Part shown: positions 1 through 64,000 of the stretch, piece by piece
Numbering within the stretch: the stretch's first letter is position 1
How the letters are laid out: the number at the start of each line of letters is the position of its first letter
NCBI GenBank assembly: GCA_030278955.1
Contig: JAOANR010000008.1
Span: 44,375,301-44,439,300 of the forward strand
Reading direction: 5' to 3'
Source of the DNA: Hygrophila difformis
Taxonomy: Eukaryota > Streptophyta > Magnoliopsida > Lamiales > Acanthaceae
Length of the DNA stretch: 64,000 bases
Notes under the pieces: model-generated
What the model saw: the letters and a program-made list of their open reading frames with translations, nothing else
The model's database searches: none
Told to the model about the DNA's origin: nothing
Position numbers and translations under genes: made by a program

Positions 1-562
1 ATTTGCAAATAACTCCACAGAGGGCGAACCCATCCATAATAGAAAAGACAGTGAGCCCAAGTTTCCTCTTCAACGCCACACAAAGAACAAAGAGGGGAAG
101 AAGCCAGGAGACGCCTATGTCGGAGAAAATTAACAGGCAAGGAGGCATGAGAAATTAGCCAAATAAGAAAACAAATTTTCTCCGGGAAATGGCTCTTCCA
201 CATCCATTCCCATCCCACGGCATTCGTTCTCTCCTTGATCAGAAATTTATAAGCTGTGGAGACAGCATAGCATCCTATGTGGTCATCATTCCAGATCCAA
301 CGGTCCTGAGCTTCCGTGTGCAAAGAAGGAGGAGGCGTGGCTTTAAGTTCCTGGCGAATATGGTCTGGAATAAGAGTATAAATATTATCCCAATTCCAAG
401 TCCCATTAGAAATCACGTCCTTTACTTTAAGAGACAGATCTTGTACAGCAATGTAGGGAATACAAGGGCCAAATTGGTTACCTTTCCACCAATTAGTAAA
501 CCAAAGAGGTGAAGAACCATCTCCCAGCCGAACCACAAACCCATCCCGAAGTAAGGGAACAA
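1..562 (-). mobile_element. LINE (non-LTR retrotransposon) ORF2 C-terminal fragment
   Basis: Read on the minus strand, 562 down to 1 is one open frame of about 187 codons without a stop. It shows the C-terminal end of a plant LINE polyprotein: an R-x-GDG motif near 530, a run of tryptophan-rich sequence, then a zf-RVT type zinc-binding segment at the low-coordinate end (LCSLCGVEEETWAH, giving the C-x2-C-x-H pattern) followed by a VRPLWSYL-like tail. This region follows the reverse transcriptase in L1-type plant LINEs. The piece runs off the left edge, so the LINE's 3' end is outside the window. Its high-coordinate boundary near 555-575 abuts LTR sequence, as expected for a 5'-truncated LINE copy inserted into the LTR of element A. 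That no frame break is visible suggests a fairly recent copy. Confidence 0.8.
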
Positions 563-1898
563 ATGTTGAAAATTACTATTTTTGGTCCCATTATAAATTT
601 CAGAATTTTTGGTCGTGAATTACTATTTTTAAAACCTGTTGAAAATTATAGAGTCACTATTGAATTTTTGGCAGAATAAATGTTCTGTAAAGAACTCGAT
701 TTTTGAACTGTTTCCATACCTTATTTTGAAAAGTGTAAAACATGAAACTTGTTCAACTATGTGTTGAGTATCTATAGTTTAAATTTCATAGCAATCGCCT
801 TTCATATGAATTTTTAAACTGACTTGGCGTAAATTGCGACGTTGAACTTGATTTTTGGTCCAAATGAGAAATTGTTGGAGTTTGAGATCCATGAAATGAT
901 ATATTCATATTTATGAGATATTTATATGGGAGTTAAATTTTGAAATGATATTTGGCATTATTGAATGCCTTTGTTATGAGGTTACTCCCTTGAGATTGTT
1001 GAAAACTCTTTTAAAGAGGATATTATGTAGAAAATTGTGAACACTCTTTTAAATCCATTGTGCACTATTAACTTGAGTAAGATGCCATATTTGATAGAGG
1101 GCTAATGCACTAGGGATGTGTCTTGCGGGGCCTCCCCCTCTAAATATGCCAAGACGGCATTGTTGATAAATTGTGCCAAAACGGCGTTATTGCATGTATG
1201 AGTCTATACTCTTGGGTGTATCCGTGATGGGTTACCCGAGGCTCCGGAGTGTGTTTGTATATGAGTCCGCTGCATGCTGATCATGACTTATAATCTGTGA
1301 TATGATATATGGAAAATGGTGTCCTCTTGTGCATAGTTGCTACAATGGTAAGAATGAAAGTTATTTATTTTGTTAAAGGTAATGTGTGTGATCTTTTTAA
1401 AAAAAAAGTGAAAATTATTTTTCTAAAATGAGTGTCAACCATTATTTTAAAACCCACTTCTTAAAGTGGAGCGGGTTGACTTACTCAGTACCATTATATT
1501 GATAAAAAGTTGTTGCGTTATCTTTTTACAGATATTGGAGCTGACATGTGAACTGCATCTCATGATATGAGCATTTGGGGATGGGATTACCTTTCATAAA
1601 AAAGATTGTTGCTTTAAGGAACAACGTACTTTTAATTATTAATGTCCTATATATTGCCTTTAGTTTATGCTTCCGCGTGAAAAAGAACAATGACTCAGGT
1701 ATAAAGTACTTTAAATTTTCTTATGCCTATATTTTATAAAATTGGCAATTATTTTTTAAGTCCATATTTCAAAAAATTTATATGTGAAGATATTTAGCCG
1801 TAGCACTTGTCAATTAAGTTAGCCAAAGGGCGAGCCTGACTGACAAGTGTGGCGGTAACATTCTGAAACCTTATGAGGATGAATTTCGGGGTGTTACA
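563..1898 (+). repeat. Partial 5' LTR of element A
   Basis: The right end is the terminal GGGGTGTTACA, followed by a tRNA-Met primer site, so this is a 5' LTR. The expected left end (TGTAACCATCC, seen at the start of the 3' LTR at 10108) is missing; it should lie beyond the LINE, left of the window. Internal landmarks recur in the LTR of element C: a short GCC-AAAAC-GGC hairpin motif (around 1150-1185), CGAGGCTCCGGAGTG (1229-1243) and TTACTCAG before the end. Confidence 0.75.
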
Positions 1899-1901
1899 GG
1901 G

Positions 1902-1912
1902 TGGTATCAGAG
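1902..1912 (+). promoter_or_regulatory. Primer-binding site of element A (initiator tRNA-Met)
   Basis: TGGTATCAGAG lies three bases after the LTR end. It matches the 3' end of plant initiator tRNA-Met, the usual primer for minus-strand synthesis in chromoviruses. Confidence 0.85.
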
Positions 1913-2509
1913 AGTATTTTTAAACTCTAAGTATTTGTAAACTGTTAAATATAGAGCTACATGAGGTGATTCTGTCTAAGGAGTCTGGTTTTTAAAGATT
2001 GCCCGTCAGCCTGTGGCTCTACCAGTCTTTCTTGGGAATGCGACTCTGTAGCTCTATATTTTAACTAGTTGGCAAATAACTTAGAAGACGGTACCCTCTA
2101 ATCTTAGCATTTCTTGGTTAAGTTAGCAACAAGGCGAGCTTAACTATGGGACGCGACAGTTTAACTCCGGTTTATGGATTTTAATTTTTTTTTTTTAAAA
2201 AAAAAAGAAAAGAGCACACTTTGAGAAAGAAACATTCAAAATATTTTTCAAAGGCCCATATGGGTTGTGTTAAATTTTAAAATTTAGAAATTATTTTTGG
2301 GGTGGGGACATATGCATTCATGTGCATGCATCATCTTCTTAAAAAAACAAAGTGTGAGGATAGACCGAAAAGTCAGTTGACCTTATCATAAGTGTTCTTT
2401 TGAAGTTCTCTAACTGGTAATGTTTTTCCAATTTATGAAACAAAAAAATGTTATTTTCTTCCTTCTAGTCAATCTCTCTATAAGTAAAGTCGTTATCAAA
2501 TAAGATGAC
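1913..2509 (+). other. Leader of element A, left part
   Basis: Untranslated leader between the primer site and the solo-LTR insertion; it resumes at 5270-5392. It holds a T-run/A-run palindrome near 2186-2210. I see no gene in it. Confidence 0.6.
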
Positions 2510-5269
2510 TGTAACACCCCGGATTTGATAACCCAGGCCGGGATGTCACCGCCGCATTTCCCTAGTAAGACACGGCTTCCCGAGCTCGCTAAGGAAATGC
2601 AAGGCTTGTGGGTATGAAAAGATTTAAAAACATTTCAAGATTTAGTCCGGAAATTTATAATAATTAGTACGATAGTAGAAATTATCACGTACGGAAAATA
2701 AATAAAGTAAGTGCAGCGGAAAGTAAATCACGGCCAACATGGCCAAATCCTCGGGTTTAACAGACCCGGTAAAAACAGTACTATGATGCAGAAAGCGAAA
2801 ATGTTCATAAATAATTCCCCCAAGTGCATGCGTATGCGTCACTCGACATACTCTGTAAAAGAAAAATGACAACGGTTGTCAGTATAAAAATATACTGAGT
2901 AAGTTAATCCCTAACTACAAATAAAAGGGGTTACCAGTGTTTAAAACTAAAGATTTCGCTTATCCTACGAGAATTTAAAAATACGTGATTTATTAGCAGC
3001 GGAAAAATCACGATTAAAGAACTTAATTTAAAAAGCGAAATTTAAAGCATAATTTAAGATGCATAAATTTTAAATACATAATTAAAGACAGGATAATTAC
3101 GATTTAAGCATAATGAAACACTCACACGAGTCTTTTACTTTTCATCCCGTAAACTAAGAAGAGGACACCATACCGGGAGATCACTAACGAGGCAATCTCA
3201 ACATAGGACCACTAACGAGGCGATCCAAACAATGGGAGACCACTAACGAGGCAGTCTCAAAGATAGTAGGACCACTAACGAGGCGATCCAAAAAGATAGT
3301 AGGACCACTAACGAGGCGATCCACAAATACAGCGCGCGAGATCACTAACGAGGCAATCTCAGATAGTAAGGAGACCACTAACGAGGCAGTCTCAAAGATA
3401 ATGATAGTATGAAGATCGGCTCAGCCTAGTGAACGGGATTTTTCGAAAGTTCGTATTTCAAAGTTATCAAAGGATCGATATCGCGTTTTCATAGTTCGAG
3501 TTTTCTCAAGTTCGAAAAATCCTATTCGAGGCAGTTCGCGCCTTTCTTAATTTAAAATTCGTCTTTTCTCCAAAAATTCTGAAACTTGGCCAGTAATTCA
3601 AAAACACACACACGAACAACTTTCATGTTTTAAGTTTTTGGAAATAAGGTTCCGAAGGGAGTTGAAATTTGAGTTTATTGCAAAGAATAATTTATGTCTT
3701 AAAAACTGTTTTCGTCACAGGTTCGTGCAACGCCGATTAAAAATTCATTTCAAAACCAATCGATGTGAAATTTTTACAGTAACTACACGACACATTAAGG
3801 AACAACTTTCATGTTTTAAGTTTTTGGAAATAATGAATTCTTGGTACTCAAAAATCGAGTGCAACTCACTGCATACTCATGGCCCTTAAAACGAATTCAA
3901 AACAGTTCATAAAAACTTGGCCGTTTGACATATCAAATGAACACCAAAATTCGTGAAATTTTGTAGGCATAATCTAGACACAATTATCTACAACTTTTGT
4001 TTAGAAATGCAAAGTTAAATCATTCGAAAAATGGGTGAAAAACATGCATCGAGTTGAATGAAGGAATCTGTCACAGATTTGAATCGTTCGGTTTGATACA
4101 GAAAGTTCATGGCGAAAATTGGGATAGCAAAACTTAATGTCAATGGCTGAAATTTGGACACAAGATAGATAAAGGTGTTAGGAACAACTTTTATGTTGAA
4201 AAGTTTTCGGTTTGAATTCCCGAAGGTCGAGTTTTTGGCGAGTCTTTAAAATTGGACGAAAATAGGGTTTTTGAAAACCGATTTTTGTTACAAGCCTATA
4301 TCTCAAGATTTAAACAACAAACAACCACGAAAATTTGTGAGTAAGGTTTTAACTTACTGATTTGAAGATTAGGATTACTGGGATGGGTATCCGGATGCTC
4401 TAGGGTCGCGACGAACGGCCAATCCTTCCGATCGCTTTTCGTTCGTTTTCCGGCGTCAAATCGTAGTAAAGGAAACGGGTTAGATTTCGAGTTTCTAAGT
4501 GTTATGGACGAATTAAAATGTTTAACCATGGCTTACCAAGAGTCTAGAGGGCAGGGCTTGGTTCCTCTCGCCTCGTCGTCGCCGGAATGCTTGCCGGAAA
4601 GTGTCGTCGGAAGAGTTTCGGCTTGGGGAGGAAGTTTGGGAGTAATGTGGGAGTAGTTTCTGTAAGTCTAGGGTTTGGAGGCACCCCCAGCCGCCCTTAA
4701 GTCTCCCTCACGTCTGGGATTTGGTTTCCCTCGAAGGGAGTTGTAATTTCGGCAAGAAAATCACCCCCGAATGGAAAGATTACACCTTCAGCCCCTCTGG
4801 CGCGGAGGTGGCGCGCACCCACCCCTATGGTCGCGCGGAGCACGCGCGCCAGGCCTGGCGTCGCGACGCCCTTGGCCGCGCGGTGGCCGCGCGGCGGCGC
4901 GCGGACAGCGCGGGCCGGCCGGACCGGCCGGTTCGGCTCCGCGTGTCCCGTCGGGTCTTCCCTCGCTTTCCCCTATCGGTTTTCTACGTGTTAGCTCGAT
5001 TCCCTGGGGCGTCTTCGTTGCGGAATCTTCTCCCTAATCTTGTTACGAGTCCGGCTTATCGCTCGCAACATTCCCGGGTCCTTCTTAGCCTAGTCTAAAT
5101 TGGTTTCAACATCTCCTACCGTCCTTGTGATCTAATTCGTGATGTATTTTGTGATTTATTTCGTGACTGAACTTAGAAATTAGTTCTAAGCTGCCTACGT
5201 ACCCTGTGAAGGGATCAAGTCATGACGTAGTTCAAAACAATTTGAATTTGTTTTTCCTCGGGTGTTACA
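2510..5269 (-). mobile_element. Solo LTR of another chromovirus, inserted in A's leader
   Basis: The segment starts TGTAACACCCCGG and ends GGGTGTTACA, and both sides carry the same 5-bp duplication ATGAC (2505-2509 and 5270-5274). Orientation is minus, because the end at 2510 read in reverse matches the 3' end of C's LTR (GGCGGTGACATCCCG ... GGGGTGTTACA). No internal domain or second LTR is present, so an LTR-LTR recombination left one LTR of 2760 bases. It contains a GC-rich block (about 4795-4960) and the hairpin array described separately. It is younger than A, which it interrupts. Confidence 0.9.
3177..3393 (-). repeat. Seven-copy hairpin array in the solo LTR
   Basis: Seven copies of a 21-23 base unit sit at 3177, 3206, 3236, 3269, 3302, 3338 and 3371. 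Each has the core CACTAACGAGGC flanked by short complementary arms. The arms come in three versions: GAGAT/ATCTC (two copies), GAGAC/GTCTC (two) and GGACC/GATCC (three). In the last, the pair read as RNA on the LTR's sense (minus) strand is a U-G wobble, so complementarity is kept in all copies. Confidence 0.8.
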
Positions 5270-5392
5270 ATGACCTACTTCTATCTTAGACATTTTTGCG
5301 TTAACTCATCCTTATACTATGATCTAAATTGGTTTTAAGATATAACCATCCCTTAGACTTGAACTCACTCTTGGTTAACCATCCTTAGCAGA

Positions 5393-6547
5393 ATGGCACC
5401 CCGTGCAAGGACTAGAAAAACCCTCCGAAGTGTTAATGCCCTCAACAACATGGAGCCACACCAGAATCCGAACATGACTAACCACGATGTGCCATCAGCA
5501 CAGGGTGTTCCCAATCAACAAGTTGTACCACCTGCACACAACATACATCACCCTGACATCACCAACAATCAGGGTGTTGGACACAACATGGTACCTCCTA
5601 ATCAAGGAGCACCCAACAACCAAACCCCTCAGAATCGGAACATGCCAAACTCGCTTAACGATGATCGCCTAAGGATCAGTGAGCAAATGCTCATTGCCTT
5701 GGGTCAGGGTCAAATTAATCAAGCCACTGCAGCTGTGCCGCCACCTCAAGCCCAACTCAATCACCTAGCAGTGGTGAACCAATACAGACCACCTCGTTAT
5801 GATGGGCAGGAGGACCCTACTAAATTGGAGGATTGGATAAAGAGTTTCAACAAGCTACTCGAGGCGACTCGTTGCCCAGATGAGCAGAAGATTACTGTAG
5901 CCTCGTACTTTTTAGGAGGTGATGCAGATGACTGGTGGCAGTTACAGAAGAGAGAGCTAGATGATGACGAGGAGTATACATGGGAAAACTTTACAGAAGC
6001 TCTAAGAGAAAGGTTTTACCCGATGAGTACCAAAGCAGCTCTGTATAAAGAGTTTCTATCGTTACGACAAGGAGTACATTCTGTACAAGAATACTATGTC
6101 AGATTCAAGGAGTTAGTCAGATTTGCTCCTAAGTTAGTCTTCACGGATGCCGAGAAGGCACAGAAGTTCGAAATGGGATTAAACCTCTCCATTAGAGAAG
6201 TGGTGGCTGGGGTCCAGTATCCTACCCTCCAAGCGATCTACGATCGAGCTGTCGCAGTTTCTCGTGTGCAATAGATGAAGAGAAAAGCCGGGGAGTCTAG
6301 CCGCGGGTTTCAAGGACAGGACAAGAGGATTCGGGACAACCGAGGAAGCAGCAACAACAACAACCACCTCAGCAACAATAAAGGCAATATTCGAGGTGGG
6401 CAGAATCGACCCGTCCAGGGAAACAAAGGAGGAGGCAATAATGATATTAGAAACCACGACAGGTACATACCACAATGCCCAAAATACAGCAAGCCCCACT
6501 TGGCTAGAGGATGCCCCAAGCCGGGTACATGTTATAGATGTGGCTGA
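5393..6547 (+). pseudogene. Chromovirus gag (element A), broken
   Basis: The frame opens at ATG 5393 with a basic N-terminus, a Pro/Gln/Asn-rich stretch to about residue 130, then a Retrotrans_gag capsid segment (about residues 135-290) with YRPPRYDGQEDPTKLEDWI and ADDWWQL. A TAG at 6272-6274 interrupts it, and the same frame resumes immediately at 6275 with a basic, Asn-rich linker and a zinc knuckle. In the knuckle, CYRCG is followed by an in-frame TGA (6545-6547) and then EGHMRKEC, so the C-x2-C-x4-H-x4-C ligands survive but are split by the stop. Gag forms the particle and the knuckle binds genomic RNA. The two stops make this copy non-functional. Confidence 0.85.
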
Positions 6548-6668
6548 GAAGGTCATATGAGGAAGGAGTGTAAGACCTCAGCAAAATAGAAACCAACAAG
6601 AGAACCTTGGAGCACCTATAGGGCAGCTCAATGTTATTAATCAGGCAGATCTTTCAAAACAAGGGGAT

Positions 6669-6977
6669 GTGATAACAGGTACATTTACGGCTTTAAGTGT
6701 GCCTGTTGAGGTTTTATTTGATTCTGGAGCAAGTTGTTCGTTTATCTCTTCTGGAATCTTGCCTGAATTAGAGATGCCAAAACCTAAAATGGTTAACTTA
6801 GGAATTCAGTTGCCTTCGGGAAAAATTGTATCATGCACCAAATGGTACGATGGGATTCCTATAGTTATTAAGAACCTCGAGTTCTATGCGAACTTAGGAG
6901 AATTTGACCTTAAAGATTTTGATGTTATATTGGGAATGGATTGGCTTACCCAATATAAAGCGATAATTGAGTGTTAG
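6669..6977 (+). pseudogene. Chromovirus aspartic protease (element A)
   Basis: The 102-residue open segment contains the retroviral-type aspartic protease: active-site motif LFDSGASCSF at about residues 16-25 and the second conserved block DVILGMDWL near residue 90. The enzyme cleaves the gag-pol polyprotein. It sits between the gag knuckle and reverse transcriptase, where chromoviruses place it. It ends at TAG (6975-6977) and reading frame is lost between gag and this segment (about 6590-6668), so it is a remnant of the polyprotein rather than a separate gene. Confidence 0.85.
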
Positions 6978-7167
6978 AAACACAAAATTACACTGTCTAA
7001 AACTAGAGGCAAAAAGGTCAACTACTATGTCCAACTCCTACAAACGTAAGACTAAGGTAGTAAATGCCTTAAAATTTTATAGTCTTATGCAGAAAGGATA
7101 TATGCTTTATGCATGCTATATCCATAACCTCAAGTGAAATGAGAATAAAATTGATGACATTCCAGTA

Positions 7168-7482
7168 GTGAGAGAGTATCCAAATGTATTCCCAGAAGAA
7201 ATACCTGGAATGCCGCTTGAACGTGAAGTCGAGTTTACAATCGATCTACTTCCCGGAACAGAACCTGTATCAAAAGCTCCTTATCGCATGGCAGCCCTAG
7301 AAATGAATGAACTCAAGGAGCAACTCGAGGAATTATTACAAAAGGGGTATATACGACCTAACACGTCGCCGTGGGGAGCACCAGTCTTATTCGTCAAAAA
7401 GAAAGATGGAGGGTTACGTCTTTGTATCGATTATAGAGGTTTAAATTCAGGTAACGATTATAAACAAATACCCATTACCTAG
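7168..7482 (+). pseudogene. Reverse transcriptase N-terminal part (element A)
   Basis: This segment carries the start of the gypsy-type reverse transcriptase: a [13 protein letters not shown] entry motif, then [40 protein letters not shown] and the DYRGLN motif. A frameshift near 7450-7485 removes the following [12 protein letters not shown] block from frame, and the palm continues in another frame at 7520. RT copies genomic RNA into DNA in the cytoplasmic particle. This is one piece of a broken polyprotein. Confidence 0.85.
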
Positions 7483-7519
7483 GATTGATGACCTTTTCGA
7501 TCAACTTAAAGGTGCAACG

Positions 7520-8335
7520 GTGTTCTCCAAGATAGATTTGCGATCCGGTTATCATCAACTGCGAATCGCTGAAAAGGATATTCCGAAAACTGCGTTCAGG
7601 ACATGTTACGGACATTACGAATTTACAGTGATGTCCTTTGGGTTAACAAATGCCCCAGCAGTATTCATGAATCTCATGAATGATGTATTTCGAGAATTGT
7701 TAGATCAATGTGTAGTCATTTTCATCGACGACATCTTGATCTATTCAAAGAGCAATGAAGAGCATGAGGAACACTTGCATCAGGTGCTAAACACATTAAG
7801 GAAACACCAACTCTATGCCAAGTTGTCCAAGTGTGACTTTTGGCTAGAAAAAGTAGCATTTTTAGGCCACGTTGTATCAGCTGATGGAGTTTCTGTTGAC
7901 CTAGCAAAAATATTAGCAATCACCGAGTGGCCTACGTCTACGAATCAAATAGTAGTGAGAAGTTTTCTTGGACTGGCTGGATATTACAGGAGGTTCGTCA
8001 AGAACTTTTCCAAAGTTGCACGCCCCCTGACTCAACTTTTGAAGAAAGGCTTGAAGTATGAATGGACAGAAAAGTGTGAATCATCATTTCAAGAGTTAAA
8101 GAAACGCCTCACAACAGCACCAGTTTTAACATTGCCAACAGAGAATGGAAATTTTGAAGTGTATAGTGACGCTTCAAAAGAGGGGCTAGGGTGTGTTTTA
8201 ATGCAACAACAACAAGTCATTGCATATGCATCACAGCAATTGAAGTCTCATGAGGAGAATTATCCGACGCATGACCTAGAATTAGCAGCGGTAGTGTTCA
8301 CGTTAAAGATTTGGCGACACTACTTGTATGGATGA
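7520..8335 (+). pseudogene. Reverse transcriptase palm and RNase H (element A)
   Basis: The 271-residue segment contains [15 protein letters not shown] and the catalytic [11 protein letters not shown] (the YxDD position read as FIDD, normal for chromoviruses, near residue 75), then [12 protein letters not shown] and the connection region. RNase H begins near residue 205 with [12 protein letters not shown] and continues to [23 protein letters not shown] at 8333-8335 interrupts RNase H, and the next bases still encode its [17 protein letters not shown] block. All catalytic aspartates seen are present, so loss of function comes from the stops and frameshift. Confidence 0.9.
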
Positions 8336-8398
8336 ACTTGTCGGATATTCACCGACTACAAGAGCCTTAAGTACATATTTACTCAGAAGGAGTTAAAT

Positions 8399-8794
8399 AT
8401 GAGGCAACGAAGATGGTTGGAATTGATCAAGGATTATGATTTGGGCATCGCCTACCACGAAGGGAAAGCTAACGTGGTCGCAGATGCGTTGAGCCGCAAG
8501 ATTCGACACGTGGCAAATACTCTTATCTTACCTTCGGAACTGTATATGGACTTGGTCAAGGTAGACACAGAACTAGTCCATTATGGAATTGTAGAAAATG
8601 TCACTAATTCTATGACCATTGAATCTACAGTATTTGATGAAATACGCAGCGCTCAACCAGGCGACATAAAGCTTGAAAGGATCAAGAAGAAGGTTGCTGA
8701 AGGAAAAGCAATTGGTTTTGCAATCCATGAGGATGGAAGCATTCGCTTCAAAGGGAGATGGTGCGTACCGCATAAATGCGGAGAGCTAAAATGA
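8399..8794 (+). pseudogene. RNase H end and RH-integrase linker (element A)
   Basis: The segment opens in the last RNase H block ([20 protein letters not shown], then [10 protein letters not shown], whose Asp is the last RNase H catalytic residue). It then runs through the variable linker before integrase, ending in the region that normally leads to the zinc-binding domain (RWCVP). It stops at TGA 8792-8794. The next ~175 bases (8795-8973) still encode a decayed integrase HHCC zinc finger (EGHNTPY, VHRGGDKLYKDL, TCQKVK) with stops, and one of the two cysteines is no longer visible. Confidence 0.8.
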
Positions 8795-8973
8795 AGATTA
8801 ATGGAAGAAGGCCATAACACCCCGTATTAAGTACATCGAGGGGGTGATAAGCTTTATAAAGATTTAAAGAAGGTTTATAGGTGGCCAAGAATGAAGAATG
8901 AGGTAGTTGAGTTTGTGGCTAGATATTTTACCTGTCAGAAGGTTAAGCAGTACGTCAAAAGCCCTTAGGACTC

Positions 8974-9435
8974 ATGAAACCATTGGAAATCCCAAGTTGG
9001 AAATGGGATAGTATATCAATGGATTTTGTTTCAGGACCACCACGATCACGAAAAGGAATGAATAAAATATGTGTAATTGTTGATAGATTGACAAAGACTG
9101 CTATCTTCATACCAATGAAGGATACATGGTCTATAGATCAACTAGCAAGAGCATATATCAATAATGTAGTTCGACGAAATGGAGTGCCACATGATATAAT
9201 CTCTGATAGAGACAGCAGATTTGTCTCTCATTTTTGGACCAAGCTGCAAGAAGCTCTTGGTACCAAAATTAAAATGAGCACCGCTTTTCACCCGATGACG
9301 GATGGACAAACGGAAAGGACAATCCAAACACTGGAGGACATGCTGAGAGCATGCGTTCTTGAATTTAAAGGAAGTTGGGAAAACCATCTACCTTTGATAG
9401 AGTTCTCTTACAATAACAGCTACATGCTAGTATAG
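8974..9435 (+). pseudogene. Integrase catalytic core (element A)
   Basis: The DDE core is present: [10 protein letters not shown] supplies the first Asp, [11 protein letters not shown] the second and [15 protein letters not shown] the Glu, with FHPMTDGQ between. Integrase inserts the DNA copy into the chromosome. The frame breaks at about 9425, where one base is missing compared with the homologous integrase piece at 55880-55900 (element C). It then resumes at 9438. Confidence 0.9.
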
Positions 9436-9437
9436 GC

Positions 9438-9629
9438 ATGGCACCGTTTGAGGCACTCTATGGACGCAAGTGCCGAAGCCCATTGAGTTGGGAAAAATAT
9501 GAGAATTCTGTTGTGGTTGGGCCCCAACTCATTGAAGACATGGCCAAACAGATCAAGATGATCCAAGGGAAAATGAAGGCAGCACAAGATCGACAAAAAG
9601 TTATGCCGATGTTAGGCGACAAGACCTAG
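9438..9629 (+). pseudogene. Integrase, post-core segment (element A)
   Basis: This continues the integrase after the frameshift: MAPFEALYGRKCRSPLSW, then a helical segment (LIEDMAKQIKMIQGKMKAAQDRQK). A second single-base frameshift near 9597, in a run of A, shifts the frame so that a spurious stop is met at 9627-9629. The GPY/F domain continues in the third frame at 9653. The homologous piece in element C reads through both places without a break, which locates the two indels. Confidence 0.85.
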
Positions 9630-9652
9630 AATTTCAAGTTGGAGATAGAGTT

Positions 9653-10084
9653 ATGCTTAAAATATCACCTATGAAAGGAGTGATGCATTTTGGAAAGCGA
9701 GGAAAGTTAAGTCCTCGATATATTGGACCGTATGACATTCTGGAACGAGTCGGAACCCTGGCATATAGACTAGCCCTACCGCAACAACTATCTCAAGTGC
9801 ACAATGTGTTCCATGTTTCACAGTTAAAGAAATATGTGCACGACCCAACACATGTACTTCAACAGGAAGTAATTGAACTCAAAGAAGATCTGACTTATGA
9901 AGAGTATATAATCCAAATACTCGACATCAAAGAAAGAACGACAAGGAACAAGGCCACCCGGATTGTTAAAGTACTTTGGTCCAATCATGGTACGGAAGAA
10001 GCAACATGGGAACTAGAGGATGATATGAAGCAACGCTATCTCAATCTCTTTTTAAATGACCCAAAAACAGTAATGGAGACATAA
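9653..10084 (+). CDS. Integrase C-terminus with chromodomain (element A fragment)
   Basis: The first part carries the GPY/F module (SPRYIGPYDILERVG, AYRLALPQ, VHNVFHVSQLKKY). From about residue 85 there is a chromodomain with the aromatic and acidic pattern YEEYIIQILDIKER, VKVLWSNHGTEEATWELE. In plant chromoviruses this domain reads histone marks and biases insertion to heterochromatin. The open frame ends at TAA 10082-10084, 23 bases before the 3' LTR, so this is the genuine polyprotein end although the upstream frames are broken. Confidence 0.88.
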   Translation: MLKISPMKGVMHFGKRGKLSPRYIGPYDILERVGTLAYRLALPQQLSQVHNVFHVSQLKKYVHDPTHVLQQEVIELKEDLTYEEYIIQILDIKERTTRNKATRIVKVLWSNHGTEEATWELEDDMKQRYLNLFLNDPKTVMET

Positions 10085-10093
10085 TTGTCGGCT

Positions 10094-10107
10094 TAAGGGG
10101 AGGAGGA
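10094..10107 (+). promoter_or_regulatory. Polypurine tract of element A
   Basis: A purine-rich run (AAGGGGAGGAGGA) directly precedes the TGTAACC start of the 3' LTR at 10108, the expected primer for plus-strand DNA. Confidence 0.75.
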
Positions 10108-10275
10108 TGTAACCATCCGACACAATCTTGATAGCAGGTTGAAGCAAACCCCCCTATAATCCGGATTAAGCGGATCAGGCAATCCATATATTCATATTAT
10201 GTACTCCAGAATTGAAAGCACAGACGGGTATGTTCAAAATCTCCTAAAACTTTTTTTATTAAATTTTATCTTGTA
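10108..10275 (+). repeat. Start of the 3' LTR of element A, truncated
   Basis: The LTR begins TGTAACCATCCGACAC after the polypurine tract but only about 168 bases remain before the Helitron-like end. The rest may lie beyond the inserted sequence or be deleted. Confidence 0.6.
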
Positions 10276-10307
10276 CTAGATTTTTCACCCGCGCTCCGCG
10301 CACGGGT
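10276..10307 (-). mobile_element. Helitron-like 3' terminus (minus strand)
   Basis: Read on the minus strand there is a GC-rich hairpin (ACCCG...CGGGT arms, 10287-10307), a seven-base spacer and terminal CTAG (10276-10279) followed by T. Hairpin then CTRR-T is the classic Helitron 3' end. The element would extend to the right through AT-rich DNA. I cannot place its 5' TC end. Confidence 0.45.
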
Positions 10308-11791
10308 ATCAACTTTTTTTTAATACAAACCAATATTAACTCGATTAATTTAAAATGATAGATGTTATTATTTTAATATATTTATGAAAATATTATTTTT
10401 TCAAAATGATATAAGAAATAAATTTTTAATTTTTTTCATAATACATATACCAAAGTACAATTCAATTTTTTATGCAAATAAAATATAAATAGAAAAATTA
10501 ATCCATAGGTATATAATTCAATTTCTTATTTTTATTAAAATATAAATAGAAAAATTAATCAATATTAATTACCAACCATACTATTATAAATATTATATGT
10601 ATAATTAAATATATTAAGCATATTAAAAACTCTCGTCTTTCTAACTCACTTTAATCACCACAAAAATATGTCAACTATATATATTATATTTATATAAAGG
10701 GAACAGAGGTAGTATTAATATTATATATGTAGATTAATGACTAATAAAAATATATGTAAAAAATAAATTATCATGATATTGACTTTTATGTACATAAAAT
10801 AGTATATTGAATTTTTCTTACTGATGAAATACTTTTTTTTTTTAATTTTATGTATATCATGTATTTTTTTTTTGAAAAAAATTAAAATAAAAGTTAAATT
10901 TTAATACACTTAACTATTTTTAGTCAAAATAGTACATATATTTTTTTAAATATTTGTTTATGTATTTTCTTTATCATTTAAACCCGTAGTATATATATTT
11001 ATTAAGAGAAATAATTACGACTTAAAAGGTAATATAGGTATCACAATAAAATTATGGTTTCAATATTCATTATATTATATTCTAATTAGGAATAAATGGT
11101 GCAGATTAACAGATTTTCAATCCTACGGTCATAAAAATTTAGGATGAAGTGATTTTACTTTCTAGACCTTTGATATGTATCTTTATGATAGACATGCATA
11201 TCTTTGAGGTAAAATTACTATTTGAACCCATAACATATAATTTTTTATAAATAGATTAATTATAAATTAAAAGGATAATATAGTCTGCACAATAAAATAT
11301 GCTTCCAGGATTTATTATAGTATAGATTCCGCATATTAGATTGCCACAGTAGTTTTTATCATTAAAACTTCGAGGAAGAAGTTGATTCTTAAGGAGTGTG
11401 GATTGTAATATCATAGAAACTAACCGCAATAATTTTAGTTCATTAAGGAGACTTTTATTAAATATTTAAACACTTGCTTAAAGAATCAGTATATTGATTT
11501 TTCTACAAAACAACACTTGAAAAACTACATATATAAATTTGTCTTTTCCAAAAAGAAATGTGCATTTCAATATCAAGAGTAATAGAATTATATGGTCCAT
11601 GGAATATTTTTAAATCCATTGTTAAAATTATATATAAGTTTATATATATATACATTGGTCTTGAAAATTATTTTGAGGATTTTTGATATTCATTGTGGAA
11701 TAAATTTTTATAAAAATAAAAATGTGAGTTTTTATGTGACTTTATGAGAATTAACTTTTATATATAAAAAAATATATCTAATATATATATA
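10308..11791. other. AT-rich non-coding stretch
   Basis: Very AT-rich sequence with poly-T and TATATA runs and no supported coding frame. It may be the body of a non-autonomous Helitron whose 3' end is at 10276. Confidence 0.5.
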
Positions 11792-12291
11792 NNNNNNNNN
11801 NNNNNNNNNNNNNNNNNNNNNNNNNNNNNNNNNNNNNNNNNNNNNNNNNNNNNNNNNNNNNNNNNNNNNNNNNNNNNNNNNNNNNNNNNNNNNNNNNNNN
11901 NNNNNNNNNNNNNNNNNNNNNNNNNNNNNNNNNNNNNNNNNNNNNNNNNNNNNNNNNNNNNNNNNNNNNNNNNNNNNNNNNNNNNNNNNNNNNNNNNNNN
12001 NNNNNNNNNNNNNNNNNNNNNNNNNNNNNNNNNNNNNNNNNNNNNNNNNNNNNNNNNNNNNNNNNNNNNNNNNNNNNNNNNNNNNNNNNNNNNNNNNNNN
12101 NNNNNNNNNNNNNNNNNNNNNNNNNNNNNNNNNNNNNNNNNNNNNNNNNNNNNNNNNNNNNNNNNNNNNNNNNNNNNNNNNNNNNNNNNNNNNNNNNNNN
12201 NNNNNNNNNNNNNNNNNNNNNNNNNNNNNNNNNNNNNNNNNNNNNNNNNNNNNNNNNNNNNNNNNNNNNNNNNNNNNNNNNNNNNNNNNNN
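11792..12291. other. Assembly gap of 500 N
   Basis: Exactly 500 undetermined bases, a standard scaffold placeholder; the true length is unknown. Confidence 0.99.
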
Positions 12292-12699
12292 TATGCCCAA
12301 AGGAGTTACAGCTACAGTGTAACAGTGATATTTCTTACCCGACCCGCTTTTTGAAGCCTCAATCGATTCGTTGCCCCTCGTTTTGCTTTAGGAGGCATCC
12401 TCCAGAATTTCTCCATCGCTCCCACACCTCCGTTGCCTCCCAAGCCACCCTACTGCCTCCTCTGCCCAGCCATCGCCTGCCATCCCTGCGCTCCCACACC
12501 TCCGAGATTGCGGCGCCCGCAGTTAGTTTGATTAGCGGATCCCATTTCCCTGACCCGGCGTGCCCATGGATTCCATTTCTTCCCCAAATCATTTTTTTTT
12601 TGATCTTCCGTTCATCACTAGCACTTCGCACGAATTGGAGCCTCCCCCAAATCGCCGCCGTACATCCGCGGAGAACTAGCACCCGTCTTGAGCGACTGT
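12292..12699. other. GC-richer flank of the copia element
   Basis: C-rich, 5' UTR-like sequence abutting the copia 5' LTR. Together with 19483 onward it was one stretch before the copia insertion. The open frame at 12351 runs into the LTR and has no recognisable domain, so I do not call it a gene. Confidence 0.45.
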
Positions 12700-13615
12700 T
12701 GTTAGAAAAAGGGGGTTTTGACCTCCTTTTTGCATAATGACGATATTTAATTTGGTTAATTAAATAGCGTATACGAATTCTACATTTCGCGTAGATTGTC
12801 GTAGTGTATCTATTTTCTCAAAACCATTGTCGGGTGAGTGAGAAATAAGTGGTCGAAGTGGGTCATTGAGTGCGGCTAGCGTTTGTGAGTTTGAATGGTT
12901 GTTAAAGAGTGGGTAAAGATGGCGCATCCCACATTGGTTAAACAGTGGGAGTTGAATTAGTTTATATTATTCTGCGTATTAGAATCAATTAAACTAATGC
13001 AGGTTGGTCAAGTGCGGGGGAAGCCCACACGCGCGCCCCGTCCCGTCCCGTCCCGAGCCGAGCCGAGCCGAGCCGAGCCGCGCGCCCCGCCCGTCACCGC
13101 CCCACGCCCGCGCCCTGCCCGTGCCCGTGCCCGTGGACCTGGACTTGGACTTGGATCTTGGATCTTGGGCTTTGGGGTGGGCTTTGGCCTGTCTAATTTT
13201 TTTAGACAAAGTTTATTTGTCGGGCCCATGCCAAGCCCGGTCGTTGAAGCCCACTTTGATTTCAACAGTTGTTGAAAACCATTTGAATCGCCAGTTGAAA
13301 CTCGCCCCATCAATACCCGTTGGCGGTTTCGTCTCCTCCAACGCCTATAAATGGCAGCGTCAGGCTTAGGGATCATACACCTCTCTTCTGCAGTACATTC
13401 GCTCCTCTCATCCCGACTCCTTCATCTCTTTGTTCTGTTCGCCGGGTCGTACGACGTTTGCGGTGCTGCTACGTCGAGGGCATTCGTCGTTTTACCTTTG
13501 GGGACGTTCTGCCATGCCGGGCGCACTACCCCGGGGGCGAATAAACGTCTTGCGGGAGAGAGTTCCATCTCGACTCGACGTTCTTTTGTATTGCTTTAAC
13601 CGTTCATTTCTTACA
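12700..13615 (+). repeat. 5' LTR of the copia element
   Basis: The 916-base LTR holds a GC-rich short tandem tract (13036-13130: CCCGT, GAGCC and GTGCCC repeats), a TATA box TATAAAT at 13346-13352, and ends TTACA. The 3' copy is about 100 bases shorter because the GC-rich tract and part of the segment after the TATA box are reduced. Confidence 0.92.
13346..13352 (+). promoter_or_regulatory. TATA box of the copia 5' LTR
   Basis: CTATAAATGG lies in a GC-rich context and is conserved in the 3' LTR (19269-19275). It is the likely core promoter driving the genomic RNA. Confidence 0.7.
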
Positions 13616-13633
13616 AGCCAAGACGTTTATCAG

Positions 13634-14410
13634 ATGGACGGTTCCACTGCTGCCGCCACCGCCTCCATTGACGTTTCATCCGCCGCTACTTGCAACCCGC
13701 TGCTGCCGCAGCCTCCGTATCCATGCTTGGGTCTGTCCAGGCGTCCGCCGTCATTACCCCCGACGCAACGGTGTCGTCAATGCTGATCACACCTGCCGTC
13801 GCTCCTCCACCCGCAACGCTGCATCCGATGCCGCTGTCGACGGCAGACCCAAACGGCTCTATCGATCAATATTTGCTTGATCTAGCGACGGCCTTTCTGC
13901 CCCCGTCGCCGACGCCTAACACTGGCGGGTATGTTTTGCCCAATACTGGGCAGTTTATTTCTGGACACTCGTTTGGAACTGTTTCGTTCCGGCCCAACGC
14001 TTCGGTTGGGGTCTTGCCTTTTTCTGGACAAACGGTCGGGACTACACCGCAGGACTTAATAATCATATAAACACCGGTTTGCAATCGGGCAGTGGGCCGC
14101 TGAACACTAGTTTGCCAACTTATGTTCAGTCGGAGCGGCCTTCGTGCCGGGCGTTGGGCCATCAACGGGTTCCGTCCCTATGGCATTGCCAAGGTCATTT
14201 GGAGTGGCCGAGAGCCGTCAAAGTTTGACGGGCGTGATTTCAAGACGTGGGTAGCAGAAGATGTTGTTTCTATCTGACCACTCTTGGTTTGGCCGGGTTT
14301 TTAAGGAGCAGCCGGCCGTCCCCTGTCTGAGATGGAGACCGATCCTCAGAAGCTCTTCGCCAAAGAACAATGGGTTCACGGTGATTTCATGTGTAAGAAC
14401 TTCATTCTGA
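13634..14410 (+). pseudogene. Copia gag N-terminal region, degenerate
   Basis: A plausible start ATG (13634, MDGSTAAATASIDVSS) follows the LTR by 18 bases. The reading frame shifts near 13690 and continues as an Ala/Pro/Thr/Gly-rich stretch to a stop at 14070. Fragments of the conserved copia gag start (a KFDGRDFKTWVAEDV-like piece, about 14220-14260) follow in other frames. Low-complexity N-termini are common in copia gag. No intact capsid frame exists here, and I see no clear primer-binding site between 13616 and 13633. Confidence 0.6.
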
Positions 14411-15460
14411 GTGCTCTCCACGGATCCTTTGTACGCTGTGTACTCTTCTGTAAAAGGTGCAAAGGAACTGTGGATTCAGTTGGAACAAAAGTACAAAACG
14501 GAGGATGCTGGTACTAAAAAGCATGCCGTTTCCAAATATCTGGGTTTTCAGATGGTTGACGGGCGTTCAGTAGTTGAACAAGTTCAAGAGTTTCAATTAC
14601 TGGTACATGGCGTTCACGCTGAGGGAATGCAATTGCCCGATGTGTTTAACGCTGCGGTTGTGATCGAGAAGTTGCCTCATTCGTGGAAAGACTTCAAGAA
14701 CTACTTGATGCACAAGCAAAAGGAAATTTCCCTTGAAGATCTTGTTACACGGATCAGAATCGAGGAGGATAACCGGAAGGCCGTGTTAAGGAGCCATTTT
14801 GTGGAGGCTAAGGCCAACTTGACTGAAACGGCCGGTAAACGCAAGCAGCCGACCGCTGCAGGTAAAGGCAAAACGGTTGCCGATGGCCAAAAGAGGAAGA
14901 AGTTCTCTGGGAATTGCTACAACTGTGGCAAGTTTGGGCACTTTGCACATCAGTGCCCGAAGCCGAAGAAGAAGAAGCCTGCTAAGCCTGCCGCTAACGT
15001 GGTACAGGTTGAACCTGACGGTTGGGAAGACAACCTTTGTGCAGTGGTGTCTGAAGCTTTGCATGTTGATAATGCTAAAGGTTGGCTTGTTGATACCGGG
15101 GCTTCGTGTCATGTGGCTGCCAACAGGGAGTTCTTTACTTCATACCGGACTGTTGAAGGCAGAAAGCTGCACATGGGAAACCAAGCATCATCTGATGTGG
15201 TTGGCGTTGGGAATGTGGTACTGAGGCTGACTAGTGGCAAAAACTTGACTCTGAAGGATGTGATGCATGTCCCTGATATCCGGAAGAATTTGGTTTCTGG
15301 TTCGCTGCTAGTTAGTAGTGGTTTTAAACTTTTTTTTGAGTCTGATAAGTTTATCATGACTAAGTTTGGAAAATTCCTTGGTAGAGGCTATCTCACCAAT
15401 GGTCTTTTCAAGTTTAATGTATTGGCTAAACGCCAAGGTGTTGAGGCAAGCTCCTGGTAA
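14411..15460 (+). pseudogene. Copia gag (UBN2-type), zinc knuckle and protease
   Basis: The 349-residue open segment begins inside gag. It has the copia capsid region ([57 protein letters not shown]) to about residue 130, then a basic linker and the knuckle [14 protein letters not shown] near residue 170. The protease follows, with active site [13 protein letters not shown] at about residues 222-234 and [15 protein letters not shown]. It is the longest undamaged gag-pol part of this element. The true start is upstream in another frame, and the frame is lost again just before integrase. Confidence 0.9.
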
Positions 15461-15785
15461 TAAAATTGAAGGTTCTTCTTACTTGCTTGAGTGTGTTAAT
15501 TTATGGCATTGTAGACTTGGACATGCAAATAAAAATGCTATAAAGAGATTGGTAAATTTAAATTTACTTAAAGAAATGGAATTCAACGATAAAAACAAAT
15601 GTGAAATTTGTGTTGAAGCGAAAATGACAAAACTTCCATTTCCAAGTGTTGAAAGAAATACTAAACCCCTGGATTTAATTCATACTGATGTATGTGATTT
15701 TAGATCTTTGCAAACTCGGGTGGTAAAAAGTATTTTATTACTTTTATTGATGATAACACTCGTTATTGCTATCTTTATCTGTTGA
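15461..15785 (+). pseudogene. Copia integrase zinc-binding (GAG-pre-integrase) part
   Basis: Read in the frame that ends at 15785, this shows [17 protein letters not shown] and [15 protein letters not shown], the H-H-C-C zinc finger of copia integrase, then [12 protein letters not shown] with the first catalytic Asp. A frameshift near 15712-15720 takes the next block (a [16 protein letters not shown] strand) out of frame. Confidence 0.85.
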
Positions 15786-16189
15786 GAAGCAAAGATGAAG
15801 CTATTGAAGCTTTTAAAAACTTCAAGCTTGAGGCTGAAACTCAATTGAATAGCCGTATTAAGGCTATTCGGAGTGATCGAGGAGGAGAATACGTTGCTCC
15901 GTTTGCTGAATTGTGTGCCGAGTCCGGAATAATTCATCAAACTATAGCTCCATATTCACCGCAGTCCAATGGTGTTGCGGAACGTAAGAACCGCACGCTA
16001 AAGGATATGATGAATGCCTTGTTGATCAGTCCAGGGTTACCCCAGAACTTGTGGGGGGAAGCTGTTTTAACAGCTAATTATATTTTAAATAATATACCTC
16101 ACAAAGGTAAGGAAGTAACGCCTTACGAGTTATGGAAAGGTAGAAAACCTTCTTTCAAATACCTTCAAAGTGTGGGGGTGCTTGGCTAA
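15782..16189 (+). pseudogene. Copia integrase catalytic core
   Basis: The segment contains the second catalytic Asp in RSDRGGEYVAPF and the Glu in SNGVAERKNRTLKDMMNA, followed by LWGEAVLTANYILNNIP and TPYELWKGRKPS. An extra G in the run at 16171-16178 shifts the frame, so it ends at 16189 while the integrase tail continues in the overlapping frame. Confidence 0.88.
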
Positions 16190-16790
16190 AGTTGAGGTGC
16201 CACCTCCTAAACAAGTTACAATCGGCCCCAAAACAGTTGATTGTATCTTTATAGGGTATGCCCTTAACAGTAGCACGTATCGTTTCCTAGTACATAAGTC
16301 AGAAATATCTGGTATAAGTGAAGGAACGGTATTTGAATCAAGGAACGCCGTGTTTTTTGAAGACATATATCCTTACAAGGATAAAGTGGAACATTCAAAT
16401 AAAAGAACGTTTGATGAAGCTACGAGCTCTGATCAGCCGAAACAAACTGACAAGGGAAGTATTTCTCCTGAACCAGTTGAACTTCGTCGTAGCCAAAGGG
16501 CCAAAGTGGCTAAAACTTTTGGTCCAGATTTCGTCACTTTTATGTTAGATAACGAGCCAAGAACTGTGAGTGAAGCTCTGGCTCGACCAGATGCTGCATT
16601 ATGGCAAGAAGCCATAAACAGTGAGTTAGACTCCATTATGCAGAATCGCACTTGGGTGCTTACTGATCTACCGAAAGGTTGTAAACCCTTAGGATGTCGT
16701 TGGGTCCTTAAAAGAAAGTATAAAGCCGATGGATCGATCGATAAATACAAGGCTCGCCTTGTAGTTCAGGGCTTTAGACAGAAGGAATGA
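16170..16790 (+). pseudogene. Copia integrase tail and RT N-terminus
   Basis: The first part continues integrase (WGCLAKVEVPPPKQ, DCIFIGYALNSSTYRFLV). The linker has RRSQRAKVAKTFG, and from about residue 130 RT begins with EALARPDAALWQEAINSELD, NRTWVLTDLPKG, CRWVLKRKYKADG and KARLVVQGF. A TGA at 16788-16790 interrupts it. The same frame then continues with FDTYSPVSRITSIRV before another frameshift near 16895. Confidence 0.88.
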
Positions 16791-16800
16791 GATAATTATT

Positions 16801-17109
16801 TTGATACTTATTCTCCAGTATCCAGAATCACTTCCATTCGAGTGTTTCTCTCGATTGCTACACTTTACAATCTTGAGATACATCAAAGGGATGTTAAGAC
16901 TTGCGTTCTTAAATGGTGAACTAGATGAAGAGATTTACATGAATCAACCAGATGGCTTTGTTGTTCAAGGACAAGAGCATAAAGTCTGCAAACTGGTTAA
17001 ATCTCTGTATGGTCTGAAACAAGCGCCTAAGCAGTGGCACTTGAAGTTTGATAATGTGATGTTGTCAAACGGGTTCAAGTATAATGAATGTGATAAATGT
17101 GTTTACTAA
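16801..17109 (+). pseudogene. Copia reverse transcriptase, fingers/palm fragment
   Basis: From about residue 35 the segment reads LAFLNGELDEEIYMNQPDGF, then KVCKLVKSLYGLKQAPKQWH, the canonical copia RT blocks. It ends at an in-frame TAA (17107-17109), after which the same frame resumes and contains the active site, so this stop is a simple nonsense mutation. Confidence 0.88.
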
Positions 17110-17142
17110 AAGGGAATAACAGACAAATTTTTTATAGTTTGC

Positions 17143-18096
17143 TTGTATGTAGATGACATGTTGATCATGGGCAGTGACTTGAATATGATTAATCAGACCA
17201 AAAACATGTTAAAAAGGAATTTTGACATGAAAGACATGGGTGTAGCCGATGTCATATTAGGGATTAAAATCATAAGTCATCCCGAAGGGATCGTTCTTTC
17301 TCAGTCTCATTACATTGAGAAAGTGTTGAGGAAATTCAACGCTTATGATAGTCGTCCGGCAAAGACGCCTATAGATCCCAGTGATAAGTTGAGAGTGAAC
17401 AGAGGTGAACCTGTTCCTCAAGAAGAGTATGCAAGAATCATTGGTAGTCTAATGTACTTTACTAATTGTACTCGCCCGGATCTTGCATATTCAGTTAATA
17501 AACTGAGTAGATATACTAGCAATCCAAGTCGTGAGCATTGGAAGGCTATTATGAGAGTCTTGAGATATCTGAAATATACTCAAGAGTTGGGGTTACATTA
17601 CACGAGATATCCTCCTGTTCTTGAAGGGTACTCTGATGCCGATTGGATATCAGAGAAAAGTGATTCATTATCCACAAGTGGTTATGTATTCATGATTGCG
17701 GGAAGGGTTGTGTCTTTGAAGTCACAAAAACAAACGTGTATAGCCCGATCCACCATGGAATCTGAATTCATAGCTTTAGATAAAGCTGGTGAAGAAGCCG
17801 AATGGCTTCGAAATTTCCTCGAGGAAATTCCATGTTGGAAGAAACCTGTGCCAACAGTAATGATACACTGTGATAGTCAAGCAGCTATTGGTAGGGCACA
17901 AAATGAGATGTATAATGGTAAGTCGAGACATATCCGTCGTCGACATCATACCGTTAAGCAATTGATTTCTAGTGGGGTGATTTCTCTAACTTATGTGAAG
18001 TCTGGAGATAACCTAGCGGATCCGTTAACAAAAGCTGTCAACAGAGATCAATTTTGCAAATTGCGAGAGAAAATGGGGTTTAAAACCCACACCTAA
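17143..18096 (+). pseudogene. Copia RT catalytic site and RNase H
   Basis: The 317-residue segment starts at the RT active site [12 protein letters not shown] and runs through [31 protein letters not shown] and [12 protein letters not shown]. RNase H follows: [45 protein letters not shown] and DNLADPLTK. It ends at TAA 18094-18096, the natural polyprotein end. All RNase H acidic residues are visible. This part is intact but cut off from gag by the upstream breaks. Confidence 0.92.
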
Positions 18097-18665
18097 AGAA
18101 TGATTACATTGGTAACCCAACCATGATGCGTGGAGATCCCACAAACTTGGTTCAAAGGGACAACTAAGATGTATGATTTCAAATGTGAAAACACTTTTGA
18201 AGAATAATCTTCATCCTTTCCCTCAGAAGCAATGATGAAGTGTTTGATGCCTGTCTGTGGTAGAGGTTGAGTTTAATGACTCTTAATGGTTCTGGAACTG
18301 TGTGTTCATATAAGTATGACATGATACTTGTTCGAATCACCTATATAAGTAGAAGTGTGGCCGCTTCAGTAGAGACTTATGAATCCAAAGGGGGTTTCCA
18401 TGGCCTGGAATGGAACCAAACGTGAGAACGGACAAAGAGCCTGAAAAGTTACTGATTCTTTATTATTGGACTAGTATACGATGTGGGGGATAGTTCGAGA
18501 GTAAAATCACTACTTCGCCTGTATACTCGATAATATTGATATGGTTTAAGTTCAAAGCCAAAAACTACTTAAACCCGTGCATTAACCTTTCTTTAAAGAA
18601 GGAGTCGGGGCATTTGCATTTGCATTGCATTCACTACTGCTTTTATTTCCACTCATGTGGGGGAT
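18097..18665 (+). other. Copia 3' untranslated region and polypurine tract
   Basis: There is no coding frame here. The last bases before the 3' LTR (GTGGGGGA, 18657-18664) form the polypurine tract. Confidence 0.7.
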
Positions 18666-19477
18666 TGTTGGAAAAAGGGGGTTTTGAGCTCCTTTTTGCG
18701 TAATGACAATATTTAATTGGTTAATTAAATAGCGTATACGAATTCTACATTTCGCGTAGATTGTCGTAGTGTATCTATTTTCTCAAAACCATTGTCGGGT
18801 GAGTGAGAAATAAGTGGTCGAAGTGGGTCATTGAGTGCGGCTAGCGTTTGTGTGTTTGAATGGTTGTTAAAGAGTGGGTAAAGATGGCGCATCCCACATT
18901 GGTTAAACAGTGGGAGTTGAATTAGTTTATATTGTTCTGCGTATTAGAATCAATTAAACTAATGCAGGTTGGTCAAGTGCGGGGGAAGCCCACACGCGCG
19001 CGCCCGTCCCGTCCCTTCGCCGTCGCCAGCGCCCGCGCCCGTGCCCATGCCCGTGCCCGTGGACTTGGACTTTGACTTGGATCTTGGTAATTGGGCTTTG
19101 GGTGGGCTTTGGGCCTGTCTAATTTTTTAGACAAAGTTTATATGTCGGGCCCATGCCAAGCCCATCGTTGAAGCCCACTTTGATTTCAACAGTTGTTGAA
19201 AACCATTTGAATCGCCAGTTGAAACCGCCCCATCAATACCCGTCGGCGGTTTCGTCTCCTCCGACGCCTATAAATGGCAGCGTCAGGCTTAGGGATCATA
19301 CACCTCTCTTCTGCGGTCGTCGACGTTTGCAGTGCTGCTACGTCGAGGCATTCATCGTTTTACCTTTGGGGACGTTCTGCCGTTGCCGGAGCACTACCGG
19401 GGCATAAACGTCTTGTGGGAAGAGTTCCATCTCGACTCGACGTTCTTTTGTATTGCTTTAACCGTTCATTTCCTACA
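18666..19477 (+). repeat. 3' LTR of the copia element
   Basis: The 812-base LTR begins TGTTGGAAAAAGGGGG and ends CCTACA. It matches the 5' LTR closely apart from deletions in the GC-rich tract and after the TATA box (19269-19275). Confidence 0.92.
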
Positions 19478-22400
19478 ACTGTCACCCCAACTCCCCTTCA
19501 TCCTGCGTAGACTCGCAACCCTAGATCCCGACCCGCCCCCTTTGTTCAGTTTCCATCCCCACAAACCTTCCCTCGCCTCCGTCTCCAATTCACCCTCTTC
19601 CACATCCAAACGGCGCCACCTATCCTCGACATCTCCGCTCATCTCCTCCTAGATCTTCCCCCTTCTGATTTTGCCCTAACCCGTCGTCCGCCATCTTCCC
19701 TTCAGCCTGTTGCCGCTGCCACCACTGCCCGTGCAACCCCTAAATCTCCCACCTCCGGCCTGCACGGCTTTCGAATCGAGCTGCCATTGCCTCAACGATT
19801 CTGCCATAACCTCAATGACCTGCTGTCCATGCCTCATTCCAAATATCGCGCGGTGCCCCACGGCGATGTGAGCGCGGTCCCTCAGTCCTTTGTATCAAAC
19901 ATTCCGAATTGGTTGAATTGACTCGAGCCTTGTGCTTTAACTGCATGCTTGATGCTTGTGTAAGCTTCTTTGCATGCTCGGGAAGGGATTATCCATTGCC
20001 TAAACTTTGTTGTAAAGAGATGTATAATGTGTTGGCCCTTTAATTTTGCAGTTACAGATGTGGCAAATGTGGTGGAAAGCAATTGTTCAAAATCTGTAGA
20101 TTACTTGATCGATCTTCAATTCTGAATAAGACAAGTATGCATGCTGGCTACTGGGATGACCTCGGTACATTGTGCTTTTGTTATAAATTGCTGATCAAAT
20201 GTCCTCCCTTGTCCCTTGTCCCTTATCCATTATCTATGCATGTTTCATGTTTGTACATGAGATTTTGAACTGCATATTCCACATAACAATGGACGAGTGT
20301 ATCTCATTTTGTATGCATTCCCCTATAATGTGCCTCCTGCATTCCACACATGCCATACACTAGCTAACAACCTGAGACATGTCACAGAATAAAAAATAAT
20401 TTTATTACATGGGAAGTATATAATGTTTACCTATTGAGGACATGTGCATTTAAAATCTTTAATGCCGACTAATTTCAAAATCTTTAATGCCGACTAATTT
20501 CAGGTTAATAAGTAGGCTATCATTACACGCTTTGGGGGATTCGGTTTTCTGCTCTTCGTACGATTGATTTTGCCTTGTGGGTGCCCGGCTTATTATGTGT
20601 TTAATTTGGGCGTTGCACTTGCTTAAGGGTCCATATTCGCTCCTCGTTGCCTGGCTGCACGTCCCAAACCGCGTCAATTATCCTCTTCACATGTCTTTCT
20701 ATTAGTCATTGTGATGTTTCCTGCCCTAATCTGGTAGGAATTATTCTTCTGGCCCTTTTGGTTCATTTGTATTTCGATTTAGGTTTCACTTATCTTGCTA
20801 CTGTTGATTTTGCCATGTAGGTAAGCATAGACCACTGGGAATTGTGTGTGAGAGACCTAAACAAAGAATTAAGCTCAAATTCAAGTCTTTTCATAGTGAT
20901 TCTGCGACCATGGTCCCTTGCAGCCATGCTCCCTTCCAGTGTTACTACCCCACTGTTTTTATCATTATCATTATTATTCTTATTCTTATTGTCATTGTTA
21001 TTGCACTAAAAGCATGATTCTGGATCTTTGTTGCTAACTGTCGGTCGCATAAATGCTAATTTTTTCAATTATCAAGTTTTCCATTATTTCATCTATGTTT
21101 TTTGTTCTATGGGTTACTGCATATCAGAAAATGCATCCTTTCGTTATTTCTTGATTTTGGGCTTTTGGCTTTATAATTCAAGTCTTGATTTTACCTCTTT
21201 TTCTTTTTTCTGCTTACCCTATAATTGAAGTCTTAAGTTTTGTCAGTATTGTTGTTGTCTGCACTGGAAATAATACTTTCATTGTCTGACATCCCTATGG
21301 CTTTGGGCATCTGCTTAATCCTTTTTTAAGCCCCGTTATTTTTTTTTCTATTTTTTTTTTAAAAAAATTTTCTATAGAAGTTCTTAGGTTACTTGTGTAG
21401 GTAATATTTTAAATTTGTTCTTTGCATATATCCTTGAGAGACTTGGCATAAGGTTATTCTCGATTTGAAATATTGGAAATTTTTCTGCTGTAGTAGTTCG
21501 GTTTGCTGGTTCTTGTTGGAATCGAATGAGGAGCTCCACATTGTTGGTAAGACATATATCTCCAACCGGGATTGTTACTATATTAATTGGATGTGCAGTA
21601 GTCCATTTATCATTTATGTATGGCTCAGTTACATAGGATTTGGGATTTTGCGATTGTTAAGTTTTCCCTTTTCTTCATTTTGATTTTTTGTTGCCTGGTG
21701 ATTATTTTTGTGTTGATGGTTATGAAGATTTTTGTCCGGGTTTGGTTAAAGCTTGGGTTTCATTGAATGGGTGTTAACTTTTGGATTTTTGTTATTTTTT
21801 CCTTGTCCATTTTTATTTTTAGGATATCGTGTGCATCTGTTTATTCAAAATTTCTTGCTTATTCTTCGTATGTATTCAACTACAATTACTCAATTTTTCC
21901 TTAGGGTTGTCTCCAACATTTGCCCAGGGCTTTTGTTTGCAGTAGGTCCTCAAGGAATGGGAAGGATCAAAGGATCCCCTCTAGGACCGGAACCCAGCTA
22001 ATCTCCCTCCCGAAGTTCATACACAGAACTATAACATCTGTAACTCAGATGAGAGTGGCCAGAGGAACCTTCTTGTTTTCACAATCAAATCTCGCAATTT
22101 TGCCTGCATCATGAATATTCATATATCAAATAAGTTAACCACTACCTGAAAAAGAACATAGATGCCGTGTTCTTTAGGCTTTTCATCACTTGTGGAAAAT
22201 GTTAAATCATTAAGGCCCTAATGTTCCTAGAGTACAGAAAAAAGAATGTCAGAGAACGCAAATGTTTATAGAAAATTGCATTATAGATTTTTTACCTTGA
22301 ATTGCAATATCGAATCTGGTTAGTATGCCATCATTTTAGACCAAACTAGAATTTCATCCCATATTTTGTCTCACTTAAATACTTAATTTTATGGTAACTG

Positions 22401-22960
22401 CTTAATTTGTCTCAGGTCAAGGTTCTTTCTCTTCTCAATTACTGAATGTCTATTTTGTTTATTTTTCTAGCAAGCTGCATATTTTGGATGTTTAGATCTT
22501 CAATTCAGCCATGCAAATGACGTTTGTGCTCTTGTCAGATATTTAATTATTTATTTTTTTTAAAGTCCTTTGAATTTTTGTATTGGTTTGGGAATATGTG
22601 GTCAATAAAAATCATTCTCATTGACTATATTATGTGAATATTTCCTTAATATCATGAAAATTCATAAGGCTCTGGATAATTTCTCTCCATTCTAATGTTA
22701 TTTCCATTAACTGGTATCTAAATTTCTGAATTCCACTTTCATCCCTCCTTTATGCTTCTGAAGAGACCGGAGAATTACTTTTTTATTTTGTATTTTTTTG
22801 TGTGTGTGTTCTTGGCTCAAAAAACACATTTATTTAGCATGGCATTCAATGTATGCTTAGTCAATTTCTTCTTATTTGCTACTTCACTACTTTATTATTT
22901 TCTGGCACTTATTATGTGATTTCCTCTATTTCCATTATTAATTTTTATTCTTGCTTGCAG

Positions 22961-23052
22961 GGAAACTCTTCTTAAGTAAGAATGAAATGCAGGTTTGTGT
23001 TGGGGAGAAATTGAACAATAACATGCTCCCTGAAATCAAGAAACTCCATAAG
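22961..23052 (+). other. Candidate captured exon
   Basis: A pyrimidine-rich tract ending TTGCTTGCAG precedes, and GTAGTT follows, a 92-base segment. It is open in one frame for 30 codons (KLFLSKNEMQVCVG, then LPEIKKLHK). This looks like one internal exon of an unidentified gene; nothing else of that gene is clear nearby. Confidence 0.3.
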
Positions 23053-23971
23053 GTAGTTAAGATTGTATTTTTGTTGGAAGATGATTTTTACCCTGAGTTC
23101 AATAGTATATTTTTTGATTTATGTTAATTGTCTTTTTCTCCTTACATTTTGACTTATTTATGTTTGGCGTGATAAATGTTAATATGTGTTTTCTTCAAAG
23201 ATAGGAGAGGAGACTTTTAAAGAAAAAACATAGGCATATGCTTGATGGTTTGATTACTGACAATGATCGAGTCGCTGGATCAACACAAATATATGCCTTT
23301 CTATTGCTATATGCTAATTTGTGTTTATTGGGCATGCCCAACATTTTGAATATACCATTCTTAGCTCTCTGCATGCCACACCCACTACTCTAATCAATGT
23401 TTCTAGCTTTTTCCATTTCTCCTGCTGTGTATTTTCTTCCAAGTTTGGATTTCTCCTGCTGCTTCCTGTTCAGGTTAAGGAATTTGCGGAATTTGTTTGG
23501 TCGCTCTAAGATTGAGTGATTTGAGAGACAAAAAAGGCGATTGAATGATTGTTCAGAGGATGGGATCCCAAGGCAGTGGTAGTAATAGTGTTGGGGGAAT
23601 CTAACTTCGACCACAAGACCCCAATTCGAGTGCATTGGTTAGGTTTTACCGTTTCAATCTAGGTGATTTGGAGTAAGTTTATGCTACATCTAAAGCGCAT
23701 TTGACGTTTGGATTCTTGTGGCTTTGGAAATGCAGATTATCTTCTTCCTGTGCTGCCATTTGCTTCTATTCTCCTCCTTTTATTTTGTCTACAACAGCTT
23801 TGCGATCCAAAATATTGCAATTGCTTTTTAGAAGAACCTACCTGCTCTGCATATGATTTCCAAACTTATCAGAGCAACACGATGTATTACTAGATTTGTA
23901 ATAATGTATCACATAATATACCAACCGTTATTTACCAAAGTATGATACACATCACCTATTTTTCCTCTACT

Positions 23972-24009
23972 GGCGTGCGGCGTATGCGCACACCACTTAA
24001 GAGTTCTAG
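23972..24009 (+). mobile_element. Helitron-like 3' terminus (plus strand)
   Basis: The hairpin GTGCG-gcgtatg-CGCAC (23975-23991) is followed by 14 bases and terminal CTAG (24006-24009) with T next, matching the Helitron 3' structure. The element would extend leftward. Its 5' TC end is not identified. Confidence 0.45.
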
Positions 24010-24357
24010 TATATATATATATATATTCATAGATTATAATTTTTATTTGATGATGACATGAAGACTTTGTGGTTTGAGTATTGTTTTAAATAAAATAAAA
24101 CCATGCAAGTATATTGTTTATTATCTTTTTGAAAGCACATTCATATAAATACAATACTTGAAATAAATAAATAAATATTATGTTATCATATCCAACTCAT
24201 TGAGTATAAATGCATGCCACTAAATAATGACAAGAATAATGATTTTTCTAGACAAGCTAATACTTCAATCATTTTCATGATACACTACTTACAAATATGA
24301 GATTAAAAGCAATTGCAAGAAATTTTCTTCCTAAACAAATAGATGAAATATCAACAT
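24010..24357. other. AT-rich flank of element C
   Basis: It starts with an (AT)n run and has no coding potential. The last five bases before the LTR (AACAT, 24353-24357) would be the target duplication of element C; its partner lies outside the window. Confidence 0.5.
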
Positions 24358-26505
24358 TGTAATACCCGGAAATTTTGCAACATAAACAAATAAATAAATA
24401 ATAAATCAATACAATAAGTAAATAAAGGAAATGAGAAATGGAATTTAAATTAAAAAGGAATTAAAGAAATTTAATTAAAAAGGAATTAAATTTAATTAAA
24501 TAAATTGTTACACGGGAACCCAACGCCGATGGACTCAACAATTCAAGTCCAAACATAAATTCAGATCTGAATAAAATGACGATAGTCCAGGCGGTGGCCG
24601 CGCGGGGCGAAGTCTTTGCCGCGCCAACCCCGCGCCAGCGGGCAGCAACGAGCCAAGCGAGGGTTTCTCGCCCGATTCCGGATTTATCGACTTCGGTTGC
24701 TTACCTTTCGGCTCAAGACACCCTAGGGCAGATCTTGGACGACCCTAGGTCCCGTAAATCTATAAATACTCGTCTCCTCCGACCCCGAACACTTTTTCAA
24801 ACTCTTCATACTCTCTATACGTTTCCAAACCCTAATTTCGGAGTCGTCGGAGGCACGAAGGCAATAGAAGGCTGTGACTTGGACGAAAATCCAGAGACCT
24901 TGTCATCTTGGTAAGATTTCGTCCATTCCTCTTCATTCGAAATTCGAAAACGAATCCTAACTTGATCTTTTTTTATTCTAAACCCCAATCCGGATCAAGA
25001 ACGGAGATCTCGATGGTTCGAGGAGTCAAGTGGTGAACGTGGAAGCCACGCCTACGAATCGACGAGCCGGATCATCCATAATCATGTAAGTTAACCTTAC
25101 TCTGGTTTTGGGAGAATTAAAATACACCCGACATAAAGATCTAATCAAGAACTCTAAAATCTATCGATACTAAAAACCCTACGGCGCAGCAATCTCGCGT
25201 GAATTGTTCGAACCTTAAAAACTATTCAAACGAAGAAACTTAAAACACAAAAAACGTTCCTAAGACACTGATCTAAGTCGTGTAAAAATTTTATAATTTT
25301 TCATTGAGTTTTGATGTCTGCAATCGGTCTCGAACTAATCTGTTCTAAACTTGGATCTTGAAACGGTGACAGAATCTTGGTCCAAACTTGAGGTAGAGTT
25401 TGACATTAGATCTAGGCTGAATTAGAACTTGCGTTGAATAGAAAACTTGTAGATCTATGTCTTATGTATCTTCCTGTAAAATTTCACCGAATTTGGAGTT
25501 TGTTTGCTATGGTAGATTTCGAAATTATGAAACTGTTGCTGTGAAATTCGGACAGATTAGTATTCTGATGAAAAACTATGTTTTTGACTTGTTTCCTTAA
25601 CTCGGATCGAAACACTTAAAACACGAAACTTGTTCATCTCTGTGTTTTTGAGTAACTGGTGAATTTTCAGAATTTTCAGACTTAAAATAAATTTCTAAAT
25701 TATTTTGGAGTAAACATCGTCTTAAGGAAGTTGTATTTTGAGAAACTTGTTGAAACTGTGAAATTAGCCTTTAAGGTTTAAACGAGTGGAAAATTTCTTT
25801 GAAATAAATACATGAAACAAGAAGTAAAAAAAAAATCCCCTTGCAACTTGATTAATTAAAATTAGGGGGTGAGTGCTCTGTAGGGTGCCCTCCTAACTGC
25901 GTCGTGCCTGAATGGATGATGAGAACACTTATGAGGAATTATACCAAAACGGCATGAGATATAGGGCCTACACTCTCGAGAATATCCGTATGGGTTTCCC
26001 GAGGCTCCGGAGTGGTACTGGGTATGGCGGATACGGCTGCGGCCGCCGGACTACCGGCTCAACTTGTTGAGATTGCGATGAAATAGCGAAATACTTGAAA
26101 TACTTAATCTTGGAGTAATGGGGATAATTAAAACATATATTTATTGGTTCCATTTAAGTTTTTAGTGCTTTATTTAATTTAATTACTGCTTTTGTTTAAA
26201 GTATGCTAAATGTATGATTAGTTAGGATCCATGATTTAAATTATGCCATTTATTTAGTTAATTAAATTAAATTGGGTATTATCTAGTGGCATGTTTTCTT
26301 TCAAATTTAATTAATGGCTTTGAAACCCTATAACCATGTTATGTGTTAACTTACTCAGCACGTTGTGCTGACCAAACCATTTCTTTTTTTTTCTTTCCTT
26401 ACACAGCACATGGATTATGTGTGATCATGTACACTCATGGGAACTTTGCTAGAGAGGTGTGGCGGTGACATCCCGACCTGGGTTACCAAAAATCGGGGTG
26501 TTACA
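24358..26505 (+). repeat. 5' LTR of element C
   Basis: The 2148-base LTR begins TGTAATACCCGG and ends GGGGTGTTACA. It has a TATA box (TATAAATA, 24761-24768), a GC-rich block (24585-24640) and the CGAGGCTCCGGAGTG landmark shared with A's LTR. Its 3' end matches the solo LTR's (GGCGGTGACATCCCG, then GGGTTA). Confidence 0.88.
24761..24768 (+). promoter_or_regulatory. TATA box of the element C LTR
   Basis: CTATAAATACTC in the 5' half of the LTR has the usual plant TATA consensus and is the likely promoter of C's genomic RNA. Confidence 0.6.
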
Positions 26506-26508
26506 AGT

Positions 26509-26520
26509 TGGTATCAGAGC
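26509..26520 (+). promoter_or_regulatory. Primer-binding site of element C (initiator tRNA-Met)
   Basis: TGGTATCAGAGC starts three bases after the LTR end and matches the 3' end of initiator tRNA-Met. Confidence 0.85.
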
Positions 26521-26953
26521 GCCCGAATAATTTTTAAACTATTATTTTTAAAGTTATTTATTTTGAGCTATTAATATATCTATAGAGCCCAATTATTATT
26601 TCTAAATTTGTAGCCCAAAAGTTTTTGAAAGCCAAAATATTGTTTTTACTTATTATTTTTCACCCAATACTTATATTTTAATTAGAGCCCAACAATTTAT
26701 TATTTTTGACCCAATATAGAGGTCCGAGAATTTTGACTATTATGTTAAATATTAAAAGCATTATTCCCATGGAATTTTTTTTTAAACCCATGGGAAATAG
26801 AAAATAATAATATATATATACAATGCATAAATTAATTTTGGGGGGGAAATCATCATTTGCATGTGCATACTGCATTGCCTTTACTTAGAGAACTTAGAAG
26901 CTTTGTGTGTTTTAACTTAGATCTTTTGCTTGCGCTAGCTGGCGAACCAAGAT

Positions 26954-27337
26954 ATGATGAACCTAATGGTCAAAATGATGAACGCTCACTTTGATTCGCA
27001 ACAAACCATACAAAAAATGAAACATCGCATAGCTCACTTGGAGGCAAATCTGCACCAAATGGAAGACTTAAGGGAAGCTGACCTCCAACATTTTCTGAAT
27101 TTAAGAGCTGCTGATCAAGGTCGCATAAAAGACTTAAAAACTCAAGTGCAAAAACTCACTGAACGGAGCGATGCCATGAGAGACAGAATCAAGGATCTAG
27201 GGATGGACCTGCTCGACCTCACTGATATCGTGGTACCATACAGCCCGGTGGAAGACCATTTGATGGGACCAAGAAGCCCAACACCCGCAGTTGAAAGCCC
27301 ATCAGGCCTTATCCATGGCCGTTATGGAACCCTTTGA
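26954..27337 (+). CDS. Small coiled-coil protein of element C, unknown function
   Basis: This 127-residue frame starts with ATG at 26954, 430 bases after the primer site, where gag would normally begin. It is Met- and Gln-rich at the start (MMNLMVKMMNAHFDSQQT). It then shows a long heptad-like helix (IQKMKHRIAHLEANLHQM, IKDLKTQVQKLTERSDAM) and a Pro-rich tail with VVPYSPVEDHLMGPRSP. I see no capsid domain, zinc knuckle or enzyme motif. A coiled coil suggests self-association. It could be a captured host fragment or a reduced gag N-terminus. The 430 bases before it hold nothing recognisable. Confidence 0.45.
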   Translation: MMNLMVKMMNAHFDSQQTIQKMKHRIAHLEANLHQMEDLREADLQHFLNLRAADQGRIKDLKTQVQKLTERSDAMRDRIKDLGMDLLDLTDIVVPYSPVEDHLMGPRSPTPAVESPSGLIHGRYGTL

Positions 27338-27804
27338 CTCCGGCCTCACATGGTTCATCAGTCAGCGGATCCAAGCCCAGTGGATGAAGACCCAGTTGAG
27401 GATCCTGCTGCACTGCCAGAGGGAGCCTAGATACTTTAGATACTCTATTCTTTTTGCTAAGTAAATATTTTTGGTACATCATATTACTTGTATTACAATT
27501 TCTTTACGAAATAAAATACAAGTTGCATTCAATTGCTTATTAATTTACTTCTCAGGAATTCCGAATATATAGTGAGAAAAAAAAAGAAAAAAAAACCTGA
27601 GAAGAAGAAGAAATAATTCCTAAAACTTTTCCTACGATAGAACATCGCCATCAAAACAGATAACTAAACAGTAACCCCTACGGGACATGACACAAGCATA
27701 CACCAAATCACAGTAGAATAGTCATTATACCACACCATAAAGAAACTACTAAATCAACTGTTCCTGACACCAGTCTAGATAAAACGTAAAGGAAAACCAT
27801 AAGA
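27338..27804. other. Non-coding interval between the coiled-coil ORF and the antisense gene
   Basis: It contains an A-rich run near 27580-27596 and would be the 3' UTR of the antisense gene. No coding frame is supported. Confidence 0.5.
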
Positions 27805-28628
27805 TCACTGATCGGGAGGAGGAAACTGCCAACGCATATACTCGTCCATCTGACGCATGTAGGCATACATGTCGGTCATGGTGGCCTGCTGCTCTAGCTG
27901 CCTCGTAGTGATCGTATCCATGCGAGCCTGGTATAGATCTATCTTGGCATCCAAGGCATCGTAACGAGCCTGCCCGGCTGCGAACCCAGCGTCTATACTA
28001 AGCTGCATACCCTGCATCATCTGAAGCATCTGTGTCATCTCCTGACCCTATTGTGGAACCACGGGAGGTGGAGGTGGAGGTGGGTGCTCTGAGGGAATAA
28101 CTAGGATCAAACCACCATCATCGGGCTGCGGGCGAAGTACAGCCCGAGGCGCCCCGCGCCGCAAGGCGTTGCGTCGAGTGGTGTAGGTCGGGAAACGGGA
28201 GTAGTCACATGCATCTAACTTGTAAGGGTCCGTCTCCGGCGTCGTACGGATCCCCTGGGCCGCGCATAAACCACAAATGAGGTGAACGTGAGTGATCACC
28301 CTACTCCCTCGTCCTCGTCGCAAGTCCCTCAGACTGTCCTTAATACAAGCTCCCACATTTACCCTACCGGCCCGGGCGATAAAGCAAATGGTCTCATAGA
28401 CATGATCTAGGACGATATGGCTCCGGGTAATCGGCCGGACGCGTCCTACCCATAGCTGAGTGAGTACACGCCAAGGAGTGTCCATCGTCGTCAACCGCAG
28501 CTCGTGGTCGTGCTTGGTCCGCGGTGGTACCTCGGTGCACAAGACGCCCCATGCAGGAGCAAGTATACGGCCCTCAGGCTGTGGCCGGAATATGCCATCG
28601 TCAGGTAGACCGAAATAGAGATTGATCG
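27805..28628 (-). pseudogene. Antisense plant-transposon-domain gene, 3' half
   Basis: This is the downstream part of a gene read on the minus strand and split by element B; its first half is 54246-54739. The segment continues the domain with TPWRVLTQLWVGRVRPITRS, VYETICFIARAGRVNVGA and VHLICGLCAAQGI. A Pro-rich linker follows, with a run of seven prolines, and an in-frame TAG (28048-28050) one codon after a Gln. The same frame then gives a helical, Met/Gln-rich tail (TQMLQMMQGMQLSIDAGF, DALDAKIDLYQARMDT) ending at 27805. With B and one copy of its 4-bp duplication removed, the two halves join in frame as 438 codons. The domain resembles what I recall as Pfam 'putative plant transposon protein' (PF20167). 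Its function is unknown. Confidence 0.6.
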
Positions 28629-31600
28629 TGATGACAGTCTTTTGTGACTGTCATTTGCGTCCAATTTAGTGTCTTAATGATGATCTTTTGCTCTTAATTC
28701 CATTGATTTTTGATGAATGATCATAAAGGATTAGAAAAGATGGAAGAAGAATTAAGATTGCAAGAAGTTGGAAATACATGAAAAATGGCTTGAAATTCTG
28801 AGTTTTCTTTGTAAGTCTCGCACGCAGTGTTTCTATTGAACTGATCCACGCTTTGTTATGCAGAAGGAAGTTAAGCTGGAAAACAGCAGGAAGTGGAAAG
28901 GACACAGCGAGGAGAGAAAAGGAATGGTGCGAGGGCTTGTTTCCGAAATCAGGAAAAGATTTAAGGAAAATGTGCAGATGCTGAAGTCCACTGCGATGAT
29001 GATTGACATCGCGAGGAAAGGAAGTCTGTGCAAGACAGAAGTTTTATCCATTATGGCGAAAAGCAGATTCCTTGGAGAAACTGTGAGACCTCGCCTCGTC
29101 AAGAAAGATGATTACATTTCTGACTCTCGCTTTGAAGGAACTGGACAAAGCGAGAGGAGAGCTATTCTGATGCGAGCGGTTATCATCCAAGGCAGAAGCA
29201 GTTACAACACCCATCTATAAATAAGACCCTTGGGGAATCAGCTCAGCAGGCGGGAGATTGAAGAGAATAGCTCGATTTTACTCTCCAGTCCACTTTTTAG
29301 AATTTAGTAGGTAGGTTAGGATTTAATTTTCTCTGCAATTTATTTTGATGTTCTTCAGATTTGTAATTTGTTTTCGTAGAACTGTAATTCAATTTCGCAG
29401 TAGATTTCTTTAAGATTAGTTGTTAGATTAGCTAGAGGATACCCTGGGAGGAGAGTTGCTTTCGGATCGCTTGTTCATCCATCATGACGATCATCATCTA
29501 AACTCCGACTCGTTCGCTCATCTTTGCACTATTCTGATAGCAATCAGATTTCCAGGTGTATTCGTTTTTACTTCTTTGTTATTCGAGATACAAGAAGAAT
29601 GATCGGTTATCAGATTGTGAATTTCTTATCTTTCTGGTTTCTATTTTCATTTCGTAATTCTGTTTCAGCAGAGTATAAACCTCAATTTCATCATTCAATC
29701 TGAATTTTACATCATATCTTTAATTCGATTTTCGAAGATCATAACACTTCCACATTTTTAATGCGCAAATTGTTCGTTCCAATTACGTAAGAAATTTGGA
29801 TATTGTAACTGAGTTAGGTATGATCTGGCAGAATTATGAATTTATTCAATTTTCTGTCAATATTATGTTTACAGATGAGAATCATAGGGTTTAATGTTCA
29901 GAACTCTAAAAGGTTCCTAGAGACCCATGCAGTGTTAATCATCGCTTGATAATCTTTGAGAATCAATAGCTTTGAGTTCATGAACTTGTATGCAAAAGAT
30001 TCTATGTTCATAATTTTCTAAACAGAAATTCCAGAAGGTAGTTATGACAGTTATAAATTCTGATCATTTACTTCGAATAAGGATATTCCCTCGCTTCATC
30101 CCAAAAGATGACGCGAGGAAATATCCAGATAGATCTATTATGATAAAGGCGATTCAAATACTCACGCGATGTCAATCTGACAAAGCGAGAGGATCAATCT
30201 ATAACAGCAATAGACTTGATATCCATTTTATAGGGTACCAATCATTCACTTTTACTTCTTATACGTATATAACCACTATCTATAAGTAGGAATTGAGTAC
30301 CTTGCCGCATTCTTACAGAAACTATCGCGAGGCATTCAGTTCTTTGTATAAACAAAATCTGGGGAACATTCTTTGAATATTAGCTCCCTCCATGCTGTAC
30401 AGACATAGCGTGCGGAAAATTGGAATGTTCATAGTTTGAAACCCAAAATAGTTACTGCGAGCTATTTTGGACACTTATTTTGCAGAGTTATTTCTCAAAT
30501 TCTTTTTCTTGGGAAAGTTATTTCCTAATTCTGTCTAGTTTCCAATGTATATTTTGGAAGCATCCTTGCATTTTGATTAAGAGGATTCAGAACCCTCAAC
30601 GTCTCTTTATACATATAATACTACATATACATATAATATTTTGGGATATTTCCCAGTATATGATGAGTAATCTTACTTCATGATTACAAATTTACAATTC
30701 ATATGTGCAATACGTATTACTATTTTACACTGGTACGCTGAGAGAGATGATGATATAGGTTTTCTCAATCATTATTTACTCAGGACTGATAAAGAACAAA
30801 CTTGTTCTTCAGTTGGGCATTAAGTACCTGTCGTTTAAAAGGGAAAGATGTTTCAAGAACCATCTTTTGTCCTAAAAATTAGTAGAATATCAGGAAGATT
30901 AATTTCCGGGGTTCATGGTATTATAGTTATCACTATATGCTATGAGTAGGAGATTAAACATTTCTCTTCAGTCTACTAATCCTGAGTCAAATCACGGATA
31001 TTTGGAATTGTTTACAGAGATTTCTTGAGCTAAATCAGTTATACAAATCTGAGTAGTCTGGATAAGTCAAGGAAGTTGAATAGCAATTTCATCTTGATAT
31101 ACTTACAAGACTATTATTCCTTATGAATACTTGCGGGAATTACTCTGAAGAAATAAGTCTTATGGAAACATTGGATGATAGATTTAAATATTAGCTTTTT
31201 CATTTTTTTTGTAGAGGACATCCAATACAGGGTCATAAGATCAGTTTGATCAGGGTAATAAAAAGAACAACTTCAAGTTCAGACGAATATAGTATGATTT
31301 AGAAGTGACCTCGAGTTGTCAAAGGCTTAATCTGAGTCTGAAAGAAAAAGATTAAGTGACAATTCTGAAAGCTTTTATCACAGAAAGAGTCTGACAGATC
31401 ATTCTGTGATGATAGTATTCCATGATTTCAGAGCTTAGAATGTCATGACACTGAATCATAAGTACCTGTCTTGGGAAGTGATTAAAGACATGAAGAATTG
31501 ATTAAGTTGTGTAAAGGATTTTTCTATCTCAATGAACTTTCATTATGTTTTAGCCAATGAAGTATGATAATCTCATCATATTCTTATTTCATTTGATTTG

Positions 31601-31956
31601 GTCTGTAACATCTTAAACACGTGAATAAGACCATAATGTTCTACATCATTTTAATTGTTTTCTTTACTACATTTACAGCTTTAAGCATTTACATTTCAGT
31701 AGTATTCTTAGGTAATCATCATTACAACATCCTTAAATCAAGAATAGAGACAGATTCTAAAGCTAATAATTCTATTAAAACACTTCTATCGTGTAACTCT
31801 CTTTTGAACGATCCCGACAATTAAAATAAATATTGCAGCTTGATACCGTGCGCTTTCGGTAGGAAAAACTAGGCAAGCTTTTTAACAGCCCTATAGGAAT
31901 TATAGTGTAAAGGCTGTCGGGGGGCATTGCATCGGGGTTTTACCTCAAAAGCTTCA
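28629..31956 (+). repeat. 5' LTR of element B
   Basis: It begins TGATGACAGTC, with a perfect 9-bp hairpin at 28631-28654, and ends CTTCA directly before the primer site. It carries a second hairpin CTCTCGCTTTG/CAAAGCGAGAG (29124-29156), a TATA box (29216-29225) and the motif ACCGTGCGCTTTCGG near the 3' end, which is shared with element D. Confidence 0.95.
29216..29225 (+). promoter_or_regulatory. TATA box of the element B LTR
   Basis: TATAAATAAG follows ACACCCATC and is identical in the 3' LTR (51505-51514). It places transcription start near 29250, leaving about 2.7 kb of LTR in the 5' end of the RNA. Confidence 0.7.
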
Positions 31957-31974
31957 TGGCGCCGTTGCCGGGGA
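31957..31974 (+). promoter_or_regulatory. Primer-binding site of element B (tRNA-Asp)
   Basis: TGGCGCCGTTGCCGGGGA follows the LTR end with no spacer. It is an exact 18-base complement of the 3' end of plant tRNA-Asp, the primer used by Athila elements. Confidence 0.92.
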
Positions 31975-32095
31975 GGGTGTAGCGTTATGAATTTTAGAAC
32001 TGAAGATACTCTTGATTTAATTGTAATTATTTACTTTTTATTATAATGAATTCACAAATTCTTTCATTTTGTTCACAGAGAAGCCTCAACAGTTT

Positions 32096-35000
32096 ATGAG
32101 CGAGAGAAAAACTCGATCTTCAAGACCACCTTTGCTTCCTTTTAATTGTGAACTTGAGAGAACAGCAAGGCTGATCAGAGCAAGTGCAAGAAGGAGACAG
32201 AGAGATCTTGCAGAAGGAAATCTTTCAACCATAACAAGGATGGCTAACAATGGACAGAATGACGGACCTGGGAACTTGCCAAATGGACAACCAGATAATC
32301 AGCAAAACATTCCACTTCGAGGACCTTTTCAAGCACCACAAAGAGCTGCTGCACCACAATTTATTCATCAACACTATTTTCCACCAAATTTTGCTAATCC
32401 TGTTCCGAACCCTCAAGAAGAGCAATATCAACCATGGCAACCTAATGTCGATCAATATTTGGCTGGGACGGATGAGGAGGTTGATATACCACCTGGTATA
32501 TTGAACCTAGCATCTTCTAGAGCTTTTTATGGAATGAGTGCTGAAGATCCACATTTACATCTCAAGAAGTTTGTTGAACTAAGTAAGACAGTAAAGAAAG
32601 GAAGAGCTTCAAGGGAAACCATTCAGTTGGCTATGTTTCCATTCTCTTTGGATGGCTCAGCTAAAGAATGGTATGATTCATTAAATGCTCAACAGAAGGC
32701 TACATGGCCAGAATTAGTCAGGAATTTCCTACTCAAGTATTTTCCTGAAAGCAAGGTTGACGAATGGGTAGACAAGATCTCTAGTTTCAAGATGAGAAAA
32801 GGGGAATCCCTTAAGGATGCCCGGGACAGATTCTTTGACATGCTCAAGAGATGTCCACAGCATGGTATAACTGAAAGAAGGCTATTGAAAATTTTCTTCA
32901 CCGGACTCACTCACACTTGGCAGATGATGATCAATGCCACTGGAGGGGAACAATTGCTTCAAATGCCACTTGATAGAGCGTGGTCAACAATAGATACCAT
33001 GACAGCCAGCAGGGCAGTCCTCCAGGACGATGATCCACCATCTCCTACCAGAAAAAGTCTTGTCATCCATACAGACAAAAATGAAGAGAAATTTGCAGCA
33101 CTCACCAAGCAGATTGCTGATCTACAGTTGGCTCAGCAAGCAAATCAACAGGCTCAGCATCAACAACAACAGCAACCAGTGATGATCCTTCAACCTGCTC
33201 CAATGGAACCGGTGTATCAGTGCGGAATTTGCTCAGGGCCACATCACAATGATCAGTGTCCACAAATTCAGGAAGCCCCAAAGCAAGATGAGAGCTGCAA
33301 CTACACCGGATTCCAAAACAAACACCCGAATCTGAGCTATGGTAATACTCAGAACGCACAAAATGCACATCTTCTGAACCCACAACAACCAAATCAGCAG
33401 CAGTTTCGTCCTCCACAACCATTTTATCCACAACAACAGATGTACCCACAGAGACCCTTCCAACAGGTGAACCAACAGAATAGGCCGTTTGGACAGTTTG
33501 CACCAGTCCCAGTGAACTTTCCACAACAACCTTATCCTGTTGCTCAAGATAATACTTACTCTTTAAAGGTGGAAAATGCTCTGAAGGAGTTCATTGTAAA
33601 GCAGACAGAGACGAATAACCAACTGCAGGCTTCAATCAAGAATGCTGAGAATTCTGTAACAGAGATGGCCAAATTACTACAGCAGAGAGAAAAAGGAAAA
33701 TTACCAAGTTCTTCTGAAACAAATCCACAATGTAAGGCAGTTACATTGAGGGGAGGAAAAGAGGTTGTTGATCCTGAATTTGAAAAGAAAAGAGATAGGT
33801 TGCTGCAGCAGAAAAAGTTCAAGGATGTTCAAACAATGGAAGAAGATGATCACCCTGAACAGAGACAGATACTTGAGGATAAGGGTTTGGAAAAGAATGT
33901 CTCAGGATATTCTTTTCCTAAGGAAAAAGAGGGAGGTAATGATAATCCTAACTCTACAGGTAACAAAAAGGATTCACTGGATGAGCACATGCCCAGGATA
34001 CCATATCCTGGGAGACTCAAAAATGATCTTCAAGAAATTAAATTTAAGAAATTTCTTGAAAAGATTAAGGCCATTGAAATATCAATCCCTTTGGTTGAAT
34101 TAATTGCTGAAATGCCCACTTACGCTAAGTTTCTGAAAGAATTAATTTCAGGGAAAAGAAGTGCAGGAGAGCAGCACATGGTGGTCTTAAATCAAAATTG
34201 TAGCTTGGTTCTTCAACAAAGGATTCCTCCAAAGCTTGAAGATCCAGGGAGTTTCACTTTACCTCTGATTATCAACTGTAAAGAAGCTGGGCGAGGACTC
34301 TGTGACTTAGGAAGCAGCATCAATGTAATGCCACTTGCTATGGCGAGACGCTTGGATTTGGGAAAGATGAGGCCAGTCAATATGACCCTCTTCTTTGCCG
34401 ATCAATCGAGCACCAGACCAGAAGGGATCATTGAAGATGTTATAGTAAAGACAGGAGGCCTTTGTTTTCCAGCTAACTTTGTCATTCTTGATATTGACGA
34501 AAATGTCAGAATTCCTATCATATTGGGAAGGCCTTTTCTGGTGACTGCGGGAGCCATGATTGATGCAAAGAATGGCATAGTGAAGCTTCATGTTGATAAC
34601 CAGGAGGTCACTTTTGACATGATGAAGATGTCAACATATCCTTTTAACGCTTTTGAAACCAATGTAGCGGGGAAGGAATTAGAAGATAGTACTATGGAGG
34701 GGGGAAATCTTTTTGATTACTATAATCTCTTTACCACTGATGTAACTGAGAACAATCTCGCCCCACTCACAAATGCTAAAGATGCTACTTTTGCTTACTT
34801 GTGTGCGGTTAGATTCGCTGATCCTGAGACTGGTGAAATCAAGGATGGATCAGAAAGTGAGGATATGCCATCTTCAGAGCAATCTGAGGATGACATTGAT
34901 AAAACAGACCCTTCTGAGGAAGGATCTGATTTAAAGATGGAAGTGCAAACTCGAAGCAGATTAACTCCATCAATAGAAAACCCACCTGAGCTTGAGCTTA

Positions 35001-36817
35001 AAGTATTACCAGAACATCTTAAGTATGCCTTTTTGGCAGACAAAAAGAAGCTTCCGGTAATAATTTCATCCAAATTGAGTGAAGAACAAGAACAAGCTCT
35101 AGTAGGTACTCTTAAAAATCATATTCAGGCAATTGCTTGGACTATAGCAGATATCAAAGGCATCAGTCCACACATTTGTATGCATAGGATTCTGATGGAG
35201 GATGAATACAAACCGTCCAGACAACCACAAAGGAGGCTAAACCCACCAATGCAGGAAGTTGTCAAGAAGGAGGTAATCAAGCTACTTGATGCAGGTATAA
35301 TCTATCCTATTTCTGATAGTAAATGGGTTAGTCCAACACAAGTTGTACCCAAAAAGGGTGGGATTTGTATTGTGACAAATGAACATGGTGATGAAGTAGC
35401 AACAAGACCAGTAACTGGTTGGAGAGTTTGCATTGACTATAGAAAATTAAACACTGCCACAAGAAAAGATCATTTTCCTTTACCGTTCATTGATCAAATG
35501 TTAGAAAGATTGTCAGGTAAACCATTTTACAGTTTTCTAGATGGTTATTCAGGTTATAATCAAATAGTTATTGCTAGTGAAGATCATGAGAAAACAACTT
35601 TCACATGCCCATATGGAACATTTGCTTATAGAAGAATGCCTTTTGGATTATGTAATGCTCCTGCTACATTTCAAAGATGCATGATGAGTATTTTCTCTGA
35701 TTTTATTGAAAAATGCATTGAAGTGTTTATGGATGATTTTACTGTTCATGGAACTGACTTTGAAGATTCTTTAAAAAATTTGTCAAAAATTTTGCAGAGA
35801 TGTGAGGACACTAACTTAGTTCTTAACTGGGAAAAGTGTCATTTTATGGTTCAAGAAGGAATTGTCCTGGGACACAAAGTATCTAGAGCAGGAATAGAAG
35901 TAGATAAGGCTAAGGTTTCTGTAATAGCAAATCTACCACCACCTAAAACAATTAAGGCAGTAAGGAGTTTTCTTGGTCATGCTGGTTTTTATAGAAGGTT
36001 TATTAAGGACTTTTCTAAGATAGTAAGACCCTTGTGTAATCTTCTTCATAAGGATGTAACATTTAGCTTTGATGAAGACTGCTTAACAGCTTTTAAGACT
36101 TTGAAGGAGAAATTAATCACTGCACCTATAGTTCAGTCTCCTGATTGGAGTCTACCTTTTGAGCTTATGTGCGATGGAAGTGAGAATGCAGTAGGAGCAG
36201 TTTTGGGGCAACACAAAGAAGGCAAACATCATGTTATCTATTATGCTAGCCATACTCTTAATGATGCCCAGATAAACTACACTACTACAGAAAAGGAAAT
36301 GTATGCTGTAGTCTTTGCCTTTGATAAGTTCAGACAGTATCTTATTGGAGCCCAAACTATAGTTTACACAGATCATTCTGCATTACGATATCTTTTCTCA
36401 AAGCAAGAAGCCAAACCGAGGCTGATAAGATGGGTTTTACTTCTACAAGAATTTGACATCATTATCAAGGATAGAAAAGGAAAAGATAATGGAGTAGCAG
36501 ACCACCTTTCTAGGTTGGAGGAGAAAACAGAGAAGGAGGAAGTTGTAAATGATAAATTTCCAGATGAACAATTGTATGCTTTGCAGTTGCATCAATTTGA
36601 TTGTCCTTGGTTTTCAGATTTTGCTAATTATCTAGCTTGCAAGATTGTCCCAAAATTTAAAGACTCTCATCAGAAGTCAAGATTTTTCAGAGAAATTCAG
36701 AATACTATTGGGATGAACCCTTTTTATTCAAGTTTTGTTCAGACCAGGTTATTAGGCGCTGTGTTCATGAAAAAGAAGGTTTCCAAATTGTCAGAAAGTG
36801 TCATGAGAACCCTTTAG
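32096..36817 (+). CDS. Gag-protease-RT-RNase H polyprotein of element B
   Basis: I choose ATG 32096 ([12 protein letters not shown]), because the longer open frame from 32069 has no ATG upstream. Domains in order: Retrotrans_gag capsid at about residues 155-300 ([33 protein letters not shown]); a zinc knuckle [13 protein letters not shown] near 375; a Gln/Pro-rich linker; an aspartic protease with [14 protein letters not shown] near 735 and [12 protein letters not shown] with [36 protein letters not shown] and the catalytic [11 protein letters not shown] near 1210; RNase H with [44 protein letters not shown] and [10 protein letters not shown]. Gag and pol form one frame with no stop. A one-base frameshift near 36695-36703 throws the frame off before integrase, which continues in the next entry. 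Otherwise the protein looks intact. Confidence 0.95.
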
Positions 36818-37881
36818 GAGGCCATCATGGTCCTGCTAGGACTGCTAGAAAAGTTCTAGATTGTGGGTTTTACTGGCCAACTATCTTTTTGGACTCCCAG
36901 AAACTTATAAAGATGTGTGATAGATGTCAAAGATTGGGAAACATTTCAATGAGAGAAGAAATGCCTCAAAAAGGGATTTTAGAAGTAGAGATATTCGATG
37001 TCTGGGGAATTGATTTTATGGGACCATTTCCCCCGTCTTTTGGTAATCATTATATTCTAGTAGCTGTTGATTATGTTTCAAAATGGGTAGAAGCAGTAGC
37101 CTTACCCAATAATGAAGCTAAACAAGTTACTAAATTTCTACAGAAGAATATTTTTACCAGGTTTGGAGCCCCTCGTGCCATTATATCTGATGGAGGATCT
37201 CACTTTGTGAATAAACTCTTTGAGAAATTACTGAAGCAGTATGGTGTTCATCATAAAGTTGGATCACCATATCATCCTCAGACAAGTGGACAGGTGGAGG
37301 TATCGAATAAGGAAATTAAGCACATTCTACAAGCTTCTGTGAACATTACAAGAAAAGACTGGTCAAAGAAGTTAGATGATGCTTTATGGGCTTACAGAAC
37401 TGCTTTTAAAACTCCTATAGGAATGTCTCCCTACAGATTAGTTTTTGGAAAAGCATGTCATCTTCCAGTTGAGTTAGAACATAGAGCATATTGGGCCATT
37501 AAAATGCTCAACATGGATTTTCAGTCAGGACAAGATAAGAGGAAGTTCGATCTGTCTAAACTTGAAGAGATGAGACTGGAAGCATATGAAAGCAGCAAGA
37601 TTTATAAAGATCGAACTAAGAAAATTCATGATTCAAAAATTAAACATAAAGAATTTTCTGTTGGTCAATTGGTTTTGCTTTATAATTCTCGTTTGAAATT
37701 ATTTCCAGGCAAGCTCAGATCAAGGTGGACAGGACCATTTCCTGTTGTAGCTGTTCATGATAATGGATCAGTGACAATTATGCTCAATGAAGGAGAAAAG
37801 ACTGTAAATGGACACAGGCTGAAGGAATATATTGGTCAACAAGATTTAAATATCCAAACTGAATATTTGGATAATCCTTAG
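36703..37881 (+). CDS. Integrase part of element B pol (after the frameshift)
   Basis: From 36703 this frame is open to TAG 37879-37881. It begins with the standard Athila pre-integrase block ([12 protein letters not shown]), then the zinc finger ([24 protein letters not shown]). The DDE core follows: [17 protein letters not shown] with the first Asp, [14 protein letters not shown] with the second, and [15 protein letters not shown] with the Glu. After it come [19 protein letters not shown] and a GPY/F-like tail ([13 protein letters not shown]). There is no chromodomain, as expected for Athila. Only the single frameshift separates it from the upstream pol; the first in-frame ATG (36889) is well inside. 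The element could still be mobilised by proteins from an intact copy. Confidence 0.93.
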
Positions 37882-38152
37882 TTTTCTGTTTTCCAAAAAA
37901 AAAAAAAAAAATAATAATAATAATAATAGGGGGGTGGATACTACCCAGGTTAACTGAGTAGTATTCCCCTTTTATTTAGTTTTATTTTTTCTTCTCTAAT
38001 TCTTTTATTTTTTTATTTTCAGGAATTCGAGAAATGAAGCTGTGATGGAATGAAGGAGGAAGAGACATGAATCTTCAAACAAGTTTTTGAGTATTAAGTG
38101 TTTGGAAAATGGAGTATGAATGGATCCTGAGGCCACGCTTCTGTAATTTTGT

Positions 38153-38366
38153 CAAAGCGTGAGTTAAAAATGAATTACTCTTACTCACGCTTTGTAAAAG
38201 TTATGATGCGAGGTGATCAGTTCAAATTTTTATTCTGTCAAAATTATAATTTGTTAAGGAATAAGAGTTTGGTGTCTACGCTTTGTCGAAAAACAAAGCG
38301 AGACTATTTTACTCTGGGAATTGTACAAGAATGTTTTCTCGCTTTGTAATTAACAAAGCGAGAAAA
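38153..38366 (+). repeat. Cluster of three CAAAGCG hairpins
   Basis: The arms are CAAAGCGTGAGT/ACTCACGCTTTG (12 bp, 38153-38194), a 12-bp stem with one bulge built on CGCTTTGT/ACAAAGCG (38274-38304), and TTTTCTCGCTTTGT/ACAAAGCGAGAAAA (14 bp perfect, 5-base loop, 38334-38366). The LTR hairpin at 29124-29156 belongs to the same family. The outer base after the core differs between copies but stays paired. Confidence 0.8.
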
Positions 38367-38543
38367 GGATTTTTATACCCACGCAATGACAATCGACAGA
38401 GCGAGAGTCTGGGAATTTTGAACGGATAGATTTTCAAACTTCTCAAAGACCAAAATACCCTTTTCAGACTCTTCTTCTTCTCGTACACTAACCATCACGT
38501 CGTTTCAACCGCCAGTAATTATGGCAGAATTTAGTTTTTCTGC

Positions 38544-38550
38544 TATAAAA
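38544..38550 (+). promoter_or_regulatory. TATA box of F-box unit 1
   Basis: CTATAAAATC stands 87 bases before the ATG of unit 1, a typical plant promoter spacing allowing a short 5' UTR. Confidence 0.55.
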
Positions 38551-38630
38551 TCTAATCGAATCCTCCTCTTCTTTCATCTCAAACATTTCCATCCTGAGAA
38601 ATTATCCTAAAACCATATTCAAAAGATAGA

Positions 38631-39371
38631 ATGGCCGCAGCAGCTCCAAATGCTAGAACATCCATTCTAGACATTCCTGAAGAAATCTTGGGAGATATTC
38701 TCTCAAGGTTGGGAAGAGAAGAGATGAAGGATGTAGCCAGGTTAGCCCCAACCTGCAAAAAGTTCGCCAAAGCAACTATGGCGCCTATAGTATGGAGGAG
38801 GGCAAATGTGGAAAGGAGGATGACTGCAGAGAGGACACTTGACTCTCATTACATCCGAATACTTCGAAGATGCAGAGAGGCGGGAAATTTCATGCTGAAG
38901 CTAGAACCTGCACTCTTGAGATTCTGCAATACAGGGCTCAAGGAAGCCGCTTTTGAAGTCCTTAAACCTGGAGTCGATGACAACCATCACCCCTCAATCT
39001 TTATCAAGGCCTTCATTCTTTTGAGTTTGGAGAGCCTTGAGGAAATTGATGAGGGATTGTATCTTCTCGGATCAATCCTTAAAGATGAAGATCATATCCG
39101 CAAGATGGAGGCGAAGATCAGCAAGCTATTCAATGAAAGCGAAGAGGAGCCTAATCCCTTTAAGGGGCAAGGACATCGCGAGTACTGTGATTATTTAGCG
39201 CCACATAGTAGGGACTTAGTTAGGGAACCTCCACACTTTAACTATGGTGCCACAAACATTGATTGTTTGTGTTGTGAGGTTACTAGTTTAATTAGGAGAT
39301 TAAGAGAAAATTTTAATGAGCATGTAATTGAATCTGAGTCAGAATTAGAAACTGATTCAGATTCAAACTGA
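38631..39371 (+). CDS. F-box protein, unit 1 of the retrotransposon array
   Basis: This intact 246-residue protein starts at ATG 38631. An F-box domain occupies about residues 14-55 (LDIPEEILGDILSRLGREEM, then APTCKKFAKATMAPIVWRRA). F-box proteins bind SKP1 and bring targets to SCF ubiquitin ligases. The middle has the repeat-like CREAGNFMLKLEPALLRF and VLKPGVDDNHHPSIFIKAF. The C-terminal part has NPFKGQGHREYCDY and a C-x-C-C cluster (NIDCLCCEVTSLI), then an acidic Ser/Asp-rich end. The layout resembles the At2g35280-like plant F-box family. The first 17 bases correspond exactly to the separate first exon of units 2 and 3, but here they are fused to the second exon sequence without an intron. 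A TATA box lies upstream. Confidence 0.88.
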   Translation: MAAAAPNARTSILDIPEEILGDILSRLGREEMKDVARLAPTCKKFAKATMAPIVWRRANVERRMTAERTLDSHYIRILRRCREAGNFMLKLEPALLRFCNTGLKEAAFEVLKPGVDDNHHPSIFIKAFILLSLESLEEIDEGLYLLGSILKDEDHIRKMEAKISKLFNESEEEPNPFKGQGHREYCDYLAPHSRDLVREPPHFNYGATNIDCLCCEVTSLIRRLRENFNEHVIESESELETDSDSN

Positions 39372-39425
39372 TCGATTATGTAATCTCTTAATTTGTATCT
39401 AAATACTAACCCCTTTTGGTGTTGC

Positions 39426-39437
39426 TATATATATATA
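39426..39437 (+). promoter_or_regulatory. Possible TATA box of F-box unit 2
   Basis: TATATATATATA in the interval after unit 1 lies 309 bases before the unit 2 ATG. It is simple-sequence, so it is weaker evidence than the other two boxes. The rest of 39372-39745 is non-coding. Confidence 0.35.
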
Positions 39438-39745
39438 CTCCTCGCTTCATTTTTATTAAAAGGAAATAACTTGATTGATCTTATCCTTTACATTAGATTT
39501 TTATCTGCCCTTTTAAATAAAATCTTCAAAATAGGGTTATTTTAGGCTTAATCATTACCCCCTGCAGAGACAAGATTTACTATCTTGACCCCTGCAGTCC
39601 TTAGATAAAAATAGGCATCTCTGTCCTTGCAGTCATTCCTCTCACTTGTCATTTCAAAAATTTTCATCAGATTTTCTTCTCTTACTCAAGAAGAAATCGC
39701 CATACACCATTTTTATCACTCTCAACCATTCTCATAAGCAAGAAC

Positions 39746-40838
39746 ATGGCCGAGAACAATCCGTAAGCAATCTCGTTCAACCTTTCTTTCTTTTATTCTT
39801 AGTTCTATTTTGCAAAGCTTGTTGTCCGATTGCATTTCTAGACCTAGGGTTCATGATTCTGTATTTTTCAGGGAATGGTTGTAGAAAACGGAAACATTAA
39901 TCATTTAAGAGTCCTCATAACTAAGAGCTGTTTCTTTAAACTCATTAATCCAGAGAATCTTTTCTGAAATCTTTAGTTTGTAACTGACGCATTATCCATA
40001 TGAGACTTTGGAACTTCATATTAGGAATGAAACTCCCATTTCGACTATTCTGGCTCCATCATAAAAGTATTCCCCTGTATTCCTTATCATATTATTTTCT
40101 GGAAACAGAAATGCTAGGAATCCACAGCGCATTGGGACTCAAATATCCCATTTACCCACTGAGTTGTTGGGGGATATTCTATCAAGAATCGGAAAAGACA
40201 ATGTTAGAGAGCTTTTCAGGATAGCAGAAGTCTCTCCATTATTTTACCAGGCAAGCAAAACCCATCTTGTTTACAAGAGAGTGGACTTGGAATCGTGTAT
40301 GAGGTGGAGAGAGGACGTTTATCCGGACAATCAGAAAAGATTCATTCGAGAGTGTCAAAATGCAGGGAACTTCATGTTCAACATTGAACCTGCATTAAAG
40401 GCATTTGTGGAGGAAAAAGATGAGAAGAAGGCATATGAAATCCTCAAGCCAGGACTAGATGATGGGCATGAACCTACTATTCTGCTCAGAACGATGCTCC
40501 TATTAACAAAACAAGAGGATAAGTGGATTGAAGAAGGACTAGAGTTGGTCCAAACAGTAGCTTCTGATGTTTTAGAAGTGGTTTTCATTAAAATCTATCT
40601 TTTTCATTGGTTCACCCATATTCCTCAACTTCCAAATCCTTTTCTAGGGCAACCAGAGATGAGCTACTGTAAGGATCACACCTTGCAGGTTCAAGTCTTA
40701 CTACCACCACACATCAGGATGGACTGCATCCCATGTCAATTCTTTGACATGGTGAGGCAGTTTAGACTGTATTGTGGTGAAGTGTTTCCTGATGAGTTCA
40801 TGTGGACCGACTCCGATGATGAGGAAATTGACCCCTGA
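39746..40838 (+). CDS. F-box protein, unit 2 (two exons)
   Basis: Exon 1 is 39746-39762, encoding MAENNP with the last codon split. The intron is 39763-40108 (donor CC|GTAAGC, acceptor GGAAACAG). Exon 2 runs 40109-40838 and ends TGA. The spliced frame gives 248 residues. The F-box lies at about residues 18-60 (ISHLPTELLGDILSRIGKDN). The middle has NIEPALKAFVEEKDEKKAYE and LKPGLDDGHEPTILLRTMLL. The C-terminal cysteine part has NPFLGQPEMSYCKDH and DCIPCQFFDMVRQF, and the tail is acidic. It is closest to unit 4 by eye. No stop or frameshift is present, so function as an SCF substrate receptor is possible; the substrate is unknown. Exon 2 begins AAATGCTAG, the same bases that follow the 17-base start of unit 1. 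Confidence 0.85.
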
Positions 40839-41479
40839 GCAGTTAGAGCTAGAAATTCTATAGTATTATATATGTTTGTAATTCCTGGATATTCTGATGT
40901 ATTTTGGATCATTTGGATTTTATGTATTACAATTCTCCTACTTTTCTATTTTGTATGATCAGTTTCTTTACTCAATTCAAAAATGAATTAAAGATGAAAC
41001 TGGAAATCAGGAAATGAGATGGAAGAATTGGTAATCTTTAAATAAATAAGCTAAGGGTAGATTTTTGTTAGGCATTAAGATGAATCTGGTGAAGAAGATT
41101 TAACCAGACTTAATATTAAATTTAGAGGTCTTAATCATTTTCAATGATTACCCCTCGCTTTGTTTTCAATCAATCCAATTTTATCCAATTTATGTTGTTT
41201 GAGTTCTTTAACTCAATTTTTAAATCAATAACCAGACTCACTGATGTGGCAGGTCTAGAATGAGTGAGTACACTCTAAGTATTTGAGTACCCTATTTTTA
41301 TTCTTTAACTAGGCCAACCCATTGTTTTATATAAGACCTATAACCTCCTTATCTTTTCAAATCATTTTCATATCTTTTCATATTCTCTCTCGAGAAGAAA
41401 CCGCCATTTTTAAAGTTCTTCTTCTTCCTCTATTTTCGAAACTCTTCTTCAGAAACACTCAGCTTCAGGAACAATCCTA
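40839..41479 (+). other. Intergenic interval before F-box unit 3
   Basis: Non-coding. It contains the unit 2 3' UTR and, at 41328-41335, TATATAAG, a good TATA box 145 bases before the unit 3 ATG. Confidence 0.55.
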
Positions 41480-42393
41480 ATGGCGAGCAACAACCCGTAA
41501 GCTCTCCGTTCATTTTTCATCGCATTTCTTCCTGATGTTTAAAATTGTTACATTCTGCATTATAATGTTTTTACTCATACTAGGGTTTAAGTTTTTCATC
41601 CACTGTCGTTCTTCCCTAATTTTAAAACTTGGAGTATAATTTCAACTGATTCTTCTTCTTTAAAATTCGATTAAATAACAGTGAGGAGCAGCCTTCTGAG
41701 TCCTCTGCTTTACACCTGACTGATCTTCCATTGGATGTCCTTGGGGAGATTCTGTCACGAGTAGGGCAGAGCAGCTTTGAAGATCTGCTCAAGTGTAAAC
41801 AAATCTGTTCAACATTCACAATAGCCTCAGAATATCCTATTGTCCTTCGGAGATTTAATGTACAGGATCTAGCCTTTAAAATAATTTCTAATGAATCCTC
41901 TGGTAAAATCAAATTTCTAGATGCCTGTAGAGAGGCTGAGAATCATATTCTGAACTTACCCAAGGCCTTGGAATTGTTTACACAAGGGAAAGGATCCAAG
42001 GCATTTCAGATCCTGGATGAAGGAATAGAAGATAACTTTAAGATTTCCCAATATTTTAAAGCTTTATGTTGCCTAAGCAAAAGTTCTAGGGAAGAGATAG
42101 AAGCTGGACTTCGCTTAATTAGTCCAATCTTAAGGGATAGATTAAACAGTTATGAATTTAGATACAATCTTCTCACCCTAGTTTCAGAATGGGAATATGT
42201 CCCAAATCCATTCTTAGGGCAGGAAAATAGGGAATTCTGTGTTGTAGAAGTTCGTGATCAGGAAACCTTCCATAAGTCATCATACTATACAGCCGATCAG
42301 GTCTGCTATCTCTGCTGTGACACAAAAAGAGCCATAGCTGACTTTAGGATGGCAGCAGGGGAGAACTTTGATAATTATAGCATTGATGAATAA
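41480..42393 (+). CDS. F-box protein, unit 3 (two exons)
   Basis: Exon 1 is 41480-41496 (MASNNP with a split codon). The intron is 41497-41681 (GTAAGC to AATAACAG), and exon 2 is 41682-42393, ending TAA. The spliced product has 242 residues. The F-box is at about residues 16-58 (LTDLPLDVLGEILSRVGQSS, then CKQICSTFTIASEYPIVLRR). CREAENHILNLPKALELF follows, and the C-terminal part has NPFLGQENREFC and VCYLCCDTKRAIADF. It has its own TATA box and a downstream AATAAA (42508-42513). The exon 1 length and splice phase are identical to unit 2. This first exon may also serve units 4 and 5, which have none. Confidence 0.85.
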
Positions 42394-42584
42394 GCTTTTG
42401 GACAAAGGAGAAAGAGATTGATGTATGTGACATGTCTTCTAATTTTTAACTTTGAAACTGTCACTAGATCAGATATTTTGTACAATGTAATGTAGCCTGA
42501 TTTTGATAATAAAATCTAATCTCATTGCTACATAAATGTTGAGTTTAACTCTGAATTCTGTGTTCTTTCTCCTTTTCTTTTCAG

Positions 42585-43338
42585 AAATGTCGAAAACCTT
42601 CAACTCTTGGAAACTCAATTACTTGATTTACCAATAGAGTTACTGGGAGACATTCTGTCAAGACTAGGAATGGAAAGCATAAAGGCACTTTTTAGAGCGT
42701 CCGAAACTTCTAAGCAATTTCTCTCAGCAAGCAGGTCATCGTTAGCTCTAAAGAGAGCTAATTTGGAAACTTGTGTTGTTTGGAGAGGAGATGCTTATCC
42801 AAGTAACCAAGTCAGATTCATTAAAAGATGCCAGGATGCAAGCAATTATATGTTTAATATTGTGCCTGCATTGATAGCCTTTGTCGAGGATAAAAATGAG
42901 AAAAAAGCTTATGAAATTCTTAAGCCTGGTTTAGATGATAAACACAAACCAACCACTTTCATAAGATCCTTTCTACTGCTTTCCAAACAAGATCCGCAGC
43001 TGGATGAGGAAGGAATTCAATTGATCAAATCTGTGACTCAAGATCCTTTTGAACTTCTATTCTTAAAAATGAGTGTTCTCCACTGGCTCCTTTATGGTGA
43101 AAAGTTCCCAAACCCATTCCTTGATCAAGAGGAAAGGAGTTTTTGTAAGAATCACTCTATCCAAGAGCGACAGCAATTACCTTTTAATGAAAGGATGGAG
43201 TGTATTCCTTGTGAACTGTTTGATTATGTCAAGCAATACAGAAGAGCAAGTGGCGAACTAGGCATATTATTTGAATGGGAGCAATGGAACAATGCAGAAG
43301 AAGATCAGAATGAAGAAGAACTACTAGAATTAGAATAA
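42585..43338 (+). CDS. F-box protein, unit 4 (second exon only; no own start)
   Basis: A pyrimidine tract ending CTTTTCAG (acceptor at 42583-42584) precedes a segment open to TAA 43338. The phase is exactly that of exon 2 in units 2 and 3: with a 17-base first exon it would give 256 residues. There is no in-frame ATG before the F-box (LLDLPIELLGDILSRLGMES), and no ATG-plus-donor exon between 42394 and 42584, so it cannot make a full protein alone. The body matches unit 2 (LIAFVEDKNEKKAYEILKPG, NPFLDQEERSFCKNH, ECIPCELFDYVKQY). It is either spliced to the first exon of unit 3 or is an orphan exon. The coding sequence shows no damage. Confidence 0.75.
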
Positions 43339-43498
43339 TCTAGAAATCAAGTGATTGATATTTTCTTTGCTTGTATCTTTTGTGTTTTTGTCTTGGGACA
43401 GAGAATTATGTGGATGATTCAAAGCTGTACATCCCTTTTCCATTAATGAATTGCATTCTCTAGTTTTTAATTCTATTTTTGTTTTTAACTTTATTCAG

Positions 43499-44246
43499 CT
43501 ATGAAATTGGAACTTCATCAAAGCAACCAAGGACTTCACTAGAGAAATCTGGATCGGGGGAAACTCAGATCACAGATCTTCCCTATGAGATTCTTGGAAA
43601 CATTTTATCAAGATTTGCATTTGACCACCTTGAGACTGTCTTTAATTGTAAACTGGTCTGCAAAGAGCTCGAAAAAGCTACTCATCATCCTTTAGTCTTG
43701 AAAAAGGCTTCTCTTGAAGACTTTACAGCATGGGGATGGGGAACTTTTGAAGAGACACAAAGCATTTTCCTTGAAACCTGCAAAAATGCAGGAAATTGGA
43801 TGTACCAGTTACATGAGGCATTGCGTTTGTTCGTCAAAGACAAGAATGAACAAGCAGCGTTTGAACTCTTAAAACCTGCAATTACTGATAATCACCCCCC
43901 ATCCATCTATGTGAAAGCTCTTATGCTCTTAAGTAAGGATGAAAGGGAAGAGCAAGAGAAGGGAATTTGGCTCTTCGCTCCTCTGTGCAAGAATAGACGA
44001 AGACTCAAGGATCTTCGACTTCAAGTCAGAGGGTGGTTATCCAGTTATGAGGAATTCATCTCACCCTTTCAAGGACAACCCAAGAAGAGACTTTGTGACC
44101 TTAGGAGCTATTATGATAACAATCATGGTCCCTCAAGGAATACCTATGGAGTCGTGTCAATTTACTGTATGAGGTGCCTAGTTTCTGAGCATTGTAATCT
44201 GTTTCAAAGATTTGGAATTGAGGCAGAGACACCTCCTCATTTGTAA
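43499..44246 (+). CDS. F-box protein, unit 5 (second exon only; no own start)
   Basis: An acceptor (TTTATTCAG, 43490-43498) precedes a segment open to TAA 44246 in the same phase as the other second exons. A 17-base first exon would give 254 residues. No in-frame ATG lies upstream of the F-box (ITDLPYEILGNILSRFAFDH). The middle has CKNAGNWMYQLHEALRLF and LKPAITDNHPPSIYVKALML. The C-terminal part has SPFQGQPKKRLCDL and IYCMRCLVSEHCNLF, so the cysteine cluster is conserved. As for unit 4, it looks designed to receive an upstream exon. It is the most divergent at the N-terminus (a Ser/Lys-rich extension before the F-box). Confidence 0.75.
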
Positions 44247-44581
44247 TTGATAGGTTGAATGTCATAAGAAACACCATGCTTTGTAGTTCCATATTTTGAA
44301 TCTGATGAATTATATGTTCTGCTTTTGATTAATGATGTTTTGAATTTGAATTTCCTGCTATTTTCTGATTAAATTAGACTCAGTCAGCATTGAAATCTTC
44401 ACATTTAGAGCAAATCTCTAAATGTGAGTATGGTGTTGTCATGAATAGAATGATGAATATAAAAAGAAAATCTGGTATTATTTCTTTTTCTTTTACCATT
44501 TGCACATTTAGAGTCAAGCTCTAAATGTGAGTATGGTGACACTAATTTACCAGTTGTTCTTGTTTCTTAAGGATTCATAAG
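44247..44581 (+). repeat. Interval with two identical-arm hairpins
   Basis: Two perfect 11-bp inverted repeats, CACATTTAGAG/CTCTAAATGTG with five-base loops, lie at 44400-44426 and 44503-44529. Both are followed by AGTATGGTG. The same arm abuts the 3' LTR (50899-50917) and a third pair occurs in element D (60939-60968). There is no coding sequence. Confidence 0.8.
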
Positions 44582-46399
44582 ATGACCTATGAAGAACTGC
44601 AAGCTCGAAATATAGAATCGGATAAGAAAGAGAAATCATTCTTGGCAAAGACGAGAACGGTTAACATGGTAGAAGCTATTCGGAGAAGTGGTGGATGGAC
44701 AGCGATGCAAATTTCACCTCCAGACTTTTATATCAATCCATTTATGCTTCAACATATACCAGAGAAGGAAAAGGAGTCATTGAGGATTGATTTAGAAGAA
44801 GCATTCTGGAATAAGATGAATAGGTTTTGGGATGATCAAATGATAATTCTGATTAATGATAGGCATCTGCCTAATGAAATCAGACTGGAAAGAGTTTTGG
44901 AAAGAGAAAGGAAGTGCATGGCTGAGTGGAATCAGGAGTGCTACAGAATTATCAATCCAAAAGATCAGACAGGGCTGGAGTTGGATTACTTTGATCCCCA
45001 ACCACTACCAAAATATGTGAAGCGACTCACCAAATATTGCTGCAAACTTAATGAAATCCGAAATGCTAGAGTCTATGATGCTCAGCAGGCACTCCCTGCA
45101 TACATGCCTCCAACATTCCTGAATAAGAAGGGACCCGTTGAACAGAATTTCTTGACAAACCTGGCTCTAGATAGGATTATTGACGCTCGGATCAATTTAA
45201 GGCATGACCTAGAGCCTTATTTCAAGAAAGCTAAACAAGGTCAGGCGGTATGGAAAGATGTCCTTAGAATTATTCAGGAAGCTAGAAATAGCTGGATCAG
45301 GTATATGAATAAATGGTCAAAAGGGGATGATCTAAGGAAAAGGATTCTTAAACCAGGGTTGGTAAGGAAACCTAATGAGGAATTTCCTTTGGAGGAGTTT
45401 GCTGAATTGATGCCAGAACAGCAAGCATGGATTAAGGATGCAGAGAAGAGAGAAGCTGAGAGATCAGGCAAAAACAGAAAGCAGAGATCAGATGCAAAAC
45501 AGACACCACAAAATATAGTAAGGAATATTTTCAGAGAATCAGTTGTTAATGAAGGACTGGAACCTGTAGCGAATTTCAGAAAAGTTTCAGCTCCATCAAT
45601 AACGCCAGCAGATGCAGATCTACTCATTACAGATAGACCTAATAAGATCATGAAGAGATTACCTCCAACTCTCCAACAGGAAGTTCATGGATATGTCCAG
45701 GAGAGGAAGAAAGAATTCATCGAGAAGTATGTCAGGTATGATGCTATGTGCAGGGAAAATGCATACAAGGAGCACAGACCCTACACTGATCAAACACAAG
45801 GAAGAATTCAGCAGGTAATTATTGATGATTGGGATGCATGGAATGAGAAATATCTGAATAGAAAGGGAATGAATATCATGCTGAAGGGATTAGGCAAGAA
45901 CTTCTATATTAAGAAGCACGACTCAGATGAAGACAGTACAGATGATGAGCAAAGAATTGAGAGGATGAGAGTAGTTGATGAGGTTACAACTATTCTGGGA
46001 GAAAAGAATGAGGAAAATGATGAAATCCATCCGATTCTGCAAGAGAGTATGGATTGCTATTATGCAAACAAACGTAAGGCAGATCGTGAATGGGAGGAAC
46101 TCATGAGAACTCAAGACAAGAAAGGTAAAACGAAAGTATCCTCCAAAAAGAGGAAGTCACACAATTTCAGTTCGAGCACTTCAGATGAAGTACCAATAGC
46201 TAAGAAAAGGACTGGGAGGAAGGTGGAGACAGGCAGGTCTGAGAAAGCTAGCCGAATTCTGAAGAAGAGGAAAAATGAAGATGAGCTAACAACCAAAGAA
46301 ATTCTGGATGTGACAAAAGACTTGATGGATGAAGATGTTGAGATTCTACAATCAGCTCAAGAAAAGAAAGAAGTTGTTACCTACAAAAGGAGAGGATAG
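44582..46399 (+). CDS. Second long ORF of element B, N-terminal part
   Basis: This frame of 605 codons starts at ATG 44582 (MTYEELQARNIESDKKEK) and ends at TAG 46397-46399. The protein is charged and mainly helical. Its first ~400 residues include GGWTAMQISPPDFYINPF and WNKMNRFWDDQMIILIND; the last ~120 residues are very Lys/Glu-rich with nuclear-localisation-like clusters (KVSSKKRKSH, RILKKRKNED). I recognise no enzyme motif. It occupies the position after pol where many Athila elements carry an extra or env-like ORF, but I see no signal peptide or membrane anchor. The frame continues directly after the TAG into the next ORF, so the two were probably one protein of about 1390 codons. Confidence 0.7.
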   Translation: MTYEELQARNIESDKKEKSFLAKTRTVNMVEAIRRSGGWTAMQISPPDFYINPFMLQHIPEKEKESLRIDLEEAFWNKMNRFWDDQMIILINDRHLPNEIRLERVLERERKCMAEWNQECYRIINPKDQTGLELDYFDPQPLPKYVKRLTKYCCKLNEIRNARVYDAQQALPAYMPPTFLNKKGPVEQNFLTNLALDRIIDARINLRHDLEPYFKKAKQGQAVWKDVLRIIQEARNSWIRYMNKWSKGDDLRKRILKPGLVRKPNEEFPLEEFAELMPEQQAWIKDAEKREAERSGKNRKQRSDAKQTPQNIVRNIFRESVVNEGLEPVANFRKVSAPSITPADADLLITDRPNKIMKRLPPTLQQEVHGYVQERKKEFIEKYVRYDAMCRENAYKEHRPYTDQTQGRIQQVIIDDWDAWNEKYLNRKGMNIMLKGLGKNFYIKKHDSDEDSTDDEQRIERMRVVDEVTTILGEKNEENDEIHPILQESMDCYYANKRKADREWEELMRTQDKKGKTKVSSKKRKSHNFSSSTSDEVPIAKKRTGRKVETGRSEKASRILKKRKNEDELTTKEILDVTKDLMDEDVEILQSAQEKKEVVTYKRRG

Positions 46400-48754
46400 T
46401 TACCTTCTGAGCAGAAGGAAACCAACCCTGAAGAATTTAAGCAGCAAGGATCTTCTCTTGAGAATGTAGAACAATTGGGAATCATTCCTGAGAAAGAAAA
46501 GCAACAAGAAAAAGAACCTGAAAAGCCAGTTAAAAAGTTCAGGATAAAGATGAAGGCTAGAAAGCCTAAATATGTAGTACCTGACACCAGCTCTGAAGAA
46601 GAAAAAGTCGAACCAACTCTAGGGATAGTTCCCTACACAGAGAGGTTGGAGCTCACTCCTTACACTAATTTGGAAGTGGGGGATATAGATCCAGAGGGCT
46701 GGAGAGCATGTATTGAAGAACATCAACCTGATGAACAAGGATCAACTAGACCAAGCACTGATCTCCAACTGGTTCAGATTGCTGAGAAAGATGATAGAGA
46801 AGGGCAAGATGAAGATCAACAAGCTCAGGTCAACAGGGATTTCATTCAAAGTCAGATTGATTTACAAGGATTTTCAGGAAAAGAAACTGAGCAAGATATA
46901 CCACCAGAACAAGCTGCAGATGAGCAAGAATTTGTGAATCAAATTGAGGAATCAGTGGCAGACATATTTCAGGAACAGACACTGGAAGATTTACAGACTT
47001 TTGAAGATATGAACTTGCATGGAATTACAGTCGGGAACATGACCTACTCTCTGGAAGGGCTGATTAAAAAGTTCAGAAAATTGGCTAGAGAAGGAGGGAA
47101 TGCACGCACCTCAGCAGAACAAGCAAGTGAATATGCAGCTAAACTTGAGTCAGAGTTAGAGGAAATCCAACAACAAATAAATCCTGACCAAGTAATGGAA
47201 CCATCTCCATTAGCAATTCAAGCTTATGAAGAAGAAGTGCAGAGAAATGAAACTCAAGAAGCTCAGCAGAGAAAGTATTTTATGGAAGACACTGTCAGTC
47301 AATATCTCAGAACACAGACGAATGCTGAAAATCAAATGAATCAATGGCTCCTTCCACCTCAAGTCAGGGATGAAGTAGTTCAGAGAGCAATTGTAAGGAT
47401 GAATGATCCTGAATGGGCCGCGGAACAGAAGAAGAGAGTAGAAGAATATTTTGGAGTCCAAGGATTTCTAGATTCAGAATCTACTACTATTCCTCTTCTA
47501 CTAAACGAACCTGTACAGGAAGATCCCACAGAGATCTTAAATCAGCATAGCCTTGAAGTTACTGAGAAGGTAGATACCAGCACGTCATGGATTTATGATT
47601 CAGGTATAGGCAATTCACAACATGATGACACTGATAGAGTTCAAGAAGAACATCCAGAGCCTGACCATGAGCAAAACTCAGAACAAGTTCATGAAGAAAA
47701 CGTGGAACCTGCTCAAGAAGGAGGCCAAACAGAAGAACAAGAAAATGAGAATGCGGGGGATGAGCAAGAAGAAGCACAAGAATCCGAGGGAAATGAATCA
47801 GATACATCTGAAGGATCATCCCCCGGAAAAGATGTCCCAGAATTGCTACCTGCGAGTTATTGGGGAAAGAATAGTCCAAAGGTGAGGTTATCAATCCCTG
47901 ATAGCATTGAAAAGAGGACTGAATTTACAGAAGAAGAAATCAAGGTTAAGTTTAATGGAAGAAAGGAAGCATTGGAAAATTACTTGGGGATGTCCAAAAT
48001 GATTGTTCCGGACAAAGGATTTCATCCCAAGTGGCTGGATCATAAGTGTATCAGCTACTGGAGGAGAATCAATGAATGGGACATTTTCATGAGACACAAT
48101 AACAAATGTGGTTATGTGGAACTGACCAGGGAGTTCTATGCTAACTTTGATGTTGAGGCAGAAACAACATGGATTAGAGGGAAAACAGTGCAAGTCACTG
48201 TAGAAACTCTAAATGATCTGATACAGGCACCTTTGTTAGAACAGCCAGAAGTCAAATCCGAGGTCCTACTGAGGAAGAAAACTCAAGGAAATAAACTTGT
48301 TAATGCTAGAAAAATGGCACTGGGATTTTGTTCAACACACAGAGGAACTGAGCAGAATAAGATCCCTTTGAAGAATTTGAAGCCTGAGTACCTGCCTACA
48401 CTTGATTTCTACTACTCAAAGCTCAGACCTACCACAAATTTTCAAGGACCCTCAGCCGGAACTTTCGAGGGATTTGCATTGTTATGGTCAGGAAGGAAAT
48501 GCAGTGCTGCACACCATGTTCTCAATGTTATTAAGTCAAGAGTTGGAGAAGATGCAGCATTGGCTTATCCGAATTTAATCAGAAGACTTTGTGAGAAACA
48601 AGGAGTCTCAATCACACCATTTTTACCAGAGATCATAAAGATAGATCCTCCTATTCCATTACCAGAAGACACTTTAAGGGGAGAGTTGATTTACCAAATG
48701 CCAGATTTAGAGGAACAAACTTCCGAAGGATCAGATCAAGGTGCCATCTCCTAA
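46400..48754 (+). CDS. Second long ORF of element B, plant-transposon-domain part
   Basis: In frame with the preceding ORF across one TAG, this runs to TAA 48752-48754; no ATG lies near its start, so it needs readthrough or is dead. The first half is acidic and Gln/Glu-rich (EEQENENAGDEQEEAQE), with possible coiled coils. From about 47950 comes a globular domain: CISYWRRINEWDIF, GYVELTREFYANFDVEAETT, WIRGKTVQVTVETLNDLI, LKPEYLPTLDFYYSKLRP, HHVLNVIKSRVGEDAAL and RLCEKQGVSITPF. The pattern (REFYAN, VRGK, N-x-L, then L-C-x-x-x-G-V/I) matches the antisense gene of element C. I associate it with the plant transposon protein domain (PF20167, from memory). Its function is unknown. It lies between the F-box array and the 3' LTR. 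Confidence 0.65.
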   Translation, partial: LPSEQKETNPEEFKQQGSSLENVEQLGIIPEKEKQQEKEPEKPVKKFRIKMKARKPKYVVPDTSSEEEKVEPTLGIVPYTERLELTPYTNLEVGDIDPEGWRACIEEHQPDEQGSTRPSTDLQLVQIAEKDDREGQDEDQQAQVNRDFIQSQIDLQGFSGKETEQDIPPEQAADEQEFVNQIEESVADIFQEQTLEDLQTFEDMNLHGITVGNMTYSLEGLIKKFRKLAREGGNARTSAEQASEYAAKLESELEEIQQQINPDQVMEPSPLAIQAYEEEVQRNETQEAQQRKYFMEDTVSQYLRTQTNAENQMNQWLLPPQVRDEVVQRAIVRMNDPEWAAEQKKRVEEYFGVQGFLDSESTTIPLLLNEPVQEDPTEILNQHSLEVTEKVDTSTSWIYDSGIGNSQHDDTDRVQEEHPEPDHEQNSEQVHEENVEPAQEGGQTEEQENENAGDEQEEAQESEGNESDTSEGSSPGKDVPELLPASYWGKNSPKVRLSIPDSIEKRTEFTEEEIKVKFNGRKEALENYLGMSKMIVPDKGFHPKWLDHKCISYWRRINEWDIFMRHNNKCGYVELTREFYANFDVEAETTWIRGKTVQVTVETLNDLIQAPLLEQPEVKSEVLLRKKTQGNKLVNARKMALGFCSTHRGTEQNKIPLKNLKPEYLPTLDFYYSKLRPTTNFQGPSAGTFEGFALLWSGRKCSAAHHVLNVIKSRVGEDAALAYPNLIRRLCEKQGVSITPFLPEIIKIDPPIPLPEDTLRGELIYQMPDLEEQTSEGSDQGAIS

Positions 48755-49367
48755 GATAAAAAGGGTCTATCTTCCTTCAAAATCAAGATCATATCAGTCA
48801 AAAACCACAACAAAAAGGACAATGACTGTAACTCCATCTCCTGCATTGAATCCTATTCCAGAAGATGAAGAATTTGAGAACACTTCTGCACCATCTCAAC
48901 CTTTGAGACAACCAATGAGGAATACAGTATCTGTGGATGAATCTCAGAATATGAGTACTTCAATCCAAAGTTTTGCACAGTCCATGGAGATGCTAGTGAA
49001 AACTATGTCAGAAGACAAGCATGTTCAGAGAGAAATGGAGCAAAAGAGGATTGAACTTGAGCATGTCAGGATTCAAACTGAGGAGAAACTCAGGAAAGAA
49101 GAGATGGAAAGGCAGGAGAAGATAAGGAAGGAAGAATGGGATAGACAGGAAAGGATGAGAAGGGAAGAGATGGAAAGATTTGAAAGGCTAAGAAGAGAAG
49201 AACTTGAAGAGAGAAGACAGGAACGAGAAAGGGATATGGAACTGAGGAGGCAGGAGCAGTATAACAGTACGAGATTAGTAGACATTCTTGCCAACCTAGT
49301 CTCGGATCTAAAGAAATCTCCATCCATACCACCTAAGGATCCAGACAATGATGCAGGACCATCCTGA
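48741..49367 (+). CDS. Second long ORF of element B, coiled-coil tail
   Basis: This frame overlaps the end of the previous one and has no ATG at its start (the ORF opens at a GTG), so it is probably the original C-terminus moved out of frame by one indel near 48720-48750. It begins with a basic Pro/Ser-rich stretch (SPKIKRVYLPSKSRSYQ). It then forms a long Arg/Glu coiled coil with a 7-8 residue repeat (REEMERFERLRREELEER), ending DNDAGPS. A helical tail after the same type of domain is also seen in the antisense gene of element C. The product is likely oligomeric. Confidence 0.6.
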   Translation: MPSPKIKRVYLPSKSRSYQSKTTTKRTMTVTPSPALNPIPEDEEFENTSAPSQPLRQPMRNTVSVDESQNMSTSIQSFAQSMEMLVKTMSEDKHVQREMEQKRIELEHVRIQTEEKLRKEEMERQEKIRKEEWDRQERMRREEMERFERLRREELEERRQERERDMELRRQEQYNSTRLVDILANLVSDLKKSPSIPPKDPDNDAGPS

Positions 49368-50917
49368 GATCACAGGGGAGTTTTCTGAAACTTTCTTCTT
49401 CTTCTTTTTAATTGCAGTCTCTTTTTCTTTATTTCTTTCCTGTTTCCGTTTGTTCTGATATAACTTAGGATAGATTTAATATGAAGTTGTGTCATAGTAT
49501 TGAATTTCAAGCTAGGATCATAAAAATAATGAAAATAATAATAAACTCAGGGAGGCTAATAAACTGATAAAGGAATAGAAGATGAGTTTAAAAGTGGTTC
49601 CTGTGGAGACATCTACTTTATAGATTTTCACTGCAAGCATGAGCCGCTCTTGAAAACTGTTCTTAGCTGTAAGCTCTGAGATTGATTGATGTCATTACTG
49701 GATAAATAGTTTGAAGGTTTTGTGATGATATTAACCTTAGTGATTTGCATACCATAAACAATAACTGCACAAGGTTAAGAGGATTGATCTAATCTAGCCT
49801 CTCTTGGAAGATGAGTGTGCATATTGAGTAAAAAAAAAAAAAGAAAGAGAAAAAGAGAGCAAGGGAAATTTTNNNNNNNNNNNNNNNNNNNNNNNNNNNN
49901 NNNNNNNNNNNNNNNNNNNNNNNNNNNNNNNNNNNNNNNNNNNNNNNNNNNNNNNNNNNNNNNNNNNNNNNNNNNNNNNNNNNNNNNNNNNNNNNNNNNN
50001 NNNNNNNNNNNNNNNNNNNNNNNNNNNNNNNNNNNNNNNNNNNNNNNNNNNNNNNNNNNNNNNNNNNNNNNNNNNNNNNNNNNNNNNNNNNNNNNNNNNN
50101 NNNNNNNNNNNNNNNNNNNNNNNNNNNNNNNNNNNNNNNNNNNNNNNNNNNNNNNNNNNNNNNNNNNNNNNNNNNNNNNNNNNNNNNNNNNNNNNNNNNN
50201 NNNNNNNNNNNNNNNNNNNNNNNNNNNNNNNNNNNNNNNNNNNNNNNNNNNNNNNNNNNNNNNNNNNNNNNNNNNNNNNNNNNNNNNNNNNNNNNNNNNN
50301 NNNNNNNNNNNNNNNNNNNNNNNNNNNNNNNNNNNNNNNNNNNNNNNNNNNNNNNNNNNNNNNNNNNNNNNNAAAACAGACGTGGTAAAATAATGCGGAT
50401 ATAAGTAGCTGGCACAGCTGCCCCTCTGATTTATGAGTTGAAGAACTTTAAAAGAGCAGAATCAAGGGCAGGGGAGTTGAAGTTTCATCTGCAATGTCAG
50501 GTCATGCGACTCCTCCTAATAATGTGAAACCGAGCTATTGAAAGCCACGGAAGGCCACCCCTTGATATAAAAAAAAAAGAGTGTGTATTTCATTTCAGAA
50601 TACAAGATATGCACATGAGTTGGACAGGATTGAGCGTGAGAAGAGAAATCTGGCTAACTAAGGAGCAGAACAATAATTCACATAAATGCAAATCACTTTT
50701 GTTATTGTTTCCGTGAAATCTGGTGAATTCTAAGTCAGGTATGAAGCATCAATCAGTTGAAAGAGTTGAGCTTGGGATAGTTGGAAAAGAGAAGGTAGTG
50801 ATCCAGTGGAGTCTTACATCAACATTTTAATCTCAGAAGCCACTAATTGGACTTATTCTTAGAAACTTTACAAGTTTCTTACCACTTGAGGACAAGTGTT
50901 TCTAAATGTGAGGATGG
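49368..50917 (+). other. 3' untranslated region of element B with gap
   Basis: Non-coding sequence lies on both sides of a 500-N gap. It ends in a CTAAATGTGAGGATGG tract next to the 3' LTR, whose purine-rich GTGAGGATGG is the probable plus-strand primer. Confidence 0.65.
49873..50372. other. Assembly gap of 500 N
   Basis: Exactly 500 undetermined bases inside element B; its true length is unknown, so the 25.6 kb size is nominal. Confidence 0.99.
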
Positions 50918-53900
50918 TGATGACAGTCTTTTGTGACTGTCATTTGCGTCCAATTTAGTATCTTAATGATGATCTTTTGCTCTTAATTCCATTGATTTTT
51001 GATGAATGATCATAAAGGATTAGAAAAGATGGAAGAAGAATTAAGATTGCAAAGAAGTTGGAAATACATGAAAAATGGCTTGAAATTCTGAGTTTTCTTT
51101 GTAAGTCTCGCACGCAGTGTTTCTATTGAACTGATCCACGCTTTGTTATGCAGAAGGAAGTTAAGCTGGAAAACAGCAGGAAGTGGAAAGGACACAGCGA
51201 GGAGAGAAAAGGAATGGTGCGAGGGCTTGTTTCCGAAATCAGGAAAAGATTTAAGGAAAATGTGCAGATGCTGAAGTCCACGCGATGATGATTGACATCG
51301 CGAGGAAAGGAAGTCTGTGCAAGACAGAAGTTTTATCCATTATGGCGAGAAGCAGATTCCTTGGAGAAACTGTGAGACCTCGCCTCGTCAAGAAAGATGA
51401 TTACATTTCTGAATCTCGCTTTGAAGGAACTGGACAAAGCGAGAGGAGAGCTATTCTGATGCGAGCGGTTATCATCCAAGGCAGAAGCAGTTACAACACC
51501 CATCTATAAATAAGACCCTTGGGGAATCAGCTCAGCAGGCGGGAGATTGAAGAGAATAGCTCGATTTTACTCTCCAGTCCACTTTTTAGAATTTAGTAGG
51601 TAGGTTAGGATTTAATTTTCTCTGCAATTTATTTTGATGTTCTTCAGATTTGTAATTTGTTTTCGTAGAACTGTAATTCAATTTCGCAGTAGATTTCTTT
51701 AAGATTAGTTGTTAGATTAGCTAGAGGATACCCTGGGAGGAGAGTTGCTTTCGGATCGCTTGTTCATCCATCATGACGATCATCATCTAAACTCCGACTC
51801 GTTCGCTCATCTTTGCACTATTCTGATAGCAATCAGATTTCCAGGTGTATTCGTTTTTAATTCTTTGTTATTCGAGATACAAGAAGAATGATCGGTTATC
51901 AGATTGTGAATTTCTTATCTTTCTGGTTTCTATTTTCATTTCGTAATTCTGTTTCAGCAGAGTATAAACCTCAATTTCATCATTCAATCTGAATTTTACA
52001 TCATATCTTTAATTCGATTTTCGAAGATCATAACACTTCCACATTTTTAATGCGCAAATTGTTCGTTCCAATTACGTAAGAAATTTGGATATTGTAACTG
52101 AGTTAGGTATGATCTGGCAGAATTATGAATTTATTCGATTTTCTGTCAATATTATGTTTACAGATGAGAATCATAGGGTTTAATGTTCAGAACTCTAAAA
52201 GGTTCCTAGAGACCCATGCAGTGTTAATCATCGCTTGATAATCTTTGAGAATCAATAGCTTTGAGTTCATGAACTTGTATGCAAAAGATTCTATGTTCAT
52301 AATTTTCTAAACAGAAATTCCAGAAGGTAGTTATGACAGTTATAAATTCTGATCATTTACTTCGAATAAGGATATTCCCTCGCTTCATCCCAAAAGATGA
52401 TGCGAGGAAATATCCAGATAGATCTATTATGATAAAGGCGATTCAAATACTCACGCGATGTCAATCTGACAAAGCGAGAGGATCAATCTATAACAGCAAT
52501 AGACTTGATATCCATTTTATAGGGTACCAATCATTCACTTTTACTTCTTATACGTATATAACCACTATCTATAAGTAGGAATTGAGTACCTTGCCGCATT
52601 CTTACAGAAACTATCTCGAGGCATTCAGTTCTTTGTATAAACAAAATCTGGGGAACATTCTTTGAATATTAGCTCCCTCCATGCTGTACAGACATAGCGT
52701 GCGGAAAATTGGAATGTTCATAGTTTGAAACCCAAAATAGTTACTGCGAGCTATTTTGGACACTTATTTTGCAGAGTTATTTCTCAAATTCTTTTTCTTG
52801 GGAAAGTTATTTCCTAATTCTGTCTAGTTTCCAATGTATATTTTGGAAGCATCCTTGCATTTTGATTAAGAGGATTCAGAACCCTCAACGTCTCTTTATA
52901 CATATAATACTACATATACATATAATATTTTGGGATATTTCCCAGTATATGATGAGTAATCTTACTTCATGATTACAAATTTACAATTCATATGTGCAAT
53001 ACGTATTACTATTTTACACTGGTACGCTGAGAGAGATGATGATATAGGTTTTCTCAATCATTATTTACTCAGGACTGATAAAGAACAAACTTGTTCTTCA
53101 GTTGGGCATTAAGTACCTGTCGTTTAAAAGGGAAAGATGTTTCAAGAACCATCTTTTGTCCTAAAAATTAGTAGAATATCAGGAAGATTAATTTCCGGGG
53201 TTCATGGTATTATAGTTATCACTATATGCTATGAGTAGGAGATTAAACATTTCTCTTCAGTCTACTAATCCTGAGTCAAATCACGGATATTTGGAATTGT
53301 TTACAGAGATTTCTTGAGCTAAATCAGTTATACAAATCTGAGTAGTCTGGATAAGTCAAGGAAGTTGAATAGCAATTTCATCTTGATATACTTACAAGAC
53401 TATTATTCCTTATGAATACTTGCGGGAATTACTCTGAAGAAATAAGTCTTATGGAAACATTGGATGATAGATTTAAATATTAGCTTTTTCATTTTTTTTG
53501 TAGAGGACATCCAATACAGGGTCATAAGATCAGTTTGATCAGGGTAATAAAAAGAACAACTTCAAGTTCAGACGAATATAGTATGATTTAGAAGTGACCT
53601 CGAGTTGTCAAAGGCTTAATCTGAGTCTGAAAGAAAAAGATTAAGTGACAATTCTGAAAGCTTTTATCACAGAAAGAGTCTGACAGATCATTCTGTGATG
53701 ATAGTATTCCATGATTTCAGAGCTTAGAATGTCATGACACTGAATCATAAGTACCTGTCTTGGGAAGTGATTAAAGACATGAAGAATTGATTAAGTTGTG
53801 TAAAGGATTTTTCTATCTCAATGAACTTTCATTATGTTTTAGCCAATGAAGTATGATAATCTCATCATATTCTTATTTCATTTGATTTGGTCTGTAACAT

Positions 53901-54245
53901 CTTAAACACGTGAATAAGACCATAATGTTCTACATCATTTTAATTGTTTTCTTTACTACATTTACAGCTTTAAGCATTTACATTTCAGTAGTATTCTTAG
54001 GTAATCATCATTACAACATCCTTAAATCAAGAATAGAGACAGATTCTAAAGCTAATAATTCTATTAAAACACTTCTATCGTGTAACTCTCTTTTGAACGA
54101 TCCCGACAATTAAAATAAATATTGCAGCTTGATACCGTGCGCTTTCGGTAGGAAAAACTAGGCAAGCTTTTTAACAGCCCTATAGGAATTATAGTGTAAA
54201 GGCTGTCGGGGGGCATTGCATCGGGGTTTTACCTCAAAAGCTTCA
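50918..54245 (+). repeat. 3' LTR of element B
   Basis: The copy has the same nominal length as the 5' LTR (3328 bases). I found about seven substitutions and two compensating single-base indels relative to it, for example a missing T in the CCACTGCGAT segment and GCGAAAAGC to GCGAGAAGC. The 3' end CTTCA is followed by the ATCG target duplication. Confidence 0.95.
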
Positions 54246-54739
54246 ATCGCCCGAGCACTGAAGTCCAGGTAGCGACCACGCACCCAGACTCGAGATAGGT
54301 CGTCGCGCTCCCCAAGACCTCCAATGTTGGCGATGACCTCCATAGCTAGATAACCGGAGGCAATGCCCTCGGGGTGACGTGCGAGTCCGGTCCACTGAAG
54401 ATGCTCCAAAACCGCACTGACCCTGTCGTCATCCACATGATGAGGATACATGCCCCTCTCTGGAACGTAAGCTCTGTTCCGACGAAGCTCGTCGAAATAG
54501 AACTCCTGAGAGGCCATCGTCGCAAACCGATGTCTATCGTGCCGGCGAGGACGCTCCTCGTCAGGGAGACCCCGGAGTCTCGGGCCCCGCTCCTCGCCCT
54601 CCTCAGACTCGCTGTCATCAACATCCGGCATCATCGGAGCGGCAGTGCTAGGGCCGGGCGCATCGCGCCGAGTAGCTCGTCTCTTGGCCCCCGGAGGACA
54701 CATGAGAGACACCAAAACAACCCACAAGAAAAGCAACAT
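54246..54739 (-). pseudogene. Antisense plant-transposon-domain gene, 5' half
   Basis: On the minus strand the frame opens at ATG 54739, one base after a splice acceptor (TTTTGCAG); a second Met follows at 54700 and may be the real start. The N-terminus is basic (GAKRRATRRDAPGPS), followed by an acidic stretch (DVDDSESEEGEE). The domain begins FATMASQEFYFDELRRNRAY and runs through VSAVLEHLQWTGLARHPEG to RVWVRGRYLDFSARAI. There element B's LTR cuts the gene; reading on into the LTR is meaningless. The second half is at 27805-28628. WVRGRYLDFSARAI aligns with WIRGKTVQVTVETLN of element B's second ORF. Confidence 0.65.
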
Positions 54740-55606
54740 CCTGCAAAATGCCCAATAATAATTATAAGGCTAGATTCCATACCCCGGGCATCGAGCAAAA
54801 TGCATAGGGAAAACATCAACATAAACTTCCAACATGAGTAATCCATAGCCACATTACCCCAATCTCTCCTTAACATAAAACAAAAAGGCAATTCAAACGA
54901 TGGACATACCAAAACAAATTTCAAACCCCTTTGTGGCATTTCGTCGAACACGTTGAGGGTGAAATACGACAAGTTTCAACTCTATTTACAAAGTACACGA
55001 AATTGTCCACAAATTGAAACAACTACTCGAGCAACAACTCATCATCAAAATGTGGCAACCAATAACAACAATAAACCCATTTTCATGCCCGCAATACCGT
55101 CATAAATCGAAACTTTCATACCCTTCCTAAAAACCTAAAATCTAGTAAGAACTTCCCCAAAATAGGTATACATTGTTGCACAAACACTTCCAACTCAACA
55201 AGAGTAGCATCAATTATCACATAAGATCGCTAATTCGCACGAATCAAGCCTAAAAATAACAAATTTCCAATTTTTACACATAAACCCTAATTTCTAAATC
55301 CATCCAAGAATCAAGGTAACCAAGGCATGAAAATTGAAATTAGCAAGTATTAGCAATAGATACATACCTTGCCAAGCGAAATCGAAGTCGGAATCGGGAA
55401 GATTTGAGAGTAAGAAAACGAATTTGAGAGGAAATGTGGAGTGGTCTCGGATGTGGAAAGGGGAGGAACTGACTCGCGCCCCGCGCGAGCCCTTTTTTTT
55501 TCAACCTGATGCGACCGCGCGGTCCCGGCGCGCTAAACGTCCGCACCGCGCGGGTTGCAAAATTTGTTTTTGTTTTTTTTTTTATTCAATTTGCTTTATT
55601 TTCTTT
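54740..55606 (-). other. 5' UTR, intron and promoter region of the antisense gene
   Basis: On the minus strand a 5' UTR exon ends with AAG|GTATGTATC (exon end 55368). The intron is 55367-54741 (627 bases) with acceptor TTTTGCAG. GC-rich sequence at 55475-55560 could be the promoter/5' UTR. No coding frame on the plus strand is supported before 55607. Confidence 0.5.
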
Positions 55607-56153
55607 TGGCCCGAGCCTACATCGATAATGTGGTACGACGACATGGAGTACCACATGACATCATTTCTGATAGAGACAGTAGAGTTGTCTCTAATTTCTG
55701 GACGGAGTTACAAAAAGCTCTCGGTAGTCAAATCAAGATGAGCACCGCATTCCACCCGATGACGGATGGACAAACCAAGAGAACGATCCAAACACTGGAA
55801 GACATGCTGAGAGCATGTGTATTGGAGTTCAAGGGGAGTTGGGAAACTCATTTACCTTTAATTGAGTTCTCCTATAACAATAGCTACCATGCTAGCATTG
55901 GCATGGCACCATTCGAGGCATTGTATGGACGAAGGTGCCGAAGCCCGTTGAGTTGGGAAGAAAGTGATAAGTCTGTGGTAGTGGGACCACAACTTGTCGA
56001 AGAGATGGCTCAACAGATAAAGGTAATTCAAGCGAAAATGAAAGCCCATCAAGACCATCAGAAGGGTTATGCTGACGTGAGACGACGAGACCTAGAATTT
56101 CAAGTGGGGGATAGGGTCATGCTAAAGATATCACCCATGAAGGGGGTGATGCG
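55607..56153 (+). pseudogene. Chromovirus integrase fragment (element C)
   Basis: The frame carries [20 protein letters not shown] and SDRDSRVVSNFW (second catalytic Asp). [15 protein letters not shown] follows, in which the catalytic Glu is replaced by Lys (the TER motif reads TKR). Then come [20 protein letters not shown] and the beginning of the post-core region, VGDRVMLKISPMKGVMR. It aligns to 9150-9680 of element A without A's two frameshifts. The first catalytic Asp and zinc finger are absent: the homology starts abruptly at 55607 after T-rich sequence. The right end is cut by the LTR of element D at 56154. The longer open frame before it (55555) is unrelated read-in. Confidence 0.88.
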
Positions 56154-56499
56154 TGATAATGGCCAGAAATGTCCATTATTTTCAATCCATTTCCGTGTCT
56201 GAAACGGGCATTTGATCGCATTCCGGTCTTATGTTAAATAAGAAAGCAGTGGAATTAGACTGATTTATGCATATTTGTAAAAATAATAAGCTGGTATGAA
56301 AAATGCATAAATATGTAATTTTATTACATATTTGTGCTAGAAAAATCCAAAAACATGAGAAAAAGAAAAGAAAAGAAAAATGAATGAAAAATATGGGAAA
56401 AAGAATAAGCCAGGCCCACAAAATACAAAAAGATGGGAAAAGAAAGAAAAAGCCCACAAAAATACTCATTTTAGCCCGCCAGGCCCAGTAAGGTAGAGC

Positions 56500-56760
56500 C
56501 AGTCGCTAGATACCCAGTCGCGAAACATGGCCTCACGACTCGGTGCAGTCTCGCGACACAAGAAGATAGTGAACTGAAGCAGCCAGTCCCTAGACACCCA
56601 GTCGCGAAACATGGCCTCGCGACTGGGTGGTGTTCCGCGACACACGAAGAATTGAAGGCAAATCCAGTCTCAAGACACCAGTCGCTAGACACCCCAGTCG
56701 CGAAACATGACCTCGCGAAACATGGCCTCGCGACTGGGTATGGTCTAGCGACACAGAAGG
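56500..56760 (+). repeat. Hairpin array in D's LTR, upstream of the TATA box
   Basis: Three units each contain an inner inverted repeat based on CCCAGTCGCGA/TCGCGACTGGG; the one at 56597-56627 is a perfect 11 bp with a 9-base loop. The third is wrapped by a perfect outer stem GTCGCTAGAC/GTCTAGCGAC (56681-56690 with 56743-56752). Confidence 0.8.
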
Positions 56761-56917
56761 CAGACTAGAGACTCAGTCCAGAGAGCCTCACGACTAGGCG
56801 AGGAGTCTTGCAACATGCAGCTGAGTCCCGCGACACAAGACATGGCTGTGATGTGTGTGAGTCTCTCGACACGTGTGGGCCTCAGGATCAAGGCCCATGG
56901 GTCTAGGGTTTCACTTC

Positions 56918-56925
56918 TATAAATA
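56918..56925 (+). promoter_or_regulatory. TATA box of the element D LTR
   Basis: TATAAATA in CTTCTATAAATAGATGG has the plant TATA consensus. Transcription would start near 56950, so the hairpins at 57571-58273 would be in the RNA leader. Confidence 0.65.
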
Positions 56926-57570
56926 GATGGTGATCCCTATGTGCTCAAGAGTTAGACATTCATTTCTCTTGAAGACAGTTTGAAGAGCTCTCTCTTAGGT
57001 AGTCTGTAGTTAGTTTAATTTTTTGTATTATCTAAATTTTGTTGTTAGATTAGTATAGTTTAGCATAAATTCTTGTTGGTTTTCCATTTCAGTGCTTTAG
57101 GTAGCCACTTTCTACCATGTTTTTATTTCTAAACCTTTGTTTTTTTAGGGTTTGTAATGTCCAACTTAATGGATAATAACAAACCCACTTAATAAATGGG
57201 AAGTGAAATCTGAAAATGTGTCCCAAAAACATGAAATGGGTGTTCTAAACCCATGGATTTACTGCTTTCATTTTATTTGTGGTCATTTGACCTTTATTTT
57301 TCCATATTATGCTTACTGCTTACTATTTTTGGTTAGGTTCATGCATAGTGAGTGATTAAACCCTAGATTAGGATTCTTTTTTGTTTTATTTTAATGATTG
57401 TCTTAGTTTATTTTATTTTATTCAAGCATGTTCTAGTTAGATTTAAATTATGTTTGGTTGTTTTTAGCTTAAAATCACTTTTAGATCTGAAACAGGGTGA
57501 GATCACGCACAATGCATGTTACTGTACCTGACATGTGTCCTGAACCACATCCTGGTCGCGAACCGCCTCC

Positions 57571-58273
57571 AGTCGCGAGACGTGGAGACCACGTCTCGCG
57601 ACTCGAGGGTAGTCTCGCGACACAGATGTCTCAGGACACTTGTCCTTTAATTTAAAACCCTCAGTCGTGAGGCACTCCAATTGCGAACCCACGGTTCGCG
57701 ACACAATGCTAGCCTAGCGACTGGGGACCAAACTCTTGAGTTTTCTCTGAAAGGCTCTAGTCGTGTAACTCATGTCCTGAACCCACGGTTCAGGACTGGG
57801 AAATTATGCCTTAGCAATATTTTGAAAACCCAGTCGCTAGACCATCCTGTCGCGAGACCACGTCTCGCGACACACTTTCCACATCTAGCGACTGGGAACC
57901 AAACACTTGGAAATATTTTGTGAAAACATGTCAGTCGCTAGACCCCTGTCGCGAGACCACGTCTCGCGATACAACCCAAGTCTAGCGACTGGGGCTCCAT
58001 GACTTAGCAATTTATTTCAGCATCACTAGTCGCAAAATCCATGTCGTGTAACCTAGGTTCACGACACAAATTATGGTTTCACGACTGGGTTCTCATCCCT
58101 TTATTAAATTACAAAAATTCTGAATTCTTAACCCCTAGTCTCTAAACCCCAGTCGCGAGACCACGTCTAGCGACTGGATTCCTGTCTAGGGACTGGGAAA
58201 ACCCTAAAATCAAACTCTTTATTCTCAACCCCTCATGTTGTGATCCTCCCGTCATGAACCCACAGTTCATGAC
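57571..58273 (+). repeat. Hairpin array in D's LTR, downstream of the TATA box
   Basis: Perfect stems include AGTCGCGAGACGTGG (15 bp, 57571-57603), GCGAACC/GGTTCGC (57683-57699), GTCCTGAACC/GGTTCAGGAC (57774-57796), TGTCGCGAGAC/GTCTCGCGACA (57848-57872) and GTCATGAAC/GTTCATGAC (58251-58273). Several are enclosed by outer stems such as CCCAGTCGCTAGA/TCTAGCGACTGGG (57829-57841 with 57884-57896) and CAGTCGCTAGAC/GTCTAGCGACTG (57932-57943 with 57980-57991). Most inner loops are CAC. Confidence 0.85.
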
Positions 58274-60818
58274 GCAATTCTGATGCATGACATGCATGAC
58301 ACCCTTGTCAAAATTTTATGTTTTTCCGTATCCGACCATTAATTAATTGAACCCTCTAGTCATTAATTAATGATTATAATTAGCAATGATTAAATCAATA
58401 ATTATCATGACTAAAGGAACTTTGTTCAATTTTCATTAAAATATTCTTCTATAAACAAAACCTTAATGTCTTAAGCAGATAATCCGGACTGTAATTAATT
58501 ATGGTATGAAGGATTATTTAAGTCATTAACTATGGATTAATTCCATAACCTTGTATGAGAAACCAATGTCTCTCATACAAGGCACCCTCTTTTATTTTAT
58601 TTTATTTTATTTCATTTTTTTTCGTTTTGTCTTTTTCGTGATGTATGAATGAACAGTAAAAGATATTACAGAATAATATCGGCGAACGGTCCTTTCACCG
58701 GGAAATGAAGTAGCCCGTAGTCTGGATATTAATTACTGTTTGTTATTTTGCATGGTTTGGATAATAATTAATGAGGTCAGGCGAACGGTCCTTTTACCGG
58801 GAAATGAAGTAGCCACTCAGTTAGTTACTGTCCAAATACACTTTTATTTTCTTTATCTTAATTTCCAAACCCAAATTCCAATCGGTAATATGAGTCGGTT
58901 AATATCTGTCAATATTAGCTGATGAGTATTGCAGAGAGGGAGCATGTAGGTTTTTATCTGAATTCGGAGACAATAGAGGCCCAACTGGTAGCAACACTGC
59001 CATTATAGGGTTTCTGCTGTCTAAATTCATTCCATCCGCATAATTGGGAAATTGGACAGCAGATGTTTGCAATCCACCTGATTACTCTGCCACCACTTTT
59101 GGCCTCACGGCCACTTCATATCTGTGTCCCACATTCTTTCTAAACCCACCTTTATTTTGGGTTAATTAATTTTACACTTCCTTATATCCTTATGCATGAT
59201 ATTATTATGTATTATTGTGGTCGGTAATATTTTGAGATCCTTCCCTTGGACATTAGAAGTCTAGATTTAAATAGATATTGCGCATTAAAATCCCAACAAA
59301 AATTCATTTATAAAATCCGGATCTGAGTAAGGGATAAATTCCTCAGTTATGCCTAATTCACATTCTGTCAAGGGTTAAATTTTGGGAAATTAGAAGCAGA
59401 GTCAGCGATTAGGTCTCATCTAGACTGAAAGGGTCTGTGTTCTTATTGAGAGTCTAGTACCTGTTTAGGGAATGATTTTCAAATTCATTATTTTCCGAAA
59501 TTGCTGTGTTGGGAATTTAGTCTTAACTATTACACCGAGATGGGATCCACTTAGATTCAAGTACAGTGTGATAGATAATTCTAGAAGAACAATACGTAGG
59601 CCTTGGTTATTTTCTAAGATAGGGTTGAGTTCCTTTTAACTGCTATCCTCTTCTGCCAAAGCCTATTTTTGAGTCCTGGGTGAGTGCATCCGGAACGAAC
59701 TAATTTATTAGTTCGTTTCATTAGTTTGTATCTCATAACCACCTGGAAGGAAGTGAACACTGCGAGTAGTTCACCGAGAGCCGGGAATTCTTGATCCAAA
59801 TCCAGTCATCCCGACTGGGTGCTTTCATTTACTACCAGTACGGAGCTTTTGAAACTTCCGAGTGATAGGATTTTAAACGCTTTCTTTACTGCTTTCTTTT
59901 AATCGCTTTCGTAGAGGTCACTCGGATGTGTCACTAGATCTTCTAACTGCTACAAGGACTGAGAGTTAAGGGATAGTTCAGGTTTAATTGTAGACTTTGG
60001 GTGTGACATGGGGGAACGATAGCAGTACTTGACATTTCAATTAATGAATTGTTAGGTGTTGCTTGTCCACCACAGATGAAATAACATACCCTGGCCGGGG
60101 CAGTTACGAATCTGTGGTATCTTAGAATTTGTGGTCTTAAGAACATGTAAACTCATACTATAAGTACCTGTCTGTTAAAGGGAACATAGTACTGAGAGCA
60201 TGAGAATTAGTTATCTGACTGGATTATCCCGAACAACGATCTGTGTATAAAAATGGAAGTTTAATTATGTTTTATCTAAGTCTTGTCCAATCTTTATTCT
60301 TTTCTCCCTATCCTTCCTGTCGTCATATCTGAATCAGCTTCATAGCTAGTATAGTTTAGATTTGCAGCTTTCCTAGTATAAATTTTACTATTTCCATAGG
60401 ATAATTTTTATCCGCTTTCTAGACCTAGATTTAATTGCTTTGTAGCTCAAACTTATCTACCTTTTAGAATAACTTTATATGCTTTTATAGTATAGTTTAA
60501 AATTATGTCAATTAGATGTTAGCATGATTCCACTATGAATTGAGTAACCGAGTTGAAAATCTTGTAAAATGGCGTGGGACCTGCTTCCATCGCACATCCT
60601 CCAGTGAACGATCCGGACTTACCTACAAATTATTGCAATTTTTGACACCGTGCGCTTTCGGGCCACAGTTTCTTACCACGAGTAATAAAAACGTGACAAC
60701 CTATACATATATCCCTAATCCCAACTCCGTGATCATAAATTGATTTTCATTTAATAAAATCAAGACCGGGATTCTTTTTATTTTGAAAATACTCGTGTGG
60801 GAGATTGTCAAAGTTTCA

Positions 60819-60836
60819 TGGCGTCGTTGCCGGGGA
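60819..60836 (+). promoter_or_regulatory. Primer-binding site of element D (tRNA-Asp)
   Basis: TGGCGTCGTTGCCGGGGA matches the tRNA-Asp complement at 17 of 18 bases (T for C at position 6) and directly follows the LTR. Confidence 0.9.
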
Positions 60837-60938
60837 GGATGCAGCGCCATTTTATAAGAGAATTAAACTCCAGATTTACTCATAGCTAGTGTACATATTT
60901 TATTCAAAACAAAAATATCTTAGTCTCAAAATCAATCA

Positions 60939-60968
60939 CACATTTAGAGTAGTAAAACTCTAAATGTG
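60939..60968 (+). repeat. CACATTTAGAG inverted repeat in D's leader
   Basis: CACATTTAGAG and CTCTAAATGTG (11-bp perfect arms, eight-base loop) are followed by AGGATGTTGA. The arms are identical to those of the two hairpins in element B at 44400 and 44503. Confidence 0.8.
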
Positions 60969-61057
60969 AGGATGTTGATTTCTGAGAAATAATTTTTCCA
61001 CACCAATTCTAACCTGGGGATGATTGCAGGTTCTGTCCTCATTGAACTAAGTTGTAT

Positions 61058-62378
61058 ATGCAACGAAGAAAGGAAACACCACCCGAACTTCCACTCAACC
61101 TCGAAATAGAAAGGGAAGCGAGACGGATCAGAGCCCTCACCAAACAGAGGAAAGAGCAGGAAAGAAGGGAACGTGTAAGGCAGCAGCTGACTATATGCAG
61201 CCCATCCTGGAAACAATCAACAAGCAGCAGCTGCTGACTATATGCAGCCCATCCTGGAGCCATATTTGAACATTCCTGGGCAAGCTCCATTCTTGGCCAG
61301 GAATTTTGAATTAAAGCCAGCACTCATCAACCTTGTTCAGAGCAATCAGTTTGCAGGGGCGAATCATGAAGACCCGCATGACCATTTGCAAACCTTCCTG
61401 GAATTGTGTGACACCATTAAGAATCATAATGTATCGCCTAACACTATTCGTTTGAGATTGTTTCCTTTCTCTTTGTCTAGTGGAGCACGAACGTGGTACA
61501 AATCGTTGCCAGTCAATCAGAAGTCCACATGGGAAGAAGTGATTAGAAACTTCCTGGAGAAATACTTTCCGGAATCCAAGGTGGACGAATGCCGATCCAA
61601 AATTGCAGAGTTCAAGATGAAGCCGGACGAGTCCCTGTATGATGCTAAGGAGCGATTCTTCAACCTACTCAGGAAATGCCCCCAGCATGGTTTTCATGAA
61701 TGGGAGCAATTAAGGAAATTCTACAGCGGTTTGACCCATTCTTGGAAATACATGCTTGACGCTGCCGGTGGTCAACATTTGTTGCACATGCCCATGGATC
61801 AGGCCTGGGCCAAGATTGAAACAATGAGTGTGAACAGAGCTGTTTTAGCTGATGATGTTGATTCCCCTCCCCCTCGTGGTTTATGTGCTGTAGGTACAAC
61901 AGGCAAATCTGAATTAGACAAATTGAAGGACCAAGTGGCCGTGTTGGCCTTGAATCAAGAATCTGGGAGTTCGACGCAAGTTCAAAATGCTGAAATTGTC
62001 TGTGGATCATGCCAAGGTCCACATCCCACAGAAGCTTGTCAACAGGTGACGAATGAGAGCTACAACTATGCAGGTGGATTCCAGAACTGGCACCCTAACC
62101 TTTCATATTCCAACAACAATGCCTTGAATTCACACCTGTTAGCCCAGCCTCAACAGTTCAACCAGCCAAGACCCCAGCATTTTAACCCAAACTTTCAACC
62201 CCAGATTCTAGCCAGGCCACCTCAGAACCAAAACTTCCAAAATTTCCAGCAGCCGCAAAATCAGTTTGTCCCCAATCAGAATCAGCCTCAAAACCAATTT
62301 GTCCCTAACCAAAACCAAGCCCAGAACCAAAAGAATCCACCTCAGCAGAAGCCCCCATCTAGACTTGAGAACATATGA
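61058..62378 (+). pseudogene. Athila gag of element D, frameshifted
   Basis: The start ATG 61058 (MQRRKETPPELPLNLEIERE) resembles the gag start of element B in style. The frame is lost by 61237, in a stretch where a 24-base segment (TGACTATATGCAGCC onward) is repeated 47 bases apart at 61188 and 61235. From about 61236 gag continues in another frame to TGA 62378. It has the capsid domain ([56 protein letters not shown]), a knuckle-like CGSCQGPHPTEAC and a long Asn/Gln/Pro-rich tail with repeated QNQFVPNQNQ. Then it shifts frame into protease at 62375. Confidence 0.88.
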
Positions 62379-63367
62379 CTGAATTCATTTCAAGCCAGAA
62401 AGAGATAAACACACAGTTGCAGGCTTCCATAAGAAACGTGGAGACCCAGGTGACCCAGATGGCCAAGGAACTCCAGAAAAGAGATCAGGGAACTTTGCCG
62501 AGCAGTTCAGAAAAAAATCCACAATGCAAAGCCATCACGTTGAAATCGGGCAAGGTTCTGGCAGGGCCACAGATCAAAGAAGTGCAAGGGAAAGGGTCTG
62601 AGAAAGAGAATGTTGAGGAGAATCAGGGAACAGAGGAGGAAGGAGAAAAAGAAAAAGAAACTAAGACAGCAGAACTCAGTGGAAAAACTGGTAAAGGTGA
62701 AGGTACAATTTCTAACCTTTCACCACAAAAACATTTTGATAATAAAAAGTTCATGCCAAGGGTGCCATATCTGGCCAGACTTAAAAATCAAGAACAAGAC
62801 CTTAAATTTGAAAAATTTCTAAAAAGGCTGCAAAAAGTAGAAATAACTATTCCTCTCATCGAAATGATAGCTGAAATGCCAGCATACGCTAAATTTCTGA
62901 AAGAATTAGTTTCAGGAAAGAGGAAAATTGAGCAGGAAGAACTGGTAGTTCTTAACAATACATGCAGTGCTATCATCCAGCGCAAGCTTCCTGAGAAGCA
63001 AGAAGATCCAGGCTGCTGCACGCTGCCTATTCAGATCGAAAAAACCAAAGCAGGAAAAGGCCTTTGTGACCTTGGCTCCAGCATCAATGTTATGCCTTTG
63101 GCAATGGTGCAACGCTTTAAGCTGGGACAGATCGAGCCAGTCAAGATGAGACTCCAATTGGCGGACAGGTCCATCACAAAGCCTATTGGCATCCTCAAGG
63201 ACATCATAGTGAAAACTGGGAGCATCTTATTCCCAGTCGACTTTGTGATTTTAGACATAGAGGAAGATCTGGACATGCCACTAATCTTGGGGAGACCATT
63301 CCTTGCAACAGGCGGAGCGCTGATAGATGCAAAAGCTGGACGAGTAACACTGCGAGTCGATGAGTAA
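62375..63367 (+). pseudogene. Athila gag-pol linker and protease of element D
   Basis: It begins in the helical linker homologous to element B (EINTQLQASIRNVETQVTQM, LPSSSEKNPQCKAITL), then a variable Lys/Glu-rich stretch. The conserved block MPRVPYLARLKN and [20 protein letters not shown] follows, then the aspartic protease [18 protein letters not shown] (about residue 232) and MPLILGRPFLATGGALIDA. An in-frame TAA at 63365-63367 interrupts it, and the next codons continue the same protein. The four-base overlap with the gag frame (62375-62378) could be a natural frameshift site or a mutation; element B has gag and pol in one frame, which favours mutation. Confidence 0.88.
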
Positions 63368-64000
63368 GAAGTTACTTTTGACATGGCGCAATTGCAGAAA
63401 TACCCAGATGATGGGTTCTGTTCATCAAAATCTGTAATAGTTAGTGGAGAGGAGATTGACTTTGAGAGAGAGCTTGACTCTGGATACAATGATGAAATGA
63501 TGCTGAATGAACTATCAAAGCAGGTACAGAAGACTGCTGGTGCTGAGCCAAAGGAACAGTGCAGCGCTGTCCATTTTGAGGATCCCGAGTCCGGGGACCT
63601 TGAAGCATACGACGGTGCTGATTTCATTGCACAAGGGAATGATGGCACCGAAGAGGAAGAAGAGGGCCCTGTACTGACGCAGGGTTCCGAAGGTAAATCT
63701 GATCCCCCACTATCCACTTCTCGCAAACTACTCCCTTCCATTGAATGCCCGCCAGAGCTTGAACTTAAAATATTACCGGATCATCTCAAATATGCGTTTC
63801 TCGCAGAACATAAAAAATTACCTGTGATTGTTTCGGCTAAGCTCTCCCAAGAGCAAGAAAATGCTCTGGTGGCCATTCTTAAGAAATACGTACATGCAAT
63901 AGGTTGGACCATTTCTGATATAAAAGGAATAAGCCCTTCTATTTGCATGCATAGGATTTTAATGGAAGAAGAGTATAAACCCTCCCGTCAACGTCAGAGA
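63368..64000 (+). CDS. Start of Athila RT region of element D (runs off window)
   Basis: In frame with the protease after the TAA, this stays open to the window end. It reads through an acidic linker and then [54 protein letters not shown] and MEEEYKPSRQRQR. This is the conserved entry into Athila RT, homologous to 34987-35235 in element B. The RT active site, RNase H and integrase lie beyond the window. Confidence 0.85.

Follow-up and report, generated by a model that had tools for sequence, protein, structure and literature searches.

F-box proteins are known from several genetic elements that invade plants, namely polerovirus P0, nanovirus Clink, which acts on the cell cycle, and Agrobacterium VirF, which acts in the stripping of protein from the T-DNA. 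Extra ORFs are likewise known in plant LTR elements, where their function is seldom testable, and VANDAL elements, which are DNA transposons, reportedly (Fu and colleagues, in 2013) encode an anti-silencing factor that binds DNA and has no F-box. Gypsy elements of Phalaenopsis, about 25 kb long and high in copy number, contain an ORF for an AlkB-type RNA demethylase that has been proposed to counter host control (PMC9289625); the term 'F-box' is absent from the main text of that paper, which names only part of its 15 domains. In Athila-type elements an env-like ORF separates pol from the 3' LTR (PMC7264820), TaChr6G576 of Thlaspi arvense is a single F-box 'LTR-gene' treated as a host retroduplication (PMC8764390), and the protein of the platyfish DNA transposon Zisupton has an F-box in one isoform (PMC12062965).

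We describe here an LTR element from Hygrophila difformis, roughly 25 kb long, in which five F-box and TPR-like units in sense orientation separate pol from a second long ORF. Like the Phalaenopsis elements, it is a high-copy Ty3/gypsy-type element of this size with a host-type domain encoded outside the gag-pol polyprotein; unlike them (one domain, one ORF, Tat/Ogre), it is Athila-like and holds five diverged F-box genes, two of which have introns. It shares with Athila-type elements the succession of gag-pol, long sense ORF(s) and 3' LTR, but differs from those in the passages of PMC7264820 by the F-box array inserted between pol and the second ORF; a related element further downstream in the same genome has pol and the second ORF and gave no F-box match in between. 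As with TaChr6G576, an F-box gene is associated with an LTR element, but in place of one gene there is a multi-copy family with five conserved units, and none such is described in the relevant passages of PMC8764390. As with Zisupton, an F-box domain is encoded by a transposable element, here as a five-gene set rather than as one domain within the protein of a fish DNA transposon. P0, Clink and VirF, which we liken to this retrotransposon set by description, are single viral or bacterial proteins, and the VANDAL anti-silencing factor would be comparable in function should the units counteract silencing.

All coordinates are positions in the window, the 64,000-nt stretch of contig JAOANR010000008.1 that was analysed, which contains the following features:

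28625..28628, unstranded: left target-site duplication, ATCG (sequence; same 4 bases at 54246-54249)
28629..31956, plus strand: 5' LTR, 3328 bp, TG...CA, 99.73% identical to 50918-54245
31957..31974, plus strand: primer-binding-site-like stretch directly 3' of the 5' LTR (sequence)
32027..37881, plus strand: gag-pol (gag, RT, RNase H, integrase) in two overlapping frames, 32027-36817 and 36661-37881
37882..38630, plus strand: spacer from pol to unit 1, with three CTCGCTTTG sites and a TATA box
38631..39371, plus strand: F-box unit 1, single exon (domain match, gene model)
39746..39762, plus strand: F-box unit 2, exon 1 (MAENNP), donor GTAAGC (gene model)
40109..40838, plus strand: F-box unit 2, exon 2, after intron 39763-40108
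41480..41496, plus strand: F-box unit 3, exon 1 (MASNNP), donor GTAAGC (gene model)
41682..42393, plus strand: F-box unit 3, exon 2, after intron 41497-41681
42585..43338, plus strand: F-box unit 4, phase-2 splice acceptor, without its own start codon before the F-box
43499..44246, plus strand: F-box unit 5, phase-2 splice acceptor, without its own start codon before the F-box
44582..48754, plus strand: second long ORF, Transposase_32 (PF20167) match, one in-frame stop
48711..49367, plus strand: further open frame (the third) downstream, with a high content of charged residues; overlaps the second ORF at its end
49873-50372, unstranded: assembly gap of 500 N within the element, downstream of the F-box block
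50902..50917, plus strand: purine-rich stretch ahead of the 3' LTR (sequence)
50918..54245, plus strand: 3' LTR, 3328 bp (pair comparison with the 5' LTR)
54246..54249, unstranded: right target-site duplication, ATCG (sequence)

The order in the window copy is 5' LTR, gag-pol, units 1 to 5, second ORF and 3' LTR, and the hallmarks of an LTR retrotransposon are present: a TG..CA LTR pair, a target duplication, a PBS, a PPT and RT-RNase H ahead of integrase. The initial annotation had placed the array within near-identical LTRs, between pol and the long second ORF, and both statements hold, since the LTRs differ by 7 substitutions and 2 gap positions over 3328 bp each (99.73% identity), with ATCG at both outer ends, and the units, at 38631-44246, lie between the integrase and that ORF. 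The target duplication is 4 bp long; the usual length is 5 bp. At the assembly gap, another copy (L024) is continuous, with 2 bp separating the flanking matches. Unit 1 lies 9.85-9.98 kb downstream of the 5' LTR start in all three other copies tested, and the start of the 3' LTR was reached in two others (L024 and the L010 copy) and not found in three further copies in which it was sought. An apparent frameshift in pol falls at the RNase H/integrase junction, and the in-frame stop of the second ORF is at 46397-46399. Some of the three CTCGCTTTG sites in the spacer lie in hairpins, and these sites are common to the LTRs; the TATA box is about 85 nt upstream of unit 1. By its domain order the element is Ty3/gypsy-type. 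A profile search of the window gave no chromodomain match after the integrase at E up to 1, and a sense ORF lies between pol and the 3' LTR, both features of Athila-type elements. The PBS-like stretch presumably matches the 3' end of tRNA-Asp, and we take the layout and PBS to fit the Athila lineage; 'Athila-like' refers to these two characters.

The element is far from solitary. When the 915-Mb assembly was searched with unit 1, the best 150 matches were all full length or nearly so, with 94-100% identity, corresponding to at least 150 places, and a unit-5 match (itself among the best 150) lies downstream of 118 of them, most often at 4.87 kb. Copies occur on all of contigs C1-C15. The 20 copies fetched have a single layout, with units 1-5 in the same order in every one and the order pol, units, second ORF in common; the units are co-inherited with the integrase, and the same five units recur in more diverged copies. 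The search for other copies with pol plus F-box units that had been proposed in the initial annotation thus found many, and the idea of a mobile, amplified F-box set within an LTR element family, which is moreover under selection (see below), is borne out.

Each of the five sense-strand units has an F-box or F-box-like match to Pfam profiles (best per unit, E 7.8e-8 to 0.0031), as had been noted from the sequence; units 1, 4 and 5 reach a curated cut-off and units 2 and 3 do not. TPR_27 (PF23310) follows the F-box in all five, with E from 5.2e-13 (unit 5) to 0.013 (unit 3), only unit 5 being above the curated cut-off. The window copy has no internal stop in any unit, again as first described, while the C-terminal pattern attributed to every unit is only partly general: NPFxGQ is exact in units 1, 2 and 3 and replaced by NPFLDQ in unit 4 and SPFQGQ in unit 5, and C-x2-C is complete in four of the five. 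The units are old paralogues, because they are only 27-53% identical to each other; synonymous sites are saturated in nearly all pairs.

Our preferred reading, to which we give a probability of roughly 0.6, is that a high-copy Ty3/gypsy-type (Athila-like) family has made five diverged F-box/TPR proteins its own gene set, as SCF receptors against host proteins that limit it. To judge from the domains, each unit would dock on SKP1 through its F-box, and its TPR-like and C-terminal parts would bring a host protein to the SCF ubiquitin ligase. The five receptors may remove different or variable host proteins limiting the element, with silencing factors as the favoured candidate targets. An SCF action on some other target (the cell cycle, defence signalling or the uncoating of the integration complex) overlaps with this explanation and is possible, if somewhat doubtful; Clink and VirF provide precedents. 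It is rather unlikely that the TPR-like part serves as an adaptor in a process unrelated to ubiquitin, such as RNA export or particle assembly, and that the F-box is a relic: some F-box scores do lie under the Pfam cut-off, but the F-box core is the best-conserved part between units and is kept in all five.

The gene structures suggest how such a set of SCF receptors might be expressed. Unit 1 has no intron, and its N-terminal sequence corresponds to that of unit 2 after splicing; in units 2 and 3 a very short first exon of 17 nt precedes an intron. Splice sites are conserved between copies, the unit 2 donor GTAAGC being kept in 21/21 sequences. Units 4 and 5 have an acceptor but lack a start codon, which suggests that they are alternatively spliced to a first exon further upstream, and exon 1 of unit 3 (41480..41496) is a candidate for a first exon shared by units 3, 4 and 5. 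Unit 1 would then be read from its own start codon, units 2 and 3 once the 17-nt exon is spliced on, and units 4 and 5 as alternative terminal exons joined in the same phase to the upstream first exon. A more specific proposal, which we offer tentatively, is that the units are five exchangeable SCF receptors, some of them expressed like retroviral accessory genes, as alternative terminal exons joined to a shared first exon, and that through them the element would bring about the degradation of host silencing factors.

The units are under purifying selection, which is clear for units 1, 2, 4 and 5 and weaker for unit 3. The comparison of F-box units between copies, also proposed at the outset, gave omega values of 0.11-0.34 for copies picked by F-box match, against 0.70-1.92 in shifted sense frames; the array therefore appears to have belonged to the element for a long time and to be kept by selection, with unit 3 as the weakest case. 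Taken together, singletons show less constraint than variants that were inherited, as would be expected if selection acts while the element replicates. This pattern argues against selection at the level of the host, on beneficial F-box genes that an element happens to multiply, as do the spread over all of C1-C15 and the layout shared by 20/20 copies read; such selection is very unlikely, despite the F-box 'LTR-gene' and F-box family expansion described in Thlaspi (PMC8764390).

As to the origin of the array, we read four diverged relatives in the genome, with about 19-31% identity over the TPR-like parts, in a search swamped by element copies in which a closer parent may be missed. TPR_27 is common to all four, three being above cut-off, and each has an AG no more than 3 nt from TPR_27 position 37-38, with a convincing acceptor in three and a poor tract in L045; these are predicted gene models. 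All five units run through this position in one exon, and the array's only introns follow the 17-nt first exon, which was not evident in L040, the sole relative examined for it. The relatives thus seem to possess introns absent from every unit, a pattern suggestive of processed, RNA-mediated capture followed by duplication, or else of very old residence. The earlier idea that a complete cluster of genes with introns was captured is not supported in that form, given the uninterrupted reading of all five units through the relatives' apparent intron site. The other suggestion, of host genes that diversify while the element carries them, loses weight, since the units have stayed similar from copy to copy and omega is low. 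A recent gene transduction, with few copies and a near host parent, was rejected as a class: there are at least 150 places and the four relatives are distant, although a closer parent may be missed. Outside the array, a run of five matches occurs at C10:48.30-48.45 Mb. A passive transduction, in which one element recently acquired host F-box genes that now simply travel with it, is extremely unlikely: relatives of the array do exist elsewhere, including this run, but copy number is high, omega between copies is low, diverged copies hold the same five units, these are mutually saturated at synonymous sites in nearly all pairs, and the relatives read are remote, with the reservation just given.

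If the SCF-receptor reading is true, a single element carries its own diversified ubiquitin-targeting toolkit. Five host-type genes, from a domain class with a known biochemical role, are here maintained by selection as the element replicates. They offer a direct way to ask whether plant retrotransposons divert host protein degradation, and which host proteins hold such elements in check. The mixed intron state of the units is a natural record of how introns are kept, lost and used by an element that replicates through RNA.

The array of five sense F-box/TPR_27 (PF23310) genes that lies between pol and the second long ORF of the Athila-like element is real and present in multiple copies, and at least four of its five units are clearly under selection. 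The genome searched was the 915,113,747-base assembly (246 contigs), with the window on contig C14.

Features of the element in the window
28629-54245, + strand: LTR element (paired LTRs, flanking duplication)
32027-37881: gag-pol
38631-44246: F-box units 1-5, sense
44582-48754: second long ORF

The two LTRs, each of 3328 bp with TG...CA termini, are 99.73% identical (7 substitutions), and ATCG stands on either outer flank of the element. A PBS-like stretch directly follows the 5' LTR, a purine-rich stretch lies just ahead of the 3' LTR, and gag, RT, RNase H and integrase were all detected with Pfam. The window copy as assembled is not intact, because the reading frame of pol apparently shifts from RNase H to integrase and one in-frame stop interrupts the second ORF. 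No N separates the F-box block from the 5' LTR, gag-pol or the second ORF; the 500-N assembly gap, which follows the second ORF and precedes the 3' LTR, probably hides almost nothing, since window positions 49872 and 50374 are both matched, 2 bp apart, in another copy (L024). Near-identical CTAAATGTGAG(G/T)ATGG stretches occur at 44418 and 44521, before the second ORF, and at 50902, where the stretch forms the 3' LTR's purine tract; they may be internal sites of plus-strand priming or may have been left by a template switch through which the second ORF was acquired.

The pol-F-box arrangement described in the initial annotation proved to be shared by other copies. In all 20 copies hand-picked over the identity range of the 150 best unit 1 places, units 1-5 have the same order and orientation. 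An integrase, at least in part, lies upstream in 19 (all but L018), and the second ORF follows in 19 (all but L026). All five units are also present, at 78-96% identity, in L041 and L042, two more diverged copies picked from the TPR_27 search. The copy counts are lower bounds skewed to intact copies, as scoring was confined to the best matches: for unit 1 (best 150 of 6598 loose candidates), 149 cover the full 190-residue query and one covers residues 2-190, at 94-100% identity and with 143 free of internal stops, and for unit 5 (best 150 of 6388), all 150 cover the full query at 97-100% identity, 141 of them without a stop. For 118 of the 150 unit 1 places, a top-150 unit 5 place follows on that strand at a distance of no more than 20 kb; the spacing is 4.78-5.14 kb in 109, 7.5-13.2 kb in four and 2.4-3.5 kb in five, which have probably lost units. 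Among the 21 sequences (window plus 20 copies), units 1-5 show 0, 1, 2, 0 and 5 stops and 1, 0, 3, 2 and 4 frameshifting indels, respectively. In the three copies tested, the LTR start precedes unit 1 by 9.85-9.98 kb (10.0 kb in the window). Two other copies could be followed to the start of the 3' LTR: L024, in which part of the second ORF is deleted, and, with probes, the L010 copy. Both element ends were read in the window copy only; three copies in which the 3' LTR start was not found within the 11.0-16.5 kb read downstream may be shortened or interrupted. The array is not general to such elements, since a second, related element (gag from 61191; 61191-64000, continuing in the downstream stretch L029; integrase 56% and second ORF 27% identical), which has its own long ORF after pol, gave no F-box match between pol and that ORF at E <= 0.001.

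Mean pairwise NG86 omega over the 21 sequences was 0.136, 0.105, 0.336, 0.138 and 0.228 for units 1-5, with codon-bootstrap 95% ranges all below 0.53, and 0.058 for the integrase (17 of the 21 sequences, those with a good alignment). As controls, the same sequences gave 0.70-1.92 in the two shifted sense frames and 0.89-2.11 in antisense frames 1 and 3; the low values of antisense frame 2 (0.19-0.37) are expected because its third positions coincide with those of the sense frame. When treated as coding, spacers and introns gave 0.36-1.97 (mostly 0.47-0.88), which the range of unit 3 (0.22-0.52) overlaps and those of the other four units do not. Between the window and L041 and L042, omega was 0.07-0.22 across the five units, highest in unit 3. 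Summed codon variants found in at least two sequences were about 160 synonymous and 90 non-synonymous, and singletons 176 and 249 (shared versus singleton, Fisher p 1.4e-8), as expected if selection acts while the element replicates and is relaxed once a copy has inserted. This contrast is uneven across units: shared variants in unit 3 divide 29 to 32, the two classes barely differ in unit 1, and unit 5 contributes 108 of the 249 singleton non-synonymous changes, the largest share. The pairwise distances of each unit track those of the integrase (Spearman 0.45-0.68, 17 sequences; 0 of 500 permutations as high), so the units move together with the element. The units diverge more at synonymous sites than introns and spacers do, probably through fast decay of fourfold G/C sites, and dS was therefore not used for dating. 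Between the window array and L041 and L042, differences are far commoner at fourfold sites with G or C than at those with A/T only, which suggests strong methylated-cytosine decay in the element family.

Unit 1 is a single exon starting at its own ATG. In units 2 and 3 a 17-nt first exon (MAENNP and MASNNP) is followed by a GTAAGC donor, and the intron ends in a phase-2 acceptor. The unit 1 N-terminus (MAAAAPNARTS) aligns across the splice junction with spliced unit 2 (MAENNP-NARNPQ), which looks like either precise intron loss or the original intronless form. In units 4 and 5 a pyrimidine-rich tract accompanies the phase-2 acceptor, and no in-frame ATG stands before the F-box in any of the 21 sequences. 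The MxxNNP exon pattern has no further occurrence anywhere in the window; the interval before unit 4 holds ATG frames with chance phase-2 GTs, none resembling GTAAGC, and that before unit 5 no ATG frame with a phase-2 GT. The simplest reading would be that the first exon of unit 3 (or unit 2) is alternatively spliced to units 3, 4 and 5. None of the 21 sequences has lost either GTAAGC donor or any of the four AG acceptors. In L041 and L042 the two donors are likewise intact, as are the unit 2, 4 and 5 acceptors; the unit 3 acceptor is altered in L042.

The array may also share regulatory sites with the LTR. The motif CTCGCTTTG or its complement, which dinucleotide shuffles almost never yield, occurs three times per LTR, three times in the pol-unit 1 spacer (37882-38630) and once in the unit 2-3 spacer; it is absent from gag-pol, the second ORF, the unit coding regions and the 38 kb of window flanks counted. 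The pol-unit 1 spacer keeps two to four sites in 21 of 21 sequences and the unit 2-3 site is kept in 17 of 21. A TATA-like box precedes unit 1 in 21/21 sequences and unit 3 in 20/20 of those listed. Some of the motif's sites in 37882-38630 and in both LTRs form short hairpin arrangements.

As to origin, TPR_27 matches were found in four diverged F-box/TPR_27 relatives, L040 (contig C10), L043, L044 and L045 (the last under the cut-off), each with an F-box further upstream. In all four the match begins at TPR_27 position 37-38, with an AG at most 3 nt away; as a splice acceptor this AG looks good in three of them and weak in L045. The initial annotation had considered capture of a whole intron-bearing gene cluster, which is disfavoured because this putative intron position is uninterrupted in all five units. 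An intron there in the relatives and none in the units would instead favour RNA-mediated capture followed by duplication inside the element; closer host relatives may be masked by element copies. L043 (C14:22.03 Mb) and L044 (C8:55.69 Mb) each occur repeatedly in the genome with constant frame lengths (154 and 167-168 aa), and these two at least may themselves be mobile. On the strand of the L044 TPR_27 exon, some 2 kb upstream of it, there is a match to the Replication factor-A C-terminal domain (PF08646, E 1.1e-6). Members of the gene family may be carried by a further kind of mobile element, perhaps a Helitron. Five matches at C10:48300233-48449735, one of them L045, share the same 229-aa open frame, lie 22 to 55 kb apart and each have a TGA within the matched stretch; they could be members of this F-box family clustered in tandem.

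No description of an LTR element with an F-box array was found in a PMC literature search covering listings, the openings of abstracts and selected passages, and At2g35280 gave no match there. Closest in spirit is an AlkB-bearing orchid Gypsy element, from a screen of 121 angiosperm genomes in whose main text the term 'F-box' is absent (PMC9289625). Precedents for an F-box in a mobile element are an isoform of the fish Zisupton transposon (PMC12062965) and an F-box 'LTR-gene' in Thlaspi (PMC8764390). As far as our search extends, a conserved five-gene, partly intron-bearing F-box set in a high-copy retrotransposon is new, and the element represents a new form of LTR element with extra genes. 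Judging from their domains, the unit proteins likely work in SCF ligases, and an anti-silencing role is a testable guess.
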